From positions 1 to 64,000 of the forward strand of contig CANGEV010000004.1 in the NCBI GenBank assembly GCA_947452995.1: a stretch of 64,000 nt of DNA, read 5' to 3'. This DNA is from Chitinophagales bacterium. GTDB lineage: Bacteria; Bacteroidota; Bacteroidia; Chitinophagales; CAIODY01. The notes below the pieces were generated by a model, which was not told where the DNA came from, did not search any database, and worked only from the letters and a program-made list of their open reading frames with translations. A program made the translations under genes and the position numbers. Shown in pieces: positions 1 through 64,000 of this stretch (the stretch's first letter is position 1; the number at the start of each line of letters is the position of its first letter).

Positions 1-872
1 CATATCAACTGACCCTGCAAATCATACCATTCGATTGGTAACCCCTGAGCACTGCGACCAACCAGTACACTATCCCCCTTATAAATTAAGGTATCTTCCG
101 TAAGCTGCAAATGGGTATTACTTTCAATTAAACTAATATCATCGAAGCTATAGAAACTAGCATCTTCAGAAGGCCAATAAGTCTTCCCCCATCCTACATT
201 GTTAAGGGTATCTAACACATTCAATGGGGAAAATTCGCCTATATGTAAAAACCGCTCTCCCCCTAAGGCTGAATAAGTTAACTGACATTTAACCCAATTA
301 TTTGAATCAATAAAATGCAATTGATTAGATGTAAAATGCAATTGCACAGGTTTTAAAACAACATAAGTTCCTGGAGAACAATTAATAGTATCTGTTGAAA
401 AGTAAGCATCAATATTATTCAGAGCGCAAGTACTCAAAGGAACTAGGGACAAATAAAAAGTTAAACAGTAGTTGTGGAATCTTATAAGCGAATCACTTAG
501 TTTTGCATACATTGAGCCATAAACATCTCCATTCCACGTGTCGTGATAGTATAAATAAACATTTAAATATGTTTGACCAGTACGAGGAATCTTACAATAA
601 TGAAATACTTTAGAACAAGGAACAACATGTCGTTTATCTTTATACGAATGCTTAATACTCATTAGTTCACTCATACCATAAGTACAAGGTAATCCATTCC
701 AACCGCATGATTTAGTTGGACCAACATCAGATGATAAAATGCTATCACTTAAAATCTCGAAACTCCCATTAGGTATAAAATTAACCTGCGCAATCGACGG
801 TACAGAGCCAACTAAAAAAACAAACAATACCTTACTACTCCACCACAACAAACGGTTTTGTAACTGTTTCAT
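1..872 (-). CDS. Secreted PNGSFE-type protein, C-terminus beyond window
   Basis: This reading frame is missing from the ORF track because it has no stop inside the window. Reading the minus strand from an ATG at 872 gives an open frame of about 290 codons to the window edge. It opens with a basic, hydrophobic signal peptide ending near VPSIAQ, followed at once by VNFIPNGSFE. That motif is typical of Bacteroidota secreted proteins whose first domain is a jelly-roll, carbohydrate-binding-like fold. The rest contains several cysteines and ends in what looks like the start of an Ig-like domain. The C-terminus, where a T9SS sorting domain would be expected, is outside the window. Function is unknown; an exported surface or extracellular protein is inferred. 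The hppD terminator lies upstream, so it probably has its own promoter in the 873-1049 gap, where I see no clear -7 box. Confidence 0.75.
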   Translation of the reverse strand, partial: MKQLQNRLLWWSSKVLFVFLVGSVPSIAQVNFIPNGSFEILSDSILSSDVGPTKSCGWNGLPCTYGMSELMSIKHSYKDKRHVVPCSKVFHYCKIPRTGQTYLNVYLYYHDTWNGDVYGSMYAKLSDSLIRFHNYCLTFYLSLVPLSTCALNNIDAYFSTDTINCSPGTYVVLKPVQLHFTSNQLHFIDSNNWVKCQLTYSALGGERFLHIGEFSPLNVLDTLNNVGWGKTYWPSEDASFYSFDDISLIESNTHLQLTEDTLIYKGDSVLVGRSAQGLPIEWYDLQGQLI

Positions 873-1049
873 TATTAGAAAGATTTGTTCTTGCAAGTTA
901 ATCTTAATAATTCATATTACAATAATTATTACACATCCAATTGGCGTTTAGCAACTTGTTTTCAACTTACAATCGCAATAATATACTTTCTTTTGCTCAT
1001 ATCATTTAGCATTACTTTTATTTTAATACCCACGAAAGATTTTAAACAC

Positions 1050-1088
1050 AAAAAATACCCCCATGAAGTGTCTAACTTATTGGGGGTA
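1050..1088 (-). terminator. Intrinsic terminator after hppD
   Basis: On the minus strand a TACCCCC/GGGGGTA stem with a further short inner stem (AAGT/ACTT) is followed by TATTTTTT. It lies about 40 bases past the hppD stop codon and fits a rho-independent terminator. Confidence 0.7.
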
Positions 1089-1127
1089 ATCTATTGAACG
1101 GAGGCTTTTTACTATTCAAAAATAATA

Positions 1128-2261
1128 TTATAAATTACCGCGATTTTCTTGCTCGCGCTCAATCGCTTCAAACAAAGCTTTGAAATTACCTTTTCCAAAC
1201 GATTTAGCGCCTTTACGTTGGATGATTTCATAGAACATAGTCGGACGGTCTTCTACTGGCTTTGTGAACAATTGCAACAAATAACCTTCATCATCACGAT
1301 CAACCAAAATTCCCAATTCACGTAACGGAGCGAGATCTTCTTCGATAGGCCCTACGCGATCCAATAGATCATCATAGTAAGAACTTGGTACTTGCAAAAA
1401 TTCAACCCCGCGTGCCATCATAGCTTTAACGGTGGTGATGATATCCTTAGTAGCAACGGCGATATGTTGAACACCTTCACCTTCATAGAAGTCAAGATAC
1501 TCTTCAACTTGCGACTTCTTCTTACCTTCTGCAGGCTCGTTAATAGGGAATTTCACATAACCATTTCCGCTACTCATCACCTTCGACATCAACGCAGAAT
1601 ATTCCGTAGAAATGTCTTTATCGTCGAAGCTTAATATATTACGGAAGCCCATCACATTTTCATAGAAACTAACCCAAGGATTCATTTGATCCCAACCTAC
1701 GTTTCCTACGCAATGATCCACATATTCCAATCCAACAGGCGTTGGATTATAGTCCGACTTCCATTCGCGATAGCCAGGCATGAATACTCCCTGATAATTT
1801 TTACGTTCTACAAATACATGCGCAACTTCACCATAGGTACAAATCCCACTCAAACGCACTTCACCAGATTCATCTTTTAAGGTTGTTGGCTCAAGATATG
1901 ATTTAGCACCACGTTGCATAGTTTGTGCATAAGCATCATAAGCATCTTCTACCATTAAGGCCAACACTTTAACGCCATCGCCATGTTTTTTATGATGTTC
2001 GGCGATAGGATGATTACTTCTTAAAGGCGTTGTAAGCACCAAACGCATTTTGTTTTGAACAAGTACATAACTCACACGATCCTTCATGCCCGTTTCAGGT
2101 CCGGCATAGGCCAAAGATTGAAACCCAAAGGCTGTTTTGTAGAAGTGTGCAGCCTGCTTGGCATTGCCTACATACAATTCAATATAATCAGTTCCATGAA
2201 GTGGCAAAAAATCGCTCTTCATCATATCCATTTCAGTTGGAATCGCGTTTGTTGATGACAT
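1128..2261 (-). CDS. hppD: 4-hydroxyphenylpyruvate dioxygenase
   Basis: This Fe(II) enzyme converts 4-hydroxyphenylpyruvate, O2 to homogentisate and CO2, the second step of tyrosine degradation in the cytoplasm. At 377 aa it has the usual family length. Two vicinal-oxygen-chelate domains are visible, residues about 22-155 and 175-350. The three iron ligands expected of the family can be placed: His183 in VDHCVGN, His266 in VQHIAVAT and Glu345 in FYEIIQR. The C-terminal helix with GAKSFGKGNFKALFEAIE is the family's gate helix. The ATG at 2261 is the only sensible start. The gene is followed by its own terminator. No homogentisate dioxygenase or fumarylacetoacetase gene is adjacent, so the rest of the pathway must be encoded elsewhere. 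Confidence 0.97.
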   Translation of the reverse strand: MSSTNAIPTEMDMMKSDFLPLHGTDYIELYVGNAKQAAHFYKTAFGFQSLAYAGPETGMKDRVSYVLVQNKMRLVLTTPLRSNHPIAEHHKKHGDGVKVLALMVEDAYDAYAQTMQRGAKSYLEPTTLKDESGEVRLSGICTYGEVAHVFVERKNYQGVFMPGYREWKSDYNPTPVGLEYVDHCVGNVGWDQMNPWVSFYENVMGFRNILSFDDKDISTEYSALMSKVMSSGNGYVKFPINEPAEGKKKSQVEEYLDFYEGEGVQHIAVATKDIITTVKAMMARGVEFLQVPSSYYDDLLDRVGPIEEDLAPLRELGILVDRDDEGYLLQLFTKPVEDRPTMFYEIIQRKGAKSFGKGNFKALFEAIEREQENRGNL

Positions 2262-2318
2262 AATTTATTCGTTTTGGTAACGCGAAAATGCGTGTTTTTT
2301 ACGAGAAAACAAAAGGCA

Positions 2319-5300
2319 TTAACGAAGCAAGGTCAAATGACCGCGATCGGATTTATTCCAAGCACTTTCGACAAAGTCGATTTCATAGACAAAAATATAT
2401 TCAGAAATTTCCTGCGGAAGCCCTTTATAGGTGCCGTCCCAACGTTTTGAATAAGAATCAGAGCTAAAAACACATTCCCCCCAACGGTTATAAATTTTTA
2501 AATCATAACGTGTAATTAGGTACGGAACAGACACTAAAACACCCCAAGTATCATTCTTGCCATCCGCGTTTGGTGAAAACGCGCTTGAATGGTCGATAGT
2601 AGGCGCAAATATAATCTCCTTACACACTTTGGCTCGACAAGCATATTCGTTCTCCGCAGTCAAACATACGTCCACTTTATAATTAGGCGAAACATTCAAC
2701 GACCAATTTAAGACATTAGCGAGATTAACCCCATTCGAAATTTCCCACCAATAATTGCTTGCGTTACTCACCAAACCAGCTACCGAAACCAAATTTTCGC
2801 CTGGCGACATCGACTTTATATAGTCGAAGCTCACTTGTGGAATTTCACGCACGTGCACTGTAAAAATAAAGGTATCCAATAAGGGACACCCATTGAGATA
2901 ATCAACAATTCCAATAAAATTAAAATCGCCGCCAATTGTAGAACGCCAACAATTTTTTGACACTTCCGTAAATCCTGCAGGCACAATTAAATTCAATACT
3001 CCACTGCTGCCATATTTAATGGAGTCAAGACAAAACGATTCTCCGACACATAATGTCGTATCTGAAGGATAAATTGCAATAGGAGGATTGGCAATAAACT
3101 GAATATTTTTTGAGAACGTATCAGCCCCTCCGCAAAGCGTGTTGGTAACGATGAGCGTTATCGTATAATTTCCATAGGAAGCATATTGATGAACAGGATT
3201 AATTAAGCTAGAAGTTGTATTATCTCCAAAATTCCAAACGTAGATGTTTGCGCCTATCGAAGTATTGTTAAACTGTGCAATCAAACTATTGCAATCCGTT
3301 AGGGTATTAAAAGCTGCAGTAGGCTTTGAAGAACTTAATGCAACCACATTCAACTTAAAGGTATCTGTAAAATTACAAGTTGTAGGATTGCTGGCAATTA
3401 ATGCAATCTGATAGTTGCCTGCCTGGGTAAAAGTATGTGTCGGAGTACGATTCGTATCAAGCGGGCTACCATCGCCGAAGTCCCAACTATAATTCGTAGC
3501 ATTAAAAGATGTATTCGTAAAGCTTATCAATTGAGGAACGCAAAAGGTATCCACAGAGCTGGCACCTCCTTGTGCTAACACCACATTATTCTGAAAATCG
3601 AACTTAAATCCATAGCCTTGAAACCCTGTGGAGTTGGTAGAACCATTTGTGGAAGGCATATTCGTAGAGCCTGAACAAACCGCTTCATATACGACACCGC
3701 GTTTATCAAAACGACTGGTACCTCCATCCACGTGATCAAATCCACTCCCACCGAAATAAGTACAATACGTTAGCATCTGCGCATTCGGCGACAATTGCAT
3801 TAATACGAAATCAAAACTGCCTGGTGGCGAGGCCATATAAGCATTCCCTGTCGTGACAAAAGCAGGGCCACCATTGGTATGTCCGCATAAATAGATATAA
3901 CCACAATTATCAACTAAAAATGCAGTAGGCAACAATGAAAATCCACCAGAAGTTGCCGAAGGCCCAAATACAGAAACCCATGTCATGGTTAATGAACTTG
4001 CATTCCATTTCTGTATATACATTGTTCCATTTGCCGTATAATAATGCCCAGGCGTCGATGCAAATGAAAGGCTACTAAGTCCCATAATATAGAGATCCCC
4101 AAAGCGATCAATCTGAATAAAATATCCTTGATCGGCACCAGTTAGAGCATTGTTAAATGTACCCTTCTGCAAAATTCCATTCGAAGTGAATTTCAAAATA
4201 TATCCACCAGCCGCACCCGAATTCGTAGAAATCGTTGCTCCTGCAGGCATATAAAAATTAATACTCTCCGTTCCTCCTGTCACCCAAACATCATTATTCA
4301 AATCAGTTGCGATACTCATTACATTGTCATCCTGCGTACCTCCGACATACGTCGACCAAATTATTTGACTAAGTGATTTGTTCATTTTAAACAACACCCC
4401 ATCACTCAAGCCACCTAATACTGTTTGAAAAGCAACTGCAGTAACCGGGAAATCAGTTGACGTACTCGAACTAGCCACGAGCACCTCTTCATTTCGATCC
4501 AAATTTATTTCACCTCGATTAAAATCATCACCAACAAAACCAATAGCATTAGTTCCTTCACTAGCGCTTCCTCCTACAAAGGTGGATGCAATTAATTGTG
4601 TACCGCCCACATTAAAACAAGAAACAGCTAAATCGCCAGTACCTTTTAATGCGTTTTGAAAACAGCCTGCTGTAATTGGGAAATTAGCAGAGCTTGTGAC
4701 ACTTAAAACATACAACTGATTCAACGAATTCACAATCATACTACGTGGATTTTCACTAGAAGACCCTCCAATATAAGTACTATACATTAACACCGAGCCT
4801 GTTGCATTGAACTTGTCAATTGCATCATCGATTGACCCTGCATAGTTTGTTTGAAAAGCGCCATTCGTACAGGCCCAACCCAAATTAAAACATTCAGTGC
4901 CTAGATATAAATTGGCGTTTTGATCGTAAGTAGCTGTGAAGCCATAACTCGTTGCCGTACTCCAAGCATAACTACCAATCACCAAGACAGGATCAATAAT
5001 CAATCGTTGTCCCTTAGTCAATTTCGCTGTTGTTTCGAAGCCAATAGATGTATCCGAATGAAGCACATAATGACAATCAACCTGTGTACGATTACCCTTT
5101 AAATCCTCCAAATAAGCCGCCGGAATATACTCTTCATTTTCACAAAGACTAGTCCCTATTTGCAATCGTCCATCTTTTAAGGAAAGCGAATGTGCCCCTT
5201 TAATTTTATAGCGCAATTTTGTTAAATCAAAACCAGCATCTACCACAAAGCTATACTTCAAATTGCCTGACTCACGTTCCATGTTCATATCCACGCCATC

Positions 5301-5744
5301 ATATAGTTGCTTATAAGCTAAATTACCATACAAGGGAACTTTACTTCTCCACTTACGTTTATCACTTCCAATAAAATAGTTGTTATAGGTAGATTGCTTG
5401 TCGGCTGGAAGAATGCGTACTTTATCATTTGCACCTTCAAATGACCACTCTAAGCCATAGGCGTGTAACAAATAAGCATCTGCTATTTTTACTGAATCCT
5501 TATGTTTACGCATTTCATGCACTCGATGCAAATCGGCTTGAGAAGCAGATAAAACACGCCATCCTGTTTTAGTCAAAAAAACACGCCCACCATTTGCATC
5601 ATAACAATAGCTAATAGTATCATTCCATTGCCCTTCATTTTTGACGAATGAATTTGCAGGCCGAGTAGCAGAAGTAACTCTTTGAGAGAAGGCAGTAATA
5701 GGAAGACCAATTTCAAAAAGAATAAACCAAATAAGTTGCTTCAC
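2319..5744 (-). CDS. T9SS type B secreted protein with SBBP repeats and PKD domains
   Basis: A 1141-aa exported protein. After a signal peptide (cleavage near TAFSQ) comes an N-terminal domain of the kind found before SBBP repeats (residues about 30-250, NEGQW, NYFIGSDKRKWRSKVPLYG, YDGVDM). A long stretch to about residue 730 has recurring blocks such as STYIGGSSSEN, STFVGGSASEG and STYVGGTQDDN, which are SBBP beta-propeller repeats. Two PKD domains follow (WDFGDGSP, WNFGDNTT), then an Ig-like region. The last ~85 residues (AFSPNADGKNDTW, IYNRWGE, WDGTYKG, GHLTLLR) are a gliding-associated CHU_C/type B T9SS sorting domain. It is therefore probably delivered to the cell surface or medium. The start codon is GTG; no ATG lies before the signal peptide. 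The ligand is unknown. Confidence 0.9.
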   Translation of the reverse strand: MKQLIWFILFEIGLPITAFSQRVTSATRPANSFVKNEGQWNDTISYCYDANGGRVFLTKTGWRVLSASQADLHRVHEMRKHKDSVKIADAYLLHAYGLEWSFEGANDKVRILPADKQSTYNNYFIGSDKRKWRSKVPLYGNLAYKQLYDGVDMNMERESGNLKYSFVVDAGFDLTKLRYKIKGAHSLSLKDGRLQIGTSLCENEEYIPAAYLEDLKGNRTQVDCHYVLHSDTSIGFETTAKLTKGQRLIIDPVLVIGSYAWSTATSYGFTATYDQNANLYLGTECFNLGWACTNGAFQTNYAGSIDDAIDKFNATGSVLMYSTYIGGSSSENPRSMIVNSLNQLYVLSVTSSANFPITAGCFQNALKGTGDLAVSCFNVGGTQLIASTFVGGSASEGTNAIGFVGDDFNRGEINLDRNEEVLVASSSTSTDFPVTAVAFQTVLGGLSDGVLFKMNKSLSQIIWSTYVGGTQDDNVMSIATDLNNDVWVTGGTESINFYMPAGATISTNSGAAGGYILKFTSNGILQKGTFNNALTGADQGYFIQIDRFGDLYIMGLSSLSFASTPGHYYTANGTMYIQKWNASSLTMTWVSVFGPSATSGGFSLLPTAFLVDNCGYIYLCGHTNGGPAFVTTGNAYMASPPGSFDFVLMQLSPNAQMLTYCTYFGGSGFDHVDGGTSRFDKRGVVYEAVCSGSTNMPSTNGSTNSTGFQGYGFKFDFQNNVVLAQGGASSVDTFCVPQLISFTNTSFNATNYSWDFGDGSPLDTNRTPTHTFTQAGNYQIALIASNPTTCNFTDTFKLNVVALSSSKPTAAFNTLTDCNSLIAQFNNTSIGANIYVWNFGDNTTSSLINPVHQYASYGNYTITLIVTNTLCGGADTFSKNIQFIANPPIAIYPSDTTLCVGESFCLDSIKYGSSGVLNLIVPAGFTEVSKNCWRSTIGGDFNFIGIVDYLNGCPLLDTFIFTVHVREIPQVSFDYIKSMSPGENLVSVAGLVSNASNYWWEISNGVNLANVLNWSLNVSPNYKVDVCLTAENEYACRAKVCKEIIFAPTIDHSSAFSPNADGKNDTWGVLVSVPYLITRYDLKIYNRWGECVFSSDSYSKRWDGTYKGLPQEISEYIFVYEIDFVESAWNKSDRGHLTLLR

Positions 5745-5778
5745 ACGATTATTATTTAGTCTACCTTTTTAACGCAAT

Positions 5779-5786
5779 CAAATATA
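5779..5786 (-). promoter_or_regulatory. Bacteroidota -7 box upstream of the SBBP/PKD gene
   Basis: The minus strand reads TATATTTG, an exact match to the Bacteroidota sigma-A -7 consensus TAnnTTTG, 34 bases before the GTG start at 5744. No good TTG sits 19-21 bases further upstream, so this is a candidate only. Confidence 0.45.
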
Positions 5787-5804
5787 TCAAATTTTTGTCA
5801 CAAT

Positions 5805-5849
5805 AAAAAAGGCAATATCACTTCTTTATTAGAAGTAACATTACCTTTT
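5805..5849 (-). terminator. Strong intrinsic terminator after the split metalloprotease gene
   Basis: A 19-bp stem with three G-U wobbles (AAAAGGTAATGTTACTTCT pairing with AGAAGTGATATTGCCTTTT) and a 5-base loop is followed by a T run on the minus strand. It lies just past the T9SS sorting domain of the upstream gene, which suggests that the original transcription unit ended here rather than at the internal stop at 7052. Confidence 0.85.
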
Positions 5850-5854
5850 GAAAA

Positions 5855-7051
5855 TTACTTTTTCGCTACAATCAATTTTGTAGTATAATGATGTGTTGCA
5901 CTTGTTAGGAAAACTGTGTAAATACCTGCAGCCCAATTCAGCCCGTCCAATTTGATCATATTGCCTTGGAGGGTTGAATTGGCATAAACAACCTGACCAA
6001 TCTCACTTATCACTTTCAAATCATACATTTCATTTGCGCCATTTGAAAAATAAATGACTGTACTATTTGATAACGGATTTGGCTGCACTTTTATTTCAGA
6101 TAATTGTGAACGGCTTGAATGACTATTTTTTGTGTTAGACGAAATATTTTGTGCAGTACGATATGATTGAGGTGACCATGCATTTTCTTCACATGGATTC
6201 AAGTGATAAAGTTGATTAGCCAACATTGCGGCCATTGCCTGGGTAACTGAAAATTTAGCATCTGGAGTTACCTCAGGTGAGGCTTCTGACAAGTGCTCCG
6301 CAAGTAATTGAGTGGTTCCTTCAATTTGATCTTGCAACATTCGGCGATATACTGTCAAATATACTTGGGCAGCAGGCTCTAGAGATGCTAAATCTCCTAC
6401 TTGCAGATCCACAGGAACATTAATTGTCGTATTACTCAAACGTGCAGATGCTTGTGCAGGATCATATCCTGTTGGATCATCCGGTGAAGGTTGAAACGTA
6501 CAATTCGCAGCTGGTGTTAAATAGAAATTAGCGTCATTAGGAGAAACTCCAATAACTGCACAACAATTACTAGGAGCAAGCATAAAGTTTGCATTAGATG
6601 GACCACCACCCCAATAATTATTTTTAATAGTTGTTGCCAAAATTTGATTATAATTTGCCTGAACACCATTAACTGGACTTGTATAATTCCAAAACGGATA
6701 AGTGTAATGGATATAAACACTTCCTGCGATATTGTTATAAATGGCATTTGGATTTATTACAGAAGGTGAATACAATAAAGAAAACTCGTAGGCATCCATA
6801 TACAAAAAGAAATCTTCACCTGTAACGCCATAACCTGAATTGTTATAGATTTGGGCACATCCAAAATCGCCTAATATTAGTGAAGATGGAAAAGTTTGCG
6901 TGCCACTATTTAAAACTTCAATCCCATTTCCTGTATTGTTATGAATGGATGCACCATAACGAACATAAACATTGCTGTTTATTGCCCAAACACCATCACC
7001 GGTATTTTGATAAATATTACCATCGTTTAAAAGTAATTGATTTACACCATT
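5855..7051 (-). pseudogene. C-terminal continuation of the metalloprotease, cut off by an in-frame stop
   Basis: The ORF track lists 5855-6805 as a separate 316-aa protein, but its first codon is TTG with no signal peptide. Reading upstream in the same frame, the 82 codons between 6806 and 7051 are fully open and continue the beta-helix-like pattern (NNTGNGIEV, NTGDGVWAIN) right up to the TAA at 7052-7054. I therefore read this as the last ~400 codons of the 7052-10015 gene. It ends in a T9SS type A sorting domain (VQPNPLSNSTVIYF, LNWAAGIYTVFLTS, KLIVAKK). Unless the stop is read through, or is a sequencing error, this part is not translated and the protease loses its secretion signal. Confidence 0.8.
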
Positions 7052-10015
7052 TTATTCAATTCCATTTGTGAGTTTATTAAATACGGTAACGTTATTGAGA
7101 ACAATCCAATTACAATTGGTGAATACCATACCTCGATTTGAAATATTAGTTGAATTACCACAGGTAGAATTTTCAATTGTAACCTTGCAATTTGACATGT
7201 CACTTACTATAATATCATCAATGTTTTTATCAAAAATTGTTGACTTAATTTCAACAGTTGGTTGAAATGCACAATTCAAAATATTGTCATGCAAATAAAT
7301 TGCTGAAGTGAAATTATCGAATGAACTATTACTTATTTTACCTGTCATTATATCCACAGCCTCAATGGCTGAAAAGCCTCTTAACCCTGAATTGTTAATT
7401 GATTTAATTTGATCAATATCAAATGTATTATTGGTGAGGTAAATACGACTGCCTGGATTATATTGAATCTGACCATGCTTTAAATTAACTGTATGATTAT
7501 TGACATGTAACGTAGTGCCAGGATCAAGAACAAGAAATGTATGCGTTGGACTATTTCCATGCATATTAACTTTACTACCATTTCCTAAAATTAATTGATG
7601 AGTTGAAGCAAACTTATAATATCCTGTTCCATTAATTGTCAAGTCAACGCCTGAAGGTATTTCTAATGTCCCCTTGATGTAAATGCTGGCGTTTGTTCCA
7701 TTTAAATATACTTGACCATCGCCGAGGATGAGCTTGCTACCAGGCTCGATGATGATTGAGGCATTGTTATCAATGGATATATTTGACCCCGGCTCAAATT
7801 CGACTGTTGAATTTCCTGTAATTATAAGATGACTATTGTTTTGCAAATTAAATGTGCCTCCATTATCGACTTTAAAATAAGTACGATTAATAAAATCATT
7901 ATCTATACCCCCTGTTCTTCTATCTGGTGTTCCACTTTTATCAACAGTAACTATATGATTTGCTCCTATATTTATTATTTGCCCGTTCGGAATTTCAATA
8001 TTGCCACACCAGCGCCGGTTTTTTGTGACTGTATTATCGTTAAAATCTATTTGTATAATATATTCATCTGAACTATCTGCCAATATATTTTTTCCAATAA
8101 TTTTTACCGACAACCCATTTAAAAGTAATGGATCATATTTTTCAGCATTGTAATCCCACATTGGCCTGTTAACAGCAGCACAGGAGCCATTTAATCCAAC
8201 ACCTTCTGCATCTGAAGAGTTATACAAATAAGCATCACCATGTATATAACCTAAAGAATTAATATTTTGGCCACCAAACGCCCTAAACGTATTATTAAAT
8301 ATTCCATTAATATTTTCTCTATTTACTTTAAAATTTTCTTCATTAGGCAACTTTTTATGCCCATAACTATCAAGTTCATAGTAATTCATAAGAATGTTAC
8401 CTGAAGAATTAATATCGTCTTTTATCGCAGTTTTACAAGTAACGCCTGCAAAAATATTTTCATTTATTGTGTTTAATTCAAAATCTGAATTTACAAATGT
8501 AATATTAGGAACTAAAGCTCCTCTTTGATAATCAAATCTACCAGATGCGATAAGAGGATAAAGACCATTAGCCGCCTTTGGATTACTCAAATACGGAGGA
8601 TTGTTTCTATCACATCCAGTTGATTCTAAAAACATATATACGCCCTTATCCATTTCACCCAATGGGGTTACACCATCTGGTTTTATTATTAGGTTGACAT
8701 TATTCAGGGCATGCCATCCTGTTCCAATTATTGCATTATCAAAAACACTTAACCCCTGATGATTTTCAATCCACAAATAATTGTCAGAAGTATGAGGTAT
8801 TTTAATTCGAATATTATCACCATATTTAGGATTATCACGAAGCAAATAAATACCCCCATTGACTAAATAGGAAGAAGTTTGAATATCAGCAGCTATATTA
8901 GTTGGTCCTGTTTGAATATCACTCCAACCCAAAATATATCGTTCCCATGCATTAGCACATCCATTAATTCCATACATTTTCATCATTCCCCAACCGGAAC
9001 TTAATGCATTATAATAATGTGATGAAATTTGATTTGCACTCATATAATGTGGGCAACCATATAAGTTATGCGCAATTTCATGTAGAAAAGTATTAATTAA
9101 ATCACGGCCAAATGCTGCCTCCCCGTAAAAAATACTAAATCCATTTCCAGCTGAATAAGTACCAGTACTCGCGCCTATTGTAGTACTACCAATTGCTGCC
9201 ATTGCTCCCCCAGTTTCCCCACTATAAAGGGAGCCATAATAAGCCGAATTATAGCCTATGAGTTGACTAGTAACATTATCTTGCACCTGTGTTCCTTTAT
9301 AAGAAGAGCTATAGGATGGCATAAAAACGATAAAATCAATTATATTGTCAGGCGGTGAAACTGAATTATCAATATTGTAAGAACCGTCATTATTGGTTCT
9401 TAAATCGAATCGTGACCAATCGAAATTAGGAAACTGAGCATTAAAATTTTGAAGCGCTTTATTTTCAAAGTCAAAAAAATCATACGATCCCGCAAAAGAG
9501 GCAGGATCAACCTCTATTGACATCGGTAAGCCTGTGCGAGGGTCGGTTAAACATTCGCCAATTATCTTCAATTGCCCTTGAGAGGCTTCGTAATAAAACT
9601 TACTTAAATTGATGATATTATTGTTAGTGTTATTAGCCGTATTGAAATCAGTAAAATCTTTGTAAAATAATTCTGGTATAGCACCATCAGTTGGACTGAC
9701 AATGTCGGGGATTAGTGAAGCATTACTACCGTTATTATGCCAATTCTTTGTAATTATATTCGTATTAGTTTTGGCATTAGTTGAAGTAATCGGTACAAAT
9801 AAAATACGTATATTACCTTTAGGGGTAAATGCAGTTCCTCCATTGGGTGTACTTTTTGTCATACTAGCCCCTCCAGATGTACTGGGATTTGTTGTAGGCC
9901 AGCAAACAGAATTAAAATCTGTTTGAGCATACCCTTTATTGAATGAACATAAAATAATTGAGTAAGATACTACGATCCTAATCATTTTAATGGCAGTAAT
10001 GAACCTTTTCATCAT
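7052..10015 (-). CDS. M6-like zinc metalloprotease, truncated by in-frame TAA
   Basis: A 987-aa protein with a signal peptide ending near KGYAQ. Residues 312-316 are HEIAH, a zincin active site (two zinc-binding His and the catalytic Glu), followed by NLYGCPHY. This spacing is one residue longer than the metzincin HExxHxxGxxH, and the later NAWERYILGW block resembles the M6 (immune inhibitor A-like) family. A long parallel beta-helix-like region with repeated GSxxxIxN turns fills residues about 690-987. The stop at 7052-7054 interrupts this region, and the frame continues without a break to a T9SS sorting domain at 5855. The full-length gene would have 1386 sense codons plus the internal stop. 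It lies 4 bases after the upstream secreted-protein gene, so the two are probably co-transcribed. Activity as a secreted protease is inferred from the motif only. Confidence 0.85.
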   Translation of the reverse strand: MMKRFITAIKMIRIVVSYSIILCSFNKGYAQTDFNSVCWPTTNPSTSGGASMTKSTPNGGTAFTPKGNIRILFVPITSTNAKTNTNIITKNWHNNGSNASLIPDIVSPTDGAIPELFYKDFTDFNTANNTNNNIINLSKFYYEASQGQLKIIGECLTDPRTGLPMSIEVDPASFAGSYDFFDFENKALQNFNAQFPNFDWSRFDLRTNNDGSYNIDNSVSPPDNIIDFIVFMPSYSSSYKGTQVQDNVTSQLIGYNSAYYGSLYSGETGGAMAAIGSTTIGASTGTYSAGNGFSIFYGEAAFGRDLINTFLHEIAHNLYGCPHYMSANQISSHYYNALSSGWGMMKMYGINGCANAWERYILGWSDIQTGPTNIAADIQTSSYLVNGGIYLLRDNPKYGDNIRIKIPHTSDNYLWIENHQGLSVFDNAIIGTGWHALNNVNLIIKPDGVTPLGEMDKGVYMFLESTGCDRNNPPYLSNPKAANGLYPLIASGRFDYQRGALVPNITFVNSDFELNTINENIFAGVTCKTAIKDDINSSGNILMNYYELDSYGHKKLPNEENFKVNRENINGIFNNTFRAFGGQNINSLGYIHGDAYLYNSSDAEGVGLNGSCAAVNRPMWDYNAEKYDPLLLNGLSVKIIGKNILADSSDEYIIQIDFNDNTVTKNRRWCGNIEIPNGQIINIGANHIVTVDKSGTPDRRTGGIDNDFINRTYFKVDNGGTFNLQNNSHLIITGNSTVEFEPGSNISIDNNASIIIEPGSKLILGDGQVYLNGTNASIYIKGTLEIPSGVDLTINGTGYYKFASTHQLILGNGSKVNMHGNSPTHTFLVLDPGTTLHVNNHTVNLKHGQIQYNPGSRIYLTNNTFDIDQIKSINNSGLRGFSAIEAVDIMTGKISNSSFDNFTSAIYLHDNILNCAFQPTVEIKSTIFDKNIDDIIVSDMSNCKVTIENSTCGNSTNISNRGMVFTNCNWIVLNNVTVFNKLTNGIE

Positions 10016-10019
10016 AAAA

Positions 10020-11534
10020 TTAAAGTTTTATGATTTTAAATATTTGAATTATGTTGCTTCTAGTATCCTGCACCTGCACCATATACTGCCCTGCAGGGTA
10101 ATGGGGAAGAAAAAGATTATAATAACTACAGTTTTCATATGTTTCATTTAGAAGCTGCCTACCATATATATCGAACATAAGTACATGGCCACTAAAATTT
10201 TGTTTAAAGATTAATGTTACAAAATCGTCTACAGGATTAGGATAATAGCGATCAACTATTTCACCATTAATCTGCTTTGTGGAATCTATCCAATCGAGCA
10301 ATTGTCCATAGGGATTATACTTCACAAGGTAATTTTTACTCTCACCTTTTGCAATAAATACTATACCTCCATCTGAATCAATTTCAACATTAGTTGTAAG
10401 TGTTACATCGGCACCTGTCAATATATCAAACCATTGCTTATTACCATTTATATCATATTTTGCTATAAAAGGTACAGTTGACATAAAATCATAACACCTC
10501 CCCGATAAAATAATACTTCCGTCCTCCAAAATCTTCATATTATAGTTATCCTGATAGGAACATCCTGCATTACGTCGATAATTTTTTAAGCCAAATTTCC
10601 TGAATACCCTGTACGTATTCATTTCCACCATTGTAATACTATCCTCGTCCCCATAGCGCCATAAACCATCCCCTTTACCTGAGTAGATATACAATACATC
10701 TTTATAATACTCGCTACCCACTCCAAATTTCTCATTGTATGAAACCATATAGCCATTCTCGAAAAATTTATCATAATAATCAGTAAGTCGTAAACTTGTT
10801 TTGTATTCTACTGCTTTAGTTTTTTTATTCAACACAAACACCCGAGTAGAGTTATGCTGCCATTGCTGAAAAATAGAAATCTCCCCCCTACTATTCTGAT
10901 AATAGAACCTAATATTGGGCAAAGTTGAGTCAATGGGTTTAAGAATGGGAGAGCTAACTCTAAAACTGTCAATCAGATTTCCGTTAATATTGTTAAATCG
11001 CATATAAATAGCCTCTTGATTTGAAGGCACATAATGCCAAAGCAATTCGGTGTATTTATCTGTAACAAATGAATGAAATAACCAAATATCACCATAGGTA
11101 ATATTAAATTGATTAATTGTGTCTTTGGAGCCAAGCCGTTTTTCCCAAATCATGTTTCCTTTAAAATCAACTTTGGTAATTCTAAATTCAAACTTTCGTT
11201 TTTGACCGTTTGCATATTTCAATAAAAATTTCCCTGCAAAAATAAATCCATCGGCGATACGCATTGGAACTCCACCATACTCAACAGTCGTATCATAGTA
11301 ATAATTTATATTATAAAGTAACGAGGTATCAAAGTGGCCATAGGCTGCTATATTTGATTTTGCTGCTTTGGAAGTATTTGAGCTATAAAAGGTGATATAT
11401 TTGTCATTATCCACCAACATAGGATTTATAAAAAAAACGGAATCTGGAAGGCGTTTTACAAAATATTTAATAGGCTCTTGCGCAAAACACTGCATTAAAA
11501 ATGAAAAACATATGCAAAAAGAAAAAAATTTCAT
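10020..11534 (-). CDS. T9SS type A secreted protein
   Basis: I place the start at the ATG at 11534 rather than at 11576, because it begins a standard signal peptide (MKFFSFCICFSFLMQCFAQ). The mature part, about 485 aa, has many beta-strand-like segments with ITFYSSN, YDINGNKQW and FIAKYDINGN patterns, as in bacterial propeller-type repeats of T9SS cargo. The last ~75 residues (RYYPNPVDDFVTLIF, FDIYGRQLL, YPAGQYMVQVQD, FKIIKL) form a type A sorting domain. It is exported through T9SS and either anchored at the surface or released. It stands 4 bases upstream of the metalloprotease gene and probably shares a transcript with it. I do not recognise a catalytic domain. Confidence 0.85.
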   Translation of the reverse strand: MKFFSFCICFSFLMQCFAQEPIKYFVKRLPDSVFFINPMLVDNDKYITFYSSNTSKAAKSNIAAYGHFDTSLLYNINYYYDTTVEYGGVPMRIADGFIFAGKFLLKYANGQKRKFEFRITKVDFKGNMIWEKRLGSKDTINQFNITYGDIWLFHSFVTDKYTELLWHYVPSNQEAIYMRFNNINGNLIDSFRVSSPILKPIDSTLPNIRFYYQNSRGEISIFQQWQHNSTRVFVLNKKTKAVEYKTSLRLTDYYDKFFENGYMVSYNEKFGVGSEYYKDVLYIYSGKGDGLWRYGDEDSITMVEMNTYRVFRKFGLKNYRRNAGCSYQDNYNMKILEDGSIILSGRCYDFMSTVPFIAKYDINGNKQWFDILTGADVTLTTNVEIDSDGGIVFIAKGESKNYLVKYNPYGQLLDWIDSTKQINGEIVDRYYPNPVDDFVTLIFKQNFSGHVLMFDIYGRQLLNETYENCSYYNLFLPHYPAGQYMVQVQDTRSNIIQIFKIIKL

Positions 11535-11604
11535 AACAATTAAATCAACTATTAAAATAAAACCACAAATCAACAAAATAAATTTATACTAATATTAAGT
11601 AAGA

Positions 11605-11730
11605 CTATTTCTTTGTTTGTAAATGTGTGCAATTGATCGGCATAGGCAACTTTTTAACTAGCAAACTGTACGAAACAATTACTAAATCGATTTTCGGATT
11701 AGTAAAGCCCTTTAACTCACTTATATATTG
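11605..11730 (-). other. Open in-frame extension beyond the lipoprotein TAG
   Basis: After the TAG at 11731-11733 the frame continues for 41 codons to a TAG at 11605. It reads as plausible protein: QYISELKGFTNPKIDLVIV then SYSLLVKKL. NPKIDL followed by alternating hydrophobic residues resembles the last strands of carboxypeptidase-like lipoproteins. A run this short could be open by chance, so this is suggestive only. Confidence 0.4.
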
Positions 11731-12030
11731 CTAATAATACGCAGCTTTTTTCATCTTCCGATTGTTAATTACTCCGAACGAGTATTTAACATCCAAAAAA
11801 TCAAATGCAAAAGCACCATTAGCATTCGCTTGTTTAACAGCTTCTACCTTCTGACCAACAATCCAACCGCTAAAATCCATGGCAACCAACAATGCCTTCG
11901 CATACGGAACAGGCTTACCTGTTCTTGAATCTGTAATTCGACCATTTGTTATGGTATGATGCTTATCCTTTTTGCATGCCCATATGCAACACAAAAAAAA
12001 TACCGCGCCTAAAATAGTTAGATGTTTCAT
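11731..12030 (-). CDS. Small lipoprotein with carboxypeptidase-like regulatory fold, possibly truncated
   Basis: The start is set at the ATG at 12030 (MKHLTILG), which gives a clean lipoprotein signal with the lipobox CIWAC; the track start at 12048 is a GTG. The mature protein has ITDSRTGKPVPYAKALL, the typical opening of a carboxypeptidase-regulatory-like beta-sandwich, so it is a membrane-anchored periplasmic or surface lipoprotein. It stops at a TAG after KKAAYY. The same frame then stays open for 41 more codons (see the next entry). The remaining strands of the sandwich would be expected about there, so the annotated protein may be a fragment. Function is unknown. Confidence 0.7.
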   Translation of the reverse strand: MKHLTILGAVFFLCCIWACKKDKHHTITNGRITDSRTGKPVPYAKALLVAMDFSGWIVGQKVEAVKQANANGAFAFDFLDVKYSFGVINNRKMKKAAYY

Positions 12031-12152
12031 ATCACATATTTTTTTCACGCTTTAAAACAAAGGAGAAAAAGTGATGGGCTTATGCATATTTTAAAATATT
12101 TAAAAATATTTTTTCATTTACTATAAATAATCGAATAAATAATTATATTAAT

Positions 12153-12169
12153 AAAACACTTAGTGTTTT
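12153..12169 (-). terminator. Possible weak terminator after the TonB-dependent receptor
   Basis: The palindrome AAAACAC-TAA-GTGTTTT overlaps the receptor stop codon and is followed on the minus strand by TTTTATTAATA. The stem is AT-rich and the U tract is broken, so termination would be weak. Confidence 0.4.
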
Positions 12170-14496
12170 TAAAAATCAAAAGTCGCCTGAATCGTGTAGT
12201 TACGTGGCGGCATAGCAAAAGCTGGTCGCTCGGTATAAACCACATTCAATAAATTCTTCGCAACAAAACCTAAACGAATATGACTATTCAACTGATAGAA
12301 GAAACGTGCATCCCATAAATACGTCCCGTCCAGATGCGCTTGTCTAAACTTCGCAACCCCCACAGGAAACAAATCTGTATTCTCAAAAATCGCGTCGATA
12401 TTGATCGTCCGACTCATATAACGAAAGCCGCTACCTAATGTGAATTTTTTCCAACTGGCCTCCACATCAATCTTTGCCGTATGACGCGAACGATATTTTA
12501 GAAAATTAGTGGTCGTATCAGAATACGTCACCTTACGCGCATCATCCCATTTCAATTCTAATGGTTGTAAATACGTATAGCCCGCCATCACATTAAAATT
12601 CACTTTACCAATCTCTCCCTGCCCTACCAAGGTTGCCTCAGCACCATTGATTCGTGCTTGCGTTACATTAATCATCTTAAATCCTAAGTAATAAATAAAA
12701 CTATCTATCGGCGTCAACTCAGGGTGACGTGGATCATAGCCAGGATAGTACATATTAAACTGAAACTCATCCATATTATTATAAGTAGAGCTAAATGCTG
12801 CCACATCTAAAAAGCCTTGCCATTTCTGTATTTTCACCCCTTGCTTAATGCCTATTTCATAGCTTGTTCCGCTCTCCGCCTTTAAATTCGGATTAGGTAA
12901 TACATTCACACCGCCCACACGTGTGCGCACAAATTTTTCTCCAATACTAGGGAAACGATAGCCCATGCCCCACGAACCGCGCAAATAAGTAGCTTTAGCC
13001 AACTGATAATTGAAACCTGTGCGATAGACGGGTTTCGAAGTAGCGGTCGTTAAATCGATTCTAAACCATTCATTCCGCACCCCTGCCGACAACCATAATT
13101 TACCGATCTTCTGCTCGGCTTGCGCATAAATCGCCATATTATTTCCATCATGCTGCCCAAATAAATCAGCTTTCACTTTACTATAGGTATGCACTGCTCC
13201 ACCCGTCACATTCAGCCCAAAAGGGAAGCGTTTCTGTACTTGTTGTTCTGTATAATACAAATCGGCAGTACTCGATTGATTCGATGAATTGACATTATTA
13301 GAACGAAAAAAACGTGTACGCAAATTAATACTCAAACCATGTTCATCTGTCCACGTTAAATAAGGATCTACATTTAATCTTCTGGTACCACCATAACTAA
13401 CAGTCGTCGTGGCAGGATCAATACCACCATACGGAATATACATACCCGCGCTATCATTCATCCAATAAAAGAACGTAGCGCCTTTCGAAATTTGATTATT
13501 CATATTCAACCCAATGGTCATCCCCTTCACTTGTTGCACATGATAACGCAGATTGGCGTTGATACGTGCACGCGTATTGAAATCGCCTAATAAATAACTA
13601 CGGTTCCAATCTGTATATCCGGCGCCGCCAATAATCCAGTCGAGGTTTCCTTTCTTTTCAGAATGAAAGAAATTTATACCCGTGAACACCGGCGCTGTCT
13701 CACCCCACCATTGTGCTGCAGGAATCGGCGCATCCCCGTCCCAACCACTATAATAACTGATATGTGTCTTCGGCTTCGACTTCGCATAGGCAGTTCTAAA
13801 ATGTATAACCCCGTTCATCGCAGAAGAACCATACAAAGACGACGCAGCTCCTTTTAATACTTCCACTTGCTCGCAGTTTTCTATAGGCAAGAAATCCCAC
13901 TTCACATCCCCTGCATCGGCAGTAATTAAAGGCATATCGTCTATCATTACTAACACCCGACTTCCCGCTCCGTAACTCCATCCTCCTCCACCACGAATAT
14001 TCGCCTGCCCATCGATAATATCAACACCAGGGACCTTATTTAAAGCCTCATCTAATGCCGTAAAATTATTCTTCTCAATAAAACTTGGTTTTACCACTTC
14101 CATAGACACCGTCTCCTCTGCTACGTTCTTTGCAAACTTAGATCCACTCACGACTATCGTATTCAAGCCTTTGGTCTCTTTCTCTAATAAGATCGGACTA
14201 ACTCTTTGCACTATATTAGAAACAGGCATGCTGAATTGTTGCATTTTATAACCCAATGCACTCACCTTAATTTGCAAGGTGCTTGCATTTCCATTCTGCT
14301 TATAGTTTTCATCTACATGACCGTTATAGTCGGAATAAGCTATTGCCTTACCATCCACACTGATTAAGGCATTTACAACGCCTTCCTTGCTTATGGAATC
14401 CAAGACTTGAAATTGAATTTGAATGGTGTTTTGTTGGGCAAAAACTTGCTTGCCAAAAATAATTAATATAAAAACAGAGAGTAACTTTTTATACAT
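12169..14496 (-). CDS. TonB-dependent outer-membrane receptor
   Basis: The start is set at the ATG at 14496, giving a signal peptide MYKKLLSVFILIIFGKQVFA; the track start is a TTG. Residues about 22-105 form a carboxypeptidase-like regulatory domain (VVNALISVDGKAIAYSD). A plug domain follows (ALDEALNKVPGVDIIDGQANIRGGGGW, RVLVMIDDMPL, VEVLKGAASSLYGSSAMNGVIHF). The rest is a 22-strand type beta-barrel ending in an aromatic residue (TIQATFDF). The plug resembles receptors for siderophores or other metal chelates and vitamin B12 more than SusC proteins, as no SusC TonB box or SusD partner is seen. The substrate cannot be told. It stands between metK and the small lipoprotein gene, and no uptake partners are adjacent. 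Confidence 0.9.
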   Translation of the reverse strand: MYKKLLSVFILIIFGKQVFAQQNTIQIQFQVLDSISKEGVVNALISVDGKAIAYSDYNGHVDENYKQNGNASTLQIKVSALGYKMQQFSMPVSNIVQRVSPILLEKETKGLNTIVVSGSKFAKNVAEETVSMEVVKPSFIEKNNFTALDEALNKVPGVDIIDGQANIRGGGGWSYGAGSRVLVMIDDMPLITADAGDVKWDFLPIENCEQVEVLKGAASSLYGSSAMNGVIHFRTAYAKSKPKTHISYYSGWDGDAPIPAAQWWGETAPVFTGINFFHSEKKGNLDWIIGGAGYTDWNRSYLLGDFNTRARINANLRYHVQQVKGMTIGLNMNNQISKGATFFYWMNDSAGMYIPYGGIDPATTTVSYGGTRRLNVDPYLTWTDEHGLSINLRTRFFRSNNVNSSNQSSTADLYYTEQQVQKRFPFGLNVTGGAVHTYSKVKADLFGQHDGNNMAIYAQAEQKIGKLWLSAGVRNEWFRIDLTTATSKPVYRTGFNYQLAKATYLRGSWGMGYRFPSIGEKFVRTRVGGVNVLPNPNLKAESGTSYEIGIKQGVKIQKWQGFLDVAAFSSTYNNMDEFQFNMYYPGYDPRHPELTPIDSFIYYLGFKMINVTQARINGAEATLVGQGEIGKVNFNVMAGYTYLQPLELKWDDARKVTYSDTTTNFLKYRSRHTAKIDVEASWKKFTLGSGFRYMSRTINIDAIFENTDLFPVGVAKFRQAHLDGTYLWDARFFYQLNSHIRLGFVAKNLLNVVYTERPAFAMPPRNYTIQATFDF

Positions 14497-14534
14497 AGTA
14501 GTGGTTTTCAAAGACAATATAAACAAATTAATTA

Positions 14535-14572
14535 AAATAAAAAAGGGCTGTATCGACGAGATACAGCCCTTT
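14535..14572 (-). terminator. Strong intrinsic terminator after metK
   Basis: A perfect 13-bp stem (AAAGGGCTGTATC/GATACAGCCCTTT) with a 5-base loop is followed by TTTATTTTAATT on the minus strand. It lies 17 bases past the metK stop. Confidence 0.92.
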
Positions 14573-14589
14573 ACACGATTCTAAAAGAA

Positions 14590-15825
14590 TTATTTCAAAC
14601 CGAAAGCTTTCTTCACTTTAGCCACATAATCTAATTTCTCCCAAGTGAAAGTCTCGTAGGTTTTACCATTGATAGTTTTCTTACCAGGCGTTCTTCCCAT
14701 ATGACCATAAGCTGCTGTTTCGCTATAGATAGGCGTTTTCAATTTCAAACGATCGATGATAGCAGCTGGACGCATATCGAAAATATCTGCTATTTTCTTA
14801 GCCATTTCTCCGTCAGTCATTTTTACTTTCGAAGTTCCATAAGTATTCACATATAAACCTACTGGCTTTGCAACACCGATAGCATAAGCAACTTGCACCA
14901 ATACTTCGTCACACAATCCTGCAGCAACCATGTTCTTCGCGATATGACGCGTAGCATAAGCTGCTGAACGATCTACTTTAGAAGGATCTTTACCAGAGAA
15001 AGCTCCACCACCGTGTGCACCTTTACCGCCATACGTATCAACGATAATCTTACGACCAGTCAAACCTGTATCGCCGTGCGGTCCGCCAATAACGAACTTT
15101 CCTGTTGGGTTGATATGGTAAACAACTTTGTTGTCGAATAATACTTGTATTTTCTTAGGCAATTTCTTCATGATACGAGGAATCAAAAGCTTGATCATAT
15201 CCTCCTTGATTTTCTTCAACATCACATCTTCTTTCGCGAAGTCGTCGTGTTGTGTTGAAATTACAATCGTATCGATACGAATAGGACGATTATTATCATC
15301 GTATTCAATAGTAACTTGTGATTTAGCATCCGGACGAAGATATTTCATGATTTTACCTTCTTTACGGATAGCCGCTAATTCTTCTAATAACAAATGTGAC
15401 AATGCTAGTGGCAATGGCATAAACGTATCAGTATCCTTACAAGCATAACCGAACATCATACCCTGGTCGCCCGCACCTTGTTCTTTGTGTAAGCCTTTTC
15501 CTTCATCAACACCTTGCGCGATATCTGGCGATTGTTGGTGAATAGCCACCAAAATACCACAGCTATCTGCTTCGAACATATAGTCAGCTTTCGTATAACC
15601 AATATTTTTAATGGTATTACGAATTACCGCTTGGTAATCAATATTAGCTTTTGTTGTAATCTCACCGGCAACAACCACCTGACCAGTGGTAACCAATGTT
15701 TCACATGCTACACGACTTTTAGCATCTTGCGCCAACATGGCGTCAATCACAGCATCGGAAATCTGATCGGCTACTTTATCTGGGTGACCTTCAGAAACTG
15801 ACTCAGAAGTAAATAAATAAGACAT
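14590..15825 (-). CDS. metK: S-adenosylmethionine synthase
   Basis: This cytoplasmic enzyme makes S-adenosylmethionine from ATP and methionine. At 411 aa it has the family length and all signature blocks: [14 protein letters not shown] near the N-terminus (ATP and metal binding), [12 protein letters not shown] at about residue 130, and the phosphate-binding [19 protein letters not shown] at about 270. The three-domain fold is complete, with no gaps. The gene stands alone, with a candidate promoter upstream and a strong terminator downstream. No SAM riboswitch-like structure is evident in the short 5' region. Confidence 0.98.
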
Positions 15826-15845
15826 ATTAATGGTTTTATTGGGTA

Positions 15846-15853
15846 CAAATGTA
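15846..15853 (-). promoter_or_regulatory. Bacteroidota -7 box upstream of metK
   Basis: The minus strand reads TACATTTG, an exact TAnnTTTG match, 20 bases before the metK ATG. A TTA (one mismatch to TTG) lies 19 bases further upstream. The predicted 5' untranslated region is short. Confidence 0.5.
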
Positions 15854-15879
15854 GAAAAACTGAAGCAAATTCTAAATTA

Positions 15880-17469
15880 TTATTGAAGATGTTTCAAAGC
15901 AGCTTTAATAGCCGTATCGTCACTTTCGTAAATATAGTAGAAAGCGTCTCCGCCCCATACTTGTCGAGCGATATATGCCTTCAATTCACGAGAGATAAAA
16001 TCTCGAGTTGACGCACTTATTACACCGACATATTTGGTCGATTTCATGGAAGAATTAATCAATCCATTTAAAATCTTAGCATCCTTATCAAAATTCTTAT
16101 CAAATGCATCCACTGTTCCAAATGCCGCTACACTAGCCTTATTATGCGCAACATATTCGTACGCATATTGCTGAAGCGCTCCTCCGTTAAGCAAAGATCT
16201 AACAATAGGATCGCCGCCAAGCGTGGTATCTAATGGAACGAAAATATCAGGGCGAACGCCACCACCAGCATACACTGGACGATGTTTAACCATGGTAAAG
16301 TACTTCATCGTATCTGCATTCTTTATTGAATCTACATTCGTCAATTCGCCGTGTTTATAGCGATTATAGACATCCAAGTCGTAGTCGGCCTCCCCTAACT
16401 GATACTTTTTCTGAATGCATCTTCCACTCGGCGTATAATAACGTGCGACTGTTAAACGCAATGCAGAACCATCATTCAACTGATATTGTTCTTGCACAAG
16501 ACCTTTACCAAATGTACGACGTCCAATAATAGTCGCGCGATCCCAATCTTGTAAAGCTCCCGATACAATTTCACTTGCGCTAGCTGAACCCTCATCTACC
16601 AAAACAACAATCTGCCCTTTTTCGAACATCCCTTCCACATGCGATTTATAGTCCTGACGAGTACGGTTACGTCCTACTGTATACACTAGGGTTCTATCGC
16701 CTTCCACTAACTCATCTAAAATTTTTGTCGCTGCTTCAAGATACCCTCCACCATTGCCGCGCAAGTCGATAACCAATTTCTTCATGGACCCTTTATTCAA
16801 AAGACTATCCAAACGTTGCATAAACTCGATATACGTATTCTCTGCAAAACGATTTACCTTAATATAGCCGACTTCTTTATTCAACATAAAAGCCGCATCA
16901 ATACTATAAAGTGGAATCTGACCACGTGTAATGGTAAAATAAGTAAGCTTTTTAGCACTTCCACGAATGATCCCAACCTTCACTTTACTACCGCCTTTCC
17001 CACGTAATTTTTTAACGACATTCTCATTGGTGATTTTAATGCCCGCAACTAATGTGTCATTGATTGTAACAATCCGATCTCCGGATAAAATACCCACTTG
17101 CTGAGAAGGACCTCCTGAAATAACATTAACGACCATAATAGTATCCTTTACAATAAAGAACTCCACGCCTATTCCTTCAAAATTGCCTTCCAACTGTTCG
17201 TTTACCCCTTTCAATTCTTCTGCTGAGATATAGGAGCTATGCGGATCCAACTGCTTAAGCAATTCAACATAGGATTGCTCCTTAATCTTGTTCATATCTA
17301 AGGTATCGACGTAATTACTCGAAATATAATTTAATAACTCATCGAATTTAGATTGTCCTCCACCGAATTTACTTCCGCTATTCGCACCCAATCGCATTCC
17401 TATAAAAACCCCAAGTATCACTGAGATAGCAATAATTGTAGGGAGCCAAAATTTGTTTTGTTCTTTCAT
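15880..17469 (-). CDS. S41 family C-terminal processing peptidase
   Basis: The start is moved to the ATG at 17469 (MKEQNKFWLP) because the track start at 17502 is a TTG; this gives 529 aa. A single N-terminal membrane segment (WLPTIIAISVILGVFIG) anchors it to the inner membrane with the catalytic part in the periplasm. A PDZ domain lies at about residues 85-175 (GIGVEFFIV, LSGDRIVTIND). The peptidase domain carries the expected Ser in DEGSASASEIVSGAL and Lys in RRTFGKGLVQ. The family (CtpA/Prc) trims or degrades envelope proteins from their C-termini. Substrates here are unknown. T9SS cargo genes surround it, but a link to secretion is not shown. Confidence 0.93.
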   Translation of the reverse strand: MKEQNKFWLPTIIAISVILGVFIGMRLGANSGSKFGGGQSKFDELLNYISSNYVDTLDMNKIKEQSYVELLKQLDPHSSYISAEELKGVNEQLEGNFEGIGVEFFIVKDTIMVVNVISGGPSQQVGILSGDRIVTINDTLVAGIKITNENVVKKLRGKGGSKVKVGIIRGSAKKLTYFTITRGQIPLYSIDAAFMLNKEVGYIKVNRFAENTYIEFMQRLDSLLNKGSMKKLVIDLRGNGGGYLEAATKILDELVEGDRTLVYTVGRNRTRQDYKSHVEGMFEKGQIVVLVDEGSASASEIVSGALQDWDRATIIGRRTFGKGLVQEQYQLNDGSALRLTVARYYTPSGRCIQKKYQLGEADYDLDVYNRYKHGELTNVDSIKNADTMKYFTMVKHRPVYAGGGVRPDIFVPLDTTLGGDPIVRSLLNGGALQQYAYEYVAHNKASVAAFGTVDAFDKNFDKDAKILNGLINSSMKSTKYVGVISASTRDFISRELKAYIARQVWGGDAFYYIYESDDTAIKAALKHLQ

Positions 17470-17486
17470 GTTGAAAATTAGAAGGG

Positions 17487-17494
17487 CAAATATA
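17487..17494 (-). promoter_or_regulatory. Bacteroidota -7 box upstream of the S41 peptidase
   Basis: The minus strand reads TATATTTG, an exact TAnnTTTG match, 17 bases before the chosen ATG. No well-placed TTG is seen. It also supports the shorter start, since the track start lies upstream of this box. Confidence 0.45.
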
Positions 17495-17528
17495 GTTAGC
17501 AATTACACATCCCGTGCCTTTTATGAAA

Positions 17529-17556
17529 TAAAAAACCCCGTAATTTCTTACGGGGT
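17529..17556 (-). terminator. Intrinsic terminator after the Calx-beta gene
   Basis: A perfect 9-bp stem (ACCCCGTAA/TTACGGGGT) with a 4-base loop is followed by TTTTTATTTC on the minus strand, 20 bases past the stop at 17577. Confidence 0.9.
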
Positions 17557-17576
17557 CCTTAATTAATGTCAGAAAA

Positions 17577-20500
17577 TTACTTTTCAATTACAACTTGTCC
17601 ATTACCTTTTAACAGCCCATTTTCGATGATACGATAGACATACGTACCAGCACTCAAATCACCCAATAGCACTTGAACTTTATTGCTTACTAAATCTTGT
17701 TGCAAGACAACTTGTCCCATAAGATTTAATAATTGGAACTTCGCAATAGATGATTGCTCACGTTGAACGGTAAGCACCCCATTACTTTCGACTGGTGAAG
17801 GATAAACGCGAACATCATTCGAATTAACTGTCTCCACACCTGTAGCAAAATCATTATCCAGAACAGTCACCTGCATCGTTGTTTGCGAACCAAGGATTGC
17901 ATTTTGAGCAGAATTTAAAGTGATTGTAAACACTTCTGGCGTTTCAAAGAGATTATCATCTACTATGTTAATTTGAATATTGTTCACTGTATTAAATGCA
18001 GGGATAATCAGCGGACTTGCAGTAATCACCACATAATCAGAACCCGCCAAACATGTACCTGCAGTCACAGTAAATGAAACAGAAACAGGGGATGCAGTAG
18101 GGTTGCTTACGTAAACAGGGGCATTCAATACCAAGGTCTGACCCTCTTTAACGGTATTCGCAGTACTAGCAAATTGGGCAACCGCTTGTAAACCACCATT
18201 ATCATTATCTGTGATTGTACCTGTAAAAGTGCTTGCAGCACCAATCGTCGCGCTCACAGCATTACTTAATACAATGGTGAAATTCTCCGTTCCTTCAACA
18301 ATGGCATCGTCGAAGATACTGAAGGTTACATTTTGTGGCGTAGTACTATTAGGAAGGAAAATAATTGTTTGTGAAACAGTCCCGGTAACATCAGAACCGA
18401 TAGTAGCAGTTCCACTAGTTAATGTTGCTGTTACACTCACAGTCGTCGCACTAGAATTTTGTATCATCACCGGTACAGTAACTGTTCCTGCGCTTTCAAT
18501 ATAAGTATTAGAGGTTGTGCCAAAATAAACTGTTGGTGCTAGGACATCATTATCAATAATAGAGACAGCATCCGTTTGAAAACTTCCCATTGTTGCTCCT
18601 ACTGGATTTACTAGAACAAACACAATACTTTCTGTTGACTCAACCAAAGCATCGTCAACAATGCTAACAGTTATGTATTTCACAGTATCACCCGGATAAA
18701 AAGTAACAGTTCCTAACGGAGCTGAAATTGAATAATCAGACATCATGGTAGCAGTTCCTGCAAGCGTATATGAAACAGTTACCGTATCACAGTGTACATT
18801 ACTTAAGAATACAGGAACTTGCAACATTCCACCAGCCTCTCCAATTGTTTGTGTCGGATTACTGCTAAATGAAACACTAGGCGTAGGATCATTTTGTACG
18901 ATGTCAATATAATAGATAGAATCCTGTCCAATCAACACATTCACTGGATTTGACATTGTAAGAACAATGCTTTCTAAAAACTCAGGTACACAGTCATCTA
19001 ATAATGAGAACTGAACATACTGCGTATCATTGGCAGAAGCAAACGTTAAGGTTTGAGGATTGGTCATGATAAAATCAGCTCCGTTAGTGGCTGTCGTATT
19101 CATCATATCCAGATTCACAGTAACAGTCATAGGAAATACTGGAGTTGACCCAGAAGCAATCACTGGTATAGTAAGTGCAGCATTCATTTCTGCATACATC
19201 ACATAAGTAGGTTGCTCAAAATTTACAGAAACAGTTGGTCCCACGTAAACATCATCATCCAAGATATCTACTTGAGTGTTTGTCAGCGATGAATTAATTT
19301 GAGTATAAGGCCCTGCAGCATATAACATCAATGCAAATGATTCTGTCCCTTCAAAAATCAAATCTTGAATAATCGGAATGGTTACAAATAGCTGCGTATC
19401 GGTTGCTCCGAAATTTAAAATCGCCCCAGGGAAGGTATAATCTAACCCCAAAGTGGTACTAATATCCATTGACATCACACTAACCGTACCTCCTAAACCA
19501 TAATCGTTGGTAAAATTAACAGGTATTTGGATGGCTCCACCACCTTCTGCAATGCTCCAATTAGCCGTATTGAATGAAAAGCTAGGAACTGGATTCATAT
19601 CATTAACGGTAATGTTTGTACTCGTAGTACTTAAACCAGCTACAGCTTGACAATTAGCCCAAGTTGCATCCAGCGTAAATGTCTGCGGGATTCCGCTCAT
19701 ATTTAATGTGCTATTGCTATAAATATCAAGTGTAATACTTGTCGAAGTTTGCCCAGGAGGAATAACAACAACGATAGAATTAGTGCCATTTGTATATCCA
19801 TTAAAATCCCATGTTAAACTACCCGGCTGGTAATTAGAAGCCGGAGTAACATTAACAGTAACATACATGGTATCGCAATGTGCCGCACTTAAATTAAGCG
19901 GAATAATTTGTCCTAATTGCCCTTCATTGTAGGTATATGTTGATGCACCAAAACTTACACTTGGTGGTGCGTCATTTGGTAAAATGTCTAAACTATAAAT
20001 AGAATCAATGCCAATGATCACACCTGGACTTGGGTTAGAAACTAAAAGTTGAATACTCTCTAGCAATTCACATACACACTCATCATAGATATCTAAACTA
20101 ACATATTGGGTATCCTGAGCATTCAAGAAAGTTAATGTAGTATTGGTGAAGCTATAATCAATACCTGCTGTTGCAGTGGTATTGGTGGCTATTAAACTAA
20201 CATCAGCCGTATAAGGACCCGCTGCACTTGCATTCAATACAACAGGTATCTGCAAAGTGATCGCTTGTTCCAAAATACTATTATTAACTGGCGCTAAAAA
20301 CTGAATTGAATTACTTGGTACTACATCATTATCTAAGATATCTATTCGCATGGTATCCTGTGCGACAGCGAGGATTTGGGCATTTTGAGGATTCGTTAAC
20401 TCAACATAAAGATCTTCTGTAGGCTCAATAATTAAATCATCAATAATCTGCAAAGTATCCGGATCGATCAAACCATTCCAATATGGCGGAATCACCACTG

Positions 20501-21314
20501 TTTGCGTCACAAAATTATAATCTGCGCCACTTGTTGCAGATCCACTTCCAACTTGTAATACAACATCTACTTTAGTTGTATCACTATTGGCAAAAATCAC
20601 ATGCATTGGAATATTCACTGTACCGCTGTTTTCATTAAAAACGGCATAAGTAGAATCAAAAAAGACAGTTGGTGGTATTGGGGTGCCGCAAGGAAATGCA
20701 ACGTGACTTCCTAACATAGTGAAGGTATTCATCGGATAAGCAGTCCACTCATACATTCCTTTCAACATCCAATTCTTTTCTCCATTATAGATATTTGGAT
20801 TACGAACTAAAGTTCTATTGACTGAAAAATTATTGGTGAGAGGTGTATTGATCTGCCAAGAAGAGCCTGGATTCGAACACATTTCTCCAAAAATATCGAG
20901 CGTATCCCCGTTAATGGTATTCAACAAATAAAGCGCATCATTGCCATTAAAATTCAAGCTTGCCCATGTTGTATCACGCACTGCAACAATGGCAGGGTCA
21001 ACACCTGATGCACCGCCATTATTAATAACATAGACATCTCCAGGACTTAAATTTACAGGAGGCAATAAAAAAGTAGATCCTCCTGCACAGTTGCCATTAC
21101 TAATTATACCAACCAAATATCCTGCTAAGTTGATCGGTGCAGGACTAGGATTATAAATTTCAATAACCTTACTTCCTCCATAACCAACTCCTGGCTCTAC
21201 ATATTCACTAAAGAATAAGTCCGTACAAGGCAAGCCGTATGTAGATTGTGCTCTTGCCTTTATTAGGAAAGTACTTAAAATTAGAAAAACGACAATAGTA
21301 GCTATTTTCTTCAT
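17577..21314 (-). CDS. T9SS type A secreted protein with lamin-tail domain and eight Calx-beta-like repeats
   Basis: A 1245-aa exported protein. After the signal peptide (ending KARAQ) comes a lamin-tail domain at residues about 28-205 (LFFSEYVEPGVGYGGSKVIEIYNPS, NLAGYLVG). Eight repeats of about 115 aa follow to residue 1150, most ending in a variant of VEGTESF...V.I.DND, the Calx-beta signature that binds calcium through the acidic residues. The last ~80 residues (DVRVYPSPVESNG, NLMGQVVLQQ, LSAGTYVYRI, GQVVIEK) are a type A sorting domain. Such proteins are usually large surface or extracellular adhesins that need calcium to be rigid. It has its own terminator and is probably monocistronic. 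Confidence 0.92.
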   Translation of the reverse strand: MKKIATIVVFLILSTFLIKARAQSTYGLPCTDLFFSEYVEPGVGYGGSKVIEIYNPSPAPINLAGYLVGIISNGNCAGGSTFLLPPVNLSPGDVYVINNGGASGVDPAIVAVRDTTWASLNFNGNDALYLLNTINGDTLDIFGEMCSNPGSSWQINTPLTNNFSVNRTLVRNPNIYNGEKNWMLKGMYEWTAYPMNTFTMLGSHVAFPCGTPIPPTVFFDSTYAVFNENSGTVNIPMHVIFANSDTTKVDVVLQVGSGSATSGADYNFVTQTVVIPPYWNGLIDPDTLQIIDDLIIEPTEDLYVELTNPQNAQILAVAQDTMRIDILDNDVVPSNSIQFLAPVNNSILEQAITLQIPVVLNASAAGPYTADVSLIATNTTATAGIDYSFTNTTLTFLNAQDTQYVSLDIYDECVCELLESIQLLVSNPSPGVIIGIDSIYSLDILPNDAPPSVSFGASTYTYNEGQLGQIIPLNLSAAHCDTMYVTVNVTPASNYQPGSLTWDFNGYTNGTNSIVVVIPPGQTSTSITLDIYSNSTLNMSGIPQTFTLDATWANCQAVAGLSTTSTNITVNDMNPVPSFSFNTANWSIAEGGGAIQIPVNFTNDYGLGGTVSVMSMDISTTLGLDYTFPGAILNFGATDTQLFVTIPIIQDLIFEGTESFALMLYAAGPYTQINSSLTNTQVDILDDDVYVGPTVSVNFEQPTYVMYAEMNAALTIPVIASGSTPVFPMTVTVNLDMMNTTATNGADFIMTNPQTLTFASANDTQYVQFSLLDDCVPEFLESIVLTMSNPVNVLIGQDSIYYIDIVQNDPTPSVSFSSNPTQTIGEAGGMLQVPVFLSNVHCDTVTVSYTLAGTATMMSDYSISAPLGTVTFYPGDTVKYITVSIVDDALVESTESIVFVLVNPVGATMGSFQTDAVSIIDNDVLAPTVYFGTTSNTYIESAGTVTVPVMIQNSSATTVSVTATLTSGTATIGSDVTGTVSQTIIFLPNSTTPQNVTFSIFDDAIVEGTENFTIVLSNAVSATIGAASTFTGTITDNDNGGLQAVAQFASTANTVKEGQTLVLNAPVYVSNPTASPVSVSFTVTAGTCLAGSDYVVITASPLIIPAFNTVNNIQINIVDDNLFETPEVFTITLNSAQNAILGSQTTMQVTVLDNDFATGVETVNSNDVRVYPSPVESNGVLTVQREQSSIAKFQLLNLMGQVVLQQDLVSNKVQVLLGDLSAGTYVYRIIENGLLKGNGQVVIEK
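17865..20672 (-). repeat. Eight tandem Calx-beta-like coding repeats
   Basis: At protein level each unit is about 115 residues with the pattern xVSFxxxxxxxxE, then TATxGxDYxF, then DxxxExxESxxxxLxNP and a closing DND. Units 2 and 5 carry an extra cysteine-bearing turn (DECVCELLES, DDCVPEFLES). The repeats have diverged in sequence and are not nucleotide repeats. Confidence 0.75.
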
Positions 21315-21374
21315 TGCATTAAATTATGTCTTAAAAATATAAAAAAATACCCGCTTTCAGATGATTTAACCAAT

Positions 21375-21407
21375 AAAAAAAGCCCCGCTAATAGCGAGGC
21401 TTTTTTG
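21375..21407 (-). terminator. Intrinsic terminator ending the giant-adhesin unit
   Basis: On the minus strand AAAAAAGCCTCGCT-ATT-AGCGGGGCTTTTTTT forms an 8-bp GC-rich stem (one G-U pair) extended by A-T pairs and followed by a T run. It lies 10 bases past the stop at 21416. Confidence 0.93.
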
Positions 21408-21415
21408 ACTTAGGA

Positions 21416-24400
21416 TTAACGAACCAATGTAACGTCGCCCTTTAGATAAATTAACTTACCGCCACCGCATTCCGCAATGACATTATACATATAAGTGCCT
21501 AATTCTTGATCTACGCCGCGGAACTTACCATCCCATCCTTTACTGTTCTTATCGTTAGTAGCGAACATTAATTGCCCCCAACGATTATAAACTTCCAAGC
21601 GCACCAAACGATAGAAATCATCTGGATTTAAAACATGGAAGGTTTTATCAGCTTCTACATCAGAATTTGGAGCGAATGCATTAGGAATACGTAAGGCATC
21701 GCACATACGTATTGTCACATGCATCGTATCTTTATCCATACATCCGAAAGATGCATTGTAATAGGTCAACACATAATCTTGATCAACAGACGGAGTTGTA
21801 TTAGGATCCATCAATGTTGGATTATCCAATGTAGCGGCAGGCGACCATAAGTACGCATTACCACCGATACTACCACTTCCATCAAGGTGAGCTGCATTAC
21901 CTATGAAGATCGTTTGATCCGCACCGGCATCTGCAATTGGAAGCGCATGTCCTGTAATATGATGCGAAGTACTATCGGTACAACCATTTGCATCTGTTAC
22001 GAACACAAACACATCAGCTCCACCCGTAACGAAAATAGAATCATTTATCGAACCCGTACTCCACAAGTAACTAACGTAGTTTGGTGTTACTGCTAAACCT
22101 ACTGTTTGATCCAAGCACAAATCATTTGGTCCTACAATAACCGGATCTGGCAATGGATTAACATCTACATTTTGTGTAACAGGCAAACTACTACATCCGT
22201 CTTGCGTTACCACAAGCGTTGTTGGATAATGAGCCTGAGTAGATGTATTATTTACATAACGAACATTGTGCGGACCTGCTGTCGTTGCCTTATTTGGATT
22301 ACCATTATTAAAACTCCAATTATAAGTCACCTGACCACTGCTACTAGGATTTGTTGTTCCTGTATAGCTAAAGTTTACTACCTGTCCTGAACAGATTGGG
22401 TTTGGCGTGTAGCTAAACGTTGCTGTTGGAATAGGATATACCGTTATCAATACAGAATCTGTATTAGAAGTACATCCGTTTTCAGTAATTGTCAAGTACG
22501 CAACCTCTGTCTTAATGCCAGATGTTGTCATATAAGTCACACTATGTGGCCCTTTCGTGTTAGCACTTAACGGGCTACCGTTAGGGAACGCAAATCCAAA
22601 AGTACAAGCAGCCGCATTTTGATAAGAACTACCTGCACTTGTAATTGTAACAGGCACACCAGCACATGTCAAAGCAGGATTAGAACTAATCTTTGCTACT
22701 GGATAAGGATGAATTGTAACATTCACAGAAGCACTATCATAACAACCATCTTGATCTACCAATAAGGTAACTTTTTTAACCAATGAAATCTTTGAAGGAA
22801 CAGTATTCCAAGTTACATCATACGAAGGCGTATTACTAACCATGTTTGCAATCCCACCGTTCCAACCCCAAGTGAATACAGGAATTGTTGGTGTAGGGTT
22901 TGGCGCAACACCCGTATTAATTGTCCCATTGAACGTCACCGTTAAAGGTGAGCCAGTACATACTGCATTCGGTGTTGTACTCATGCTTGCAACCGGATTC
23001 GGATAAATCACAACTGAGTCCATCGTAACAACCGAAGGACATAAGAATGTAGGGCCAACACTCGTTTGTAATTTAATTACATATTTACCAGGTGTGTTCA
23101 TGACTAAACTTAAATTCTTAGTCGTACCTACCACGTTATTATTTTTATCCATCCACTTATATTTCAAACCAGGATAAGCTGCAGAAGTCCCTGTATATGT
23201 CAGTTTCAAGCTATCACCTACGCAATGAGGGCTATTTCTAGCGAAATTACTCGTCAAGGTAGGAATAACAACTACACTTGCAGAATCAGGGAAAGAAGTA
23301 CATCCAAAATCATTTACTACTAAAGTAGGTGTAAATACGCCTCCTGAATTCCAGAACACTTGGTATGGGCCTTGCCCCGTACCACTTAATACTTGTCCAC
23401 CATCCCAATTCCAATTATACGTACCCGCTGCAGTCGCTGTACCCGTATAGGTAACCGTACTTGGGCTTCCCTGACAAACAGGTGAAGTCATAATGAAAGA
23501 TGCCGTTGGTGTAAGATTTTGCAAAATCGTAATTGTATCAGTAGCAGCACAACCTGTTCCACTTTGTGTAGCGGTCACTATAACTGAATCCGGACCAAAA
23601 ACCGTAACACTTGGAGAAGAACAGTTACTACAACCGGAAAGAGCACCACCATTTATAGTAGACCATGTCCAACCTGTTGTAGGGATATTATTTCCTGTTG
23701 CCCATAATGGAACTACGGATCCAGGGCACACACTTGTATCTTGTCGAATTTGTAAATTAATTGTACCAATTACATGAACCACAACGGTATCAAATAATGG
23801 GCAATAGGATCCCATTAATTGACAAACATAGGTCGTAGTGGTTGCAGGATTTACATTGATTGTTGCATTGGTGTTGTTTGGAATAACACTCGCTGGAATT
23901 GAACTCCAGAAGAAATTATAATTCCCAACATTAATTTGGATAGGGCATCCTGTAAAACGTGCATTTGGCAACAAATTACTTGTACCAAATGTATTTGGCG
24001 TAGCTGCATTTTGCGTACAACCCGCAATACCTGCAATATTACCTGCCCAAACTACGCAGTTACCGGCTTGCGCTGTCTTTGCAACTACATCACTCGCAGA
24101 TGAAATCGCAGAACCAAAACATATTTCAACTAACAAATCACTACTACCATCCCAATCATAGGCATTTGCGAAGGCAAAAGTGTTCCAACCAGCAGTCGTA
24201 TTATAATTTACAGGTCCATACACTGTTGACATACCGCCAATAAAATTACTTGGCATCACCAAATTCTTATTGATGCAACTTACTTTAATCGTCATATTAT
24301 AATGTGGCAAATAACTATTCTTGGTAGTTATATTAAATGCCATAGACGAAATTTTATACGGTGTTCCAGCTGCGATACCGAAAGCCGCTTGTAAACTAGC

Positions 24401-27400
24401 AGCCGTGTAACGCATCAACGTACGACCATTTGAATAATTCGCATTAAACGGTGTAATCGTTGTTGTCACGTTATTACCTGTACCATTTGTAACTGTTGTT
24501 GGAGCAGAAGCGCAATTATTCATTGTACTTAATCCACAAGGAACCGCATTCACAGGTACAGGACCTGTTGCGGTAGCTGTTAAGCTAACCCCTTGGTTAT
24601 TTCCACAGAACGTAGTATCAGCACCAGCAGAAATAGTATTCTTCTGCATTTGATATACAGTAAATGATTTAATTGTCTGACATCCACCATCATCACCTGT
24701 TAAGGTATATGTTGTTGTTACAGTAGGAGTCACAAAAATTGAATCATTATGAGAAATAAAGCCCGGAGGATTAGAGGTCCAAGTCCAAGTTGTAGTTGGT
24801 GTTGCTTTTCCACTACAACCTTTAATGAATACATCAGGACGTTCTGTTATGGTTCCTGGCAAGAAGCCATTACCCGTTTGACCATAGTTAGGATCACAAC
24901 CATTATAGCTATCTGAGTAAGCATAAGCACACAAGTTAGCTGTTGCAGGTAATCCGGCTGCTGTCGATAAAGTTGCATTGGCAGTTTTATCTACACGATC
25001 ATCAGATGTCCAACAACTACTTCCTGCATCATAACAAGTTTGAACCAAAAGGTTAGAAACTCCATCCCAAGCGTATGGCGTTTGAAGCACAAAACTATTC
25101 ATACCTGCAGAAGTATTGTATGCAGTGGTCGTATAAACTTGCGTCAAAGGTGTAGTCAAATCCAAGGCAACTGCGCCCGTATAAATATCAGTATAAGGAA
25201 CACATGCCATTGAAATGGTAAAGCCTGCAAATTGACCATTTGCAGAGCAGGCAGGCACTGTACTTGCCTTATTAACAACGTTCCACGCTACTTCCGAAAT
25301 TGGTCCACCTTGGAAGCCTAATGCCTGCAATTCAGATGCTAAAATCAACATCTGGCACTTAGACTCAGTGTAGAATCCACGGAATGGCGTTGGCAAATTA
25401 GCCGTTGTACCACTCGCATTACCTGTTGCATAAACAGAGCCTCCTGCACATGATATAGGAGACGGCCCACACACTGATGGTGAAGTCATAATAGAAATGG
25501 TATCAATCACTAGATTACCGAAAGCATCTCGCAAACAAATGGTATCATTACCCATAACAAAGGCCGTAGGATATTGTCCCTTCACCAAAATAGGAATGTC
25601 GACATTCGACCAACAAGTGGTATCTCCCGGAGGCGGGATTGCGGTAAATCGAACATTGTGCGGTCCATTGCAATTGTATTTCAACTTAATAGGTCCAGGA
25701 CCAACCAAGTTACCACTCATCAAGGTATAACAAGAATCAAGCGTATAGAAATAATTGAAATTTGGCTTAACAGTACCGGTATAATTTATAATAATAGAAT
25801 CCGTTGGTCCGCACACAGTATCTTGTGATACAAACATTGGTAACGGAGGCATTGGCTGATTAATGTGAATGGTCTTATAAACAGTATCGGAAACACAACT
25901 AATGTTGGACTGTACTATCAATTGAATGGTATAAGTACCCATTTGATAGTAAATGTGTTGAGGATTTTGTGTTGTAGAATCAATGTTAGGGTTATTTGGC
26001 GTTGCGTTTGGATCTCCAAAATGCCATTCCCAATGATTGATGAAGGTCCCTGCTGTAAGTGAATACGACGAATCAATAAATTGAACAATCGAACCCGCAC
26101 AATAATTAGACGGATAGAAGAAGTTGGCTACAGGTTTAGGTTGAGCAGTCAACAATGTATAGATGGTATCCGGACAACCGAAACCAGGATAAGGGAATAC
26201 GGCCAATGCATAAGTAGTTGGCTGTGTTGGTGCAGGATTCAATGTTAAGTTAACATTGGTACCAAGTATTGTTGTACACGTTGCATCATACCAAACATAA
26301 CTTTGATAACCTGGAGGTCCATTCAAACCTGCAGTAGAAGAGCCAGGACAATAGCCTTGCACAATTGCGGAAATAGAACAACCTACTCCAACGTCAATAT
26401 AACCATACCCCCAGTGTCCACTGAAAGAACAGTCAAATGTTGTAAATTCAAGTGCAACAGTACGTCCACTTAAACCATTCAAACCAATATTTTGCTGTGA
26501 CCACGACTTATAATGTACAGTAGGGTCTATGGTTGAGGTGCCCCATCCAGGCATGCTGGAACTCGCAGTATAAGCAAAGGTTGCACATGCAATGGAGCTA
26601 CCAGGACCTAACAAACTATCATAAATTTTCACAGTCATCCCTGGTTGATCTGTTGCACCATGACTAGCATCTTGCAAAACAGCAGCCCAGTTATAAACTA
26701 TGTTATAGTTATTATTTCCTGGAGGTATACGTAAATAATAAATTACGCGATCCGCTTGAGCCCCCGTATTATCATCCCCTACACGACAAGAAAAATTCCC
26801 GCCACCAAATACTGTAGGGCAAACAACAGGGAAAAGACCGTATCTATCAAGGTTCACCGGTGATGAAGCAGGTGATGCCATTGTTGCATTTGGAAAACCT
26901 GTTGGGGTAATTTCAAAACGAGTACCAGTACCAGCTACAGAAGGAACAACGGCAGCTCCACCAAATGTCGGTGCTGTACCTGGATAAGTTCCTGTATAGC
27001 ATTTCCAATTCGTAAAATTACCATATTCCCAGTCCATATTTTTAGGACAACAAACTTCAGGAACTATTTTTATGCAATAAGTAGGACTTGCACATCCAGA
27101 AGGTGCCGTTTGATAGACACAATACATACCTGCATCATTTGGTCCTATTCCATTTACTGTGTCTGCATTTTGAGTACTATTAACACCATTAGTGGTATTT
27201 GCAGTCCAATGCACTGTATAGCCCGCAGTTGGTGTGGCCGAAAAAATAAAATCACTACTATAACAAGGCTTTAAGGTATCATTTATCACACCATTTAAAA
27301 TCATATGCGGAACGCCCCCGACCATAGTTACAGGCAAGCCGTTAAATGTAATAACGGTAGGATAAGCAGCAGGACCAGCTCCAACCGTGATTATCATCAA

Positions 27401-27742
27401 TGCTGTATCACACATCACAGGTACTCCATTATCACATACCTTATAGGCTAATGTGTCAATACCACAAAACCCATTGTTAGGAGTATACGTGATTGTACCA
27501 TTATTAATGTTTACTGCAGTCACTAATCCATGCTTAGGTGAAATAATTATCACCGTATTCAAGGTAAGTGTTTGACCAGCATCAGGGTCAATGTCGTTCA
27601 GGACAACATTGGTAGTTACACCTGTATTGGCAGCCGTTGTCGCTAAATCATTGGCTGCTACCGGTGGATTGTTCGCATAAGCACTTTGCAATGCAAAAAA
27701 TGACATTGCAACGAAAATGGCTATTTTAAATATGCTTTTCAT
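21416..27742 (-). CDS. Giant T9SS type B protein (2108 aa), third paralogue of the cluster
   Basis: After the signal peptide (to about residue 23) comes a cadherin-like domain (PPVAANDLATT, NDIDPDAG, CDNGVPVMCDTA; 25-120) and an Ig-like domain (130-230). Next is the head shared with its two neighbours: the N..E.G....W jelly-roll-like domain (235-455), a GYCPG...GPPGYQSYVW Ig-like domain (460-535), and a PKD domain with WEWHFGDP (538-630). Two copies of a ~200-aa WDG-type module follow (about 752-977 and 1062-1268), then PKD-like Ig repeats (1410-1870). The C-terminus (IPNAFAPNSDV, VYNRWGQLMF, WDGKFRG, GDVTLVR) is a gliding-associated type B T9SS sorting domain. The protein is therefore probably displayed or released at the surface. 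It lies 26 bases after the 1544-aa paralogue and is the last gene of the unit. Binding target unknown. Confidence 0.9.
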   Translation of the reverse strand: MKSIFKIAIFVAMSFFALQSAYANNPPVAANDLATTAANTGVTTNVVLNDIDPDAGQTLTLNTVIIISPKHGLVTAVNINNGTITYTPNNGFCGIDTLAYKVCDNGVPVMCDTALMIITVGAGPAAYPTVITFNGLPVTMVGGVPHMILNGVINDTLKPCYSSDFIFSATPTAGYTVHWTANTTNGVNSTQNADTVNGIGPNDAGMYCVYQTAPSGCASPTYCIKIVPEVCCPKNMDWEYGNFTNWKCYTGTYPGTAPTFGGAAVVPSVAGTGTRFEITPTGFPNATMASPASSPVNLDRYGLFPVVCPTVFGGGNFSCRVGDDNTGAQADRVIYYLRIPPGNNNYNIVYNWAAVLQDASHGATDQPGMTVKIYDSLLGPGSSIACATFAYTASSSMPGWGTSTIDPTVHYKSWSQQNIGLNGLSGRTVALEFTTFDCSFSGHWGYGYIDVGVGCSISAIVQGYCPGSSTAGLNGPPGYQSYVWYDATCTTILGTNVNLTLNPAPTQPTTYALAVFPYPGFGCPDTIYTLLTAQPKPVANFFYPSNYCAGSIVQFIDSSYSLTAGTFINHWEWHFGDPNATPNNPNIDSTTQNPQHIYYQMGTYTIQLIVQSNISCVSDTVYKTIHINQPMPPLPMFVSQDTVCGPTDSIIINYTGTVKPNFNYFYTLDSCYTLMSGNLVGPGPIKLKYNCNGPHNVRFTAIPPPGDTTCWSNVDIPILVKGQYPTAFVMGNDTICLRDAFGNLVIDTISIMTSPSVCGPSPISCAGGSVYATGNASGTTANLPTPFRGFYTESKCQMLILASELQALGFQGGPISEVAWNVVNKASTVPACSANGQFAGFTISMACVPYTDIYTGAVALDLTTPLTQVYTTTAYNTSAGMNSFVLQTPYAWDGVSNLLVQTCYDAGSSCWTSDDRVDKTANATLSTAAGLPATANLCAYAYSDSYNGCDPNYGQTGNGFLPGTITERPDVFIKGCSGKATPTTTWTWTSNPPGFISHNDSIFVTPTVTTTYTLTGDDGGCQTIKSFTVYQMQKNTISAGADTTFCGNNQGVSLTATATGPVPVNAVPCGLSTMNNCASAPTTVTNGTGNNVTTTITPFNANYSNGRTLMRYTAASLQAAFGIAAGTPYKISSMAFNITTKNSYLPHYNMTIKVSCINKNLVMPSNFIGGMSTVYGPVNYNTTAGWNTFAFANAYDWDGSSDLLVEICFGSAISSASDVVAKTAQAGNCVVWAGNIAGIAGCTQNAATPNTFGTSNLLPNARFTGCPIQINVGNYNFFWSSIPASVIPNNTNATINVNPATTTTYVCQLMGSYCPLFDTVVVHVIGTINLQIRQDTSVCPGSVVPLWATGNNIPTTGWTWSTINGGALSGCSNCSSPSVTVFGPDSVIVTATQSGTGCAATDTITILQNLTPTASFIMTSPVCQGSPSTVTYTGTATAAGTYNWNWDGGQVLSGTGQGPYQVFWNSGGVFTPTLVVNDFGCTSFPDSASVVVIPTLTSNFARNSPHCVGDSLKLTYTGTSAAYPGLKYKWMDKNNNVVGTTKNLSLVMNTPGKYVIKLQTSVGPTFLCPSVVTMDSVVIYPNPVASMSTTPNAVCTGSPLTVTFNGTINTGVAPNPTPTIPVFTWGWNGGIANMVSNTPSYDVTWNTVPSKISLVKKVTLLVDQDGCYDSASVNVTIHPYPVAKISSNPALTCAGVPVTITSAGSSYQNAAACTFGFAFPNGSPLSANTKGPHSVTYMTTSGIKTEVAYLTITENGCTSNTDSVLITVYPIPTATFSYTPNPICSGQVVNFSYTGTTNPSSSGQVTYNWSFNNGNPNKATTAGPHNVRYVNNTSTQAHYPTTLVVTQDGCSSLPVTQNVDVNPLPDPVIVGPNDLCLDQTVGLAVTPNYVSYLWSTGSINDSIFVTGGADVFVFVTDANGCTDSTSHHITGHALPIADAGADQTIFIGNAAHLDGSGSIGGNAYLWSPAATLDNPTLMDPNTTPSVDQDYVLTYYNASFGCMDKDTMHVTIRMCDALRIPNAFAPNSDVEADKTFHVLNPDDFYRLVRLEVYNRWGQLMFATNDKNSKGWDGKFRGVDQELGTYMYNVIAECGGGKLIYLKGDVTLVR
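22133..23515 (-). repeat. PKD-like Ig repeats in the 2108-aa protein
   Basis: About five units of roughly 90 residues, each opening with PxPxAxFxxxPxxxCxG, then YTG, a W.W.GG core, GPYxVxW and a closing LxVxxxGCxS. They are related to the repeats of the neighbouring 1544-aa protein. Confidence 0.65.
23939..24559 (-). repeat. WDG-type module, copy 2 of the 2108-aa protein
   Basis: A ~205-residue segment with YSNGRTLMRYTAASLQ, then IGGMSTVYG, YNTTAGWNTF and YDWDGSSDLLVEICF. It aligns by eye with copy 1 and with the module in the 1544-aa protein. I do not know a name for this domain. Confidence 0.7.
24812..25489 (-). repeat. WDG-type module, copy 1 of the 2108-aa protein
   Basis: A ~225-residue segment with KCQMLILASELQALGFQGGPIS, then YNTSAGMNSFVLQTPYAW and DGVSNLLVQTCYD. 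It has the same order of motifs as copy 2, with a longer middle insertion. Confidence 0.7.
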
Positions 27743-27768
27743 ATGTATTTATTTCACGGATCTTTTAA

Positions 27769-30700
27769 TTAACGTAGTAAGGTTACATGACCTTCTTTTC
27801 TCACTATTTGACCACCTTCACATTCTGCTTCTAGGTAGAATGTGTAAGTGCCTACTTCTTGGTCTATACCATTAAACTTACCATCCCATCCAGCATCCAT
27901 TCTGTTCTTGCTAGAGTACACTTTTTGCCCCCAACGGTTGAATACTTCGAAACGCTTAAGATCTACTAATTGTGACCCGTTTGCAATGAAGAATCGTTCG
28001 TTTTTACCATCTCCATTTGGAGAGAAGGCTGTTGGAATAAACACATTAGAACAATGGGTAACTATTACTAGCATCGTATCATAACCAATACAACCGTTTT
28101 GGTCGGTTGCCTCAATAATATAGAATGTAGATACTGCTGGAGTTGCTTGTGTGTTTAAAATTACAGGATTTGAAACTGTTGCAGCAGGACTCCATTGGTA
28201 TAAATAATTAGGGGTAACTAATCCACCTATATTTGCTGTATTTCCTAGAACAATCATTGTATCAGGACCTGCATCAGGTACAGGTGGTACTAATACTGTA
28301 ACAATTGCAGTTCCAACACCTGTACAGCCATTCGCCAAGGTTCCTACAACAGAATAAGAGGTTGTAGTTGGTGGCCAAACTTTAATTGCTGGCAAATTAG
28401 AATTGATGCCATTTAACCAATTGTAACTATCAGCACCACTCACCCATAGGTAAGCAGGACGACCCGGGCAAATACTTGTATCACTATGAACAATCACAGT
28501 TGGGACAGGTAAAATAGTAATTGGACTTGTAACAGGAGTAGAAACACAACCATTTTGAGAAACGGTTAGTGTAACATTGTAGGTACCAGGATTATTCCAA
28601 ATTACACCGATCGGACCAGCACCAGAACCGTATACCTGGCTTGTCATACTACTGAATGTCCATGCGTAATTTGCACCAGGAACAACACCACCACCAATGT
28701 GAACGAAACGTGCTGTATCAAATGCACATGTAGGAGAAGTTACTGTGAAGTTCGCTGTTGGGATTGGAACAACTTGTAATGTTTGTGTATTTGTACTGGA
28801 GGTACATCCATTCTCTGTAACACTTAATGAAACTGTTGCATTGAAAATAGAATTAGAATTATTAATCCATGTAGCACCATGAGGTCCGATACCTGATAAT
28901 TGAACAGGATTCACATTACCTGTGGTATTCCAAACAAAACCTGCTGTATTCGTTGCATTACCTGTATAAGTGATTGCAACTTGATTGCCAGAGCAAACAC
29001 TTGCAGGTAAACTAAAGTTATTAGTTGGTGTCAGGGTTACATTAACAGGAACGATAGTAGGTGTCGATGTGCAACCATTAGAAGTAACTGTTAAACTTAC
29101 ATTTTTAATACCAGCGGTAGACCAGTTGACAGTATATGGTCCAGCACCTGGGCCGCCAGACGGAACACCACCATCCCAAGCCCAAATATAACTAGCACCA
29201 GCACCCATATTACCTGTATAAGTAATAGGGGTAGCTTGGCCTGTACAAGATTTTATTGGAGCTACGAACGTTGAAGTTGGTGTCAAATTAACTACTAATG
29301 GAACAGTGGTCGTACTTGTACAATTAGCATTTGTAACTGTTAAGGTTAAATTCTTTGTTCCTGCGCTATTCCAAAGTGCTTGATAAGGGCCAGCTCCACT
29401 TCCTGAAGCAACAACAGCGCCTTGTAAATTCCAATTATAATTATACGAGGCATTTGCGGTGCCTGTATATGATACGATTGCATTTGAACCAGTACATACC
29501 GGATTCGGAATTACAGTAAACCCAGACGTTGGTGTTTGATCAACGATGACAGGAATTGTAATTGAATCTAAACAGCCAGCTGCGTTTACAAGGAGTTTAA
29601 CATTCTTCGTACCTGCTGTTGCCCAAGTTATAGTATAAGGTCCAAAACCAGAACCGCTCACAACAGTTCCTCCATTCCAATTCCAAGTTGCCGTACTACC
29701 CGCAGGATTAACACCAGTAAATGTTACAGTAGCATTAGCACCAGAACAAACAGGATTTGGATTGACTGTAAAGTTCGCAGTAGGTACTGGTTTAACGGTA
29801 ATTGTCACATTACTTGTCACAGAACATCCTGAATATCCTGTTGCTGTAACATGATAAGTCGTAGTAACCGAAGGTGATACCGTAGGATTCATTTGTAAAG
29901 ACGTAAATCCAGCAGGTGTTGAGGTCCAGTTATAGTTGAAAGGACCAGTTCCTGTTACAGTTGGATTCAAAGTATACACAGATCCTTTACAAATCGATGC
30001 ATTTAAACCAGCATTAATTGAAGTTGTATTGTCAATATAAATAGCTTTTGTAGTAGTGGTTTGACATCCGTTACCATCATCCACTGTTACTGTATAAGTT
30101 GTATTTGTAGTAGGGCTTGCGACAGGATTATTAACAGTCGCTGAAGATAAGGTAGCGGTAGGCGTCCAAACATACGATGCGGTATTCAAATTTGAATTAC
30201 AAGTTATAAGTGTTATGGAAGGTCGATTGAATGAAGTACTAAAAATAGTACCTGTTGTTAAGTTACAACCAACACTACCCACCCCACTCTGCAGGGCATA
30301 AACGCACGAATTAAATGCAGTTGCTGTTTGAGCAACCAAATCATCCATATTCGCAGATGAGTTATCAAAACAGAATTCAAATACTAGGTTGCTTACACCA
30401 TCCCAATTATATGGAGTTTGGTACATAAAGGTATTAGTACCATTAACAGTATTATAAATTGCAGTAGAATATACCAAACTCAATCCGCCAATGAAAGAGG
30501 CAGAAGTGTATTGTGAAGTAGAAGCACAGCCCATTGAAATCTTCAAATTTCTAAAAGGATTCGTACTTCCTTTACTTGTAACATTAAAGCTAATACCAGA
30601 AATCTGACCAGCACTAAAACCTGCATTTACTAATTCAGATGCACGAACAATCATTTGCATTCGACCATCTGAATAGGATTGAGCAAACGGACCAGGATAG

Positions 30701-32403
30701 GTGGAAATATTCAATCCGCCTGTTCCTATAATGTTATTGTTTGAAATACCGTTACATGCAATATTTGTTGCCCCACACGTAGTAGGTATTACAGAAACAG
30801 AAAGTTGGCTATTAGCATTCGGGCAAATTGTGTCGTCAGAGGCCACAATATGTGCATCTGGTGCAACGCCAACTATATTCACTATTACACTATCTGTGAA
30901 TCTACATCCCATTACAGGATTTGTAATTGTGTAGTAGTAGGTGGTTGTTGCAGTTGGAGTTACTATAGCAAATTGCTGGGTAGTATCAACAATTCCATTG
31001 TTTGGCCAATTTAAACCATTATTGGTTGTCCATGCAATTGAATAGTTAGGATTTGGTGGCGAAAGTGGATTTAACGTCGTAGTTGTATTTAAGCAAATAT
31101 TTTGATCAACACCGGCATTTGGATAAACGGGGGGTTGTGCCACATTTAAGATGGTGAATAAGGCTGTATCGGAAACGCAGGATATACTTGATGTTACTAT
31201 TAACTGCACTTGGAAAAAACCTGTATCAGAGAAGATGTGAATAGGATTCTGTTGAGTGCTATAATTGTTCGCACCAGTGTTTGGATCGCCAAAATCCCAA
31301 TGCCAAGAATTGATATAGGCAAATGGGAAGTTTGTGTAAGATGAATCAGTGAATTGAACAGGACTGTTCGCACATATTTGCTGATTGGTCGTAAAGTAAG
31401 CAGTTGGTAATGGAGCAACCTTTAGCGTATCAATCAAAGTATCATTACAAGATGTACCCCCTGGAGGTGTTACGACGCAAGCGTATGGAGTATTTGAGGC
31501 AGGAGCAGTAATAACAACAGAATCAAAATTACCGATATTTGTCCAACCTGGTAATTGATACCATGAATAGTTGGAGAAGCCTGGAGGGCCATACAAGGTA
31601 GCAGAGCTTTGTCCTGGGCAATACCCTGTACTGATACGGAAAGGATTACATCCACCAGGAATATCAACATATGAATACCCAAAGTGACCGCCAAAAGAAC
31701 AGTCCCCTGTAGCGAATTCCAAAATAACCAGGTGTGTATTAAGTGCAGCTAAATTTACAGATACAGGAATCCAGTTGGAACAGAAAACCTGGCTATTTGA
31801 TGGCGAAACAAACCAGAAAGGAGGCATGTTCGTGCTGCTCGTAGGCGAAGGAATATTATAAGAAGGACAAGGTACTACAACCGGTGTTGTATAAGGTGCG
31901 GTAATCGGACCTGCATCGTAAACTGTAAACACAACTCGTGGTTGATCTGTTGCTGCGTGACCACCGGAGTTTAATACGGCAGCGTAACGATAGATTAACG
32001 TAGAGTTATTCGAATTAACAGGAAATTGAATACGCACTTTTTCCGATTCTGAACCAGTATTGGGGTTTCCTAATTTTAAGGAATGCAAATTCACAATGGG
32101 AGGTTGCACTGGACAAACACACGAAAATCCACAAAGTGCATCATTTCCCCATGTGGCGTCCGTTACTTCAATCCGTCCTGGTATTTGAAAATTAACTCCC
32201 TGAAATGAACATGCGTTAATCGGGCAACATCCTAAGCCTGTACAACCGTTATTAATAAACGATTGCCATTGTGTCATGTCGCCTAATTCAAACCCAATAT
32301 TTGGCGGACACCCTTGGGAAAAGGCTTTTGGAGCTTCTAATAACAAGAGCAACAACAACAATTTGTAGCTCAATTTTAAAATATTTTTCATTTGCAAGTT
32401 CAT
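27769..32403 (-). CDS. Large T9SS type B protein (1544 aa), second paralogue of the cluster
   Basis: The signal peptide holds a striking leucine run and ends near KAFSQ; translation could also begin at the ATG at 32391. The head is the shared one: jelly-roll-like domain (CPPNIGFELGDMTQW, 31-255), GYCPG Ig-like domain (260-330), and PKD domain with WHWDFGDP (332-420). An Ig-like domain, one WDG-type module (about 540-735) and more Ig-like units follow. Five PKD-like repeats with G.G.GPY..W cores span 870-1300. The C-terminal ~90 residues (IPTAFSPNGDGKNERF, FNRWGQKVY, WDGKFNGID, GHVTLLR) form the type B sorting domain. It stands 49 bases downstream of the 126-aa gene and 26 bases upstream of the 2108-aa gene, consistent with one operon. 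Confidence 0.9.
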   Translation of the reverse strand: MNLQMKNILKLSYKLLLLLLLLEAPKAFSQGCPPNIGFELGDMTQWQSFINNGCTGLGCCPINACSFQGVNFQIPGRIEVTDATWGNDALCGFSCVCPVQPPIVNLHSLKLGNPNTGSESEKVRIQFPVNSNNSTLIYRYAAVLNSGGHAATDQPRVVFTVYDAGPITAPYTTPVVVPCPSYNIPSPTSSTNMPPFWFVSPSNSQVFCSNWIPVSVNLAALNTHLVILEFATGDCSFGGHFGYSYVDIPGGCNPFRISTGYCPGQSSATLYGPPGFSNYSWYQLPGWTNIGNFDSVVITAPASNTPYACVVTPPGGTSCNDTLIDTLKVAPLPTAYFTTNQQICANSPVQFTDSSYTNFPFAYINSWHWDFGDPNTGANNYSTQQNPIHIFSDTGFFQVQLIVTSSISCVSDTALFTILNVAQPPVYPNAGVDQNICLNTTTTLNPLSPPNPNYSIAWTTNNGLNWPNNGIVDTTQQFAIVTPTATTTYYYTITNPVMGCRFTDSVIVNIVGVAPDAHIVASDDTICPNANSQLSVSVIPTTCGATNIACNGISNNNIIGTGGLNISTYPGPFAQSYSDGRMQMIVRASELVNAGFSAGQISGISFNVTSKGSTNPFRNLKISMGCASTSQYTSASFIGGLSLVYSTAIYNTVNGTNTFMYQTPYNWDGVSNLVFEFCFDNSSANMDDLVAQTATAFNSCVYALQSGVGSVGCNLTTGTIFSTSFNRPSITLITCNSNLNTASYVWTPTATLSSATVNNPVASPTTNTTYTVTVDDGNGCQTTTTKAIYIDNTTSINAGLNASICKGSVYTLNPTVTGTGPFNYNWTSTPAGFTSLQMNPTVSPSVTTTYHVTATGYSGCSVTSNVTITVKPVPTANFTVNPNPVCSGANATVTFTGVNPAGSTATWNWNGGTVVSGSGFGPYTITWATAGTKNVKLLVNAAGCLDSITIPVIVDQTPTSGFTVIPNPVCTGSNAIVSYTGTANASYNYNWNLQGAVVASGSGAGPYQALWNSAGTKNLTLTVTNANCTSTTTVPLVVNLTPTSTFVAPIKSCTGQATPITYTGNMGAGASYIWAWDGGVPSGGPGAGPYTVNWSTAGIKNVSLTVTSNGCTSTPTIVPVNVTLTPTNNFSLPASVCSGNQVAITYTGNATNTAGFVWNTTGNVNPVQLSGIGPHGATWINNSNSIFNATVSLSVTENGCTSSTNTQTLQVVPIPTANFTVTSPTCAFDTARFVHIGGGVVPGANYAWTFSSMTSQVYGSGAGPIGVIWNNPGTYNVTLTVSQNGCVSTPVTSPITILPVPTVIVHSDTSICPGRPAYLWVSGADSYNWLNGINSNLPAIKVWPPTTTSYSVVGTLANGCTGVGTAIVTVLVPPVPDAGPDTMIVLGNTANIGGLVTPNYLYQWSPAATVSNPVILNTQATPAVSTFYIIEATDQNGCIGYDTMLVIVTHCSNVFIPTAFSPNGDGKNERFFIANGSQLVDLKRFEVFNRWGQKVYSSKNRMDAGWDGKFNGIDQEVGTYTFYLEAECEGGQIVRKEGHVTLLR
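28504..29796 (-). repeat. Five PKD-like repeats in the 1544-aa protein
   Basis: Five ~85-residue units at residues about 870-1300, each with PTxxFxxxPxxVCxG, YTG, WxWxGG, SGxGxGPYxxxW and LTVxxNGCxS. The regular phase and partial identity between units suggest local duplication. Confidence 0.75.
30199..30786 (-). repeat. WDG-type module in the 1544-aa protein
   Basis: Residues about 540-735: YSDGRMQMIVRASELVNAGF, ISGISFNVTSKGS, FIGGLSLVYS, YNTVNGTNTFMYQ and YNWDGVSNLVFEFCFD. It matches the two copies in the 2108-aa protein. Confidence 0.7.
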
Positions 32404-32452
32404 AATTTAGGGTTGTTTTCAGTTTTCAACTTTAAGGTCAGTCCTCAATTGA

Positions 32453-32833
32453 CTAACGCTTATAATTTACTAGAACCCAGTTGTTATCAGACATTACTTT
32501 TTCCAATTCAGGACTTGTTAATAAATCTACGGTGTCGTCGAAGACCAACACTACACGACGTGAGTTAGGAACCTCGGTAGCAAGCGGCATCATAGATTGA
32601 AAACCTTTTACCTTTTGAAAATATTCAAAAACCTTAGCCATGTTGATCATATCTGAAGATGACAATGTTTCTAACACCACAATTCTGCGATGCGCTACAG
32701 GATTGTATGATTGATCGATTACTTGAACCGCAATACGTTTACTGGTAGTTGTTGCTGTTTTTTGTGTTGTTTGTGCCATGCTCAAATCTGCAAGACCTAA
32801 CAAAACCATAACGGAGAAAAGGATACGTTTCAT
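32453..32833 (-). CDS. Small exported protein of unknown function
   Basis: A 126-aa protein with a signal peptide (MKRILFSVMVLLGLADLSMAQ) and no lipobox, so it is probably periplasmic or secreted. The mature part is a Thr-rich linker, then RIAVQVIDQSYNPVAHRRIVVLETLSS, which has the look of a small carboxypeptidase-like or Ig-like sandwich, and a C-terminal segment with DDTVDLLTSPELEKVMSDNNW. There is no T9SS sorting domain. It sits between two giant T9SS type B genes (25 and 49 bases apart) in the same direction, so it is probably co-expressed with them. I do not recognise the family; an accessory role for the giant proteins is a guess from position. Confidence 0.8.
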   Translation of the reverse strand: MKRILFSVMVLLGLADLSMAQTTQKTATTTSKRIAVQVIDQSYNPVAHRRIVVLETLSSSDMINMAKVFEYFQKVKGFQSMMPLATEVPNSRRVVLVFDDTVDLLTSPELEKVMSDNNWVLVNYKR

Positions 32834-32858
32834 ATTTGTGAGTTTGAATTTTTAATTT

Positions 32859-35417
32859 TTATTTTATCAATGTAACATTACCTGTTTTAGTTTTTACTTG
32901 CCCTCCTTTATCTACCACCTGCGCTTTAAAAACATACACTCCTAAATCTTGCAGTTGGCCTTTAAAAGTACCATCCCACCCTTTCGCATGAATATCTGTG
33001 GTAGAATAAACTAATTCGCCCCAACGATTGTATACCTCGAAGTAATCTAAGGATACAAAGTTGCGATTCAACAAGAAGAAATAATCATTTTTACCATCCC
33101 CATTCGGCGAGAACGCACTTGGAATAATTAATTCAGGACATTCTATTGGACTCACAAAAACGGAATCCTTTGCACGACAACCTATTGTATTCGCTGTATT
33201 GACGTAAACCATTACCGGTTGATTAACAGCCACAACCGCTGTCGAGCAAGTTATACACGATGCTAGAGAACCTGCAGTAGGATCCATTGCCCACCAGAAT
33301 TGCTTAATATCTGCAGACAAAGAATTGAACGCTATAATTTCTGCTTGGTTCATACAAGGTTTAATTGTGTCAGGCAAATCTAATGAATATGGCTCCCCTA
33401 TTCTTACTACAATATTTTTAGTTAATACGCACCCACCGTAGGTAATTCCGGTAACAGTATAGGTGGTTGTTTGCATGGCGAAGCAAGTAACTTGTGGTCC
33501 CGTAGAGGAGCTCAAATCATTTGAAGGGTTCCAACTAAAACTAAATCCACCACTTGGCGCAGGTCCATCCATAGAGGCCATTAAGTTACAGCTCGATCCT
33601 TTACACATTACGGTATCAAGACTTGCAAACATATGATTGCGGTCATCGACATTAACCAGGAAAGTCTGTGAGGAAGAGCATCCGTTGTCATTTATTGTTA
33701 GACTATACGGCGTAGTTACAAGCGGATTAACAGTAGGATTTGAAACGGAAGTGGAACTAATATGTGTATTAGGCGTCCAGGTATACGTTGCGGAAGCAGG
33801 GATTGGATCCAAGCCTAAATTGGTAATACTCAGAAAATCATTTTCTCCGACACAAACGGTATCATCCCCATTTATTTGAAAGTTCGGACGCACCCCTAAA
33901 ACGGTTACTTTTACGGAGTCAGTTAAATTACATCCTGAAGGATCTGTAAGAATTAAATGATAAACAGTGGTAACTGTAGGTGATGCTTTTGGATTAGAGA
34001 TAGAATCATTACTTAACCCTGTCGAAGGTACCCAATGATATTGATAGGGTCCGAAAGCTGCATTGGCCGTTGCTTGCAATTGTGTGCTGTCGTATTTACA
34101 GATACTCACATTAGGGCCTGCATTCAAATTGATTGGAGGAGGAGGAATGATCGTTATTGAAAGACTCGTTGTATCAGATACGCATGAGATGTCAGATTCT
34201 ACAATTAGCGACACTGTATATGTGCCAGGATTATAGAAAACGTGTGTCGGATTTTGCGCAGTAGCTGTGTTGTTACCTCCGGAAGCGGGGTCACCAAAAT
34301 CCCAATGCCATTGTACAATGATCGACCCAGCGATATGAGTTTGACTGGAATCGAAGAAGTTGATTAATCCACCTGCACAAGCTGTAGTTTGGAAATTAAA
34401 TAATGCAGTTGGGCGGGGTTGAACATGAATAGTGTCGTATAATGTATCTGCGCAGGCGTTCAAACCAGGCGGAATTACCACCAAGGAATAAATCACGTTA
34501 GAGTCAGGTGACATCACCAATAATGAATCTGCAGAACCGCTAGCAATAAATGGCGATCCAGTACCTGCAGTATCCCAGATGTAAGTGTTAAAGCCAGGAG
34601 GGCCAAAAAGCGTAGCTGCCGTTGATCCAGGGCAATAGCCTGTTACAACAGAGAATGCGCCGCAATTTAAATCTACATAAGCATACCCAAAATGACCGCC
34701 TAAAGTACAGTCGGCGGTTATAAATTCAATGGTAACCAAATGCCCATTTAAAGCACCTAAATTAACTGAAACAGGAATCCAGCGCGAACAATAAACAGGG
34801 TTAATGGATTGATTCGTTATAGATGCAAACCAACCTGGAGGCAGACTCGAAGACGAAGACGGCGTTTGGAATAAAATGGAAGGGCATTGAACTTTTACTG
34901 CCGCTGCATAGGGTGCGTTTACAGGGCCATTATCCCATACATTGAATTCAAGAAAAGGCTGATCTAAGGTCGTGTGATTAGGATTTTCCATTACAGCTGC
35001 ATAACGATAAATCAAAGATGCATTACTTCCATTAACAGGAAATGTTGTTCGCATCATTTCAGCTTCAGAGCCAAAATTATCATTCCCTAAACGGACAGAT
35101 TTTGTACCATAACCAATATAAGGGCATGCGACAGGCAATAAGCTATACGGATCTTGGGTTCCGTTGAAAGGAACCATGTAGGTTAAGCCTGTACCATTGG
35201 GAGTGATTGTGTGTCGACCAGCAACTTGACCCGGAGTCGTTATTGTTGGTGTACCTGTAAGATTTGATCCTGTAAAGCATTGCCAACTATTTGTATTTCC
35301 TAGCTCAAAACCAATATTAGGCAAACACTGGGCATAAACATCCTCCTGAATTATAAGGCAAAAAAGCCCTATAATAAGCAGTTTGACGCTTAATAGATGA
35401 AGGAGTTTTTGTATCAT
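32859..35417 (-). CDS. T9SS type B protein (852 aa), first and shortest paralogue of the cluster
   Basis: After the signal peptide (ending EDVYAQ) the protein has the common head: a jelly-roll-like domain (CLPNIGFELGNTNSWQCFTG, about 28-262), a GYCPG...GPPGFNTYIW Ig-like domain (265-340), and a PKD domain with WHWDFGDP (343-430). Three Ig-like units follow. No WDG-type module is present. It ends in the type B T9SS sorting domain (IPSAFSPNGDGKNDYF, VYNRWGELVY, WDGTFKGQ, GNVTLIK). It leads the four-gene unit that ends at the terminator at 21375-21407. It may represent the minimal form from which the longer paralogues grew, or a shortened one. The ligand is unknown. Confidence 0.9.
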   Translation of the reverse strand: MIQKLLHLLSVKLLIIGLFCLIIQEDVYAQCLPNIGFELGNTNSWQCFTGSNLTGTPTITTPGQVAGRHTITPNGTGLTYMVPFNGTQDPYSLLPVACPYIGYGTKSVRLGNDNFGSEAEMMRTTFPVNGSNASLIYRYAAVMENPNHTTLDQPFLEFNVWDNGPVNAPYAAAVKVQCPSILFQTPSSSSSLPPGWFASITNQSINPVYCSRWIPVSVNLGALNGHLVTIEFITADCTLGGHFGYAYVDLNCGAFSVVTGYCPGSTAATLFGPPGFNTYIWDTAGTGSPFIASGSADSLLVMSPDSNVIYSLVVIPPGLNACADTLYDTIHVQPRPTALFNFQTTACAGGLINFFDSSQTHIAGSIIVQWHWDFGDPASGGNNTATAQNPTHVFYNPGTYTVSLIVESDISCVSDTTSLSITIIPPPPINLNAGPNVSICKYDSTQLQATANAAFGPYQYHWVPSTGLSNDSISNPKASPTVTTVYHLILTDPSGCNLTDSVKVTVLGVRPNFQINGDDTVCVGENDFLSITNLGLDPIPASATYTWTPNTHISSTSVSNPTVNPLVTTPYSLTINDNGCSSSQTFLVNVDDRNHMFASLDTVMCKGSSCNLMASMDGPAPSGGFSFSWNPSNDLSSSTGPQVTCFAMQTTTYTVTGITYGGCVLTKNIVVRIGEPYSLDLPDTIKPCMNQAEIIAFNSLSADIKQFWWAMDPTAGSLASCITCSTAVVAVNQPVMVYVNTANTIGCRAKDSVFVSPIECPELIIPSAFSPNGDGKNDYFFLLNRNFVSLDYFEVYNRWGELVYSTTDIHAKGWDGTFKGQLQDLGVYVFKAQVVDKGGQVKTKTGNVTLIK

Positions 35418-35466
35418 TCTATACAGTTTTCAGTTTTAAATAAAAACACACTCGCGTTAAGGGGCG

Positions 35467-35500
35467 CAAGTATAGTTTTCCTTCGCAATATAGCGAAAAC
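35467..35500 (-). promoter_or_regulatory. Candidate promoter region with imperfect hairpin before the giant-adhesin unit
   Basis: The minus strand reads TATACTTG (7 of 8 to TAnnTTTG) 49 bases before the ATG at 35417. It is directly preceded by an imperfect inverted repeat (TTCGC/GCGAA core, GTTTT/AAAAC flank). The spacing of the nearest TTG is too short for a standard promoter, so this could be an operator or simply a weak end-of-gene hairpin of the GT9 gene. Confidence 0.3.
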
Positions 35501-35546
35501 TCTACATAAAAACAAGAAATCAATTAAAAAGAAGAACTGCTAAAAT

Positions 35547-36521
35547 TCAATCTAATTTTTGCAAGTTCATACAAGCAAAATGTCCTTTAGGACAGGAATT
35601 GAAGCCAATCTTACTACAAGGTCGGCAAGACAAGCCTAATACTTCGTGATTAAGCGAATATGCTGCATTTAAATCCGGATAAAATGGAGACATCCCAAAG
35701 CCTGGAAGTGTATTACCCCAAAAGACTTCTAAATCTTTATTATATGCTGCTGCAATGTGCATCATACCCGTATCATTGGTATAAACCCTAGTGGCTAATT
35801 TTAATAATTCAGCAGATTGATTTATAGTCAATGTTCCCGACCAATTTATAATTTTTTCAGGGAACGCAAGGGATAACATATCCCCCATATGCTTATCTTC
35901 CTTACCTCCAATAACATGAATTGGTCCATCTAAATTAATTGCCAATTCTTTCCATTTTTCAATTGGTAGTCGTTTAGTAGCAAACTGTCCTCCTATCGCA
36001 AAAACAACAAACGGCTTCTTAGAATATTCGGGCAAAAAGACGTTCTGTAACCAGTTTTGAGCCTTAGAATCGGTAAAATAATCAAGGCCTAATCCATCAT
36101 AGGTAATGTCCAATTCCTGACAGGCTTGTAAATATCTATTTACAATATGAGGCACTTGCATTTTCTTTTTCCAGTTCACCATTCTCCACTTATCCCAATT
36201 CATTTTTCGAACGGACGAGGACTTCACAGCAAGTACTAATTTTATAAAATTACTTCTAAGGTTATTGTGAAGATCAACGACAAAATCATATTTCTCCTTG
36301 CGCAAGGTATTGGCAAGTTTAAGCAGCCCATTTTCTAAGGGTATAATTCTATCGATGTATGGATTATTTTCAAGAACTGTACTTAGCTTTTGTTTTACAA
36401 CTAAATGTAGTTGAGCGTTGGGATACCTACTCTTTAAACAGCGATAAACAGGACTTGTTAGCACAAGATCACCAATCGAGCTAAAGCGAATAATCAGTAT
36501 TTTTTTTGGAGAAGCGTCCAT
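35547..36521 (-). CDS. Glycosyltransferase family 9 (heptosyltransferase-like)
   Basis: The start is set at the ATG at 36521 (MDASPKKILIIRFSSIGDLVLTSPVYR); the track start is a TTG. The N-terminal RFSSIGDLVLTSP block and the NDTGMMHIAAAYNK motif near residue 250 are the hallmarks of GT9, which adds heptose or a similar sugar to lipopolysaccharide core on the cytoplasmic face of the inner membrane. The C-terminus has a cysteine-rich tail (LSCRPCSKIGFNSCPKGHFACM) that is common in GT9 proteins. At 324 aa it is normal in length. The ATG lies only 11 bases past the terminator of the upstream lipoprotein gene. It is not next to the polysaccharide operon at 46-51 kb, so a joint pathway is uncertain. 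Confidence 0.9.
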   Translation of the reverse strand: MDASPKKILIIRFSSIGDLVLTSPVYRCLKSRYPNAQLHLVVKQKLSTVLENNPYIDRIIPLENGLLKLANTLRKEKYDFVVDLHNNLRSNFIKLVLAVKSSSVRKMNWDKWRMVNWKKKMQVPHIVNRYLQACQELDITYDGLGLDYFTDSKAQNWLQNVFLPEYSKKPFVVFAIGGQFATKRLPIEKWKELAINLDGPIHVIGGKEDKHMGDMLSLAFPEKIINWSGTLTINQSAELLKLATRVYTNDTGMMHIAAAYNKDLEVFWGNTLPGFGMSPFYPDLNAAYSLNHEVLGLSCRPCSKIGFNSCPKGHFACMNLQKLD

Positions 36522-36560
36522 AAACAAAAAAAGAAAAGCCGACCTAATGATCGGCTTTTC
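36522..36560 (-). terminator. Intrinsic terminator after the adhesin-PorP/SprF-lipoprotein unit
   Basis: A perfect 10-bp stem (GAAAAGCCGA/TCGGCTTTTC) with an 8-base loop is followed by TTTTTTTG on the minus strand. It lies 16 bases past the lipoprotein stop and directly before the GT9 start codon. Confidence 0.92.
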
Positions 36561-36576
36561 ATGAAAGGATTAACTT

Positions 36577-37401
36577 TTATTTCTTCTGTATAATTTCATT
36601 CGCAGTTTTAGGCTTTTGCTCTACTTTAGTAGGAACTGTACCAATTTGCCCATTCGCTGAATTACTATTATTCGTTGTAGTGCTTGCTGATTTTGTAGTT
36701 GGCTGACTATGTTGCGGAGTGCTAGGTAAAGCTTTTTTAGCACTGCGCGTTGCGCCGGTTTGTCGACCATCGGCATATCCTGAAGCAGGTACTATATAAT
36801 CTTTGCTACCATCAAGTTCAGATGCCTTTTTATAATGGCGCTCATATTCGCTATTAGACCCATTATAATCGTCTACATAGTATGCGTCATTATATCCTTC
36901 GGCACGACGGATAATTGCACGTTCTTCTTGGTCGTTAACACCATCATAAATGGAGGCGGAGCGACGACGTGTATTTGAATTAGTGGTTGATGCGCTTGCA
37001 TTGGAAGCAGTATTAGTTTTATTTTTTACTGCAGGGGCAGGAGCATTCTTGGCAGGTGTTGCGGGTTTTGGTTCAGCCTTAGCAACGCCTTTTTCAGCTT
37101 TTGCAGGTGCCGGAGCAGAGGTTGTTTGTGAAGGTTTTACGGCTTCCTCACCTGTCTTCGTTTCAGCAGATGTAAGCGCATCTGTACCTGAATCAGAGCT
37201 AGGTGTTGTTGAAGAATCCGACAATAATTCAGCGTCAGTATATTCTGAAGAGGCTCCATCCTCAGCGAATTCGCCTTCACCAACACTGGTTGAATCAGCA
37301 ACAACTTCTTCTTGCTTGCCAAATTTCTTCTTAATGAATTTACAGCTCACTCCAGAGGCAGCGATACTTGCAAGTAAAAGAAGGGAAATTATTTTTTTCA
37401 T
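36577..37401 (-). CDS. Low-complexity lipoprotein next to PorP/SprF
   Basis: The start is set at the ATG at 37401 (MKKIISLLLLASIAASGVSC), giving a clear lipoprotein signal; the track start is a TTG. The mature protein (about 255 aa) is a Ser/Thr/Ala/Lys/Pro-rich, probably disordered chain with acidic (EGEFAEDGASSEYTDAE) and Ala-Lys-Pro-rich stretches. One more structured patch is present (YDGVNDQEERAIIRRAEGYNDAYYVDDYNG). No enzymatic motif is seen. It is 41 bases downstream of the PorP/SprF gene and is followed by a strong terminator, so it is the last gene of that unit. An envelope-spanning linker or accessory role is an inference from composition and place. Confidence 0.8.
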   Translation of the reverse strand: MKKIISLLLLASIAASGVSCKFIKKKFGKQEEVVADSTSVGEGEFAEDGASSEYTDAELLSDSSTTPSSDSGTDALTSAETKTGEEAVKPSQTTSAPAPAKAEKGVAKAEPKPATPAKNAPAPAVKNKTNTASNASASTTNSNTRRRSASIYDGVNDQEERAIIRRAEGYNDAYYVDDYNGSNSEYERHYKKASELDGSKDYIVPASGYADGRQTGATRSAKKALPSTPQHSQPTTKSASTTTNNSNSANGQIGTVPTKVEQKPKTANEIIQKK

Positions 37402-37442
37402 ATGACAGAAAGGGTTAATCAAATTTAGTATTAATCTTGAAT

Positions 37443-38450
37443 CTAGAACTTAGGACAGAACATCTTTTTTCCACGGCTATATACCGTTGGTTTAGATTTA
37501 GGACATTTAATAACATATTGCAAGGTCAATTCAGGACCGCCTTTATAGTTAGAAATAACATGTAAAGGAGATACATTCACATCATACGACAAGCCAACTG
37601 CAAGATTAAAAATATCATAACGGAAGTAGAAATTAAGTGCGTCAGCACCTGGGCGAGTAAAACGCATTCCTGTACCGAAATATACAGCAGTTTCATAAGA
37701 CAAATTATCGTCAATAAGTACCTTTCCAAGTGCAGAAACATTTAACTCACGCGCTCCTTTCTGAGTACTATACTGTAGCATAGGAATTACCGTGAACATA
37801 TCTGCAAATTGAATAAAGGCTGTGCCATGGTATTGAAAACGTGTTCCTAACAAATCATTATAATGCGCAAATGATTGATTTGGGCGTGTAAGATGCGTAA
37901 GGCTAAATCCAGTCTGATACGACAACCAATTATACGGTTGATGATAAAACAGGACCCCTGTACCAAAATCCGTGAAGCTCACATTATTCGTCAAGGTTAC
38001 TACTTCGAATGGATTTTCTAATTTAAGATTAGAAAGATTTAATTTTCTCTGCCAGGATCCGAATTGTAATCCGGCAGCAATAGTCATTGGATGCTTCTTG
38101 TCTAAAATATGGCAGTAGCCCATGCTAAATCCGAAAGCACTTGTTCCAAATTGTGCATCCCCACCAATATCATTAAAGAAGTTAACTCCAAGCCCAACGA
38201 AATTACCTTTCAATTGACCTTGCAAAATTTTAGCATCCATTGCTCCCGACATCGTGTTAAAGCCATTGCTTCCCATAATGGAGGACCATTGATTTCTATA
38301 GCCTGCATTTATGCGCATACAACCATTGAACTGCCCTACCAAGGCAGGATTCAACGTTTGAGGCGACATATAATATTGTGTAAAATGAAAATCCTGGGCT
38401 GTTGCATTCAGTCCAATCATCCAACAAAGAATTACTATAATTTTTTTCAT
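37443..38450 (-). CDS. PorP/SprF family type IX secretion system outer-membrane protein
   Basis: A 335-aa protein with a signal peptide (to about TAQ) followed by DFHFTQYYMSPQTLNPALVGQFNGCMRINAGYRNQW. The order of Gln-Tyr..Pro..LNPA..G and the YRNQW motif is diagnostic of the PorP/SprF family, which forms outer-membrane beta-barrels. Family members are linked to T9SS and often to one particular large cargo, as SprF is to SprB. The barrel pattern is complete and length is normal. It lies 13 bases downstream of the 1100-aa type B adhesin gene, the same pairing as sprB-sprF. No core T9SS genes (porK, porL, porM, porN, sprA) are in the window. Confidence 0.92.
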   Translation of the reverse strand: MKKIIVILCWMIGLNATAQDFHFTQYYMSPQTLNPALVGQFNGCMRINAGYRNQWSSIMGSNGFNTMSGAMDAKILQGQLKGNFVGLGVNFFNDIGGDAQFGTSAFGFSMGYCHILDKKHPMTIAAGLQFGSWQRKLNLSNLKLENPFEVVTLTNNVSFTDFGTGVLFYHQPYNWLSYQTGFSLTHLTRPNQSFAHYNDLLGTRFQYHGTAFIQFADMFTVIPMLQYSTQKGARELNVSALGKVLIDDNLSYETAVYFGTGMRFTRPGADALNFYFRYDIFNLAVGLSYDVNVSPLHVISNYKGGPELTLQYVIKCPKSKPTVYSRGKKMFCPKF

Positions 38451-38463
38451 CGTTACCTTTTAT

Positions 38464-41400
38464 TTATCGAATTAAGGTTAGATTACCATTAAGCACCTTA
38501 TATTCTCCATCACCTAAATCCTGATAGTTGATTATATAAAGATAAACTCCGGAATTTTGTTCTTTTCCTCTATGATAACCATCCCAACCTTGCGTATAGT
38601 CTTCTGTATGAAACACTTCTTCCCCCCAACGGTTGAAGATGCGCATACTGAATTGATTGATTGGTTGATTAGCGGTGATGCGAAACACGTCGTTCAAGCC
38701 ATTTCCATCCGGTGTAAACCCGTTAGGGACGGTGATTACAGCATTTTGGTAAATCATAGTGATATAAACTGTATCAGGCCCAGGGCAATTACTTTCATCC
38801 TTCACAGTATAATAGATATTATTCAAAGCGCTTGAAATAACAATATTACCGGTATCTTGATTAAGGGCAACATTCGGCATCCAAGTAATCGTTCCAGTAC
38901 CTATCGCCTTCAAGGTAATATCACTACCTGCAACTAAGGTGCTATTAGGAGTAAGAATTCGCGGAGCAGGTTTTACGATGATGTTTTTTGTCATTGTATT
39001 ACTCTTTCCATACTTATTAGAATCTACTAATGTGATTGTAAATGTTCCTGGATAACTATAACAAATATGTGTAGGATTTATCTGTGTGGAGAATAAGGTA
39101 TCAGAACCGGTGAATGTCCATAAGCTAGTAAAAGGGGCTTCTGTACTGATATTCGTAATATCGATACATGTTTCGGCACAGGTGCTTGCAGGCATATAGA
39201 AATCGGCCGTTGGTGGAAGGCATGAAAGTACCGTGATATATTTGGTCATGCTATGCGAACCATATGCATTTTGAACGGTAAGCTTGATACTATACGTACC
39301 TGGAGTCCCATATTGTACGGTCGGGCTAGCCAGATTTGAAGTTCCAGGACTTGCTCCTGAAAGAGCCCAGTTATAAACTAATGGTCCGTGTAAACTAGAA
39401 TCTGTCAGAACTATTGGATTATTCATACAAACCGTATCTGCAGGCATTCCAAAATTTGCAACAGGTAATGAACAGTCTGTAATGGTAATTTGATTTGTTA
39501 CTGGGGCACTTGCTCCGCATACATTCCAAGCGATTAATTGAAGGGTGTAGGTACCAGCGTTTGTATATATATGTGTAGGTGTTTGCAAAGTACTAGTGTC
39601 TGTTCCTGAACCAGCCTGCCCGAATGTCCATTGCCAGGCGTTTGGCGAACCGGTTGAATTATCAAATAGGGTCAGTGGCGTATTATTGCAATATGGAGGA
39701 TTAAGACTAAACTGCGCGGTAGGAATTGTTTTTACAGTAATTGTTTTTGTTGCGATGTTAGAGCCACAAAGATTACTCACAATTAATTGTACGATTTGAT
39801 TTCCTGGCGTATTGAATTGTATCGCCCCTGGATTTTGTGTTGTTGAAGTCGATGGAGTTGCATTCGCAAAAGACCAAGCCCAAGCTGTCGGTGTATTTGA
39901 ACTACCATCCGTAATATTTAAGGTATTGCCTGCGCAAACACTCGTTGCACTAGCATTAATAGCTGCTAATGGAGCTCCCGGCATGATTACTAAGGTCTTG
40001 GTATATGCTCCGCTATTTCCTAGTGAATTACCTGCAACCAGTGAAATTGTAACCGTTGCAGCTGTAGTTAATGAAGAATTGAAGGTTATAATACCTGGAT
40101 TTTGCAAATTCGAACTTGGAATTGAAACTGTTATTCCTCCAGTATTAGTGCTATTGAAATTCCAACTCCACGTGGTTGGACCATTGATACTTAAATCAGT
40201 TACGGTAATGGTGGAACCAGAACAAATGGTATCGTTTGGACTGAGGCTAAAGGAAGCAACTGGTGTAAGACAGAATTGCGTGGTCACGTTTACCGGCGCA
40301 GAAGGAGCACTTGTGCAGCCTCCTATAGTATTAGTAACAGAATAATTGCCTGTTTGCGGTGCGTTTACACTGGCGAGGACAGGGTTTTGTTGATTGGATG
40401 TATAGGAATTAGGACCTGTCCAAGACCAATTACCAGACGGCGATCCGTTAGGGTTGGCTGTCAGATTACAAGATTGACCTGTACATACAGGGGCGTTACT
40501 AGAAGCAGTTGGTGTTAAAGGTATTGGGTTGACATCAATCAAAATACAACTAGAAGCACTATTACAACCAACAGTTTGGTATTGATAAACACAATATCTA
40601 CCCGAATCGGCTTGTGTTACAGCAGCCGCAGCAATAGAGATTGAATTTCCGGTTCCGATTAACCCGCTTGGACCATTCCAAACAAGTGTCATACCGGCTA
40701 AACCAGTAGCGCTGATATTGATACCTGTTCCTAGGCACACAGGATTGATAGCTGCTGTTACTCCACTTGGCGCCGCAGGTGATGTCCCTACTTGAACGAA
40801 TACCCAAGCTGTGTCACATAAAGTCGGAGAACCATTATCACAAATTTGATATTGGAATGAATCTTGTCCACAATAGTTGGCTGTAGAAGTATACGTCAAA
40901 CCACCATTAGAACCTATACCAGTTATCGTACCATGTGTAGGCTGTGTAACGATTGTAGCATTTAAGGAAATTATATCTGACAGATCTGGATCATAGTCAT
41001 TCACCATCACATTGGTTGAAGAAGCTACGCCAGAACCTGCTACCATGTTATCATTTACGGCAACAGGCTGATTATTAAGAACTGAATAAAAAAGGTTTAT
41101 GGAATCTACCGCAAAAGAAGGATCTGTACCAATAGCGTCATTATCGTTATCCCATAAAAAGCCAATTCGAAAGTTAGTTAAGTTATTATAAAGGGCTGGT
41201 AAAGCTAAGGAGTAACGAGTCCATTGTCCTTGCGGAGCGCAGGCAAGTGGTGTTTTTGCCAATGTTACGCTATTCCATGAAGTTCCATCAAATAATTGCA
41301 GCGTGGCATTATCATCTGTTCCTTCACCATTTAGAATATAGTTGAATGACAATACGATGCTTGATTTACCTGCACAATTGATTATCGGCGATTGTGCACG

Positions 41401-41766
41401 ATCGTGTGTTTCAGAGAAGGAGGATGCAAGATAGGTTGCACCGTTGTCGCCAACTGTTGTAGATGCCACGTGTAATGAGGGATCTCCTGCGCCACTACTA
41501 CACGAAGTACCACAAATACCGGTGGAATGACCTTCCTCTTGACAACTCACATACCACGTATTTGGCAAGGCCCCATTGTTTGAGTTAAGGTTGGCTGCTA
41601 CACTCCATGTACCATTAACGGTTACGAAGTTATTGGCCAGGGTCCCAGTAACAGGCGTTGCAGGCGGGTTGCTATTAAACAATTCAGTCCAGAACACAGT
41701 TTGGCTAAAGCCGAATTGTATGGAAAAGATAGTTAGACAAAAGACAAGAAACGATTTCCGAAGCAT
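38464..41766 (-). CDS. T9SS type B adhesin-like protein with five PKD domains (1100 aa)
   Basis: After the signal peptide (ending QFGFSQ) comes a ~210-aa beta-sandwich of the MAM or galactose-binding type (VFWTELFNSNPP, IVLSFNYILNGEGTDDNATLQLFDG, FAVDSINLFYS). A cadherin-like domain follows (NQPVAVNDNMV, NDYDPDLSD, CDNGSPTLCDTA), then Ig-like units and five PKD-type domains (cores WSWNF, WAWSF, WQWTFG, YNWAL, SLWTF). The last ~85 residues (VPNGFTPDGNGLNDVF, IFNRWGEEVF, WDGYHRG, GNLTLIR) are a type B T9SS sorting domain. It heads a three-gene unit with the PorP/SprF protein and a lipoprotein. By analogy with sprB-sprF, the PorP/SprF protein probably helps export or hold this particular protein at the surface. 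Confidence 0.9.
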   Translation of the reverse strand: MLRKSFLVFCLTIFSIQFGFSQTVFWTELFNSNPPATPVTGTLANNFVTVNGTWSVAANLNSNNGALPNTWYVSCQEEGHSTGICGTSCSSGAGDPSLHVASTTVGDNGATYLASSFSETHDRAQSPIINCAGKSSIVLSFNYILNGEGTDDNATLQLFDGTSWNSVTLAKTPLACAPQGQWTRYSLALPALYNNLTNFRIGFLWDNDNDAIGTDPSFAVDSINLFYSVLNNQPVAVNDNMVAGSGVASSTNVMVNDYDPDLSDIISLNATIVTQPTHGTITGIGSNGGLTYTSTANYCGQDSFQYQICDNGSPTLCDTAWVFVQVGTSPAAPSGVTAAINPVCLGTGINISATGLAGMTLVWNGPSGLIGTGNSISIAAAAVTQADSGRYCVYQYQTVGCNSASSCILIDVNPIPLTPTASSNAPVCTGQSCNLTANPNGSPSGNWSWTGPNSYTSNQQNPVLASVNAPQTGNYSVTNTIGGCTSAPSAPVNVTTQFCLTPVASFSLSPNDTICSGSTITVTDLSINGPTTWSWNFNSTNTGGITVSIPSSNLQNPGIITFNSSLTTAATVTISLVAGNSLGNSGAYTKTLVIMPGAPLAAINASATSVCAGNTLNITDGSSNTPTAWAWSFANATPSTSTTQNPGAIQFNTPGNQIVQLIVSNLCGSNIATKTITVKTIPTAQFSLNPPYCNNTPLTLFDNSTGSPNAWQWTFGQAGSGTDTSTLQTPTHIYTNAGTYTLQLIAWNVCGASAPVTNQITITDCSLPVANFGMPADTVCMNNPIVLTDSSLHGPLVYNWALSGASPGTSNLASPTVQYGTPGTYSIKLTVQNAYGSHSMTKYITVLSCLPPTADFYMPASTCAETCIDITNISTEAPFTSLWTFTGSDTLFSTQINPTHICYSYPGTFTITLVDSNKYGKSNTMTKNIIVKPAPRILTPNSTLVAGSDITLKAIGTGTITWMPNVALNQDTGNIVISSALNNIYYTVKDESNCPGPDTVYITMIYQNAVITVPNGFTPDGNGLNDVFRITANQPINQFSMRIFNRWGEEVFHTEDYTQGWDGYHRGKEQNSGVYLYIINYQDLGDGEYKVLNGNLTLIR

Positions 41767-41871
41767 TGCTTTTTGGTTGATTCGTTTTAAAATTAAGGAT
41801 TGCCCTAAAAATACAATATAATCGCCTTATCTCCAACCAAATCTTGATAAATAAGATGTGCGCAAAAATCT

Positions 41872-41879
41872 TAAATTTG
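41872..41879 (+). promoter_or_regulatory. Bacteroidota -7 box upstream of hutI
   Basis: TAAATTTG is an exact TAnnTTTG match, 23 bases before the hutI ATG at 41903. The nearest TTG lies 25 bases further upstream, longer than the usual 19-21. It also rules out the GTG at 41858 as a start, because it lies downstream of it. Confidence 0.45.
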
Positions 41880-41902
41880 GGTTTGTATCGAAAAGTAAAA
41901 AT

Positions 41903-43162
41903 ATGAGCTCCATTTTAATTAAGAATATCAAACAACTGGTAGGAATAGCTACTGAAAGTGAGTTAAAGCAGGCATTTTACGGAGCAAGAATTAGCAAGGT
42001 AGAATGCATCGAAAACGCTTACTTATGGATGGAGAATGGTAAGATTATTTCATTTGGTGAAATGAAAGATTCCATAGAAGCCTCTTTAGGCATAAAAGAC
42101 ACCACTTTAATTTTGGATGCTACTGGTAGAGTGGTTTTACCAGGATATGTAGACAGTCATACCCACTTAGTTTTTGCGGCCACGCGTGAAAAGGAATTTT
42201 GCGATCGCATACATGGTTTGAGTTATGAGGAAATTGCAGCACGAGGAGGGGGAATACTGAATTCTGCAAAAAAAATGGCGAATGCGACAGAAGAGGAATT
42301 AATAGAATCAGCCTGGATAAGATTACAAACTGTCATCAAGCAAGGCACAACTGCTATTGAAATTAAAAGCGGCTATGGCCTAGATGTAGAGAATGAACTT
42401 AAAATGTTGCGTGTGATACGCCGTTTAAAGGAAATCAGTCCTATTACAATCAAGAGCACATTACTTGCAGGACATGCTTATCCTTTGGCTTTCCGTGATA
42501 ATCACGAAGGTTTTTTAAGACTTATTGAAGAGGAATTGCTTCCTAAGGTTGCTGCTGAGGGATTGGCAGAATACATTGATGTATTCTGCGAAAAGGGATT
42601 TTTTAGTGTGGAAGAAACTGCGCGTATTATGGATGCAGGGGCGAAATACGGACTGAAGTCGAAAATACATGCGAATCAATTATATCATAGTGGTGGGGTA
42701 GAAATTGGTGTACAGAAAGGAGCAATTAGTGTAGATCATTGCGAATGTGTCGGAGATAATGAAATTGCTGCTTTGACGGGATCTTCTACCCTTCCAACTT
42801 TATTGCCTGGGGCAGCTTTTTTCTTAGGCATTTCTTATCAACCTGGCAGAAAAATGATTGATGCGGGCCTACCGATTGTATTGGCGAGTGATTATAATCC
42901 TGGTTCTTGCCCAAGTGGCAACATGAACTTTGTGATGAGTTTGGCTTGTACGCAAATGAAATTAACGCCAGCAGAAGCTTTAAATGGAGCAACCATCAAT
43001 GGCGCGCATGCTTTAGAGCTTGGACATAAGATGGGAGTCATTTGCGAAGGCTATTCTGCAAATGTATTAATAACAGAACCAATGGAAGATTACAATGTAA
43101 TCTCCTACTCATTTGGCACGAACCGAATTGAGAAAGTAATTGTAAACGGGAAATTACTTTAA
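41903..43162 (+). CDS. hutI: Imidazolonepropionase
   Basis: This zinc- or iron-dependent cytoplasmic amidohydrolase opens imidazolone-5-propionate to N-formimidoyl-glutamate, the third step of histidine breakdown. The start is set at the ATG at 41903 (MSSILIKNIKQLVG) rather than the GTG at 41858, giving 419 aa, the usual length. Metal ligands are visible: the HTH pair in GYVDSHTHLVFAATRE, the His in LLAGHAYPLAF, HANQLYHSGG and the Asp in LASDYNPGSCPSGNMNF. The arginase-family gene 2 kb downstream on the same strand could be a partner if it acts on formimidoyl-glutamate. hutH and hutU are not in the window. The stop codon overlaps the convergent neighbour by 4 bases. Confidence 0.97.
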   Translation: MSSILIKNIKQLVGIATESELKQAFYGARISKVECIENAYLWMENGKIISFGEMKDSIEASLGIKDTTLILDATGRVVLPGYVDSHTHLVFAATREKEFCDRIHGLSYEEIAARGGGILNSAKKMANATEEELIESAWIRLQTVIKQGTTAIEIKSGYGLDVENELKMLRVIRRLKEISPITIKSTLLAGHAYPLAFRDNHEGFLRLIEEELLPKVAAEGLAEYIDVFCEKGFFSVEETARIMDAGAKYGLKSKIHANQLYHSGGVEIGVQKGAISVDHCECVGDNEIAALTGSSTLPTLLPGAAFFLGISYQPGRKMIDAGLPIVLASDYNPGSCPSGNMNFVMSLACTQMKLTPAEALNGATINGAHALELGHKMGVICEGYSANVLITEPMEDYNVISYSFGTNRIEKVIVNGKLL

Positions 43163-45099
43163 GCTTCGGGAGTTTCTAACGGGGTTTCAGAAGCGGCTTC
43201 AGCACTAGTAGTGTCTAGGGTTTCTTCGCTATGTTTTGCTTCTACTTTAGGAGCACCTGCGTTAGACTGAGGCTTATCTAGATTCTTGTTTTTTACTTCG
43301 TTCAAAGATTTCTCCATATCCTTCATACGTTCGTTACGCGCTGCAATTTGCTCTTCGGTATTTTTTATTTTATCAAGGATTGTTTGACGGAAATCCTTGG
43401 TCGCAGCATTGTCACGTACGGTACTCAACCAACCTTGCAGTTGTTTTAAGTATATAACAGCATCTTGATTTTCTTGCTTCATTTTACGTATCGTAGACGT
43501 CATTTTTCCTGAACGCAACAACATTCTATTCTCCCACTGCTTCTGCTTTTCTTCGCGCTCTTTACGTTTTTGGGTAAAATATACATCTGCACGAGTGTTC
43601 AACTCTTTAAATGCGTTATCCATCGACTTCCATAATTCACGACGATGTTTGTGCATCAATTGTAAATCTTTGAATTGATTTTGAAGATCGATTAATTTTT
43701 GACGTGCTTCTTTGAAATTTTCAGAGGTTTTTGATTCTTCAATGGCAGCATCTAATAAAGGTTTGAAGCCCGCATATTGTTCTTCACTAATTTTCAGCTC
43801 CCCTGCTTGAGCCTCTTCCATTTTTTTATTTAGCTCTTTGAAGGCCTTGTCGATAAGGTTCCAGAGCTCTTGACGATGCGAAGGCATAAGCTTCACATCA
43901 TTCAATTCCTTTTGCATTGCTTTCAACTGCTCACGAGTAGCCTTAAGATCAGTTGAGTTATTAACGAAGCGTTCTACTTCTTCAACTTTCAATGCTAGTT
44001 GATCTTTATTAGAATTACTTTCTTGTTCAAATTGAAAACGTAGTTCTTCATAACGACGAGAGATTAGTTCAAAATATTCATTGAATAACTCATGAATGGT
44101 TTTGCGTTGTTCACGGGAAAGAACAGTTTCCCAAGAAGCAGTCTGAATCTTTTTCAATTCTTCGCGACTTGCTTGTACATCGAGAGATTGGGCGATAGCT
44201 TCCTTTTGGGCTAATACTTGTTGTTGTACTTGCTCAAAATTTGCATTCGTTATCTTTTCGTATTCTTCTTGTGCTTGTTCACGACGTTTGTCCATTTCCT
44301 CATAACAAGCATGAACAATATCATAGAGTTCTTGGCGTGTTTCGCGAGCGAGGGTTTTCTCTTGCAGATCGTTTTGAATGGCACGCAGCGTATCTCTCCA
44401 TTCTTTGAAGATAGTAGCTGTTTTTAAACCTTCTTGTACTGCAATTAAACGAGGTTTTAATTCTTCATAATTAGCTTTGCAGGCTTCTTCATGCGCCAGC
44501 TTTTGGGAAGCCTGACGTTTATCCAGAATTTGATAACATTCATTAAGTTTATCGAAAAGTTCAGATTTTCTTGGCGCTTCAATTAAAGCATTTTTAAGGC
44601 TTTCGCTTAAAGACTGAATGCGTTGAAATACTGGTTTAGCTTCGGAAGCGGTTGTTACTAAGTCGCCTAAGTTCTTCAATTCTTCCGCGTAGTAATCGAA
44701 TGTAAATTGAGTATGCGGTAAAACAGCAACGAATTCAATATGACCAAAAGGCGGTATGCGACGAATTTTGGTATCATTATCAATGCGTGTGTCTAATTCA
44801 AATGCTTGATAATTCAATTTACCTCTTTTCTTCAAAGCAGTTTTAACAGCTTCTCCGAGGCTGCCTGCTATTTTTTCTTGTACCCATTCAATAGCAAATT
44901 TATCTACCGTAACAGGAATAGTTGGTTTTACAATTTCAGCGAAAGTGATGTATTGCCCTTCCTTTAAGGAAATGGCAAACGTTGCGGCACCCGCTTTGTT
45001 TTCGACCGCCCCAATAATTTTAGGCGTTGAAGCTGCATAATGGCTCAACAATAAGCGACTCAGGTTGTCTCTTTGCTCACGCGACAATTCAGTAATCAT
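43159..45099 (-). CDS. Long helical-repeat (coiled-coil) protein of unknown function
   Basis: The start is set at the ATG at 45099 (MITELSREQRDN); the track start is a TTG. The first ~150 residues are a folded-looking domain (KIIGAVENKAGAATFAISLK, RRIPPFGHIEFVAVLP). Residues about 165-560 contain five tandem ~75-residue helical repeats of the form FKxxRxxLKxxQxxL, LxxxxRxELWxxxxxAFxELxxR, somewhat like DUF349 repeats. A Lys/Glu-rich coiled coil and an acidic Thr/Glu/Ala-rich tail follow. No signal peptide or membrane segment is seen, so it should be cytoplasmic. Charged helical repeats suggest a protein- or nucleic-acid-binding scaffold, but I do not recognise the family. It converges on hutI with a 4-base overlap of the coding ends. 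Confidence 0.8.
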   Translation of the reverse strand: MITELSREQRDNLSRLLLSHYAASTPKIIGAVENKAGAATFAISLKEGQYITFAEIVKPTIPVTVDKFAIEWVQEKIAGSLGEAVKTALKKRGKLNYQAFELDTRIDNDTKIRRIPPFGHIEFVAVLPHTQFTFDYYAEELKNLGDLVTTASEAKPVFQRIQSLSESLKNALIEAPRKSELFDKLNECYQILDKRQASQKLAHEEACKANYEELKPRLIAVQEGLKTATIFKEWRDTLRAIQNDLQEKTLARETRQELYDIVHACYEEMDKRREQAQEEYEKITNANFEQVQQQVLAQKEAIAQSLDVQASREELKKIQTASWETVLSREQRKTIHELFNEYFELISRRYEELRFQFEQESNSNKDQLALKVEEVERFVNNSTDLKATREQLKAMQKELNDVKLMPSHRQELWNLIDKAFKELNKKMEEAQAGELKISEEQYAGFKPLLDAAIEESKTSENFKEARQKLIDLQNQFKDLQLMHKHRRELWKSMDNAFKELNTRADVYFTQKRKEREEKQKQWENRMLLRSGKMTSTIRKMKQENQDAVIYLKQLQGWLSTVRDNAATKDFRQTILDKIKNTEEQIAARNERMKDMEKSLNEVKNKNLDKPQSNAGAPKVEAKHSEETLDTTSAEAASETPLETPEA

Positions 45100-45189
45100 A
45101 ATCAAGTAATTTCAACTAAAATGAAGGGCAAATTTACGTTATTATCGGTGTGAAACAAGTGAAATCAGGGTTAATAAGATGAAAATGCT

Positions 45190-45197
45190 TACTTTTG
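45190..45197 (+). promoter_or_regulatory. Bacteroidota -7 box upstream of the arginase-family gene
   Basis: TACTTTTG is an exact TAnnTTTG match, only 12 bases before the ATG at 45210. Transcription from it would give a nearly leaderless message. No exact TTG is found 19-21 bases upstream. Confidence 0.5.
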
Positions 45198-45209
45198 TAA
45201 AACCAAATT

Positions 45210-46157
45210 ATGAAACCTGTAAAAATCATAGAAATTAAATCAGAGCTAGGTGCTGGAACTCGCGGGGCAAGTTTGGGTGTTGATGCCATTAAAATAGCTG
45301 CTTTAGATTTCAGAAGTGATTACTTCAAACGTTATAACACAATTGAAGTAAAGAATGAAAACGCCTTACTATTTGAAGCGCAAGGAAGTCCTTTTGCTAA
45401 ACGTATCAAAGGGGTTTATCAAATTTTTGATCGTTTGAGTACGACTGTAGCAGAGACGATGAAGAATGATGAATTTCCGATTGTTTTGGCGGGTGATCAT
45501 TCCACCGCCGCAGCAACTATTTCAGGAATAAAAATTGCAAATCCGAAGGCGAGATTAGGTGTTATTTGGATTGATGCGCACGCTGATTTGCATTCACCAT
45601 ATACGACTCCATCTGGCAACATACATGGAATGCCAGTAGCAATTTGTTTAGGTGAGGACAATCTCGACAAGCAACTTAACAAATTAGATAAAGAGACCAC
45701 AGAATATTGGGAGAAGTTGAAGAATATCGGGGGGATAAGTCCTAAAATTTTAGCTCGCGATATTGTATATGTATGTTTACGTGATTACGAAAAGCAAGAG
45801 GAGCACATAATTAAGAAAAACAAGATTAAGGTTGTCCCGACAGCAGAAGTTAGAAGGATGGGAACGGAGAGAGTTGGACGTGATATTTTAATTTATTTAG
45901 ATCATTGCGATATCATTTATATTACGTTTGATGTCGACAGTATGGACTCTTCCATCAGTAAAGGAACAGGCACACCTGTACCGGGCGGTATTAATGAACG
46001 TGAGGCTGGAGATTTAATTATTCGCTTATTACAAAGTGAAAAAATTTGCTGTTTTGAAATGACAGAAGTGAATCCAACATTAGATAAAGAAAATTTGATG
46101 GCGGAGAATGCGTTTGAAATTTTACAAAAGGCGACCAACGAAATATTGGCCGAGTAA
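45210..46157 (+). CDS. rocF: Arginase-family hydrolase (probable arginase)
   Basis: A 315-aa cytoplasmic binuclear manganese hydrolase of the ureohydrolase family. The metal ligands are clear: His in GDHSTAAA, Asp-His-Asp in WIDAHADLHSP, and Asp-Asp in ITFDVDSMDSS. SGNIHGMPVA after the second motif matches the Ser-Gly-Asn-x-His segment of arginases, where Ser and Asn hold the amino-acid head of arginine. The residue equivalent to the arginase Asn after DAHAD is His here. Arginase (arginine to ornithine and urea) is the best call. Because hutI is close by, formimidoylglutamase (the same superfamily, acting on the HutI product) is the main alternative. It has its own candidate promoter and is divergent from the helical-repeat gene. 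Confidence 0.8.
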   Translation: MKPVKIIEIKSELGAGTRGASLGVDAIKIAALDFRSDYFKRYNTIEVKNENALLFEAQGSPFAKRIKGVYQIFDRLSTTVAETMKNDEFPIVLAGDHSTAAATISGIKIANPKARLGVIWIDAHADLHSPYTTPSGNIHGMPVAICLGEDNLDKQLNKLDKETTEYWEKLKNIGGISPKILARDIVYVCLRDYEKQEEHIIKKNKIKVVPTAEVRRMGTERVGRDILIYLDHCDIIYITFDVDSMDSSISKGTGTPVPGGINEREAGDLIIRLLQSEKICCFEMTEVNPTLDKENLMAENAFEILQKATNEILAE

Positions 46158-46188
46158 ATAATAAAACAGTTATTCGCTCTCCAAGAAA

Positions 46189-47625
46189 TCAATTAATTTT
46201 TGGATTGAAAGAGCGCTTCACAGCCTTTATTTTGCCATTTGGCCCTTGCGGAATTGATTCAACTAATTGGATATTGATTTTAACTGTAGCACCAAGGCGT
46301 TCCTGTAAATTTGCCTTTAGTTCGTAGCCAATATGATCTTGATAATTAATATCAGGAACGATTTTTACATCAATAGTTTCCAGGTCTGTTTGTTCAATAG
46401 CAGATTGAATGATTCCCTGCAAACCCTTATAGGCAGGGTCTAGTCGGCCCACCCATCCTTTTTCTGTAGTAAATAAAATATCATCTTCACGGCCTAAAAT
46501 TTCTAGAACGTAGGGCATTTTACAACCACAAGCGCAGTTGGAATCAGAGAAGGCGCCTTCATCAAATTTAACCCAATCACCTGTTTGGTATCTTATGAGC
46601 GGAAACATCCATTGTCGGAAAGAAGTGACTACCAGTTCTGCAATACCTGTACCATTACTAATAAAATTACCATCTTTAAAAAACTCAAAAATTGCGGAGT
46701 CGATATTCATGTGCAATTTTCCGAAAGGACATTCAGTGATGAATGGTCCACCTTCGGAGGACGAATATTGATTGTACACTTTACAGTTGAAAGCTTTTTC
46801 AATTTCCGTTCGTTGATAATCGTAGAGTGTTTCAGCAGTAGTAGCGATAGCAGTTGGGGTAAATAATAATTCGATATTATGCCGATTGATATAGTTTGCA
46901 AGAATATAAATAGCCGAGGGGTATGCATCGATTAATACGGGTTGAAATTGATTTAATTTTTGGACATACGCCCTCATATTAGTCTCTGTAAGATGATAAG
47001 CGGACATAAAGAGTTGCTGATGCAATGGATTATAAACCCAAAAAGGAGCACTTCTTGTATTTGGATGAACGATTATTTTACCTGAAATCCTAACTGAATT
47101 AAATTTATCGGGAAGACCGCAATTATCGTGAAATCTGCGCCATAATGCAAAACCAATTTGAAAGGATTCATCATCATAAGGAATAGAACTTGGCGTACCA
47201 GAAGTACCGCTTGTATGATTCAAATAAACCATTTTGCGCATATTATTCCAGACATCTTGTCCAGCATTTCGCAAAGCGGTTTTATTGGTAGGAGGAAAAT
47301 TTTGAAGAACTGAAAATGCTAGATAATTATTCTTTTTAATTGAGCTAATAATATCATAACTTAAATGAGGCTTCAGACTATTTCTATAAAACAAGGTGCA
47401 ATAATATGCCTCAGAAAAGAGTTTAGTTAACTGTCGGCTCCTATAATTGTCTAGTTCAGAGGTATTAAGTTTCCAATTTCGTCGGTATTTTTCTAAGTAG
47501 ATATGATAATATTTGCCGTAGCGGATTTTTTCCTGCTTCAGCATTAAAACATAGGTGATTAAAGATTTAACGACATAAGGAAGTCTATAATAAATAGCAC
47601 TAAGAATCTTTTTCAGCTTACTCAT
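46189..47625 (-). CDS. CapK/PaaK-like adenylate-forming enzyme
   Basis: A 478-aa protein of the phenylacetate-CoA ligase/CapK branch of the ANL superfamily. The nucleotide-binding P-loop is clear in HTSGTSGTPSSIPYDD at about residue 135. YNQYSSSEGGPFITEC (about 280) and RYQTGDWVKF with DILFTTEKGWVGRLDP are the following conserved blocks. Genes of this kind are common in capsule and exopolysaccharide clusters, where they are thought to activate an acyl group for modification of a sugar, though the real substrate is seldom known. It overlaps the upstream ligase gene by 8 bases and is the last gene of a four-gene surface-polysaccharide operon. It converges on the arginase-family gene with a 31-base gap. 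Confidence 0.88.
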   Translation of the reverse strand: MSKLKKILSAIYYRLPYVVKSLITYVLMLKQEKIRYGKYYHIYLEKYRRNWKLNTSELDNYRSRQLTKLFSEAYYCTLFYRNSLKPHLSYDIISSIKKNNYLAFSVLQNFPPTNKTALRNAGQDVWNNMRKMVYLNHTSGTSGTPSSIPYDDESFQIGFALWRRFHDNCGLPDKFNSVRISGKIIVHPNTRSAPFWVYNPLHQQLFMSAYHLTETNMRAYVQKLNQFQPVLIDAYPSAIYILANYINRHNIELLFTPTAIATTAETLYDYQRTEIEKAFNCKVYNQYSSSEGGPFITECPFGKLHMNIDSAIFEFFKDGNFISNGTGIAELVVTSFRQWMFPLIRYQTGDWVKFDEGAFSDSNCACGCKMPYVLEILGREDDILFTTEKGWVGRLDPAYKGLQGIIQSAIEQTDLETIDVKIVPDINYQDHIGYELKANLQERLGATVKINIQLVESIPQGPNGKIKAVKRSFNPKIN

Positions 47626-48886
47626 TAGGAAGCATATTTAATTTCTCAGAGTTTTTAAACTCTAAAATCAATTTGTAAACGATAGAAATAATTGCAAAGG
47701 TGATCCAGAATTCTCTTTTACGCAGATGATAGGTATATCCCCAACTAATCAACCATCCGATCACAAAAGGTCGTAATTCCATTAAAAAAGCAAACCATGG
47801 ATGCATTGCACTGGTATCCTGCAGGAAAATTGATTTTGAAAACAACATTCGCAACATATAAAACATTAATAACAAGTATGGAATAATCCCAAGCAAACCA
47901 GTTTCACCAATAATTTTCAAATAAGTTGAATGCACTTCATGTCGTTCGTAGCGCCCCATAAACCCACCAATACCAGAACCGGTAATTGGGTTGTCATTGA
48001 ATGCTGTTAGTGCACTCTCAAAATTTCGATTAATGAACGCGGTGCCATTAACTTTTGAACGGGAATCCGAAATTTCCATTGGCTCAAGAATTCGGGTGCG
48101 TACTTTGGCAAAAATCCGTTTATTTATTTGAGGGGCAATCGTAGGTAATTCATTGAAAAGCCAAACGAGTCCTGCCAATAATAGCAATACGGTGATAAAG
48201 GAACTTAAACGCCGCTTCATAATAAGATACAACAAAACGCCCACACTTGCTCCGATATAGGCAGCGACTTTACCTGTAAGAACAAAAAATAAAAAACCTA
48301 CCATTAAAGATAATCGCAATAATATTTTATTGCGAGGACTCAATCTATCTTTAAGTTTGGTTCTAGAAAATGCATACATAACAAACAGGGTGATTTGCAT
48401 AAATGCCCCAGCTTGACCTGCGTTTCTGAATCCACTCAAAGCCTCTCCATCGGCGCGCGCATTAAAAATCCTCGGCAAACCAAATGAAGTGAAATACGAA
48501 TCATAAATACCAATAAAGGACGCAATTAAATTAACCCATGCCAATGCGACGAATAAGCTGATACTATTATTTTCAGTTGTATAAACAGAAAAGATACATT
48601 GACTGACAGCTATTAAAAACAAAAGAATAAGTACTTCATTAAAGGAACTTAAAGGAAAAACAGACCCTGTAATTCCAATAAAAAAGCCAAGAACGAGTAA
48701 CCAAGCCATTTGGAATGGAATGGATGTTTTAAATTTGAATTGATTTAAAACAAACAAGATAAGCGCAGCTAAGCCAAAAAAATCTGCGAAAACAAAACGA
48801 CTTAATACACTACCCTCGGGGAACAACGGTCGTGTTATAAACGAACTAATTATATAGCAAAGGATCAAGAACTTAATTAATCGCAT
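47618..48886 (-). CDS. O-antigen ligase/polymerase-like membrane protein
   Basis: A 422-aa polytopic inner-membrane protein with about ten or eleven hydrophobic segments and short loops. The large periplasmic loop carries PITGSGIGGFMGRYERHEVHSTYLKIIGETGLLG, which has the G.GIG..., H...L and E.GLLG order of the Wzy_C (WaaL/Wzy) family, including the conserved His. Such proteins either polymerise polysaccharide repeat units or ligate the chain to a lipid acceptor. Which of the two applies cannot be told from sequence. Its start overlaps the end of the GT4 gene by 10 bases and its end overlaps the CapK-like gene by 8, so translation of the operon is tightly coupled. Confidence 0.9.
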   Translation of the reverse strand: MRLIKFLILCYIISSFITRPLFPEGSVLSRFVFADFFGLAALILFVLNQFKFKTSIPFQMAWLLVLGFFIGITGSVFPLSSFNEVLILLFLIAVSQCIFSVYTTENNSISLFVALAWVNLIASFIGIYDSYFTSFGLPRIFNARADGEALSGFRNAGQAGAFMQITLFVMYAFSRTKLKDRLSPRNKILLRLSLMVGFLFFVLTGKVAAYIGASVGVLLYLIMKRRLSSFITVLLLLAGLVWLFNELPTIAPQINKRIFAKVRTRILEPMEISDSRSKVNGTAFINRNFESALTAFNDNPITGSGIGGFMGRYERHEVHSTYLKIIGETGLLGIIPYLLLMFYMLRMLFSKSIFLQDTSAMHPWFAFLMELRPFVIGWLISWGYTYHLRKREFWITFAIISIVYKLILEFKNSEKLNMLPNE

Positions 48887-50145
48887 AGTAAATTCATTAA
48901 GTTAGCTAATTCTTTCGTTTGCTCTTTACGGTCGAATTTATTGAGTAGGTTTGAATCAGGAGCTTGCCTATTCAATGATTTCAATTTCACGAACCAATCA
49001 ATAATAGTTTTCGTGTTTTCAGTAGAATCACTTACGCTGTATTTGCAGTTAGCATATAAATCAGAATTGGAGAGTAATTCTAATACTTCAGCTTGTGCAG
49101 GTGTTAATGATAAAATTGGAAGGCCTGTTACCAAATATTCGAACACTTTGATTGGAACGGCGAATTGATCTTGGTCTGAATTTCCGAGTAACAACAAACA
49201 AGCGTCAACCTTATTATAATATTTCTCTACCTCCTCTTGTGAAAGTACTCCTAATAGTTTTACTTTACCTGTAGCAATATATGGTTCAAAACGAAGTAAT
49301 TCAAGGGGTGTTAAATTAGATGCGATATGAAATTCATAATCTGGTATTTTCTTTAGTTGATGTAATTCTTCAAATAAATTAAGTATTCTAAAAATGTCAC
49401 GAGGATGCGAACTATTCAAGTAAAGCGAACCCGCATAAAACAATTTTAATGGTTGTGATTCTGAATATGATTTAGTCAGATTTACTGAAGCATTATAATT
49501 TTGCAAATCAATTCCATTATAAATTATGGAGGCCTTAGGTTTAATAAATGGATAACGCTTAACATACGCATTTAGCATGCCTTTGGAAATAAATACAATT
49601 GCGCTAGCTTTTTTCATTGCAAAAAACTCCAACAAAAAATCGAGCCATCTAAACAGAAAAAAACGTTTAAATAGTCCTTTCGTAAAATAAAAGTCGCGAA
49701 AGTCTATAACCATTTTTTTTCTAAAAAAAACGCTCAACAAAAGAGCAAGTAAGACATTAACAAAACTTGGGGCTGTCGCGAAAATGAAATCAATATCCTT
49801 TTTAGTGCGCAAAAATTGAAAAGCTTTTTTAAATGCTCTAGGCGCCCAAACAATGCCTCTATCTGGAAATAATAGATGACGTAGTATTGAAGTTACAATA
49901 CCTGGCTTAACTACATCTTTTGATGTACGTTGACTTTTATTAACCGAAGGAGGTGAATCAATAAAACAAATTGCAGAATCATTCAAACTACTTCCATAAC
50001 CTAAGGAGGAAATTTGATTTGGGGATGTTAAAACAAAAGGTTGAATTTTAAATTCCGGCAAGTATTTCACAAAATAAAAAGCCCGCTTAGCTGCCGGAGA
50101 ATTTGCAGGAGGAAACGAATAACTAATAACAAGTACCTTTTTCAT
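48877..50145 (-). CDS. Glycosyltransferase family 4
   Basis: A 422-aa GT-B fold enzyme. The N-terminus has the acceptor-side KVLVISYSFPPANSPAAKRAFYFVKYL. The central switch is IVFISKGMLNAYVKRYP and SIIYNGIDLQNYN, and the donor domain has LKLFYAGSLYLNSSHP and VPIKVFEYLVTGLPILSLTPAQAEVLELL, the EX7E-like motif that binds the nucleotide-sugar. It should transfer one sugar onto the growing polysaccharide unit on the cytoplasmic side. The start codon overlaps the stop of the acyltransferase gene (TAATG) and the end overlaps the ligase gene by 10 bases. The sugar cannot be told from sequence. Confidence 0.92.
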   Translation of the reverse strand: MKKVLVISYSFPPANSPAAKRAFYFVKYLPEFKIQPFVLTSPNQISSLGYGSSLNDSAICFIDSPPSVNKSQRTSKDVVKPGIVTSILRHLLFPDRGIVWAPRAFKKAFQFLRTKKDIDFIFATAPSFVNVLLALLLSVFFRKKMVIDFRDFYFTKGLFKRFFLFRWLDFLLEFFAMKKASAIVFISKGMLNAYVKRYPFIKPKASIIYNGIDLQNYNASVNLTKSYSESQPLKLFYAGSLYLNSSHPRDIFRILNLFEELHQLKKIPDYEFHIASNLTPLELLRFEPYIATGKVKLLGVLSQEEVEKYYNKVDACLLLLGNSDQDQFAVPIKVFEYLVTGLPILSLTPAQAEVLELLSNSDLYANCKYSVSDSTENTKTIIDWFVKLKSLNRQAPDSNLLNKFDRKEQTKELANLMNLLCD

Positions 50146-50744
50146 TACTTATTGTTTCTATCGCTTATACAAATGGCTGGATTACCAGCGTAAATTGAAT
50201 TGGGCTTTAAAGTACCTTTGCAAACGCTGTTTGCCGAAACAATAGTTCCTGCACCTATTTGTGTTCCTGGCAATACGATTACACCAGTTCCCAACCAAAC
50301 ATAATCTTCGATAATAATTGGTTTCGGGACATCCATTTTATGTAATCGATCTTCGGGTGAACGCATTGAAATGGAATGACCGTTATTATCAAAAATTTGA
50401 CAATTGGCAGCTATAAGACAGCCCTTTCCTATTTTAATAGAATCTTTAGCATGTAACAAAGTACCATGAATTCTAGAATGGTCGCCTATTTCTATATGAG
50501 CATGGTTTGTATCCAATAAAAATTTTACTGGGCGAAACATATTTAGATGATAAAAAGTATTGGTAGAATTAATTTGAACAGAATTACCCAAATGTAATTT
50601 TGCACCCTTGCGTATATGAAAAACCGGAACGCCCTTAAATTTAATATTTTTACCCCAGGGACCATAAAAGAAACGAACGCCTAAAAGCGCGCAGTACCCT
50701 TTTATATAATCAAAGGCCAATAGTAAATAGTGAAGTGGTATCAT
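50145..50744 (-). CDS. Hexapeptide-repeat (left-handed beta-helix) acyltransferase
   Basis: A 199-aa protein with the left-handed beta-helix hexapeptide pattern from about residue 80 to the end (IEIGDHSRIHG, SIKIGKGCLIAANCQIFDNNGHSI, VWLGTGVIVLPGTQIGAGTIVSANSVCKG). The loop with CQIFDNNGHS and a following catalytic-type His resembles sugar O-acetyltransferases of the WcaF/NodL/maltose-acetyltransferase type. It probably acetylates a sugar of the polysaccharide made by this operon. It is the first of the four overlapping genes, and its stop overlaps the GT4 start by one base. A near-perfect -7 box sits 11 bases upstream of its ATG, so it heads the operon. Confidence 0.88.
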   Translation of the reverse strand: MIPLHYLLLAFDYIKGYCALLGVRFFYGPWGKNIKFKGVPVFHIRKGAKLHLGNSVQINSTNTFYHLNMFRPVKFLLDTNHAHIEIGDHSRIHGTLLHAKDSIKIGKGCLIAANCQIFDNNGHSISMRSPEDRLHKMDVPKPIIIEDYVWLGTGVIVLPGTQIGAGTIVSANSVCKGTLKPNSIYAGNPAICISDRNNK

Positions 50745-50755
50745 AACTTGATTAA

Positions 50756-50763
50756 CAAAATTA
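50756..50763 (-). promoter_or_regulatory. Bacteroidota -7 box of the polysaccharide operon
   Basis: The minus strand reads TAATTTTG, an exact TAnnTTTG match, 11 bases before the acyltransferase ATG. No TTG lies at the standard distance. The message would have a very short leader. Confidence 0.45.
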
Positions 50764-50845
50764 CAATTCAGTAAAATAGTAATTTAGGAATAGCATTGAT
50801 GATAATACTGCTACAACAAATCCTTAACACAGCCTTAATATTAAT

Positions 50846-50873
50846 AAAAAAGGGAGCATGCGCTCCCTTTTTT
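50846..50873 (-). terminator. Intrinsic terminator after the 928-residue cargo gene
   Basis: A perfect AGGGAGC/GCTCCCT stem with a 4-base loop, flanked by A and T runs (AAAAAAGGGAGC...GCTCCCTTTTTT), lies 27 bases past the stop at 50900. Confidence 0.92.
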
Positions 50874-50899
50874 ATTAGACCTAAAATATACACTAATTA

Positions 50900-53656
50900 T
50901 TATTTCACGAAAGTAGTGTTAGCCAATACTTGACGATTAGCAGTCATTACTTGAACATGATAGATACCGCTAGCTAAGTTTTCAGCTTGCAAAGCGATAT
51001 TCTGAATAGTTCCACTTGTTAATTCGATGTTCATTGTATTAACAACTTGACCTAAAGCATTCATAACTACCAATGTAGCATTACCACTTACTGTTGAAGA
51101 AATTTGCACATTAGCAACTTCAGCAACTGGATTAGGAGCAACGATCATTTCGAATGTATTGAAATCATCAGAAGAAACTAATTCGTAAGCACGAGCAGAA
51201 GCAGAATACTTTAAGTAGAAATTAGTTGGCAAAGAAGATTTACAAGTACCAACAGCTGTACAAGAAATTTTAACAGTTGACAAAGAAACAGAAGTACCGA
51301 AGTTACCACCAGTTGTCAAAGTGATAGAATCACCTGTTGTAGCACTAGTAATGATAGCAGGTCCTGAAACAACTGACCAGTTATAGCTAATACCAGCTTG
51401 CAATGTTTTTACTTTGAAAACTAAGTTAGCATTCGCATTAGCCAAAGCAGAACCAACAACGATTGGTTTTGTAGGAGCAGCAGTTACTTTTAATACACGA
51501 GCAGCTGCAGCTTTAGAGCAATTGTTATTAGTAATAACAGATACCAAACCTAAAGTATAAGAAGGGTCGAAAGAAATGTATGCAGTGTCATTACCTTGAC
51601 CACTTACCAATGTAGCACCTACTGGCATAGTCCAAGTGTAGTTAGTTGCGTAAAGCGCAGGAGCTGCAACATACATTATTGGCGTATTAGAACAAACATC
51701 ATACGTTTGACCGAAAATCTTAGTAGGCAACTTAGTTAAGTTTATAGCTATTGAAGCTGACTTCTTAACTAAACTTACACAATAGTTAGAATTAGCTACA
51801 GCGTTAATAGTAGATTTGATATAAGTTGAATCAAATTTAACTGTTAATTGACGAGAACCGTTACCAGAGATAATAGTAACACCCTTAGGAACTGACCAAG
51901 CATAGTTTGTTACTGCGTTTGCAGCTTTACCAGTAGTGTCTATAGTGTAAACAGCATAAGATGGATTGTTATTATAATATTTAATATAAGGACAAGCATC
52001 AATTGGACCTGTAACAGAAAGTGGAGCAGTAGGAACCGCATCAACAGTTATTGTGATTGCAGTACGAGGACTTTCTGCAGAAGTTGCAGGATTATATTGA
52101 GAAACATATAACGTTTTAGTACCTACAACAGAAGAATATAATGTTGGTTGATTTGTTTTGTAAACACCACCAGTAGCAACGGTATACCAACGTAAAGTGT
52201 ATCCAGCAGCTGGAGTAACTTGCAATGGAGTAACAACAGTACCTTTACAGAAATGGACGTTTGTAGAAACGATAGAAGGAGCGTTTGTATTGATCAACAA
52301 TCCAGAGAAAGTTGTATCAGTGAAAGAAGCACCTGTTTCAGCAGCACCACCAGTAGCAGGACGGAAATCAGGAGCAGTCCATGAGTAAGGAGTTGTTAAA
52401 ATGCCACTTGACAAAGAGATTGAGTCATTGTTGCTGTTCGCAAACCAACCCCAAATATTCCAAACTGAATTCTTTTCACAAACAATTGACTTAGTACCTG
52501 CAACGATATTGTTTTTAAATTTCAACCCAATTTTGTTGTCAGCGTAGTTAGATGAAGCCAAAGCTTGACACAATGAACCATCAATCATAACACCATTCAC
52601 GTAATCCATGAAAATAGAGTTAACAATTTTTAAAGCAGAATTACGACGGATACGAGCACCACGCTTGTAACCAGAAGCAATTGTAGCTAATTTATTACCA
52701 CGTAATGGTCCTACCATAGTCATGTTGGTGAAAATAGCAGAAGTTTGTGGAGTAGCGGTTGTACCTGAAGGATCATTATCTGATTCAAAACCTTCGGAAG
52801 TAGATACTGAAGGGTTATCAGCAATTTGTGGATCACGTACACCTAAACCGAATTGAACTGTACCACTGAAACCGTTATCAGTATCAAAATCATCATCCAA
52901 TCCGCGGTAAGCGATTAAATATTTACAGTTTACATTTCCACCAAACCATTCGTAAGAATCGTCATTAGAGAAAGAAACTTGGATGTGGTTGATAGTAGTT
53001 CCACGACCAACAGCACCCATTGTCAAACCGTTGATTTCTTTATTAGGCTGATAAACATAACCTGGATATTCGATACGAACGTATGTCATAACACCTGAGT
53101 TATCATTATCATTCGGAGAAACACCTCCACCATAAGCAGTTAAAGCTGAAGGAGCTAATCCTTCTACATAAGCTTCACCACCAGGGTTGTTATTAGATGC
53201 TTTTCCAAGTAGAATAATTCCACCCCAATCTCCGATGTTACGAGATCCTGCAGCTTGGTTTGAAGTGAATACAATTGGTTGAGAAGCTGTACCAGCAGCG
53301 TTAATTTTAGCACCACGCGTAATGAATAAACCAGCACCAGTTGCTGCTTTATCACCCATGATAACAGTACCAGGTTGGATAGTTAACGTAGCGTTGTTAG
53401 TCACGTAAATTTGACCTGACAACAAATAAATGTTTCCACTAGTCCAAGTGGTGTTAGAAGTGATGTTGTTAGTTACAACAACATTTGGTGATCCATAATT
53501 AGTGTTTTGAGGATCAAAATTTGTCCAACCATCTGTCCAAGCAGTAGCAGGAGCTGGTTCAAAGGCACCGCGATAGGTTGTAGGCACAATGGTTTGTTGT
53601 GCTAAAACAGCCTGAGCGAAAAGAGCCAAAACGAGCGTGTTAAGGAGTTTTTTCAT
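50900..53656 (-). CDS. T9SS type A cargo paired with a TonB-dependent receptor
   Basis: The start is set at the ATG at 53656 (MKKLLNTLVLALFAQAVLAQ), because the track start is a TTG that falls inside the upstream shared element. The mature protein begins with a long parallel beta-helix-like domain (about 40-450: NIYLLSGQIYVTNNATLTIQPGT, WGGIILLGKASNN, GGVSPNDNDNSGVMTYVRIEY, FGGNVNCKYLIAYRGLDDDFDTDNG). Several Ig-like units with paired cysteines follow. The last ~80 residues (EMIVAPNPVAEVANVQIS, MNALGQVVN, LASGIYHVQVMT) are a type A sorting domain. It is 111 bases downstream of the receptor at 53767-56769 and shares its 49-bp upstream element. Function is unknown; a calcium-binding surface or extracellular structure acting with the receptor is an inference. 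Confidence 0.9.
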   Translation of the reverse strand: MKKLLNTLVLALFAQAVLAQQTIVPTTYRGAFEPAPATAWTDGWTNFDPQNTNYGSPNVVVTNNITSNTTWTSGNIYLLSGQIYVTNNATLTIQPGTVIMGDKAATGAGLFITRGAKINAAGTASQPIVFTSNQAAGSRNIGDWGGIILLGKASNNNPGGEAYVEGLAPSALTAYGGGVSPNDNDNSGVMTYVRIEYPGYVYQPNKEINGLTMGAVGRGTTINHIQVSFSNDDSYEWFGGNVNCKYLIAYRGLDDDFDTDNGFSGTVQFGLGVRDPQIADNPSVSTSEGFESDNDPSGTTATPQTSAIFTNMTMVGPLRGNKLATIASGYKRGARIRRNSALKIVNSIFMDYVNGVMIDGSLCQALASSNYADNKIGLKFKNNIVAGTKSIVCEKNSVWNIWGWFANSNNDSISLSSGILTTPYSWTAPDFRPATGGAAETGASFTDTTFSGLLINTNAPSIVSTNVHFCKGTVVTPLQVTPAAGYTLRWYTVATGGVYKTNQPTLYSSVVGTKTLYVSQYNPATSAESPRTAITITVDAVPTAPLSVTGPIDACPYIKYYNNNPSYAVYTIDTTGKAANAVTNYAWSVPKGVTIISGNGSRQLTVKFDSTYIKSTINAVANSNYCVSLVKKSASIAINLTKLPTKIFGQTYDVCSNTPIMYVAAPALYATNYTWTMPVGATLVSGQGNDTAYISFDPSYTLGLVSVITNNNCSKAAAARVLKVTAAPTKPIVVGSALANANANLVFKVKTLQAGISYNWSVVSGPAIITSATTGDSITLTTGGNFGTSVSLSTVKISCTAVGTCKSSLPTNFYLKYSASARAYELVSSDDFNTFEMIVAPNPVAEVANVQISSTVSGNATLVVMNALGQVVNTMNIELTSGTIQNIALQAENLASGIYHVQVMTANRQVLANTTFVK

Positions 53657-53674
53657 TTTGTTTGGTTTAGTTTT

Positions 53675-53723
53675 TATTTGATGCAAAGAAAGCGGTCGTA
53701 TTTATCCTTTTACTTAAGCCAAT
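53675..53723 (-). promoter_or_regulatory. Shared 49-bp element upstream of the T9SS cargo gene
   Basis: On the minus strand this reads ATTGG-N9-AAGGATA-N9-GCTTT-C-TTTGCATCAAATA. The same blocks with identical spacing lie upstream of the TonB-dependent receptor (56776-56824): 35 of 49 bases match without gaps. The last block contains TTTG-N3-CAAA, a small inverted repeat that could be an operator. The element ends 18 bases before the start codon. The spacing does not fit the usual TTG-N19-21-TAnnTTTG promoter, so an alternative (ECF-type) sigma factor or a regulator site is possible. Confidence 0.75.
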
Positions 53724-53766
53724 TTGAATAAAGGATTAACAAATGCAGTTAAGTGTTAAGATTAAA

Positions 53767-56700
53767 TTAAAACTTGTAAGATGCGGCGAGAGAAAATACT
53801 CGACCAAAATTAGTTTGCCAGATTACATTGTCATATTCAGCATTGTAACCATTCTTATTTTGTGCATCGCCCAAAATAATCTTGTTAGCTATACCTTCAA
53901 TACCATCTATTTTAATAGAATTGCCTGCCGCGTTAAAATCATTTTGATAAAAGATTTGATCTTGCGCAAATAGATTTTGGATATTAAATTTAACCTCTAA
54001 AGCGCCTTTGTAAAAGGTTTTAGCTAATTGTAGATCAAAGAAGGTTCTTGATTTTTCCCAGATATCTGGCTCATTCACATTACCTACCACAAATACACGG
54101 TTACCTACACGATTTAAACTTAAGGTCGCTGTAAAATCTGTAATTGGGTCCATATACATTGCACCAGCATTCAATACATAAGGTGATTGACCTTGTAGTG
54201 GACGAGATACGCCACCGGCACCAACAAGTCCAGATAAATCAACTTGCGAACGAATAATCGCTAAGTTCGAAAAGATTGTTAGATGCTCTGCCCATGAAGT
54301 AAAATGAGGAACAGAATCGCGTTTACTTAGGCTACTTAAAAGGAAACGTGCTTCCAATTCCAAGCCATAATTATTTGCATTCGACAAGTTTCTGTACGTT
54401 ATTTCTCTATCCGTATAGGCTAAAGAAACTTGCTCAATTGGATTTGTAAAGGATTTATAAAACGCAGAAACAGAAAGAATTTGTCCTTTGCCCGGATATG
54501 CTTCATAACGCAAGTCGTAGTTTTTTATTACCGCACGTTTCAAGGTATCCAAACCAGATACAACGTACTGCGTTGCAAAATCATAAAACGCAAAAGGTGC
54601 TAACTCACGATATTCAGGTCGATTCAATGTTTTTGAGTAGGCAAAGCGAAGATTTTGTTTCTTATTAATAGAGATAACACCATTTAAAGAAGGCAATAAA
54701 TCACCTATCGTGGTATCGATATGTATATCTTGATCCTTGTTGATGCTTTGGCGCGCATCCAGCTTTTGATTAAACGATTCATAACGAGCCCCCCAGATTA
54801 ATCTAAACCAATCATACTTCGTATCAAATTGAAGAAATGCTGTATTTAATTCTGAGCTTGCAGTATAAGTGTCTGATGGACGTGTTCCGTCAATAATTTT
54901 AAACCCTGCAGTGGTAGGCGATAATTGCCCCATATTTTGGTAAGTAAAAATATTTTCTTCCCCTAAATACAATAATGAATCAACAAACTGAAGCTTGCTA
55001 CCAGGAGACCCATATTTAGAATAGCCTAATCGTCTAGCTTCGAATTGTCTTTGACGTACCTGATTTGAAAATCCTAATTTAGACTCCAAGCTGAACTTGT
55101 TTTTACTAATAGCCTTACTCAAAACAATTTTTCCAAAACGAATATTTTCATGATTACGATACCAAAACATACCACCTGAATAATCTGAGCCAACATTTGC
55201 AAAAGACATATTCGCCTGATAAGTAGTATCTAAAACATTGGGGTTAGCGGGGTCAATTATATATTTATTACGTGAATAAACTGTTCTTCTTTCATTAGGA
55301 ATATTACGTAAAACATCACTGAAAGAAGCTACCCAATTGATTTTCAGTTTTATTGGTACAATAAAATGATCGCCATTTAATTGTGAAGAAACAACACGAT
55401 TACTGGTAAAAATGCGTCCTGTAGAACGTATTAAAATAGGGTTTACGTCTGCAGGCTGAGTTGCTCCATCGCGTTGAATTACACGATTATCCGAATTAAT
55501 ACTCGCCATATTCTTCCAAGAAATAAAGTTGTATTTATCCAATTTAATCGAGCCGTTTACTAATAAACCTGCTAATACCTGTGTGGAATAATTCTTGTCT
55601 AAATAATCATAATCCATCTGTACAGGTGTTGTATCACCAACTACATTAGAATTGCCACTATATCCTCTACGAATCGTTGTGTTATAGTTTTGTGAAGAGT
55701 TATAGGAAGCAGAAACAATTACGCCTGCTGCTTTTTTAGCAATTTTAAAATTTCTACCAACGGCATATTGAAAGTTTACATTTGGTTTAAACTGAGTATT
55801 AAAGGTATTCCAATCAACCTGAAAATGCTTTGCATAATAGGCTTGAACGCGATCACTTGTTGGAAAATTGGCCACAGAAGGTAAAACTTTAGGAACAGCT
55901 CTGCTGCCATCATCAATTCCGAGCCAATCAAGCCTTCCGCCTAAATACGTTTGTTGATTTTTAAATGTGGTAATTGTATTATAGCCTAAAGAAAAGTTGC
56001 AAGACATAAAATTGTTTTCAGGAATATCCTTGGTGTTAACAACGATTACGCCCCCAGCAAATTCACCAGGCAATTCGGGTGTAGCTGTTTTATAAATCAC
56101 GAGATTATCCAACATATTAGAAGGAAAGATATCGAATGCAAACGCCTTTCTATCAGGCTCTGAGCTTGGCAATGGTGCTCCGTTAATATACGCAGTGTTA
56201 TAACGATCATTCAAACCACGAACAACAGCAAATTTATTATCTTGAATACTAACACCACTTATACGTTTCAAAACATCACTAGTACTTTTATCGGGCGTAC
56301 GTTTGATATTTTCTGCAGACAAACCATCCGCTACCGAAGCACTATTCTTCTGCAAAACGCGCAATGCATTTACTGATTCTTTATTAATCTTAGTAATGAT
56401 ATTTACTGTTCCCAATGTCTTTTGAGCGGTACTCATTGAAACGGTAATTACTGTCGCTTCATTAGCCTTAACCTCCACACCAGAAAGTACTTTAGTGTTA
56501 TAAGAAAGCATTTTACATTCAATCGTATAAACACCTGCTTTAACACCAGTTAATTCAAAATCTCCATTCCAATCAGACACCGTTCCATCATTAGTACCTT
56601 GAAATACAATCACAGCATTCATTAATGGTTGACCATTTTTCTCGTCAATAATTTTACCTGTAATTTTACCACTACCAGTAGCCGATGAAGTTGAAGGTAT

Positions 56701-56769
56701 AGTTTGAGAGAAAACCTGTCCTTTTAATAGAAAAGACAGCACTAAAAGGAGAGTAATAAGCTTCTGCAT
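53767..56769 (-). CDS. TonB-dependent receptor paired with a T9SS cargo
   Basis: The start is set at the ATG at 56769 (MQKLITLLLVLSFLLKGQVFSQ); the ATG at 56796 lies inside the upstream shared element. This gives a 1000-aa outer-membrane protein. A carboxypeptidase-regulatory-like domain is at about residues 40-120 (GKITGKIIDEKNGQPLMNAVIVF), and a plug at about 130-250 (RTPDKSTSDVLKRISGVSIQDNKFAVVRGLNDRYN, ELPGEFAGGVIVVNTK). The barrel runs to the C-terminus (FGRVFSLAASYKF), which ends in the expected aromatic residue. There is no SusD partner, so it is not a classical Sus pair. The only apparent partner is the T9SS cargo gene 111 bases downstream. The substrate is unknown. Confidence 0.92.
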   Translation of the reverse strand: MQKLITLLLVLSFLLKGQVFSQTIPSTSSATGSGKITGKIIDEKNGQPLMNAVIVFQGTNDGTVSDWNGDFELTGVKAGVYTIECKMLSYNTKVLSGVEVKANEATVITVSMSTAQKTLGTVNIITKINKESVNALRVLQKNSASVADGLSAENIKRTPDKSTSDVLKRISGVSIQDNKFAVVRGLNDRYNTAYINGAPLPSSEPDRKAFAFDIFPSNMLDNLVIYKTATPELPGEFAGGVIVVNTKDIPENNFMSCNFSLGYNTITTFKNQQTYLGGRLDWLGIDDGSRAVPKVLPSVANFPTSDRVQAYYAKHFQVDWNTFNTQFKPNVNFQYAVGRNFKIAKKAAGVIVSASYNSSQNYNTTIRRGYSGNSNVVGDTTPVQMDYDYLDKNYSTQVLAGLLVNGSIKLDKYNFISWKNMASINSDNRVIQRDGATQPADVNPILIRSTGRIFTSNRVVSSQLNGDHFIVPIKLKINWVASFSDVLRNIPNERRTVYSRNKYIIDPANPNVLDTTYQANMSFANVGSDYSGGMFWYRNHENIRFGKIVLSKAISKNKFSLESKLGFSNQVRQRQFEARRLGYSKYGSPGSKLQFVDSLLYLGEENIFTYQNMGQLSPTTAGFKIIDGTRPSDTYTASSELNTAFLQFDTKYDWFRLIWGARYESFNQKLDARQSINKDQDIHIDTTIGDLLPSLNGVISINKKQNLRFAYSKTLNRPEYRELAPFAFYDFATQYVVSGLDTLKRAVIKNYDLRYEAYPGKGQILSVSAFYKSFTNPIEQVSLAYTDREITYRNLSNANNYGLELEARFLLSSLSKRDSVPHFTSWAEHLTIFSNLAIIRSQVDLSGLVGAGGVSRPLQGQSPYVLNAGAMYMDPITDFTATLSLNRVGNRVFVVGNVNEPDIWEKSRTFFDLQLAKTFYKGALEVKFNIQNLFAQDQIFYQNDFNAAGNSIKIDGIEGIANKIILGDAQNKNGYNAEYDNVIWQTNFGRVFSLAASYKF

Positions 56770-56775
56770 AAAGGA

Positions 56776-56824
56776 TATTTGATGCAAAAAAAGCATTTTG
56801 TGCTATCCTTATTTTTACTCCAAT
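56776..56824 (-). promoter_or_regulatory. Shared 49-bp element upstream of the TonB-dependent receptor
   Basis: Counterpart of the element at 53675-53723: ATTGG-N9-AAGGATA-N9-GCTTT-T-TTTGCATCAAATA on the minus strand, ending 6 bases before the chosen ATG. The TTTG-N3-CAAA inverted repeat is identical in both copies. Confidence 0.75.
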
Positions 56825-56902
56825 GTTAACTTAATATTTAATGGGCGAACAAAATTTCAACGCCGAAACGTTTAATTAACATTAAAATCATTTTAAGCTG
56901 CA

Positions 56903-57649
56903 TTAAAACAAAGCCAATTGATTGTCAGGAAGAATATCATCCTCATTTTGACCAATCTGCAATAACTTTTTCGTAGAAAGACGCTCCACATATTGATTTA
57001 ATTCGTCTTGCGACCAAGGATTATTGCCATTCAACAGCCATATATCTTGCCATTCCTTAGACAGAAACAAAGGCATTCGAGGTTCGGCTAAAGTAGGGTT
57101 ATTATGAATTTCAGCCATCTTCCCGATTCCTTTAATCGTAACGATACTAGTGGTTTGCAAAAATTCACCTGTGCGCTGATCTGTCCATTCCGAATAAAGG
57201 CCAGCGAAGATCAAAGGCTCATCACTAGCAGGCGCAGAAATGATATGCGGGGCTTTTTTACGGCCATTATGTTGAAATTCATAAAATGCATCCACATAAA
57301 TTAAACAACGCTTACGCGCCAAAGAGTCCTTAAATGAAGGCTTTTCAGCTGCCGTCTCTAAGCGAGCATTAAACGTTTTCGTGCTGATAGATTTTGCCTC
57401 TTCAGCATCTCGCGCCCAAGATGGTATTAAACCCCAACGAAACAGTTGTGGGTTAAACGGATTCTCGTTTGTAAAAACTAGCAAAGAAGGATGTTCAAAC
57501 GCCTTAACGTGCGCCAAAGGTTTCCATGCAGCCTCCTTACTTACCTTATTCAATTGGGCTTCTAACTCCGCAATTATTGAAGGGTCTTCTGATCTATGCT
57601 TGGCATATTTCAGCAGCTGTAAGGTTCCACTTTTAACATCGTAACACAT
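56903..57649 (-). CDS. SRAP/HMCES-type abasic-site processing protein (YedK family)
   Basis: The start is moved to the ATG at 57649, because the family needs its catalytic cysteine at position 2 (MCYDVKSG) after removal of the first methionine; this gives 248 aa. The family forms a stable thiazolidine link with abasic sites in single-stranded DNA to shield them. The conserved Asn in FNARLETAAEKPSF, the Glu in DAFYEFQ and the His in MAEIHNNPTLAEPRMP are all present. Its ATG directly abuts the T run of the PPIase terminator. No SOS box could be recognised and no lexA or error-prone polymerase gene is adjacent. Confidence 0.93.
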   Translation of the reverse strand: MCYDVKSGTLQLLKYAKHRSEDPSIIAELEAQLNKVSKEAAWKPLAHVKAFEHPSLLVFTNENPFNPQLFRWGLIPSWARDAEEAKSISTKTFNARLETAAEKPSFKDSLARKRCLIYVDAFYEFQHNGRKKAPHIISAPASDEPLIFAGLYSEWTDQRTGEFLQTTSIVTIKGIGKMAEIHNNPTLAEPRMPLFLSKEWQDIWLLNGNNPWSQDELNQYVERLSTKKLLQIGQNEDDILPDNQLALF

Positions 57650-57675
57650 AAAAAAAGAGGCCGAATTAATCGGCC
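57650..57675 (-). terminator. Intrinsic terminator after the PPIase, abutting the SRAP start codon
   Basis: The minus strand has a GGCCGA/TCGGCC stem with a 5-base loop, followed by TCTTTTTTT and at once by the SRAP ATG. It lies 8 bases past the PPIase stop. Confidence 0.85.
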
Positions 57676-57683
57676 CCACAAAT

Positions 57684-59684
57684 TTACTTTTTCAAAAGTG
57701 CTTCTACAACACTTTTATTTTCTACAACAGGATACTTATCTCTCAAGGCTGACATCCAAGATTTCTCCAGGTTTGACATATAATCTGCAATTACATAACC
57801 CTTAGCTTCTTCAAAAGTTTTTGGTGTAGATGCAATCACCTTTTTAACGTCGATTATATGATAAGCCCCATCAGATCCATAAACTTTATAAATACCTACT
57901 TTAGCTTTTGCAGAGTCAACATACGCATTATTACCCCGCTCATATTTACCTGCGTCCATACTGAAATCAATCGGATGATCTTTGGTATTAAATTTCACTT
58001 TCATTTGCTCTACACTCAAAATACTCTTTTTGCTGAAAATCTTCTTGAAGAAAGACGGGTGAACGTTTGCAATCACCTCATCTGCCATTGCAGCCGTTGC
58101 ACAACGATAGGTACTAGCTTCTAAACGCTCGCCCCATACATATTCAGAAGCATGCGCTTGAAAATACGATTTCAAACCAGTAGTATCAGTTGTAGAACGC
58201 GACCATACATTCTTTTCTTTCAAATCAAACAGAATCATACCATCTGTATAATCCTTCATCAAATCTTTAAAATCAGCGTACTTCGATTCTAAATTATTCT
58301 CCGCATACTCTAAAATACATTTGTCAACATATTGACCATAAAGACGTAATGCAATATCCTGAGAATTGGTATAAGAACGACGGCTTGGACCGCGTTGCGA
58401 TAGTTCAACATAAGTTGCAAAATCATTTGTAGAATATGTTTTATCACCTAGCTTAAACAATGACTTATTCATAGAAGACATAGAAGCCTTATAAGAGGCT
58501 TTAAGAATAGTAGAATCTAAGGCAGATACCCAAGCGTTCAAGTTTTCAGTATACTCCATAAATGAAGCATCTTGTTTCGCTTGTCGTAAATATGCCTTCT
58601 TTGCTTCTTCAAAACGTGCATCCTTATCAATTAATTTTTTAATCTGATCATGCGACTTCGCGAAGTCAGTTTCAGCACCTTTATGATCTATACGTTTTAT
58701 AATATGAAATCCATAATCAGTCTTTACAGGCGCAGAAATATCTTCATTATTTTTCAAATTGAAAGCAGCAGTTTCAAATTCTGACACCATCTCATTTACC
58801 TTGAACCAACGAAGACGTCCGCCATTTTGTGCTGCCTGACGATCATCACTAGAATCACGTGCATAAACCTCAAACATAGCAGGGTTCTTAGTTACAGCTG
58901 CATAAATACGATTTGCTTTTTGTCGTGCCGCTTCTACAGCAGCAGGACTAGCATTCTTCGCACTAGCAACTAAAATATGTGTTACAAGCATTTGTCCTTG
59001 CGAAGGACGTTTGTTCGTCACTTTGATAAAATGATAACCTAAACTTGTGCGAAAAATCCCAGATACAGAACCAACTGCTGTATTATATATTTGATTCTCG
59101 AAAGCATAAGGAGTTTGCATCGCAGTAAAATAACCAAGATTGCCATGATTTACCTTTACAGAAGGATCCTCTGAACTTTCTGTAGCAACCTTTGCAAAGT
59201 CTTCCTTGTTCTTCATTACACGATCATACATGTTTTTAATCTTCGTGTACGCAGCTAATGTATCTTTCGGAGATGCATCAATTGCACAACGCGCTACGCA
59301 ATGCGAAACTTCCACTTCGTATTGATTACGATTAAAGACCTCTTTGTAAATACTTTCCAACATCCCTTTATCCACCAAATAGTTTTTAGCCAATTGCTTG
59401 CGATAAGTCCCTAGTTCTGCTTTAATAGAAGGCAAAGTATCCAAATGCTGTGCATGCGCTTCTGCAACTACAATTTTGTAGTTTTCGTACATCATCAAAT
59501 TATCACGCATCTCAGCTTCTGTCTGACCTGCATTCTTATTCAAATTATACTTTTGATACGCCTTTGTAAATTCCTTTACAGTAACAGGAGTACCTTTGTA
59601 GGTAAACACAACATCATTCTCGTTTTGAGCAAGGCTTACAAGCGCGATACACAAACTAGAAAAAAGTAAGAAAATCTTTTTCAT
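57684..59684 (-). CDS. Parvulin-type peptidyl-prolyl isomerase (SurA/PpiD-like)
   Basis: A 666-aa periplasmic protein with a signal peptide (to about LVSLAQ). Two parvulin domains are in tandem: about 125-220 (VEVSHCVARCAIDASPKDTLAAYTKIKNMYDRV, NHGNLGYFTAMQTPYAFENQIY, GYHFIKV) and about 235-335 (MLVTHILVASAKNAS, NGGRLRWFKVNEMVSEFETAAFNL, DYGFHIIKR). The flanking helical parts resemble SurA/PpiD chaperone regions. Such proteins help outer-membrane proteins to fold. The many barrel and T9SS proteins in this window would be natural clients, but that is inferred. It ends with a terminator and is divergent from rlmD. Confidence 0.93.
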   Translation of the reverse strand: MKKIFLLFSSLCIALVSLAQNENDVVFTYKGTPVTVKEFTKAYQKYNLNKNAGQTEAEMRDNLMMYENYKIVVAEAHAQHLDTLPSIKAELGTYRKQLAKNYLVDKGMLESIYKEVFNRNQYEVEVSHCVARCAIDASPKDTLAAYTKIKNMYDRVMKNKEDFAKVATESSEDPSVKVNHGNLGYFTAMQTPYAFENQIYNTAVGSVSGIFRTSLGYHFIKVTNKRPSQGQMLVTHILVASAKNASPAAVEAARQKANRIYAAVTKNPAMFEVYARDSSDDRQAAQNGGRLRWFKVNEMVSEFETAAFNLKNNEDISAPVKTDYGFHIIKRIDHKGAETDFAKSHDQIKKLIDKDARFEEAKKAYLRQAKQDASFMEYTENLNAWVSALDSTILKASYKASMSSMNKSLFKLGDKTYSTNDFATYVELSQRGPSRRSYTNSQDIALRLYGQYVDKCILEYAENNLESKYADFKDLMKDYTDGMILFDLKEKNVWSRSTTDTTGLKSYFQAHASEYVWGERLEASTYRCATAAMADEVIANVHPSFFKKIFSKKSILSVEQMKVKFNTKDHPIDFSMDAGKYERGNNAYVDSAKAKVGIYKVYGSDGAYHIIDVKKVIASTPKTFEEAKGYVIADYMSNLEKSWMSALRDKYPVVENKSVVEALLKK

Positions 59685-59795
59685 AAGGTCATTTTAGCTT
59701 TATCTGCGAAAATAAACAAATTCCGATTCTTTGCATATTAAAATCGATGAACGATTTTAGTTCTTTGTTAAAAAATAATAAAGCATTTTTGCAGT

Positions 59796-61193
59796 ATGAA
59801 AAAGCCATTTGTCATTGAACGTCTTACGGTAGAAAAAGTATCCCCTGAAGAAAAATCACTTGCTCGTCATGAGGGGAAAGTAATTTTTATAGACAATGCC
59901 GTTCCCGGAGACGTGGTGGACGTTCGCGTATTCAAAAGCAAAAAAAGCTTTGGCATGGGTACAGCTATACATTTTCACAGCTACTCCCCTATCCGACAAA
60001 CACCTCCATGCGAACACTTTACACTTTGCGGCGGCTGTCAATGGCAAGACATTCAATATACTCACCAGTTAGAATTCAAAGGTAATATTGTGAAAGAAGC
60101 CTTTGAACACGTGGGCAAAGTGCAAGACCTTCCTGCAATTCTACCTACTGTTGGCGCTAAAGAAACCCTTTATTATCGAAATAAGCTTAACTACGGCTTT
60201 TCTGACAAGTCGATAGTGTATGACGACAACTTCAATAACAAAATGCGCTACGTTACCGAAACGGGGGCTGGCTTCCACGTTGCAAAGGATTTTGAACGTA
60301 TTCTTGATATCAAAACTTGTCATCTTCAGGCCGAACCTTCGAATGCTATTCGAAATTTCATAAAGGCATTTCTAATTGAAAACAAAATCACCGTTCACAA
60401 TGTGCGCCGTCATGAAGGTTGGTTCAGAGATATGGTCGTGAGAATGACTAGCAAAGGTCATTTGATGGTGATTATCGCTTATTATTTCGAAGATGAAAAC
60501 GGCCCGAAACTTATGGACGCTTTATTAAAAGCGTTCCCACAAATTGATAGCTTATATTATGTAGTTAATCATAAAATGAACGACTTTACCGGTGATCTAG
60601 ATTTCCATCTGTATCACGGCATGCCACAAATACAAGAAGACTTAGGCCATTTGACTTTTAATATAAGCCCGAAATCATTCTTCCAAACAAATTCCAAGCA
60701 AGCTAAAACGCTCTATGATATTACCAAAGAATACGCTGGCCTGACAGGTGATGAGCGTGTATATGATTTGTATACAGGCACTGGTAGTATTGCATTGTAT
60801 GTAGCCGACCAAGCGAAGGAGGTATTTGGTATTGAGTATGTAGAAGCTGCCATTGAAGATGCGAAAGAGAATGCGAAACTGAATGGAATAAACAATTGTC
60901 ATTTCTTTGCAGGCGATATGGCCAAAGAATTGAATGATAGCTTTATTGTGAAGCACGGCCCACCGGACGTTATCATTGCTGATCCTCCGAGAGCTGGCAT
61001 GCATGGAGATGTAATTGAAATGCTTCTTAAGATTAAAGCTCCTCGTCTTGTGTACGTTAGTTGTAATCCCGTAACGCAAGCGCGCGATTTACAATTATTA
61101 GATGCAGCCTATCGCGTATTAAAAATCCAACCAGTAGACATGTTCCCACATACCAAACACGTAGAAAATATCGCCTTATTAGAATTGAAATAA
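59796..61193 (+). CDS. rlmD: 23S rRNA (uracil-5-)-methyltransferase RumA/RlmD
   Basis: A 465-aa SAM-dependent enzyme that methylates a uracil in 23S rRNA at C5 (U1939 in E. coli). It begins with a TRAM RNA-binding domain (about 8-65). The iron-sulphur cluster cysteines follow (CEHFTLCGGCQWQ, with a fourth in IKTCHLQ). The Rossmann domain has VYDLYTGTGSIALYVADQ and DVIIADPPRAGMH, and the catalytic cysteine lies in LVYVSCNPVTQARDL. All parts are complete. Paralogues of this family can act on tRNA (TrmFO-independent types) or other sites, but the iron-sulphur motif and TRAM domain favour RlmD. It is the only other plus-strand gene besides hutI and the arginase-family gene. Confidence 0.95.
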   Translation: MKKPFVIERLTVEKVSPEEKSLARHEGKVIFIDNAVPGDVVDVRVFKSKKSFGMGTAIHFHSYSPIRQTPPCEHFTLCGGCQWQDIQYTHQLEFKGNIVKEAFEHVGKVQDLPAILPTVGAKETLYYRNKLNYGFSDKSIVYDDNFNNKMRYVTETGAGFHVAKDFERILDIKTCHLQAEPSNAIRNFIKAFLIENKITVHNVRRHEGWFRDMVVRMTSKGHLMVIIAYYFEDENGPKLMDALLKAFPQIDSLYYVVNHKMNDFTGDLDFHLYHGMPQIQEDLGHLTFNISPKSFFQTNSKQAKTLYDITKEYAGLTGDERVYDLYTGTGSIALYVADQAKEVFGIEYVEAAIEDAKENAKLNGINNCHFFAGDMAKELNDSFIVKHGPPDVIIADPPRAGMHGDVIEMLLKIKAPRLVYVSCNPVTQARDLQLLDAAYRVLKIQPVDMFPHTKHVENIALLELK

Positions 61194-61205
61194 GCAGTAG
61201 TACAA

Positions 61206-64000
61206 TTAATGTTGCACTACTACCCTTTCTTGCCAAACACCTTCTGCAGCGTTTATCTGTAAGAGATACATTCCATTTTTCAATTCTTTAGTAGGAATAC
61301 TTATTCCTTGAGCTAACAAATTTAATGGCGCATTCATTTGTGCTCCCTTCATATCCAAGAGCTGAATCATAGCGTTGTGTAACGGAAACAGACTACGAAC
61401 GTAAATATATTCCGAAGCGGGATTAGGCGAAATATTGAAAACTTGATTTACATTCAAATTACTCATTCCTGTGGTATAACTAATGTCTACAGTGTCGGCG
61501 CCCAACGTATACGTTTTTTCAATCCCTTGCAGATCTACAATACGCACATGTTTAGGATAGGCAATAAAATTATAATGTTTTAATTGATTTCCTTTGCCGG
61601 CGATATTTCCTGTTTGAATATCCATATCTGCACGCGCAATCGGGCCATTACCTGATTTAATAGTATGATCTGTACGCACTAAGGCATAATGTAATTCTCC
61701 ATTCGCACTGTATTGATTGAAGGCCATATCAAGTCCATTTACACCTGGGCTTGCAAGCCAGTTGGCGTTCATCCGATGTATATAAGCCGAATTAGGTACC
61801 ACCACATTGGTATCGAAGGCGAATGTAAAGGCTACGCCATAAATACTATCGGCAGGAATGGTCGAAGATCCTAGATGAATATTCGCATAAATATGATCTC
61901 CATTGGCAGCCGTTGAAGTGGAGAATTCAACATAGAGCGGAATACCACTAGTAGAAGACTGCTTCGGATGGGTAAGCCCATAATTAAATGAAATAGCCAT
62001 TGTATCATTTCCATCAATGATCGCATCGCCGTCAGCATCTGCATGCTTGGCATCTACTGACGGAGCCGTGAATAGATTCCAATTATTCGATGGCATACCT
62101 TGAAAGTTACCAAAACCCACATTGCGAGTCGTCCCTGTCCATCCATATCCTAGTCCAATATTCAAAACATCGAAATTGTCTACAATTCCATCATGATTAC
62201 AATCTCCTGGCCATACACAATCCGAAGAACAGGCTTCAATTTTTATAGAATCATTCAAGGTACATCCATTCGCATCAAGCACCTGAAAATGCAATGCTGT
62301 TGTCGAAAGCGGTGTCAAGAATCCTGAAGAACAAGCTCCGCAATTTAAGTTAGGTGTCCAATTAACACTAACGATGGAAGAAGCAGCATTAAAATCAGTA
62401 AGTCCTAAGCTTAATGAATCTCCGTAACTTAAAGTTACGTCAACCAAAGAAGTGACAATTGAATCATATTGCAAATAATAGAATACTTGCAAATTCTGAC
62501 TATCTAATAAATTATCAGAAACAGTCAAAAGAACCGTAGCATTTGCATTTAATTGCACAAACGGACTTGTGCATTGTACACAAGAAAGACTTGCACCGCC
62601 GCTCTGCCAACTATAGCTATAGTTTCCGCTACCACCCGTAATTAATGGTGGATTCAGTTGAATTGAGCTTCCTGCGCAAACGGTAGCGTTGATAGAGGAT
62701 GCATTGGATTGTAATGCTGGAACAATGTTCAGAATAACCGTTGCGGTATCACTTAGATTCGGCGACCCATTATCTGTTAAGACATAGGTAAAAGAATCTA
62801 CTCCAATAAAAGCGGCATTCGGCAAATAATAGAAACGACGATCCCATACACTATATGCAACTGAGCCGTGCAAAGGATTTTGCAAAGTCATCAGCGTTGC
62901 CATGGATAAATTTCCTTGTGGAGACACCGGACCATCAAGATCTACATCATTTTTAAGAACATCCAAATTTTGAGCAATCGTTCTGTTTGCCTCGACATAT
63001 ATTAAATCGGTATTTGCAATCGGAGCATGGTTAATACAAACAGTTTGTAAGGTTGCAAAAACAGTATCAAAGAAATTACATTGATGGAAGGTATCGATAA
63101 CTGTCAAGACAAATATCTCGTTTGCTGTTATCGCAATTGCTGGATTCAGGCTAGTAACCGCACTAATTTGGGTAGTCGTGTTTTGGTATTGCCAATGAGA
63201 TAACATCGTGGAGCTCGCATTGGTAAGGCTTCCATTTAAGTTAATCGTTTGCAATGGACAAACACTAAAGTCGACTCCGGCATTCACTGTTGGTGAAACA
63301 CCGATATTAACTGATTTAGTAATACTATCTACGCAGCCTGTTGTACTCAACAAAACTAACTTAATAGCATAAGTTCCTGAGGTAATATAGTTGTGAATCG
63401 GACTCGCGTTAGTGGCGTAGTTCTGGGCACCGGCCCCCAAATCTCCAAATGACCAAGCATAGGTGCTCATATGAATAGACGTGTCGCCTAAGCATTTAAA
63501 CTGCGTTTGATTATTCACACAATTTTCCAAACTTATAAAGTCGGCGAACTTAAAAATGGTTGGAGCCATTTTCAAGGTATGCCAATACGTGAAAGCGACA
63601 CCTTGTCCTGCCGTTGGGTAAAGTAACATTTCGACAGAATCGCCAATATTGGCAGCACTTAGGTTGCTTAATAAAAAAGTATTTCCTGCGCCAAGACGAA
63701 GGCCTGTATTACTTTTCCAAATTATAGAATCATATGCACCTTGCGGAGCAACTAATTCTAAGTTGGCGCCTCCACAGTAATTTTCTTTCGGAGCGAGGGT
63801 TCCTACCGAACGTAAATCGAAATAGGCCAATGATGCGGCACCAAACGTATTCGTTAAAGGAGTATTACTAAGTTCATAGGTAACAATCACCTTTTGACCA
63901 GCATAGTTCAGTAAGTTAACGTATTGATCCGACCATGGTAGATATTGAATAGTGGTATCGAAGTTTGCTTTCTGCCATTTGTATAGATTCAGACCATTAT
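61206..64000 (-). CDS. T9SS type A secreted protein with PKD, cadherin-like and dockerin-like domains, N-terminus beyond window
   Basis: The track start at 63890 is a GTG inside the gene. Upstream the frame stays open to the window edge (KWQKANFD, YLPWSDQYVNLLNYAG), so the N-terminus is missing. In order the visible part has a jelly-roll-like segment, a PKD domain (YAWSFGDLG), a cadherin-like domain (HAPIANTDLIYV, NDVDLDG) and Ig-like units. Next comes a dockerin-like pair of calcium loops (GDCNHDGIVDNFDVLNIG and DADGDAIIDGNDTMAIS). A ~150-residue cohesin-like beta-sandwich (YGVAFTFAFDTNVVVP) precedes the type A sorting domain (FNISPNPASEYIYV, LKNGMYLLQI, ERVVVQH). It converges on rlmD with 12 bases between the coding ends. 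It is an exported surface or extracellular protein of unknown target. Confidence 0.85.
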   Translation of the reverse strand, partial: NGLNLYKWQKANFDTTIQYLPWSDQYVNLLNYAGQKVIVTYELSNTPLTNTFGAASLAYFDLRSVGTLAPKENYCGGANLELVAPQGAYDSIIWKSNTGLRLGAGNTFLLSNLSAANIGDSVEMLLYPTAGQGVAFTYWHTLKMAPTIFKFADFISLENCVNNQTQFKCLGDTSIHMSTYAWSFGDLGAGAQNYATNASPIHNYITSGTYAIKLVLLSTTGCVDSITKSVNIGVSPTVNAGVDFSVCPLQTINLNGSLTNASSTMLSHWQYQNTTTQISAVTSLNPAIAITANEIFVLTVIDTFHQCNFFDTVFATLQTVCINHAPIANTDLIYVEANRTIAQNLDVLKNDVDLDGPVSPQGNLSMATLMTLQNPLHGSVAYSVWDRRFYYLPNAAFIGVDSFTYVLTDNGSPNLSDTATVILNIVPALQSNASSINATVCAGSSIQLNPPLITGGSGNYSYSWQSGGASLSCVQCTSPFVQLNANATVLLTVSDNLLDSQNLQVFYYLQYDSIVTSLVDVTLSYGDSLSLGLTDFNAASSIVSVNWTPNLNCGACSSGFLTPLSTTALHFQVLDANGCTLNDSIKIEACSSDCVWPGDCNHDGIVDNFDVLNIGLGYGWTGTTRNVGFGNFQGMPSNNWNLFTAPSVDAKHADADGDAIIDGNDTMAISFNYGLTHPKQSSTSGIPLYVEFSTSTAANGDHIYANIHLGSSTIPADSIYGVAFTFAFDTNVVVPNSAYIHRMNANWLASPGVNGLDMAFNQYSANGELHYALVRTDHTIKSGNGPIARADMDIQTGNIAGKGNQLKHYNFIAYPKHVRIVDLQGIEKTYTLGADTVDISYTTGMSNLNVNQVFNISPNPASEYIYVRSLFPLHNAMIQLLDMKGAQMNAPLNLLAQGISIPTKELKNGMYLLQINAAEGVWQERVVVQH

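Follow-up and report, generated by a model that had tools for sequence, protein, structure and literature searches.

A conserved unit of probable orphan type B T9SS adhesins carrying 0, 1, and 2 copies of a nested module in one family of Chitinophagales

Genes for type B substrates of the type IX secretion system (T9SS) commonly adjoin a cognate PorP/SprF gene, which usually lies downstream, but this arrangement is not obligatory. Type B proteins exit through SprA with PorP/SprF shuttles and remain anchored to them (PMC9143113). In F. johnsoniae, SprB and the orphan proteins Fjoh_1123, Fjoh_1720, and Fjoh_4934 carry a type B C-terminal domain (CTD; TIGR04131), use the SprA translocon, and depend on PorP/SprF proteins at the surface (PMC12618676, PMC9143113); the three orphans, with CTD identities above 44%, share one orphan shuttle, Fjoh_1677 (PMC12618676). 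We analyzed a 64,000-nt stretch of DNA from a Chitinophagales bacterium (the window) that encodes three large proteins, termed A, B, and D, with the same type of CTD. They would likewise use SprA and probably depend on PorP/SprF at the surface. Unlike the F. johnsoniae orphans, the three lie in one unit together with a small, putatively exported protein, and they carry graded numbers of a nested module, termed WDG. Another giant surface protein of Bacteroidota, grappling hook protein A (GhpA) from Aureispira sp. CCB-QB1, is longer (5,898 aa, against 852 to 2,108 aa here) and matches B in sequence (E value of 1.2e-19) over 7 stretches, the best of them at B 739-1139, a region of Ig-like and PKD-type repeats.

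The original prediction for this locus described three large open reading frames (ORFs) in one transcription unit, ordered by length and separated by short gaps. The three ORFs have the predicted sizes (Table 1), but a fourth, small gene lies between A and B. The gaps are indeed short (25 bases from A to the small gene, 49 from the small gene to B, and 26 from B to D), but two of them flank the small gene instead of directly separating large genes, A and B being 455 bases apart. The order by length holds in the window and is weak evidence when taken alone, as chance gives it in 1 of 6 cases, or in 1 of 3 if either direction is accepted. That the genes form one transcription unit appears probable, given the short gaps, the strong terminator-like hairpin found after D and in none of the gaps, and a conserved block before A. 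The bases of the hairpin differ in a genome of the same genus (G002) and yet the pairing is kept, which supports a real terminator. The 47-nt block upstream of A contains a hairpin, is present in a single copy in the genome, and is identical in G002, compared with identities of 76.5% for the coding DNA of A and 77.5% for the whole upstream gap. Within this block, TATACTTG is one base off TAnnTTTG, the Bacteroidota -7 promoter consensus. The strict promoter form TTG-N17-23-TAnnTTTG was found upstream of none of the unit genes, sigma-70-type promoter matches were fewer than in shuffled sequence, and an Rfam search with the conserved upstream block returned no family. The block is likely a promoter or a leader, although it may also be a small RNA. 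Judging from the sequence, A, the small gene, B, and D are likely carried on one transcript. Directly after the terminator of the unit, positions 17577-21314 of the window encode a T9SS protein of type A (1,245 aa) that contains seven Calx-beta repeats and a lamin-tail domain.

Table 1. Features of the unit and its surroundings (window positions for nucleotides, residue numbers for domains)
Feature	Position	Strand	Description
Glycosyltransferase-family-9-like gene, upstream	35547..36527	-	ADP-heptose:LPS heptosyltransferase type, named from sequence, not profile search
Non-coding block, 47 nt	35447..35493	-	Shortly before A; no base differs in congener G002
Gene A	32859..35417	-	852 aa, ORF; signal-like N-terminus, head H 30-256, GYCPG Ig-like 257-333, PKD 335-427, more Ig-like domains, 0 WDG, type B CTD 760-852
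Small gene	32453..32833	-	126 aa; signal-peptide-like N-terminus
Gene B	27769..32403	-	1544 aa, ORF; head 31-257, Ig, PKD, Ig, Ig-like split by one WDG (541-741), 5 PKD-type repeats 874-1298, type B CTD 1451-1544
WDG module of B	30199..30780	-	Inside third Ig-like domain
Gene D	21416..27742	-	2108 aa, ORF; Big_9 24-105, Ig-like, head 231-460, Ig, PKD, two WDG, 5 PKD-type repeats 1412-1862, type B CTD 2014-2108
WDG module 1 of D	24815..25471	-	Lineage of C11 protein
WDG module 2 of D	23945..24541	-	Clean insertion; Ig-like domain uninterrupted in C11 paralogue
Hairpin and T run after D	21376..21406	-	Intrinsic-terminator-like; paired in G002, different bases

The small protein is putatively exported, as suggested by its signal-peptide-like start. 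Structure prediction gave a small alpha/beta fold (pLDDT of 76.5, with low confidence for the first 30 residues), for which a fold search returned no match below an E value of 0.001, and a Pfam scan yielded chance-level matches only. Homologues were present in 5 of the 6 family genomes analyzed, always between A and B; in G003 and G004 the gene is duplicated in tandem. Elsewhere among 199 genomes of the order, we found none, except for one partial match (E value of 6e-4).

We then considered the secretion of A, B, and D. As predicted, a type B tail is present in all three (49.9, 44.6, and 39.8 bits for TIGR04131, against a cut-off of 35), their N-termini are hydrophobic as judged by eye, and the genome encodes SprA/Sov (2,508 bits). 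It also contains 14 PorP/SprF genes and 25 type B CTDs, 21 above the cut-off and 4 weaker. No PorP/SprF gene is adjacent to A, B, or D, the nearest one to A being 4.4 kb away and adjoining another type B gene (C1100). The CTDs of A and B are 47% identical, and each shares 43% identity with that of D. Since no shuttle gene is adjacent and the CTDs are 43 to 47% identical, A, B, and D would probably share one shuttle encoded elsewhere, like the F. johnsoniae orphans. This is a fair inference, although their CTDs are about as close to those of C1_42 and C2 (orphans) and of C5 as to one another. The neighboring PorP/SprF gene at 37443-38450 was rejected as the obvious partner, because the type B gene that it abuts does not encode one of the CTDs nearest to those of A, B, or D and because no such gene was identified in G003 and G004 within the ~3 to 4 kb analyzed upstream of A. 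Most type B substrates of this genome are orphans, with a PorP/SprF gene within 1 kb for 5 of the 25; 3 orphans of 12 were reported for F. johnsoniae. A 6,970-aa open frame with many Ig-like repeats (G000:C1:278548 to ~299470) adjoins a PorP/SprF gene, and its type B CTD match is below the curated cut-off. At another locus (L047, G000:C11:1-4459 and 4469-5527), a D-like paralogue, hereafter C11, has a PorP/SprF gene directly upstream by ~10 bases.

Modules were counted with profile hidden Markov models (HMMs) built from the window proteins. The counts of 0, 1, and 2 WDG modules in A, B, and D agreed with the original prediction, and the head, the GYCPG Ig-like domain, and the PKD domain are common to the three proteins. 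The shared head is not N-terminal in D, where it begins at residue 231 because a Big_9 and an Ig-like domain precede it. A rise in the number of PKD-type repeats with gene order had also been proposed, and we rejected it, since from the head on there are 1, 6, and 6 repeats in A, B, and D, and the ladder fails from B to D. The N-terminal extension of ~200 aa and the 199-aa second WDG module account for much of the length by which D exceeds B.

In Pfam, the head and WDG sequences matched models at chance level only, as did WDG in NCBIfam, and searches of PDB sequences with the WDG and head profiles returned nothing meaningful. WDG contains conserved cysteines and aromatic residues. A structure model of B from the head to WDG (pLDDT of 76 and pTM of 0.46, moderate confidence) is nearly all beta, including the head. 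Its best matches in a fold search were Ig-stack proteins, fragments of GhpA among them, and MAM-Ig modules. We read the match to MAM-Ig of receptor tyrosine phosphatases (8a1f and 2c9a) as head plus Ig, at the level of the fold class only (~10% identity); the overall TM-score is low because several domains were modeled together.

The WDG modules sit inside Ig-like domains of the stalk, as supported statistically by a splicing test on the protein sequences. We spliced out WDG at 42 sites from the window, the family, and the order and scored the joins with an Ig profile built exclusively from proteins of the same genome as the window that lack WDG; in the controls, 45 residues taken at random from the protein in question stood in for the upstream flank. 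A full-length Ig match was obtained at 34 of the 42 sites, compared with 9% of the controls. The module of B divides an Ig domain that is intact in A at the same place in the domain order. Taken alone, the two sites of D and the C11 site gave no clear Ig match, so for the D modules the case for nesting rests on the D orthologues of G003 and G004, which do show it on their own score, and on the comparison of D with C11 (SLTATATGPV[WDG]NYNFFWSSIP at the WDG2 insertion in D versus SLSAIVTGPI...IGYQWTSIP in C11). The structure model is silent on this point because it stops at the WDG module. Being nested in Ig loops, WDG would add side mass and not stalk length. Across the order, WDG modules are often paired in consecutive Ig-like domains (L161-L168 and L173).

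Evaluation of related genomes revealed the same order of A, small gene, B, and D in G002, from the same genus, and in G003, G004, and G005, from a sister genus, with a glycosyltransferase-9-like homologue preceding A in all four; D is cut by a contig end in G004, and the unit of G005 lies over two contigs, with B cut. The WDG counts of 0, 1, and 2 recur in G002, G003, and G004, and 0 and 2 are readable in G005, where B is cut. This conservation spans proteins that are ~32 to 47% identical across the two genera. It supports the proposal of a set of related type B surface proteins that are probably made together. The unit was not found in G001, an assembly that is 89% complete and in 420 contigs. 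Because only two independent lineages (the two genera) carry the unit, retention of the 0/1/2 series may be plain descent. The two modules are themselves widely distributed. The head is widespread in Bacteroidota, with 582 loci or more in species genomes, though in an even sample of the phylum it was present in only 15 of 248 genomes. WDG, which often comes in pairs, was found in 48 of 61 genomes at the level of the order and in 25 of 198 in a phylum sample. Tandem heads with WDG were seen in this family alone among 80 named and 7 phylum head loci (flanks of up to 10 kb), the named relatives being metagenome-assembled genomes labeled Chitinophagales or uncultured bacterium. Within the window, from position 61206 to past the window edge (L049:3207-6467), we also observed a 1,086-aa protein with a PKD domain and a weak head match (36 bits).

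The original prediction explained the unit by growth of a stalk through module gain to give graded reach, which we read as two tandem duplications of one ancestral adhesin. This account has in its favor the tandem order by length, the head and tail shared by the three proteins, the sister relationship of the A and B heads (100/99 in the head tree), and the PKD-repeat body and related tails common to B and D. Moreover, D is the longest protein even after removal of WDG in the window (823, 1,319, and 1,460 aa from the head to the end for A, B, and D) and in G002. In G003, however, the corresponding lengths are 592, 1,369, and 1,284 aa, with D shorter than B, which together with the nesting of WDG argues against graded reach. 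The ancestry of D also speaks against growth of one stalk. Its head joins that of C11 (100/98, and 96/96 in a smaller set), and D 1-1062 is 50% identical to C11 (998 bits) versus 33% to the aligned part of B (319 bits). C11, of at least 1,486 aa and cut by a contig end, has the same succession of extension, head, Ig, PKD, and WDG over these 1,062 residues, but it is encoded elsewhere in the genome, next to a PorP/SprF gene of its own, and lacks WDG module 2. The back of D (1037-2108) is slightly nearer to C1_42 (33%, 518 bits) than to B (33%, 402 bits), and the tail of D is 55% identical to that of C1_42 versus 43% to those of A and B. In the WDG tree, the first module of D groups with C11 and with the first D modules of other genomes, and the second one groups with C1_42 and others, the B module being closer to the first lineage. 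A recent tandem duplication of WDG within D was rejected, since its two modules belong to different old lineages. A tree that unites the heads of A, B, and D from the two genera in a single clade was rejected (p-AU of 4.7e-6), but the same clade for the genus of the window alone was not formally rejected (p-AU of 0.065). Long branches left a single tree of all type B tails with poor resolution; in it, we disregarded the row D_G004x, a mislabeled copy of the B_G004 tail. From these comparisons, D is best described as a mosaic with parts in common with two other loci, so the set would not be the product of simple growth. By the standard that the original prediction set for itself, the breadth of the head and the distance of D from A and B largely refute it. 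We consider stepwise growth quite improbable, and the original prediction is partly supported, in that the arrangement it described is real and conserved and its length ladder fails.

We favor, with somewhat better than even confidence, the explanation that A, B, and D are orphan type B adhesins expressed together, in which an undescribed, nested module occurs in graded numbers. The genes could instead be chance neighbors brought together by local duplication and recombination, with a functionless 0/1/2 series. The 2.5-Mb genome does contain ~100 matching stretches in addition to its 25 type B CTDs, WDG is frequent and often paired in the order, and modules shuffle between loci; yet the order, the small gene, and the 0/1/2 series are kept across two genera despite the low protein identity, and conservation is higher in the upstream block than in the coding DNA, which makes this alternative doubtful. 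It is also conceivable, but unlikely, that the head and WDG act as enzymes or capture nutrients and that the unit serves to handle glycans at the surface. The all-beta head, the conserved cysteines and aromatic residues of WDG, and the presence of the surface glycan-binding protein 6e57 among the fold matches would fit such a role, but the unit has neither a SusC/D pair nor a carbohydrate enzyme, and the head and WDG lack Pfam matches, as WDG does an NCBIfam match.

We propose that the adhesin set would function as follows. Transcription from one promoter upstream of A would yield three orphan type B T9SS substrates, most likely anchored surface adhesins, and one small exported protein. A, B, and D would each present a similar head (a beta-rich, jelly-roll or MAM-like domain together with Ig), borne on a stalk composed of Ig-like and PKD domains; the C-terminal type B domain would hold them at the outer membrane. 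The beta-rich WDG modules, absent from A, would occupy loops of the third Ig in B and of the third and fourth Ig in D. Projecting sideways, they would grade the valency of a second module for binding (or shielding) and not the reach of the proteins. An adhesion role is the most likely one for the three proteins. A fuller version, in which the three co-transcribed proteins keep the same kind of head and anchor, selection maintains the 0/1/2 series of a binding module, the cell tunes valency by the mix of proteins that it displays, and the small protein aids their assembly, seems unlikely to hold in its entirety.

Few surface proteins of Bacteroidota are as large or as poorly understood as those of type B. 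The analysis delimits two widespread domains for which Pfam has no model, the head and WDG, and WDG is an undescribed domain family worth a model of its own. On the best reading, the unit is restricted to one family and encodes adhesin-like orphan type B proteins that differ in their number of nested WDG modules. With 0, 1, and 2 modules on a common scaffold, the proteins form a compact natural series in which the role of WDG can readily be tested, and the encoding of several orphan type B substrates together without a shuttle bears on how one PorP/SprF protein may serve more than one of them.
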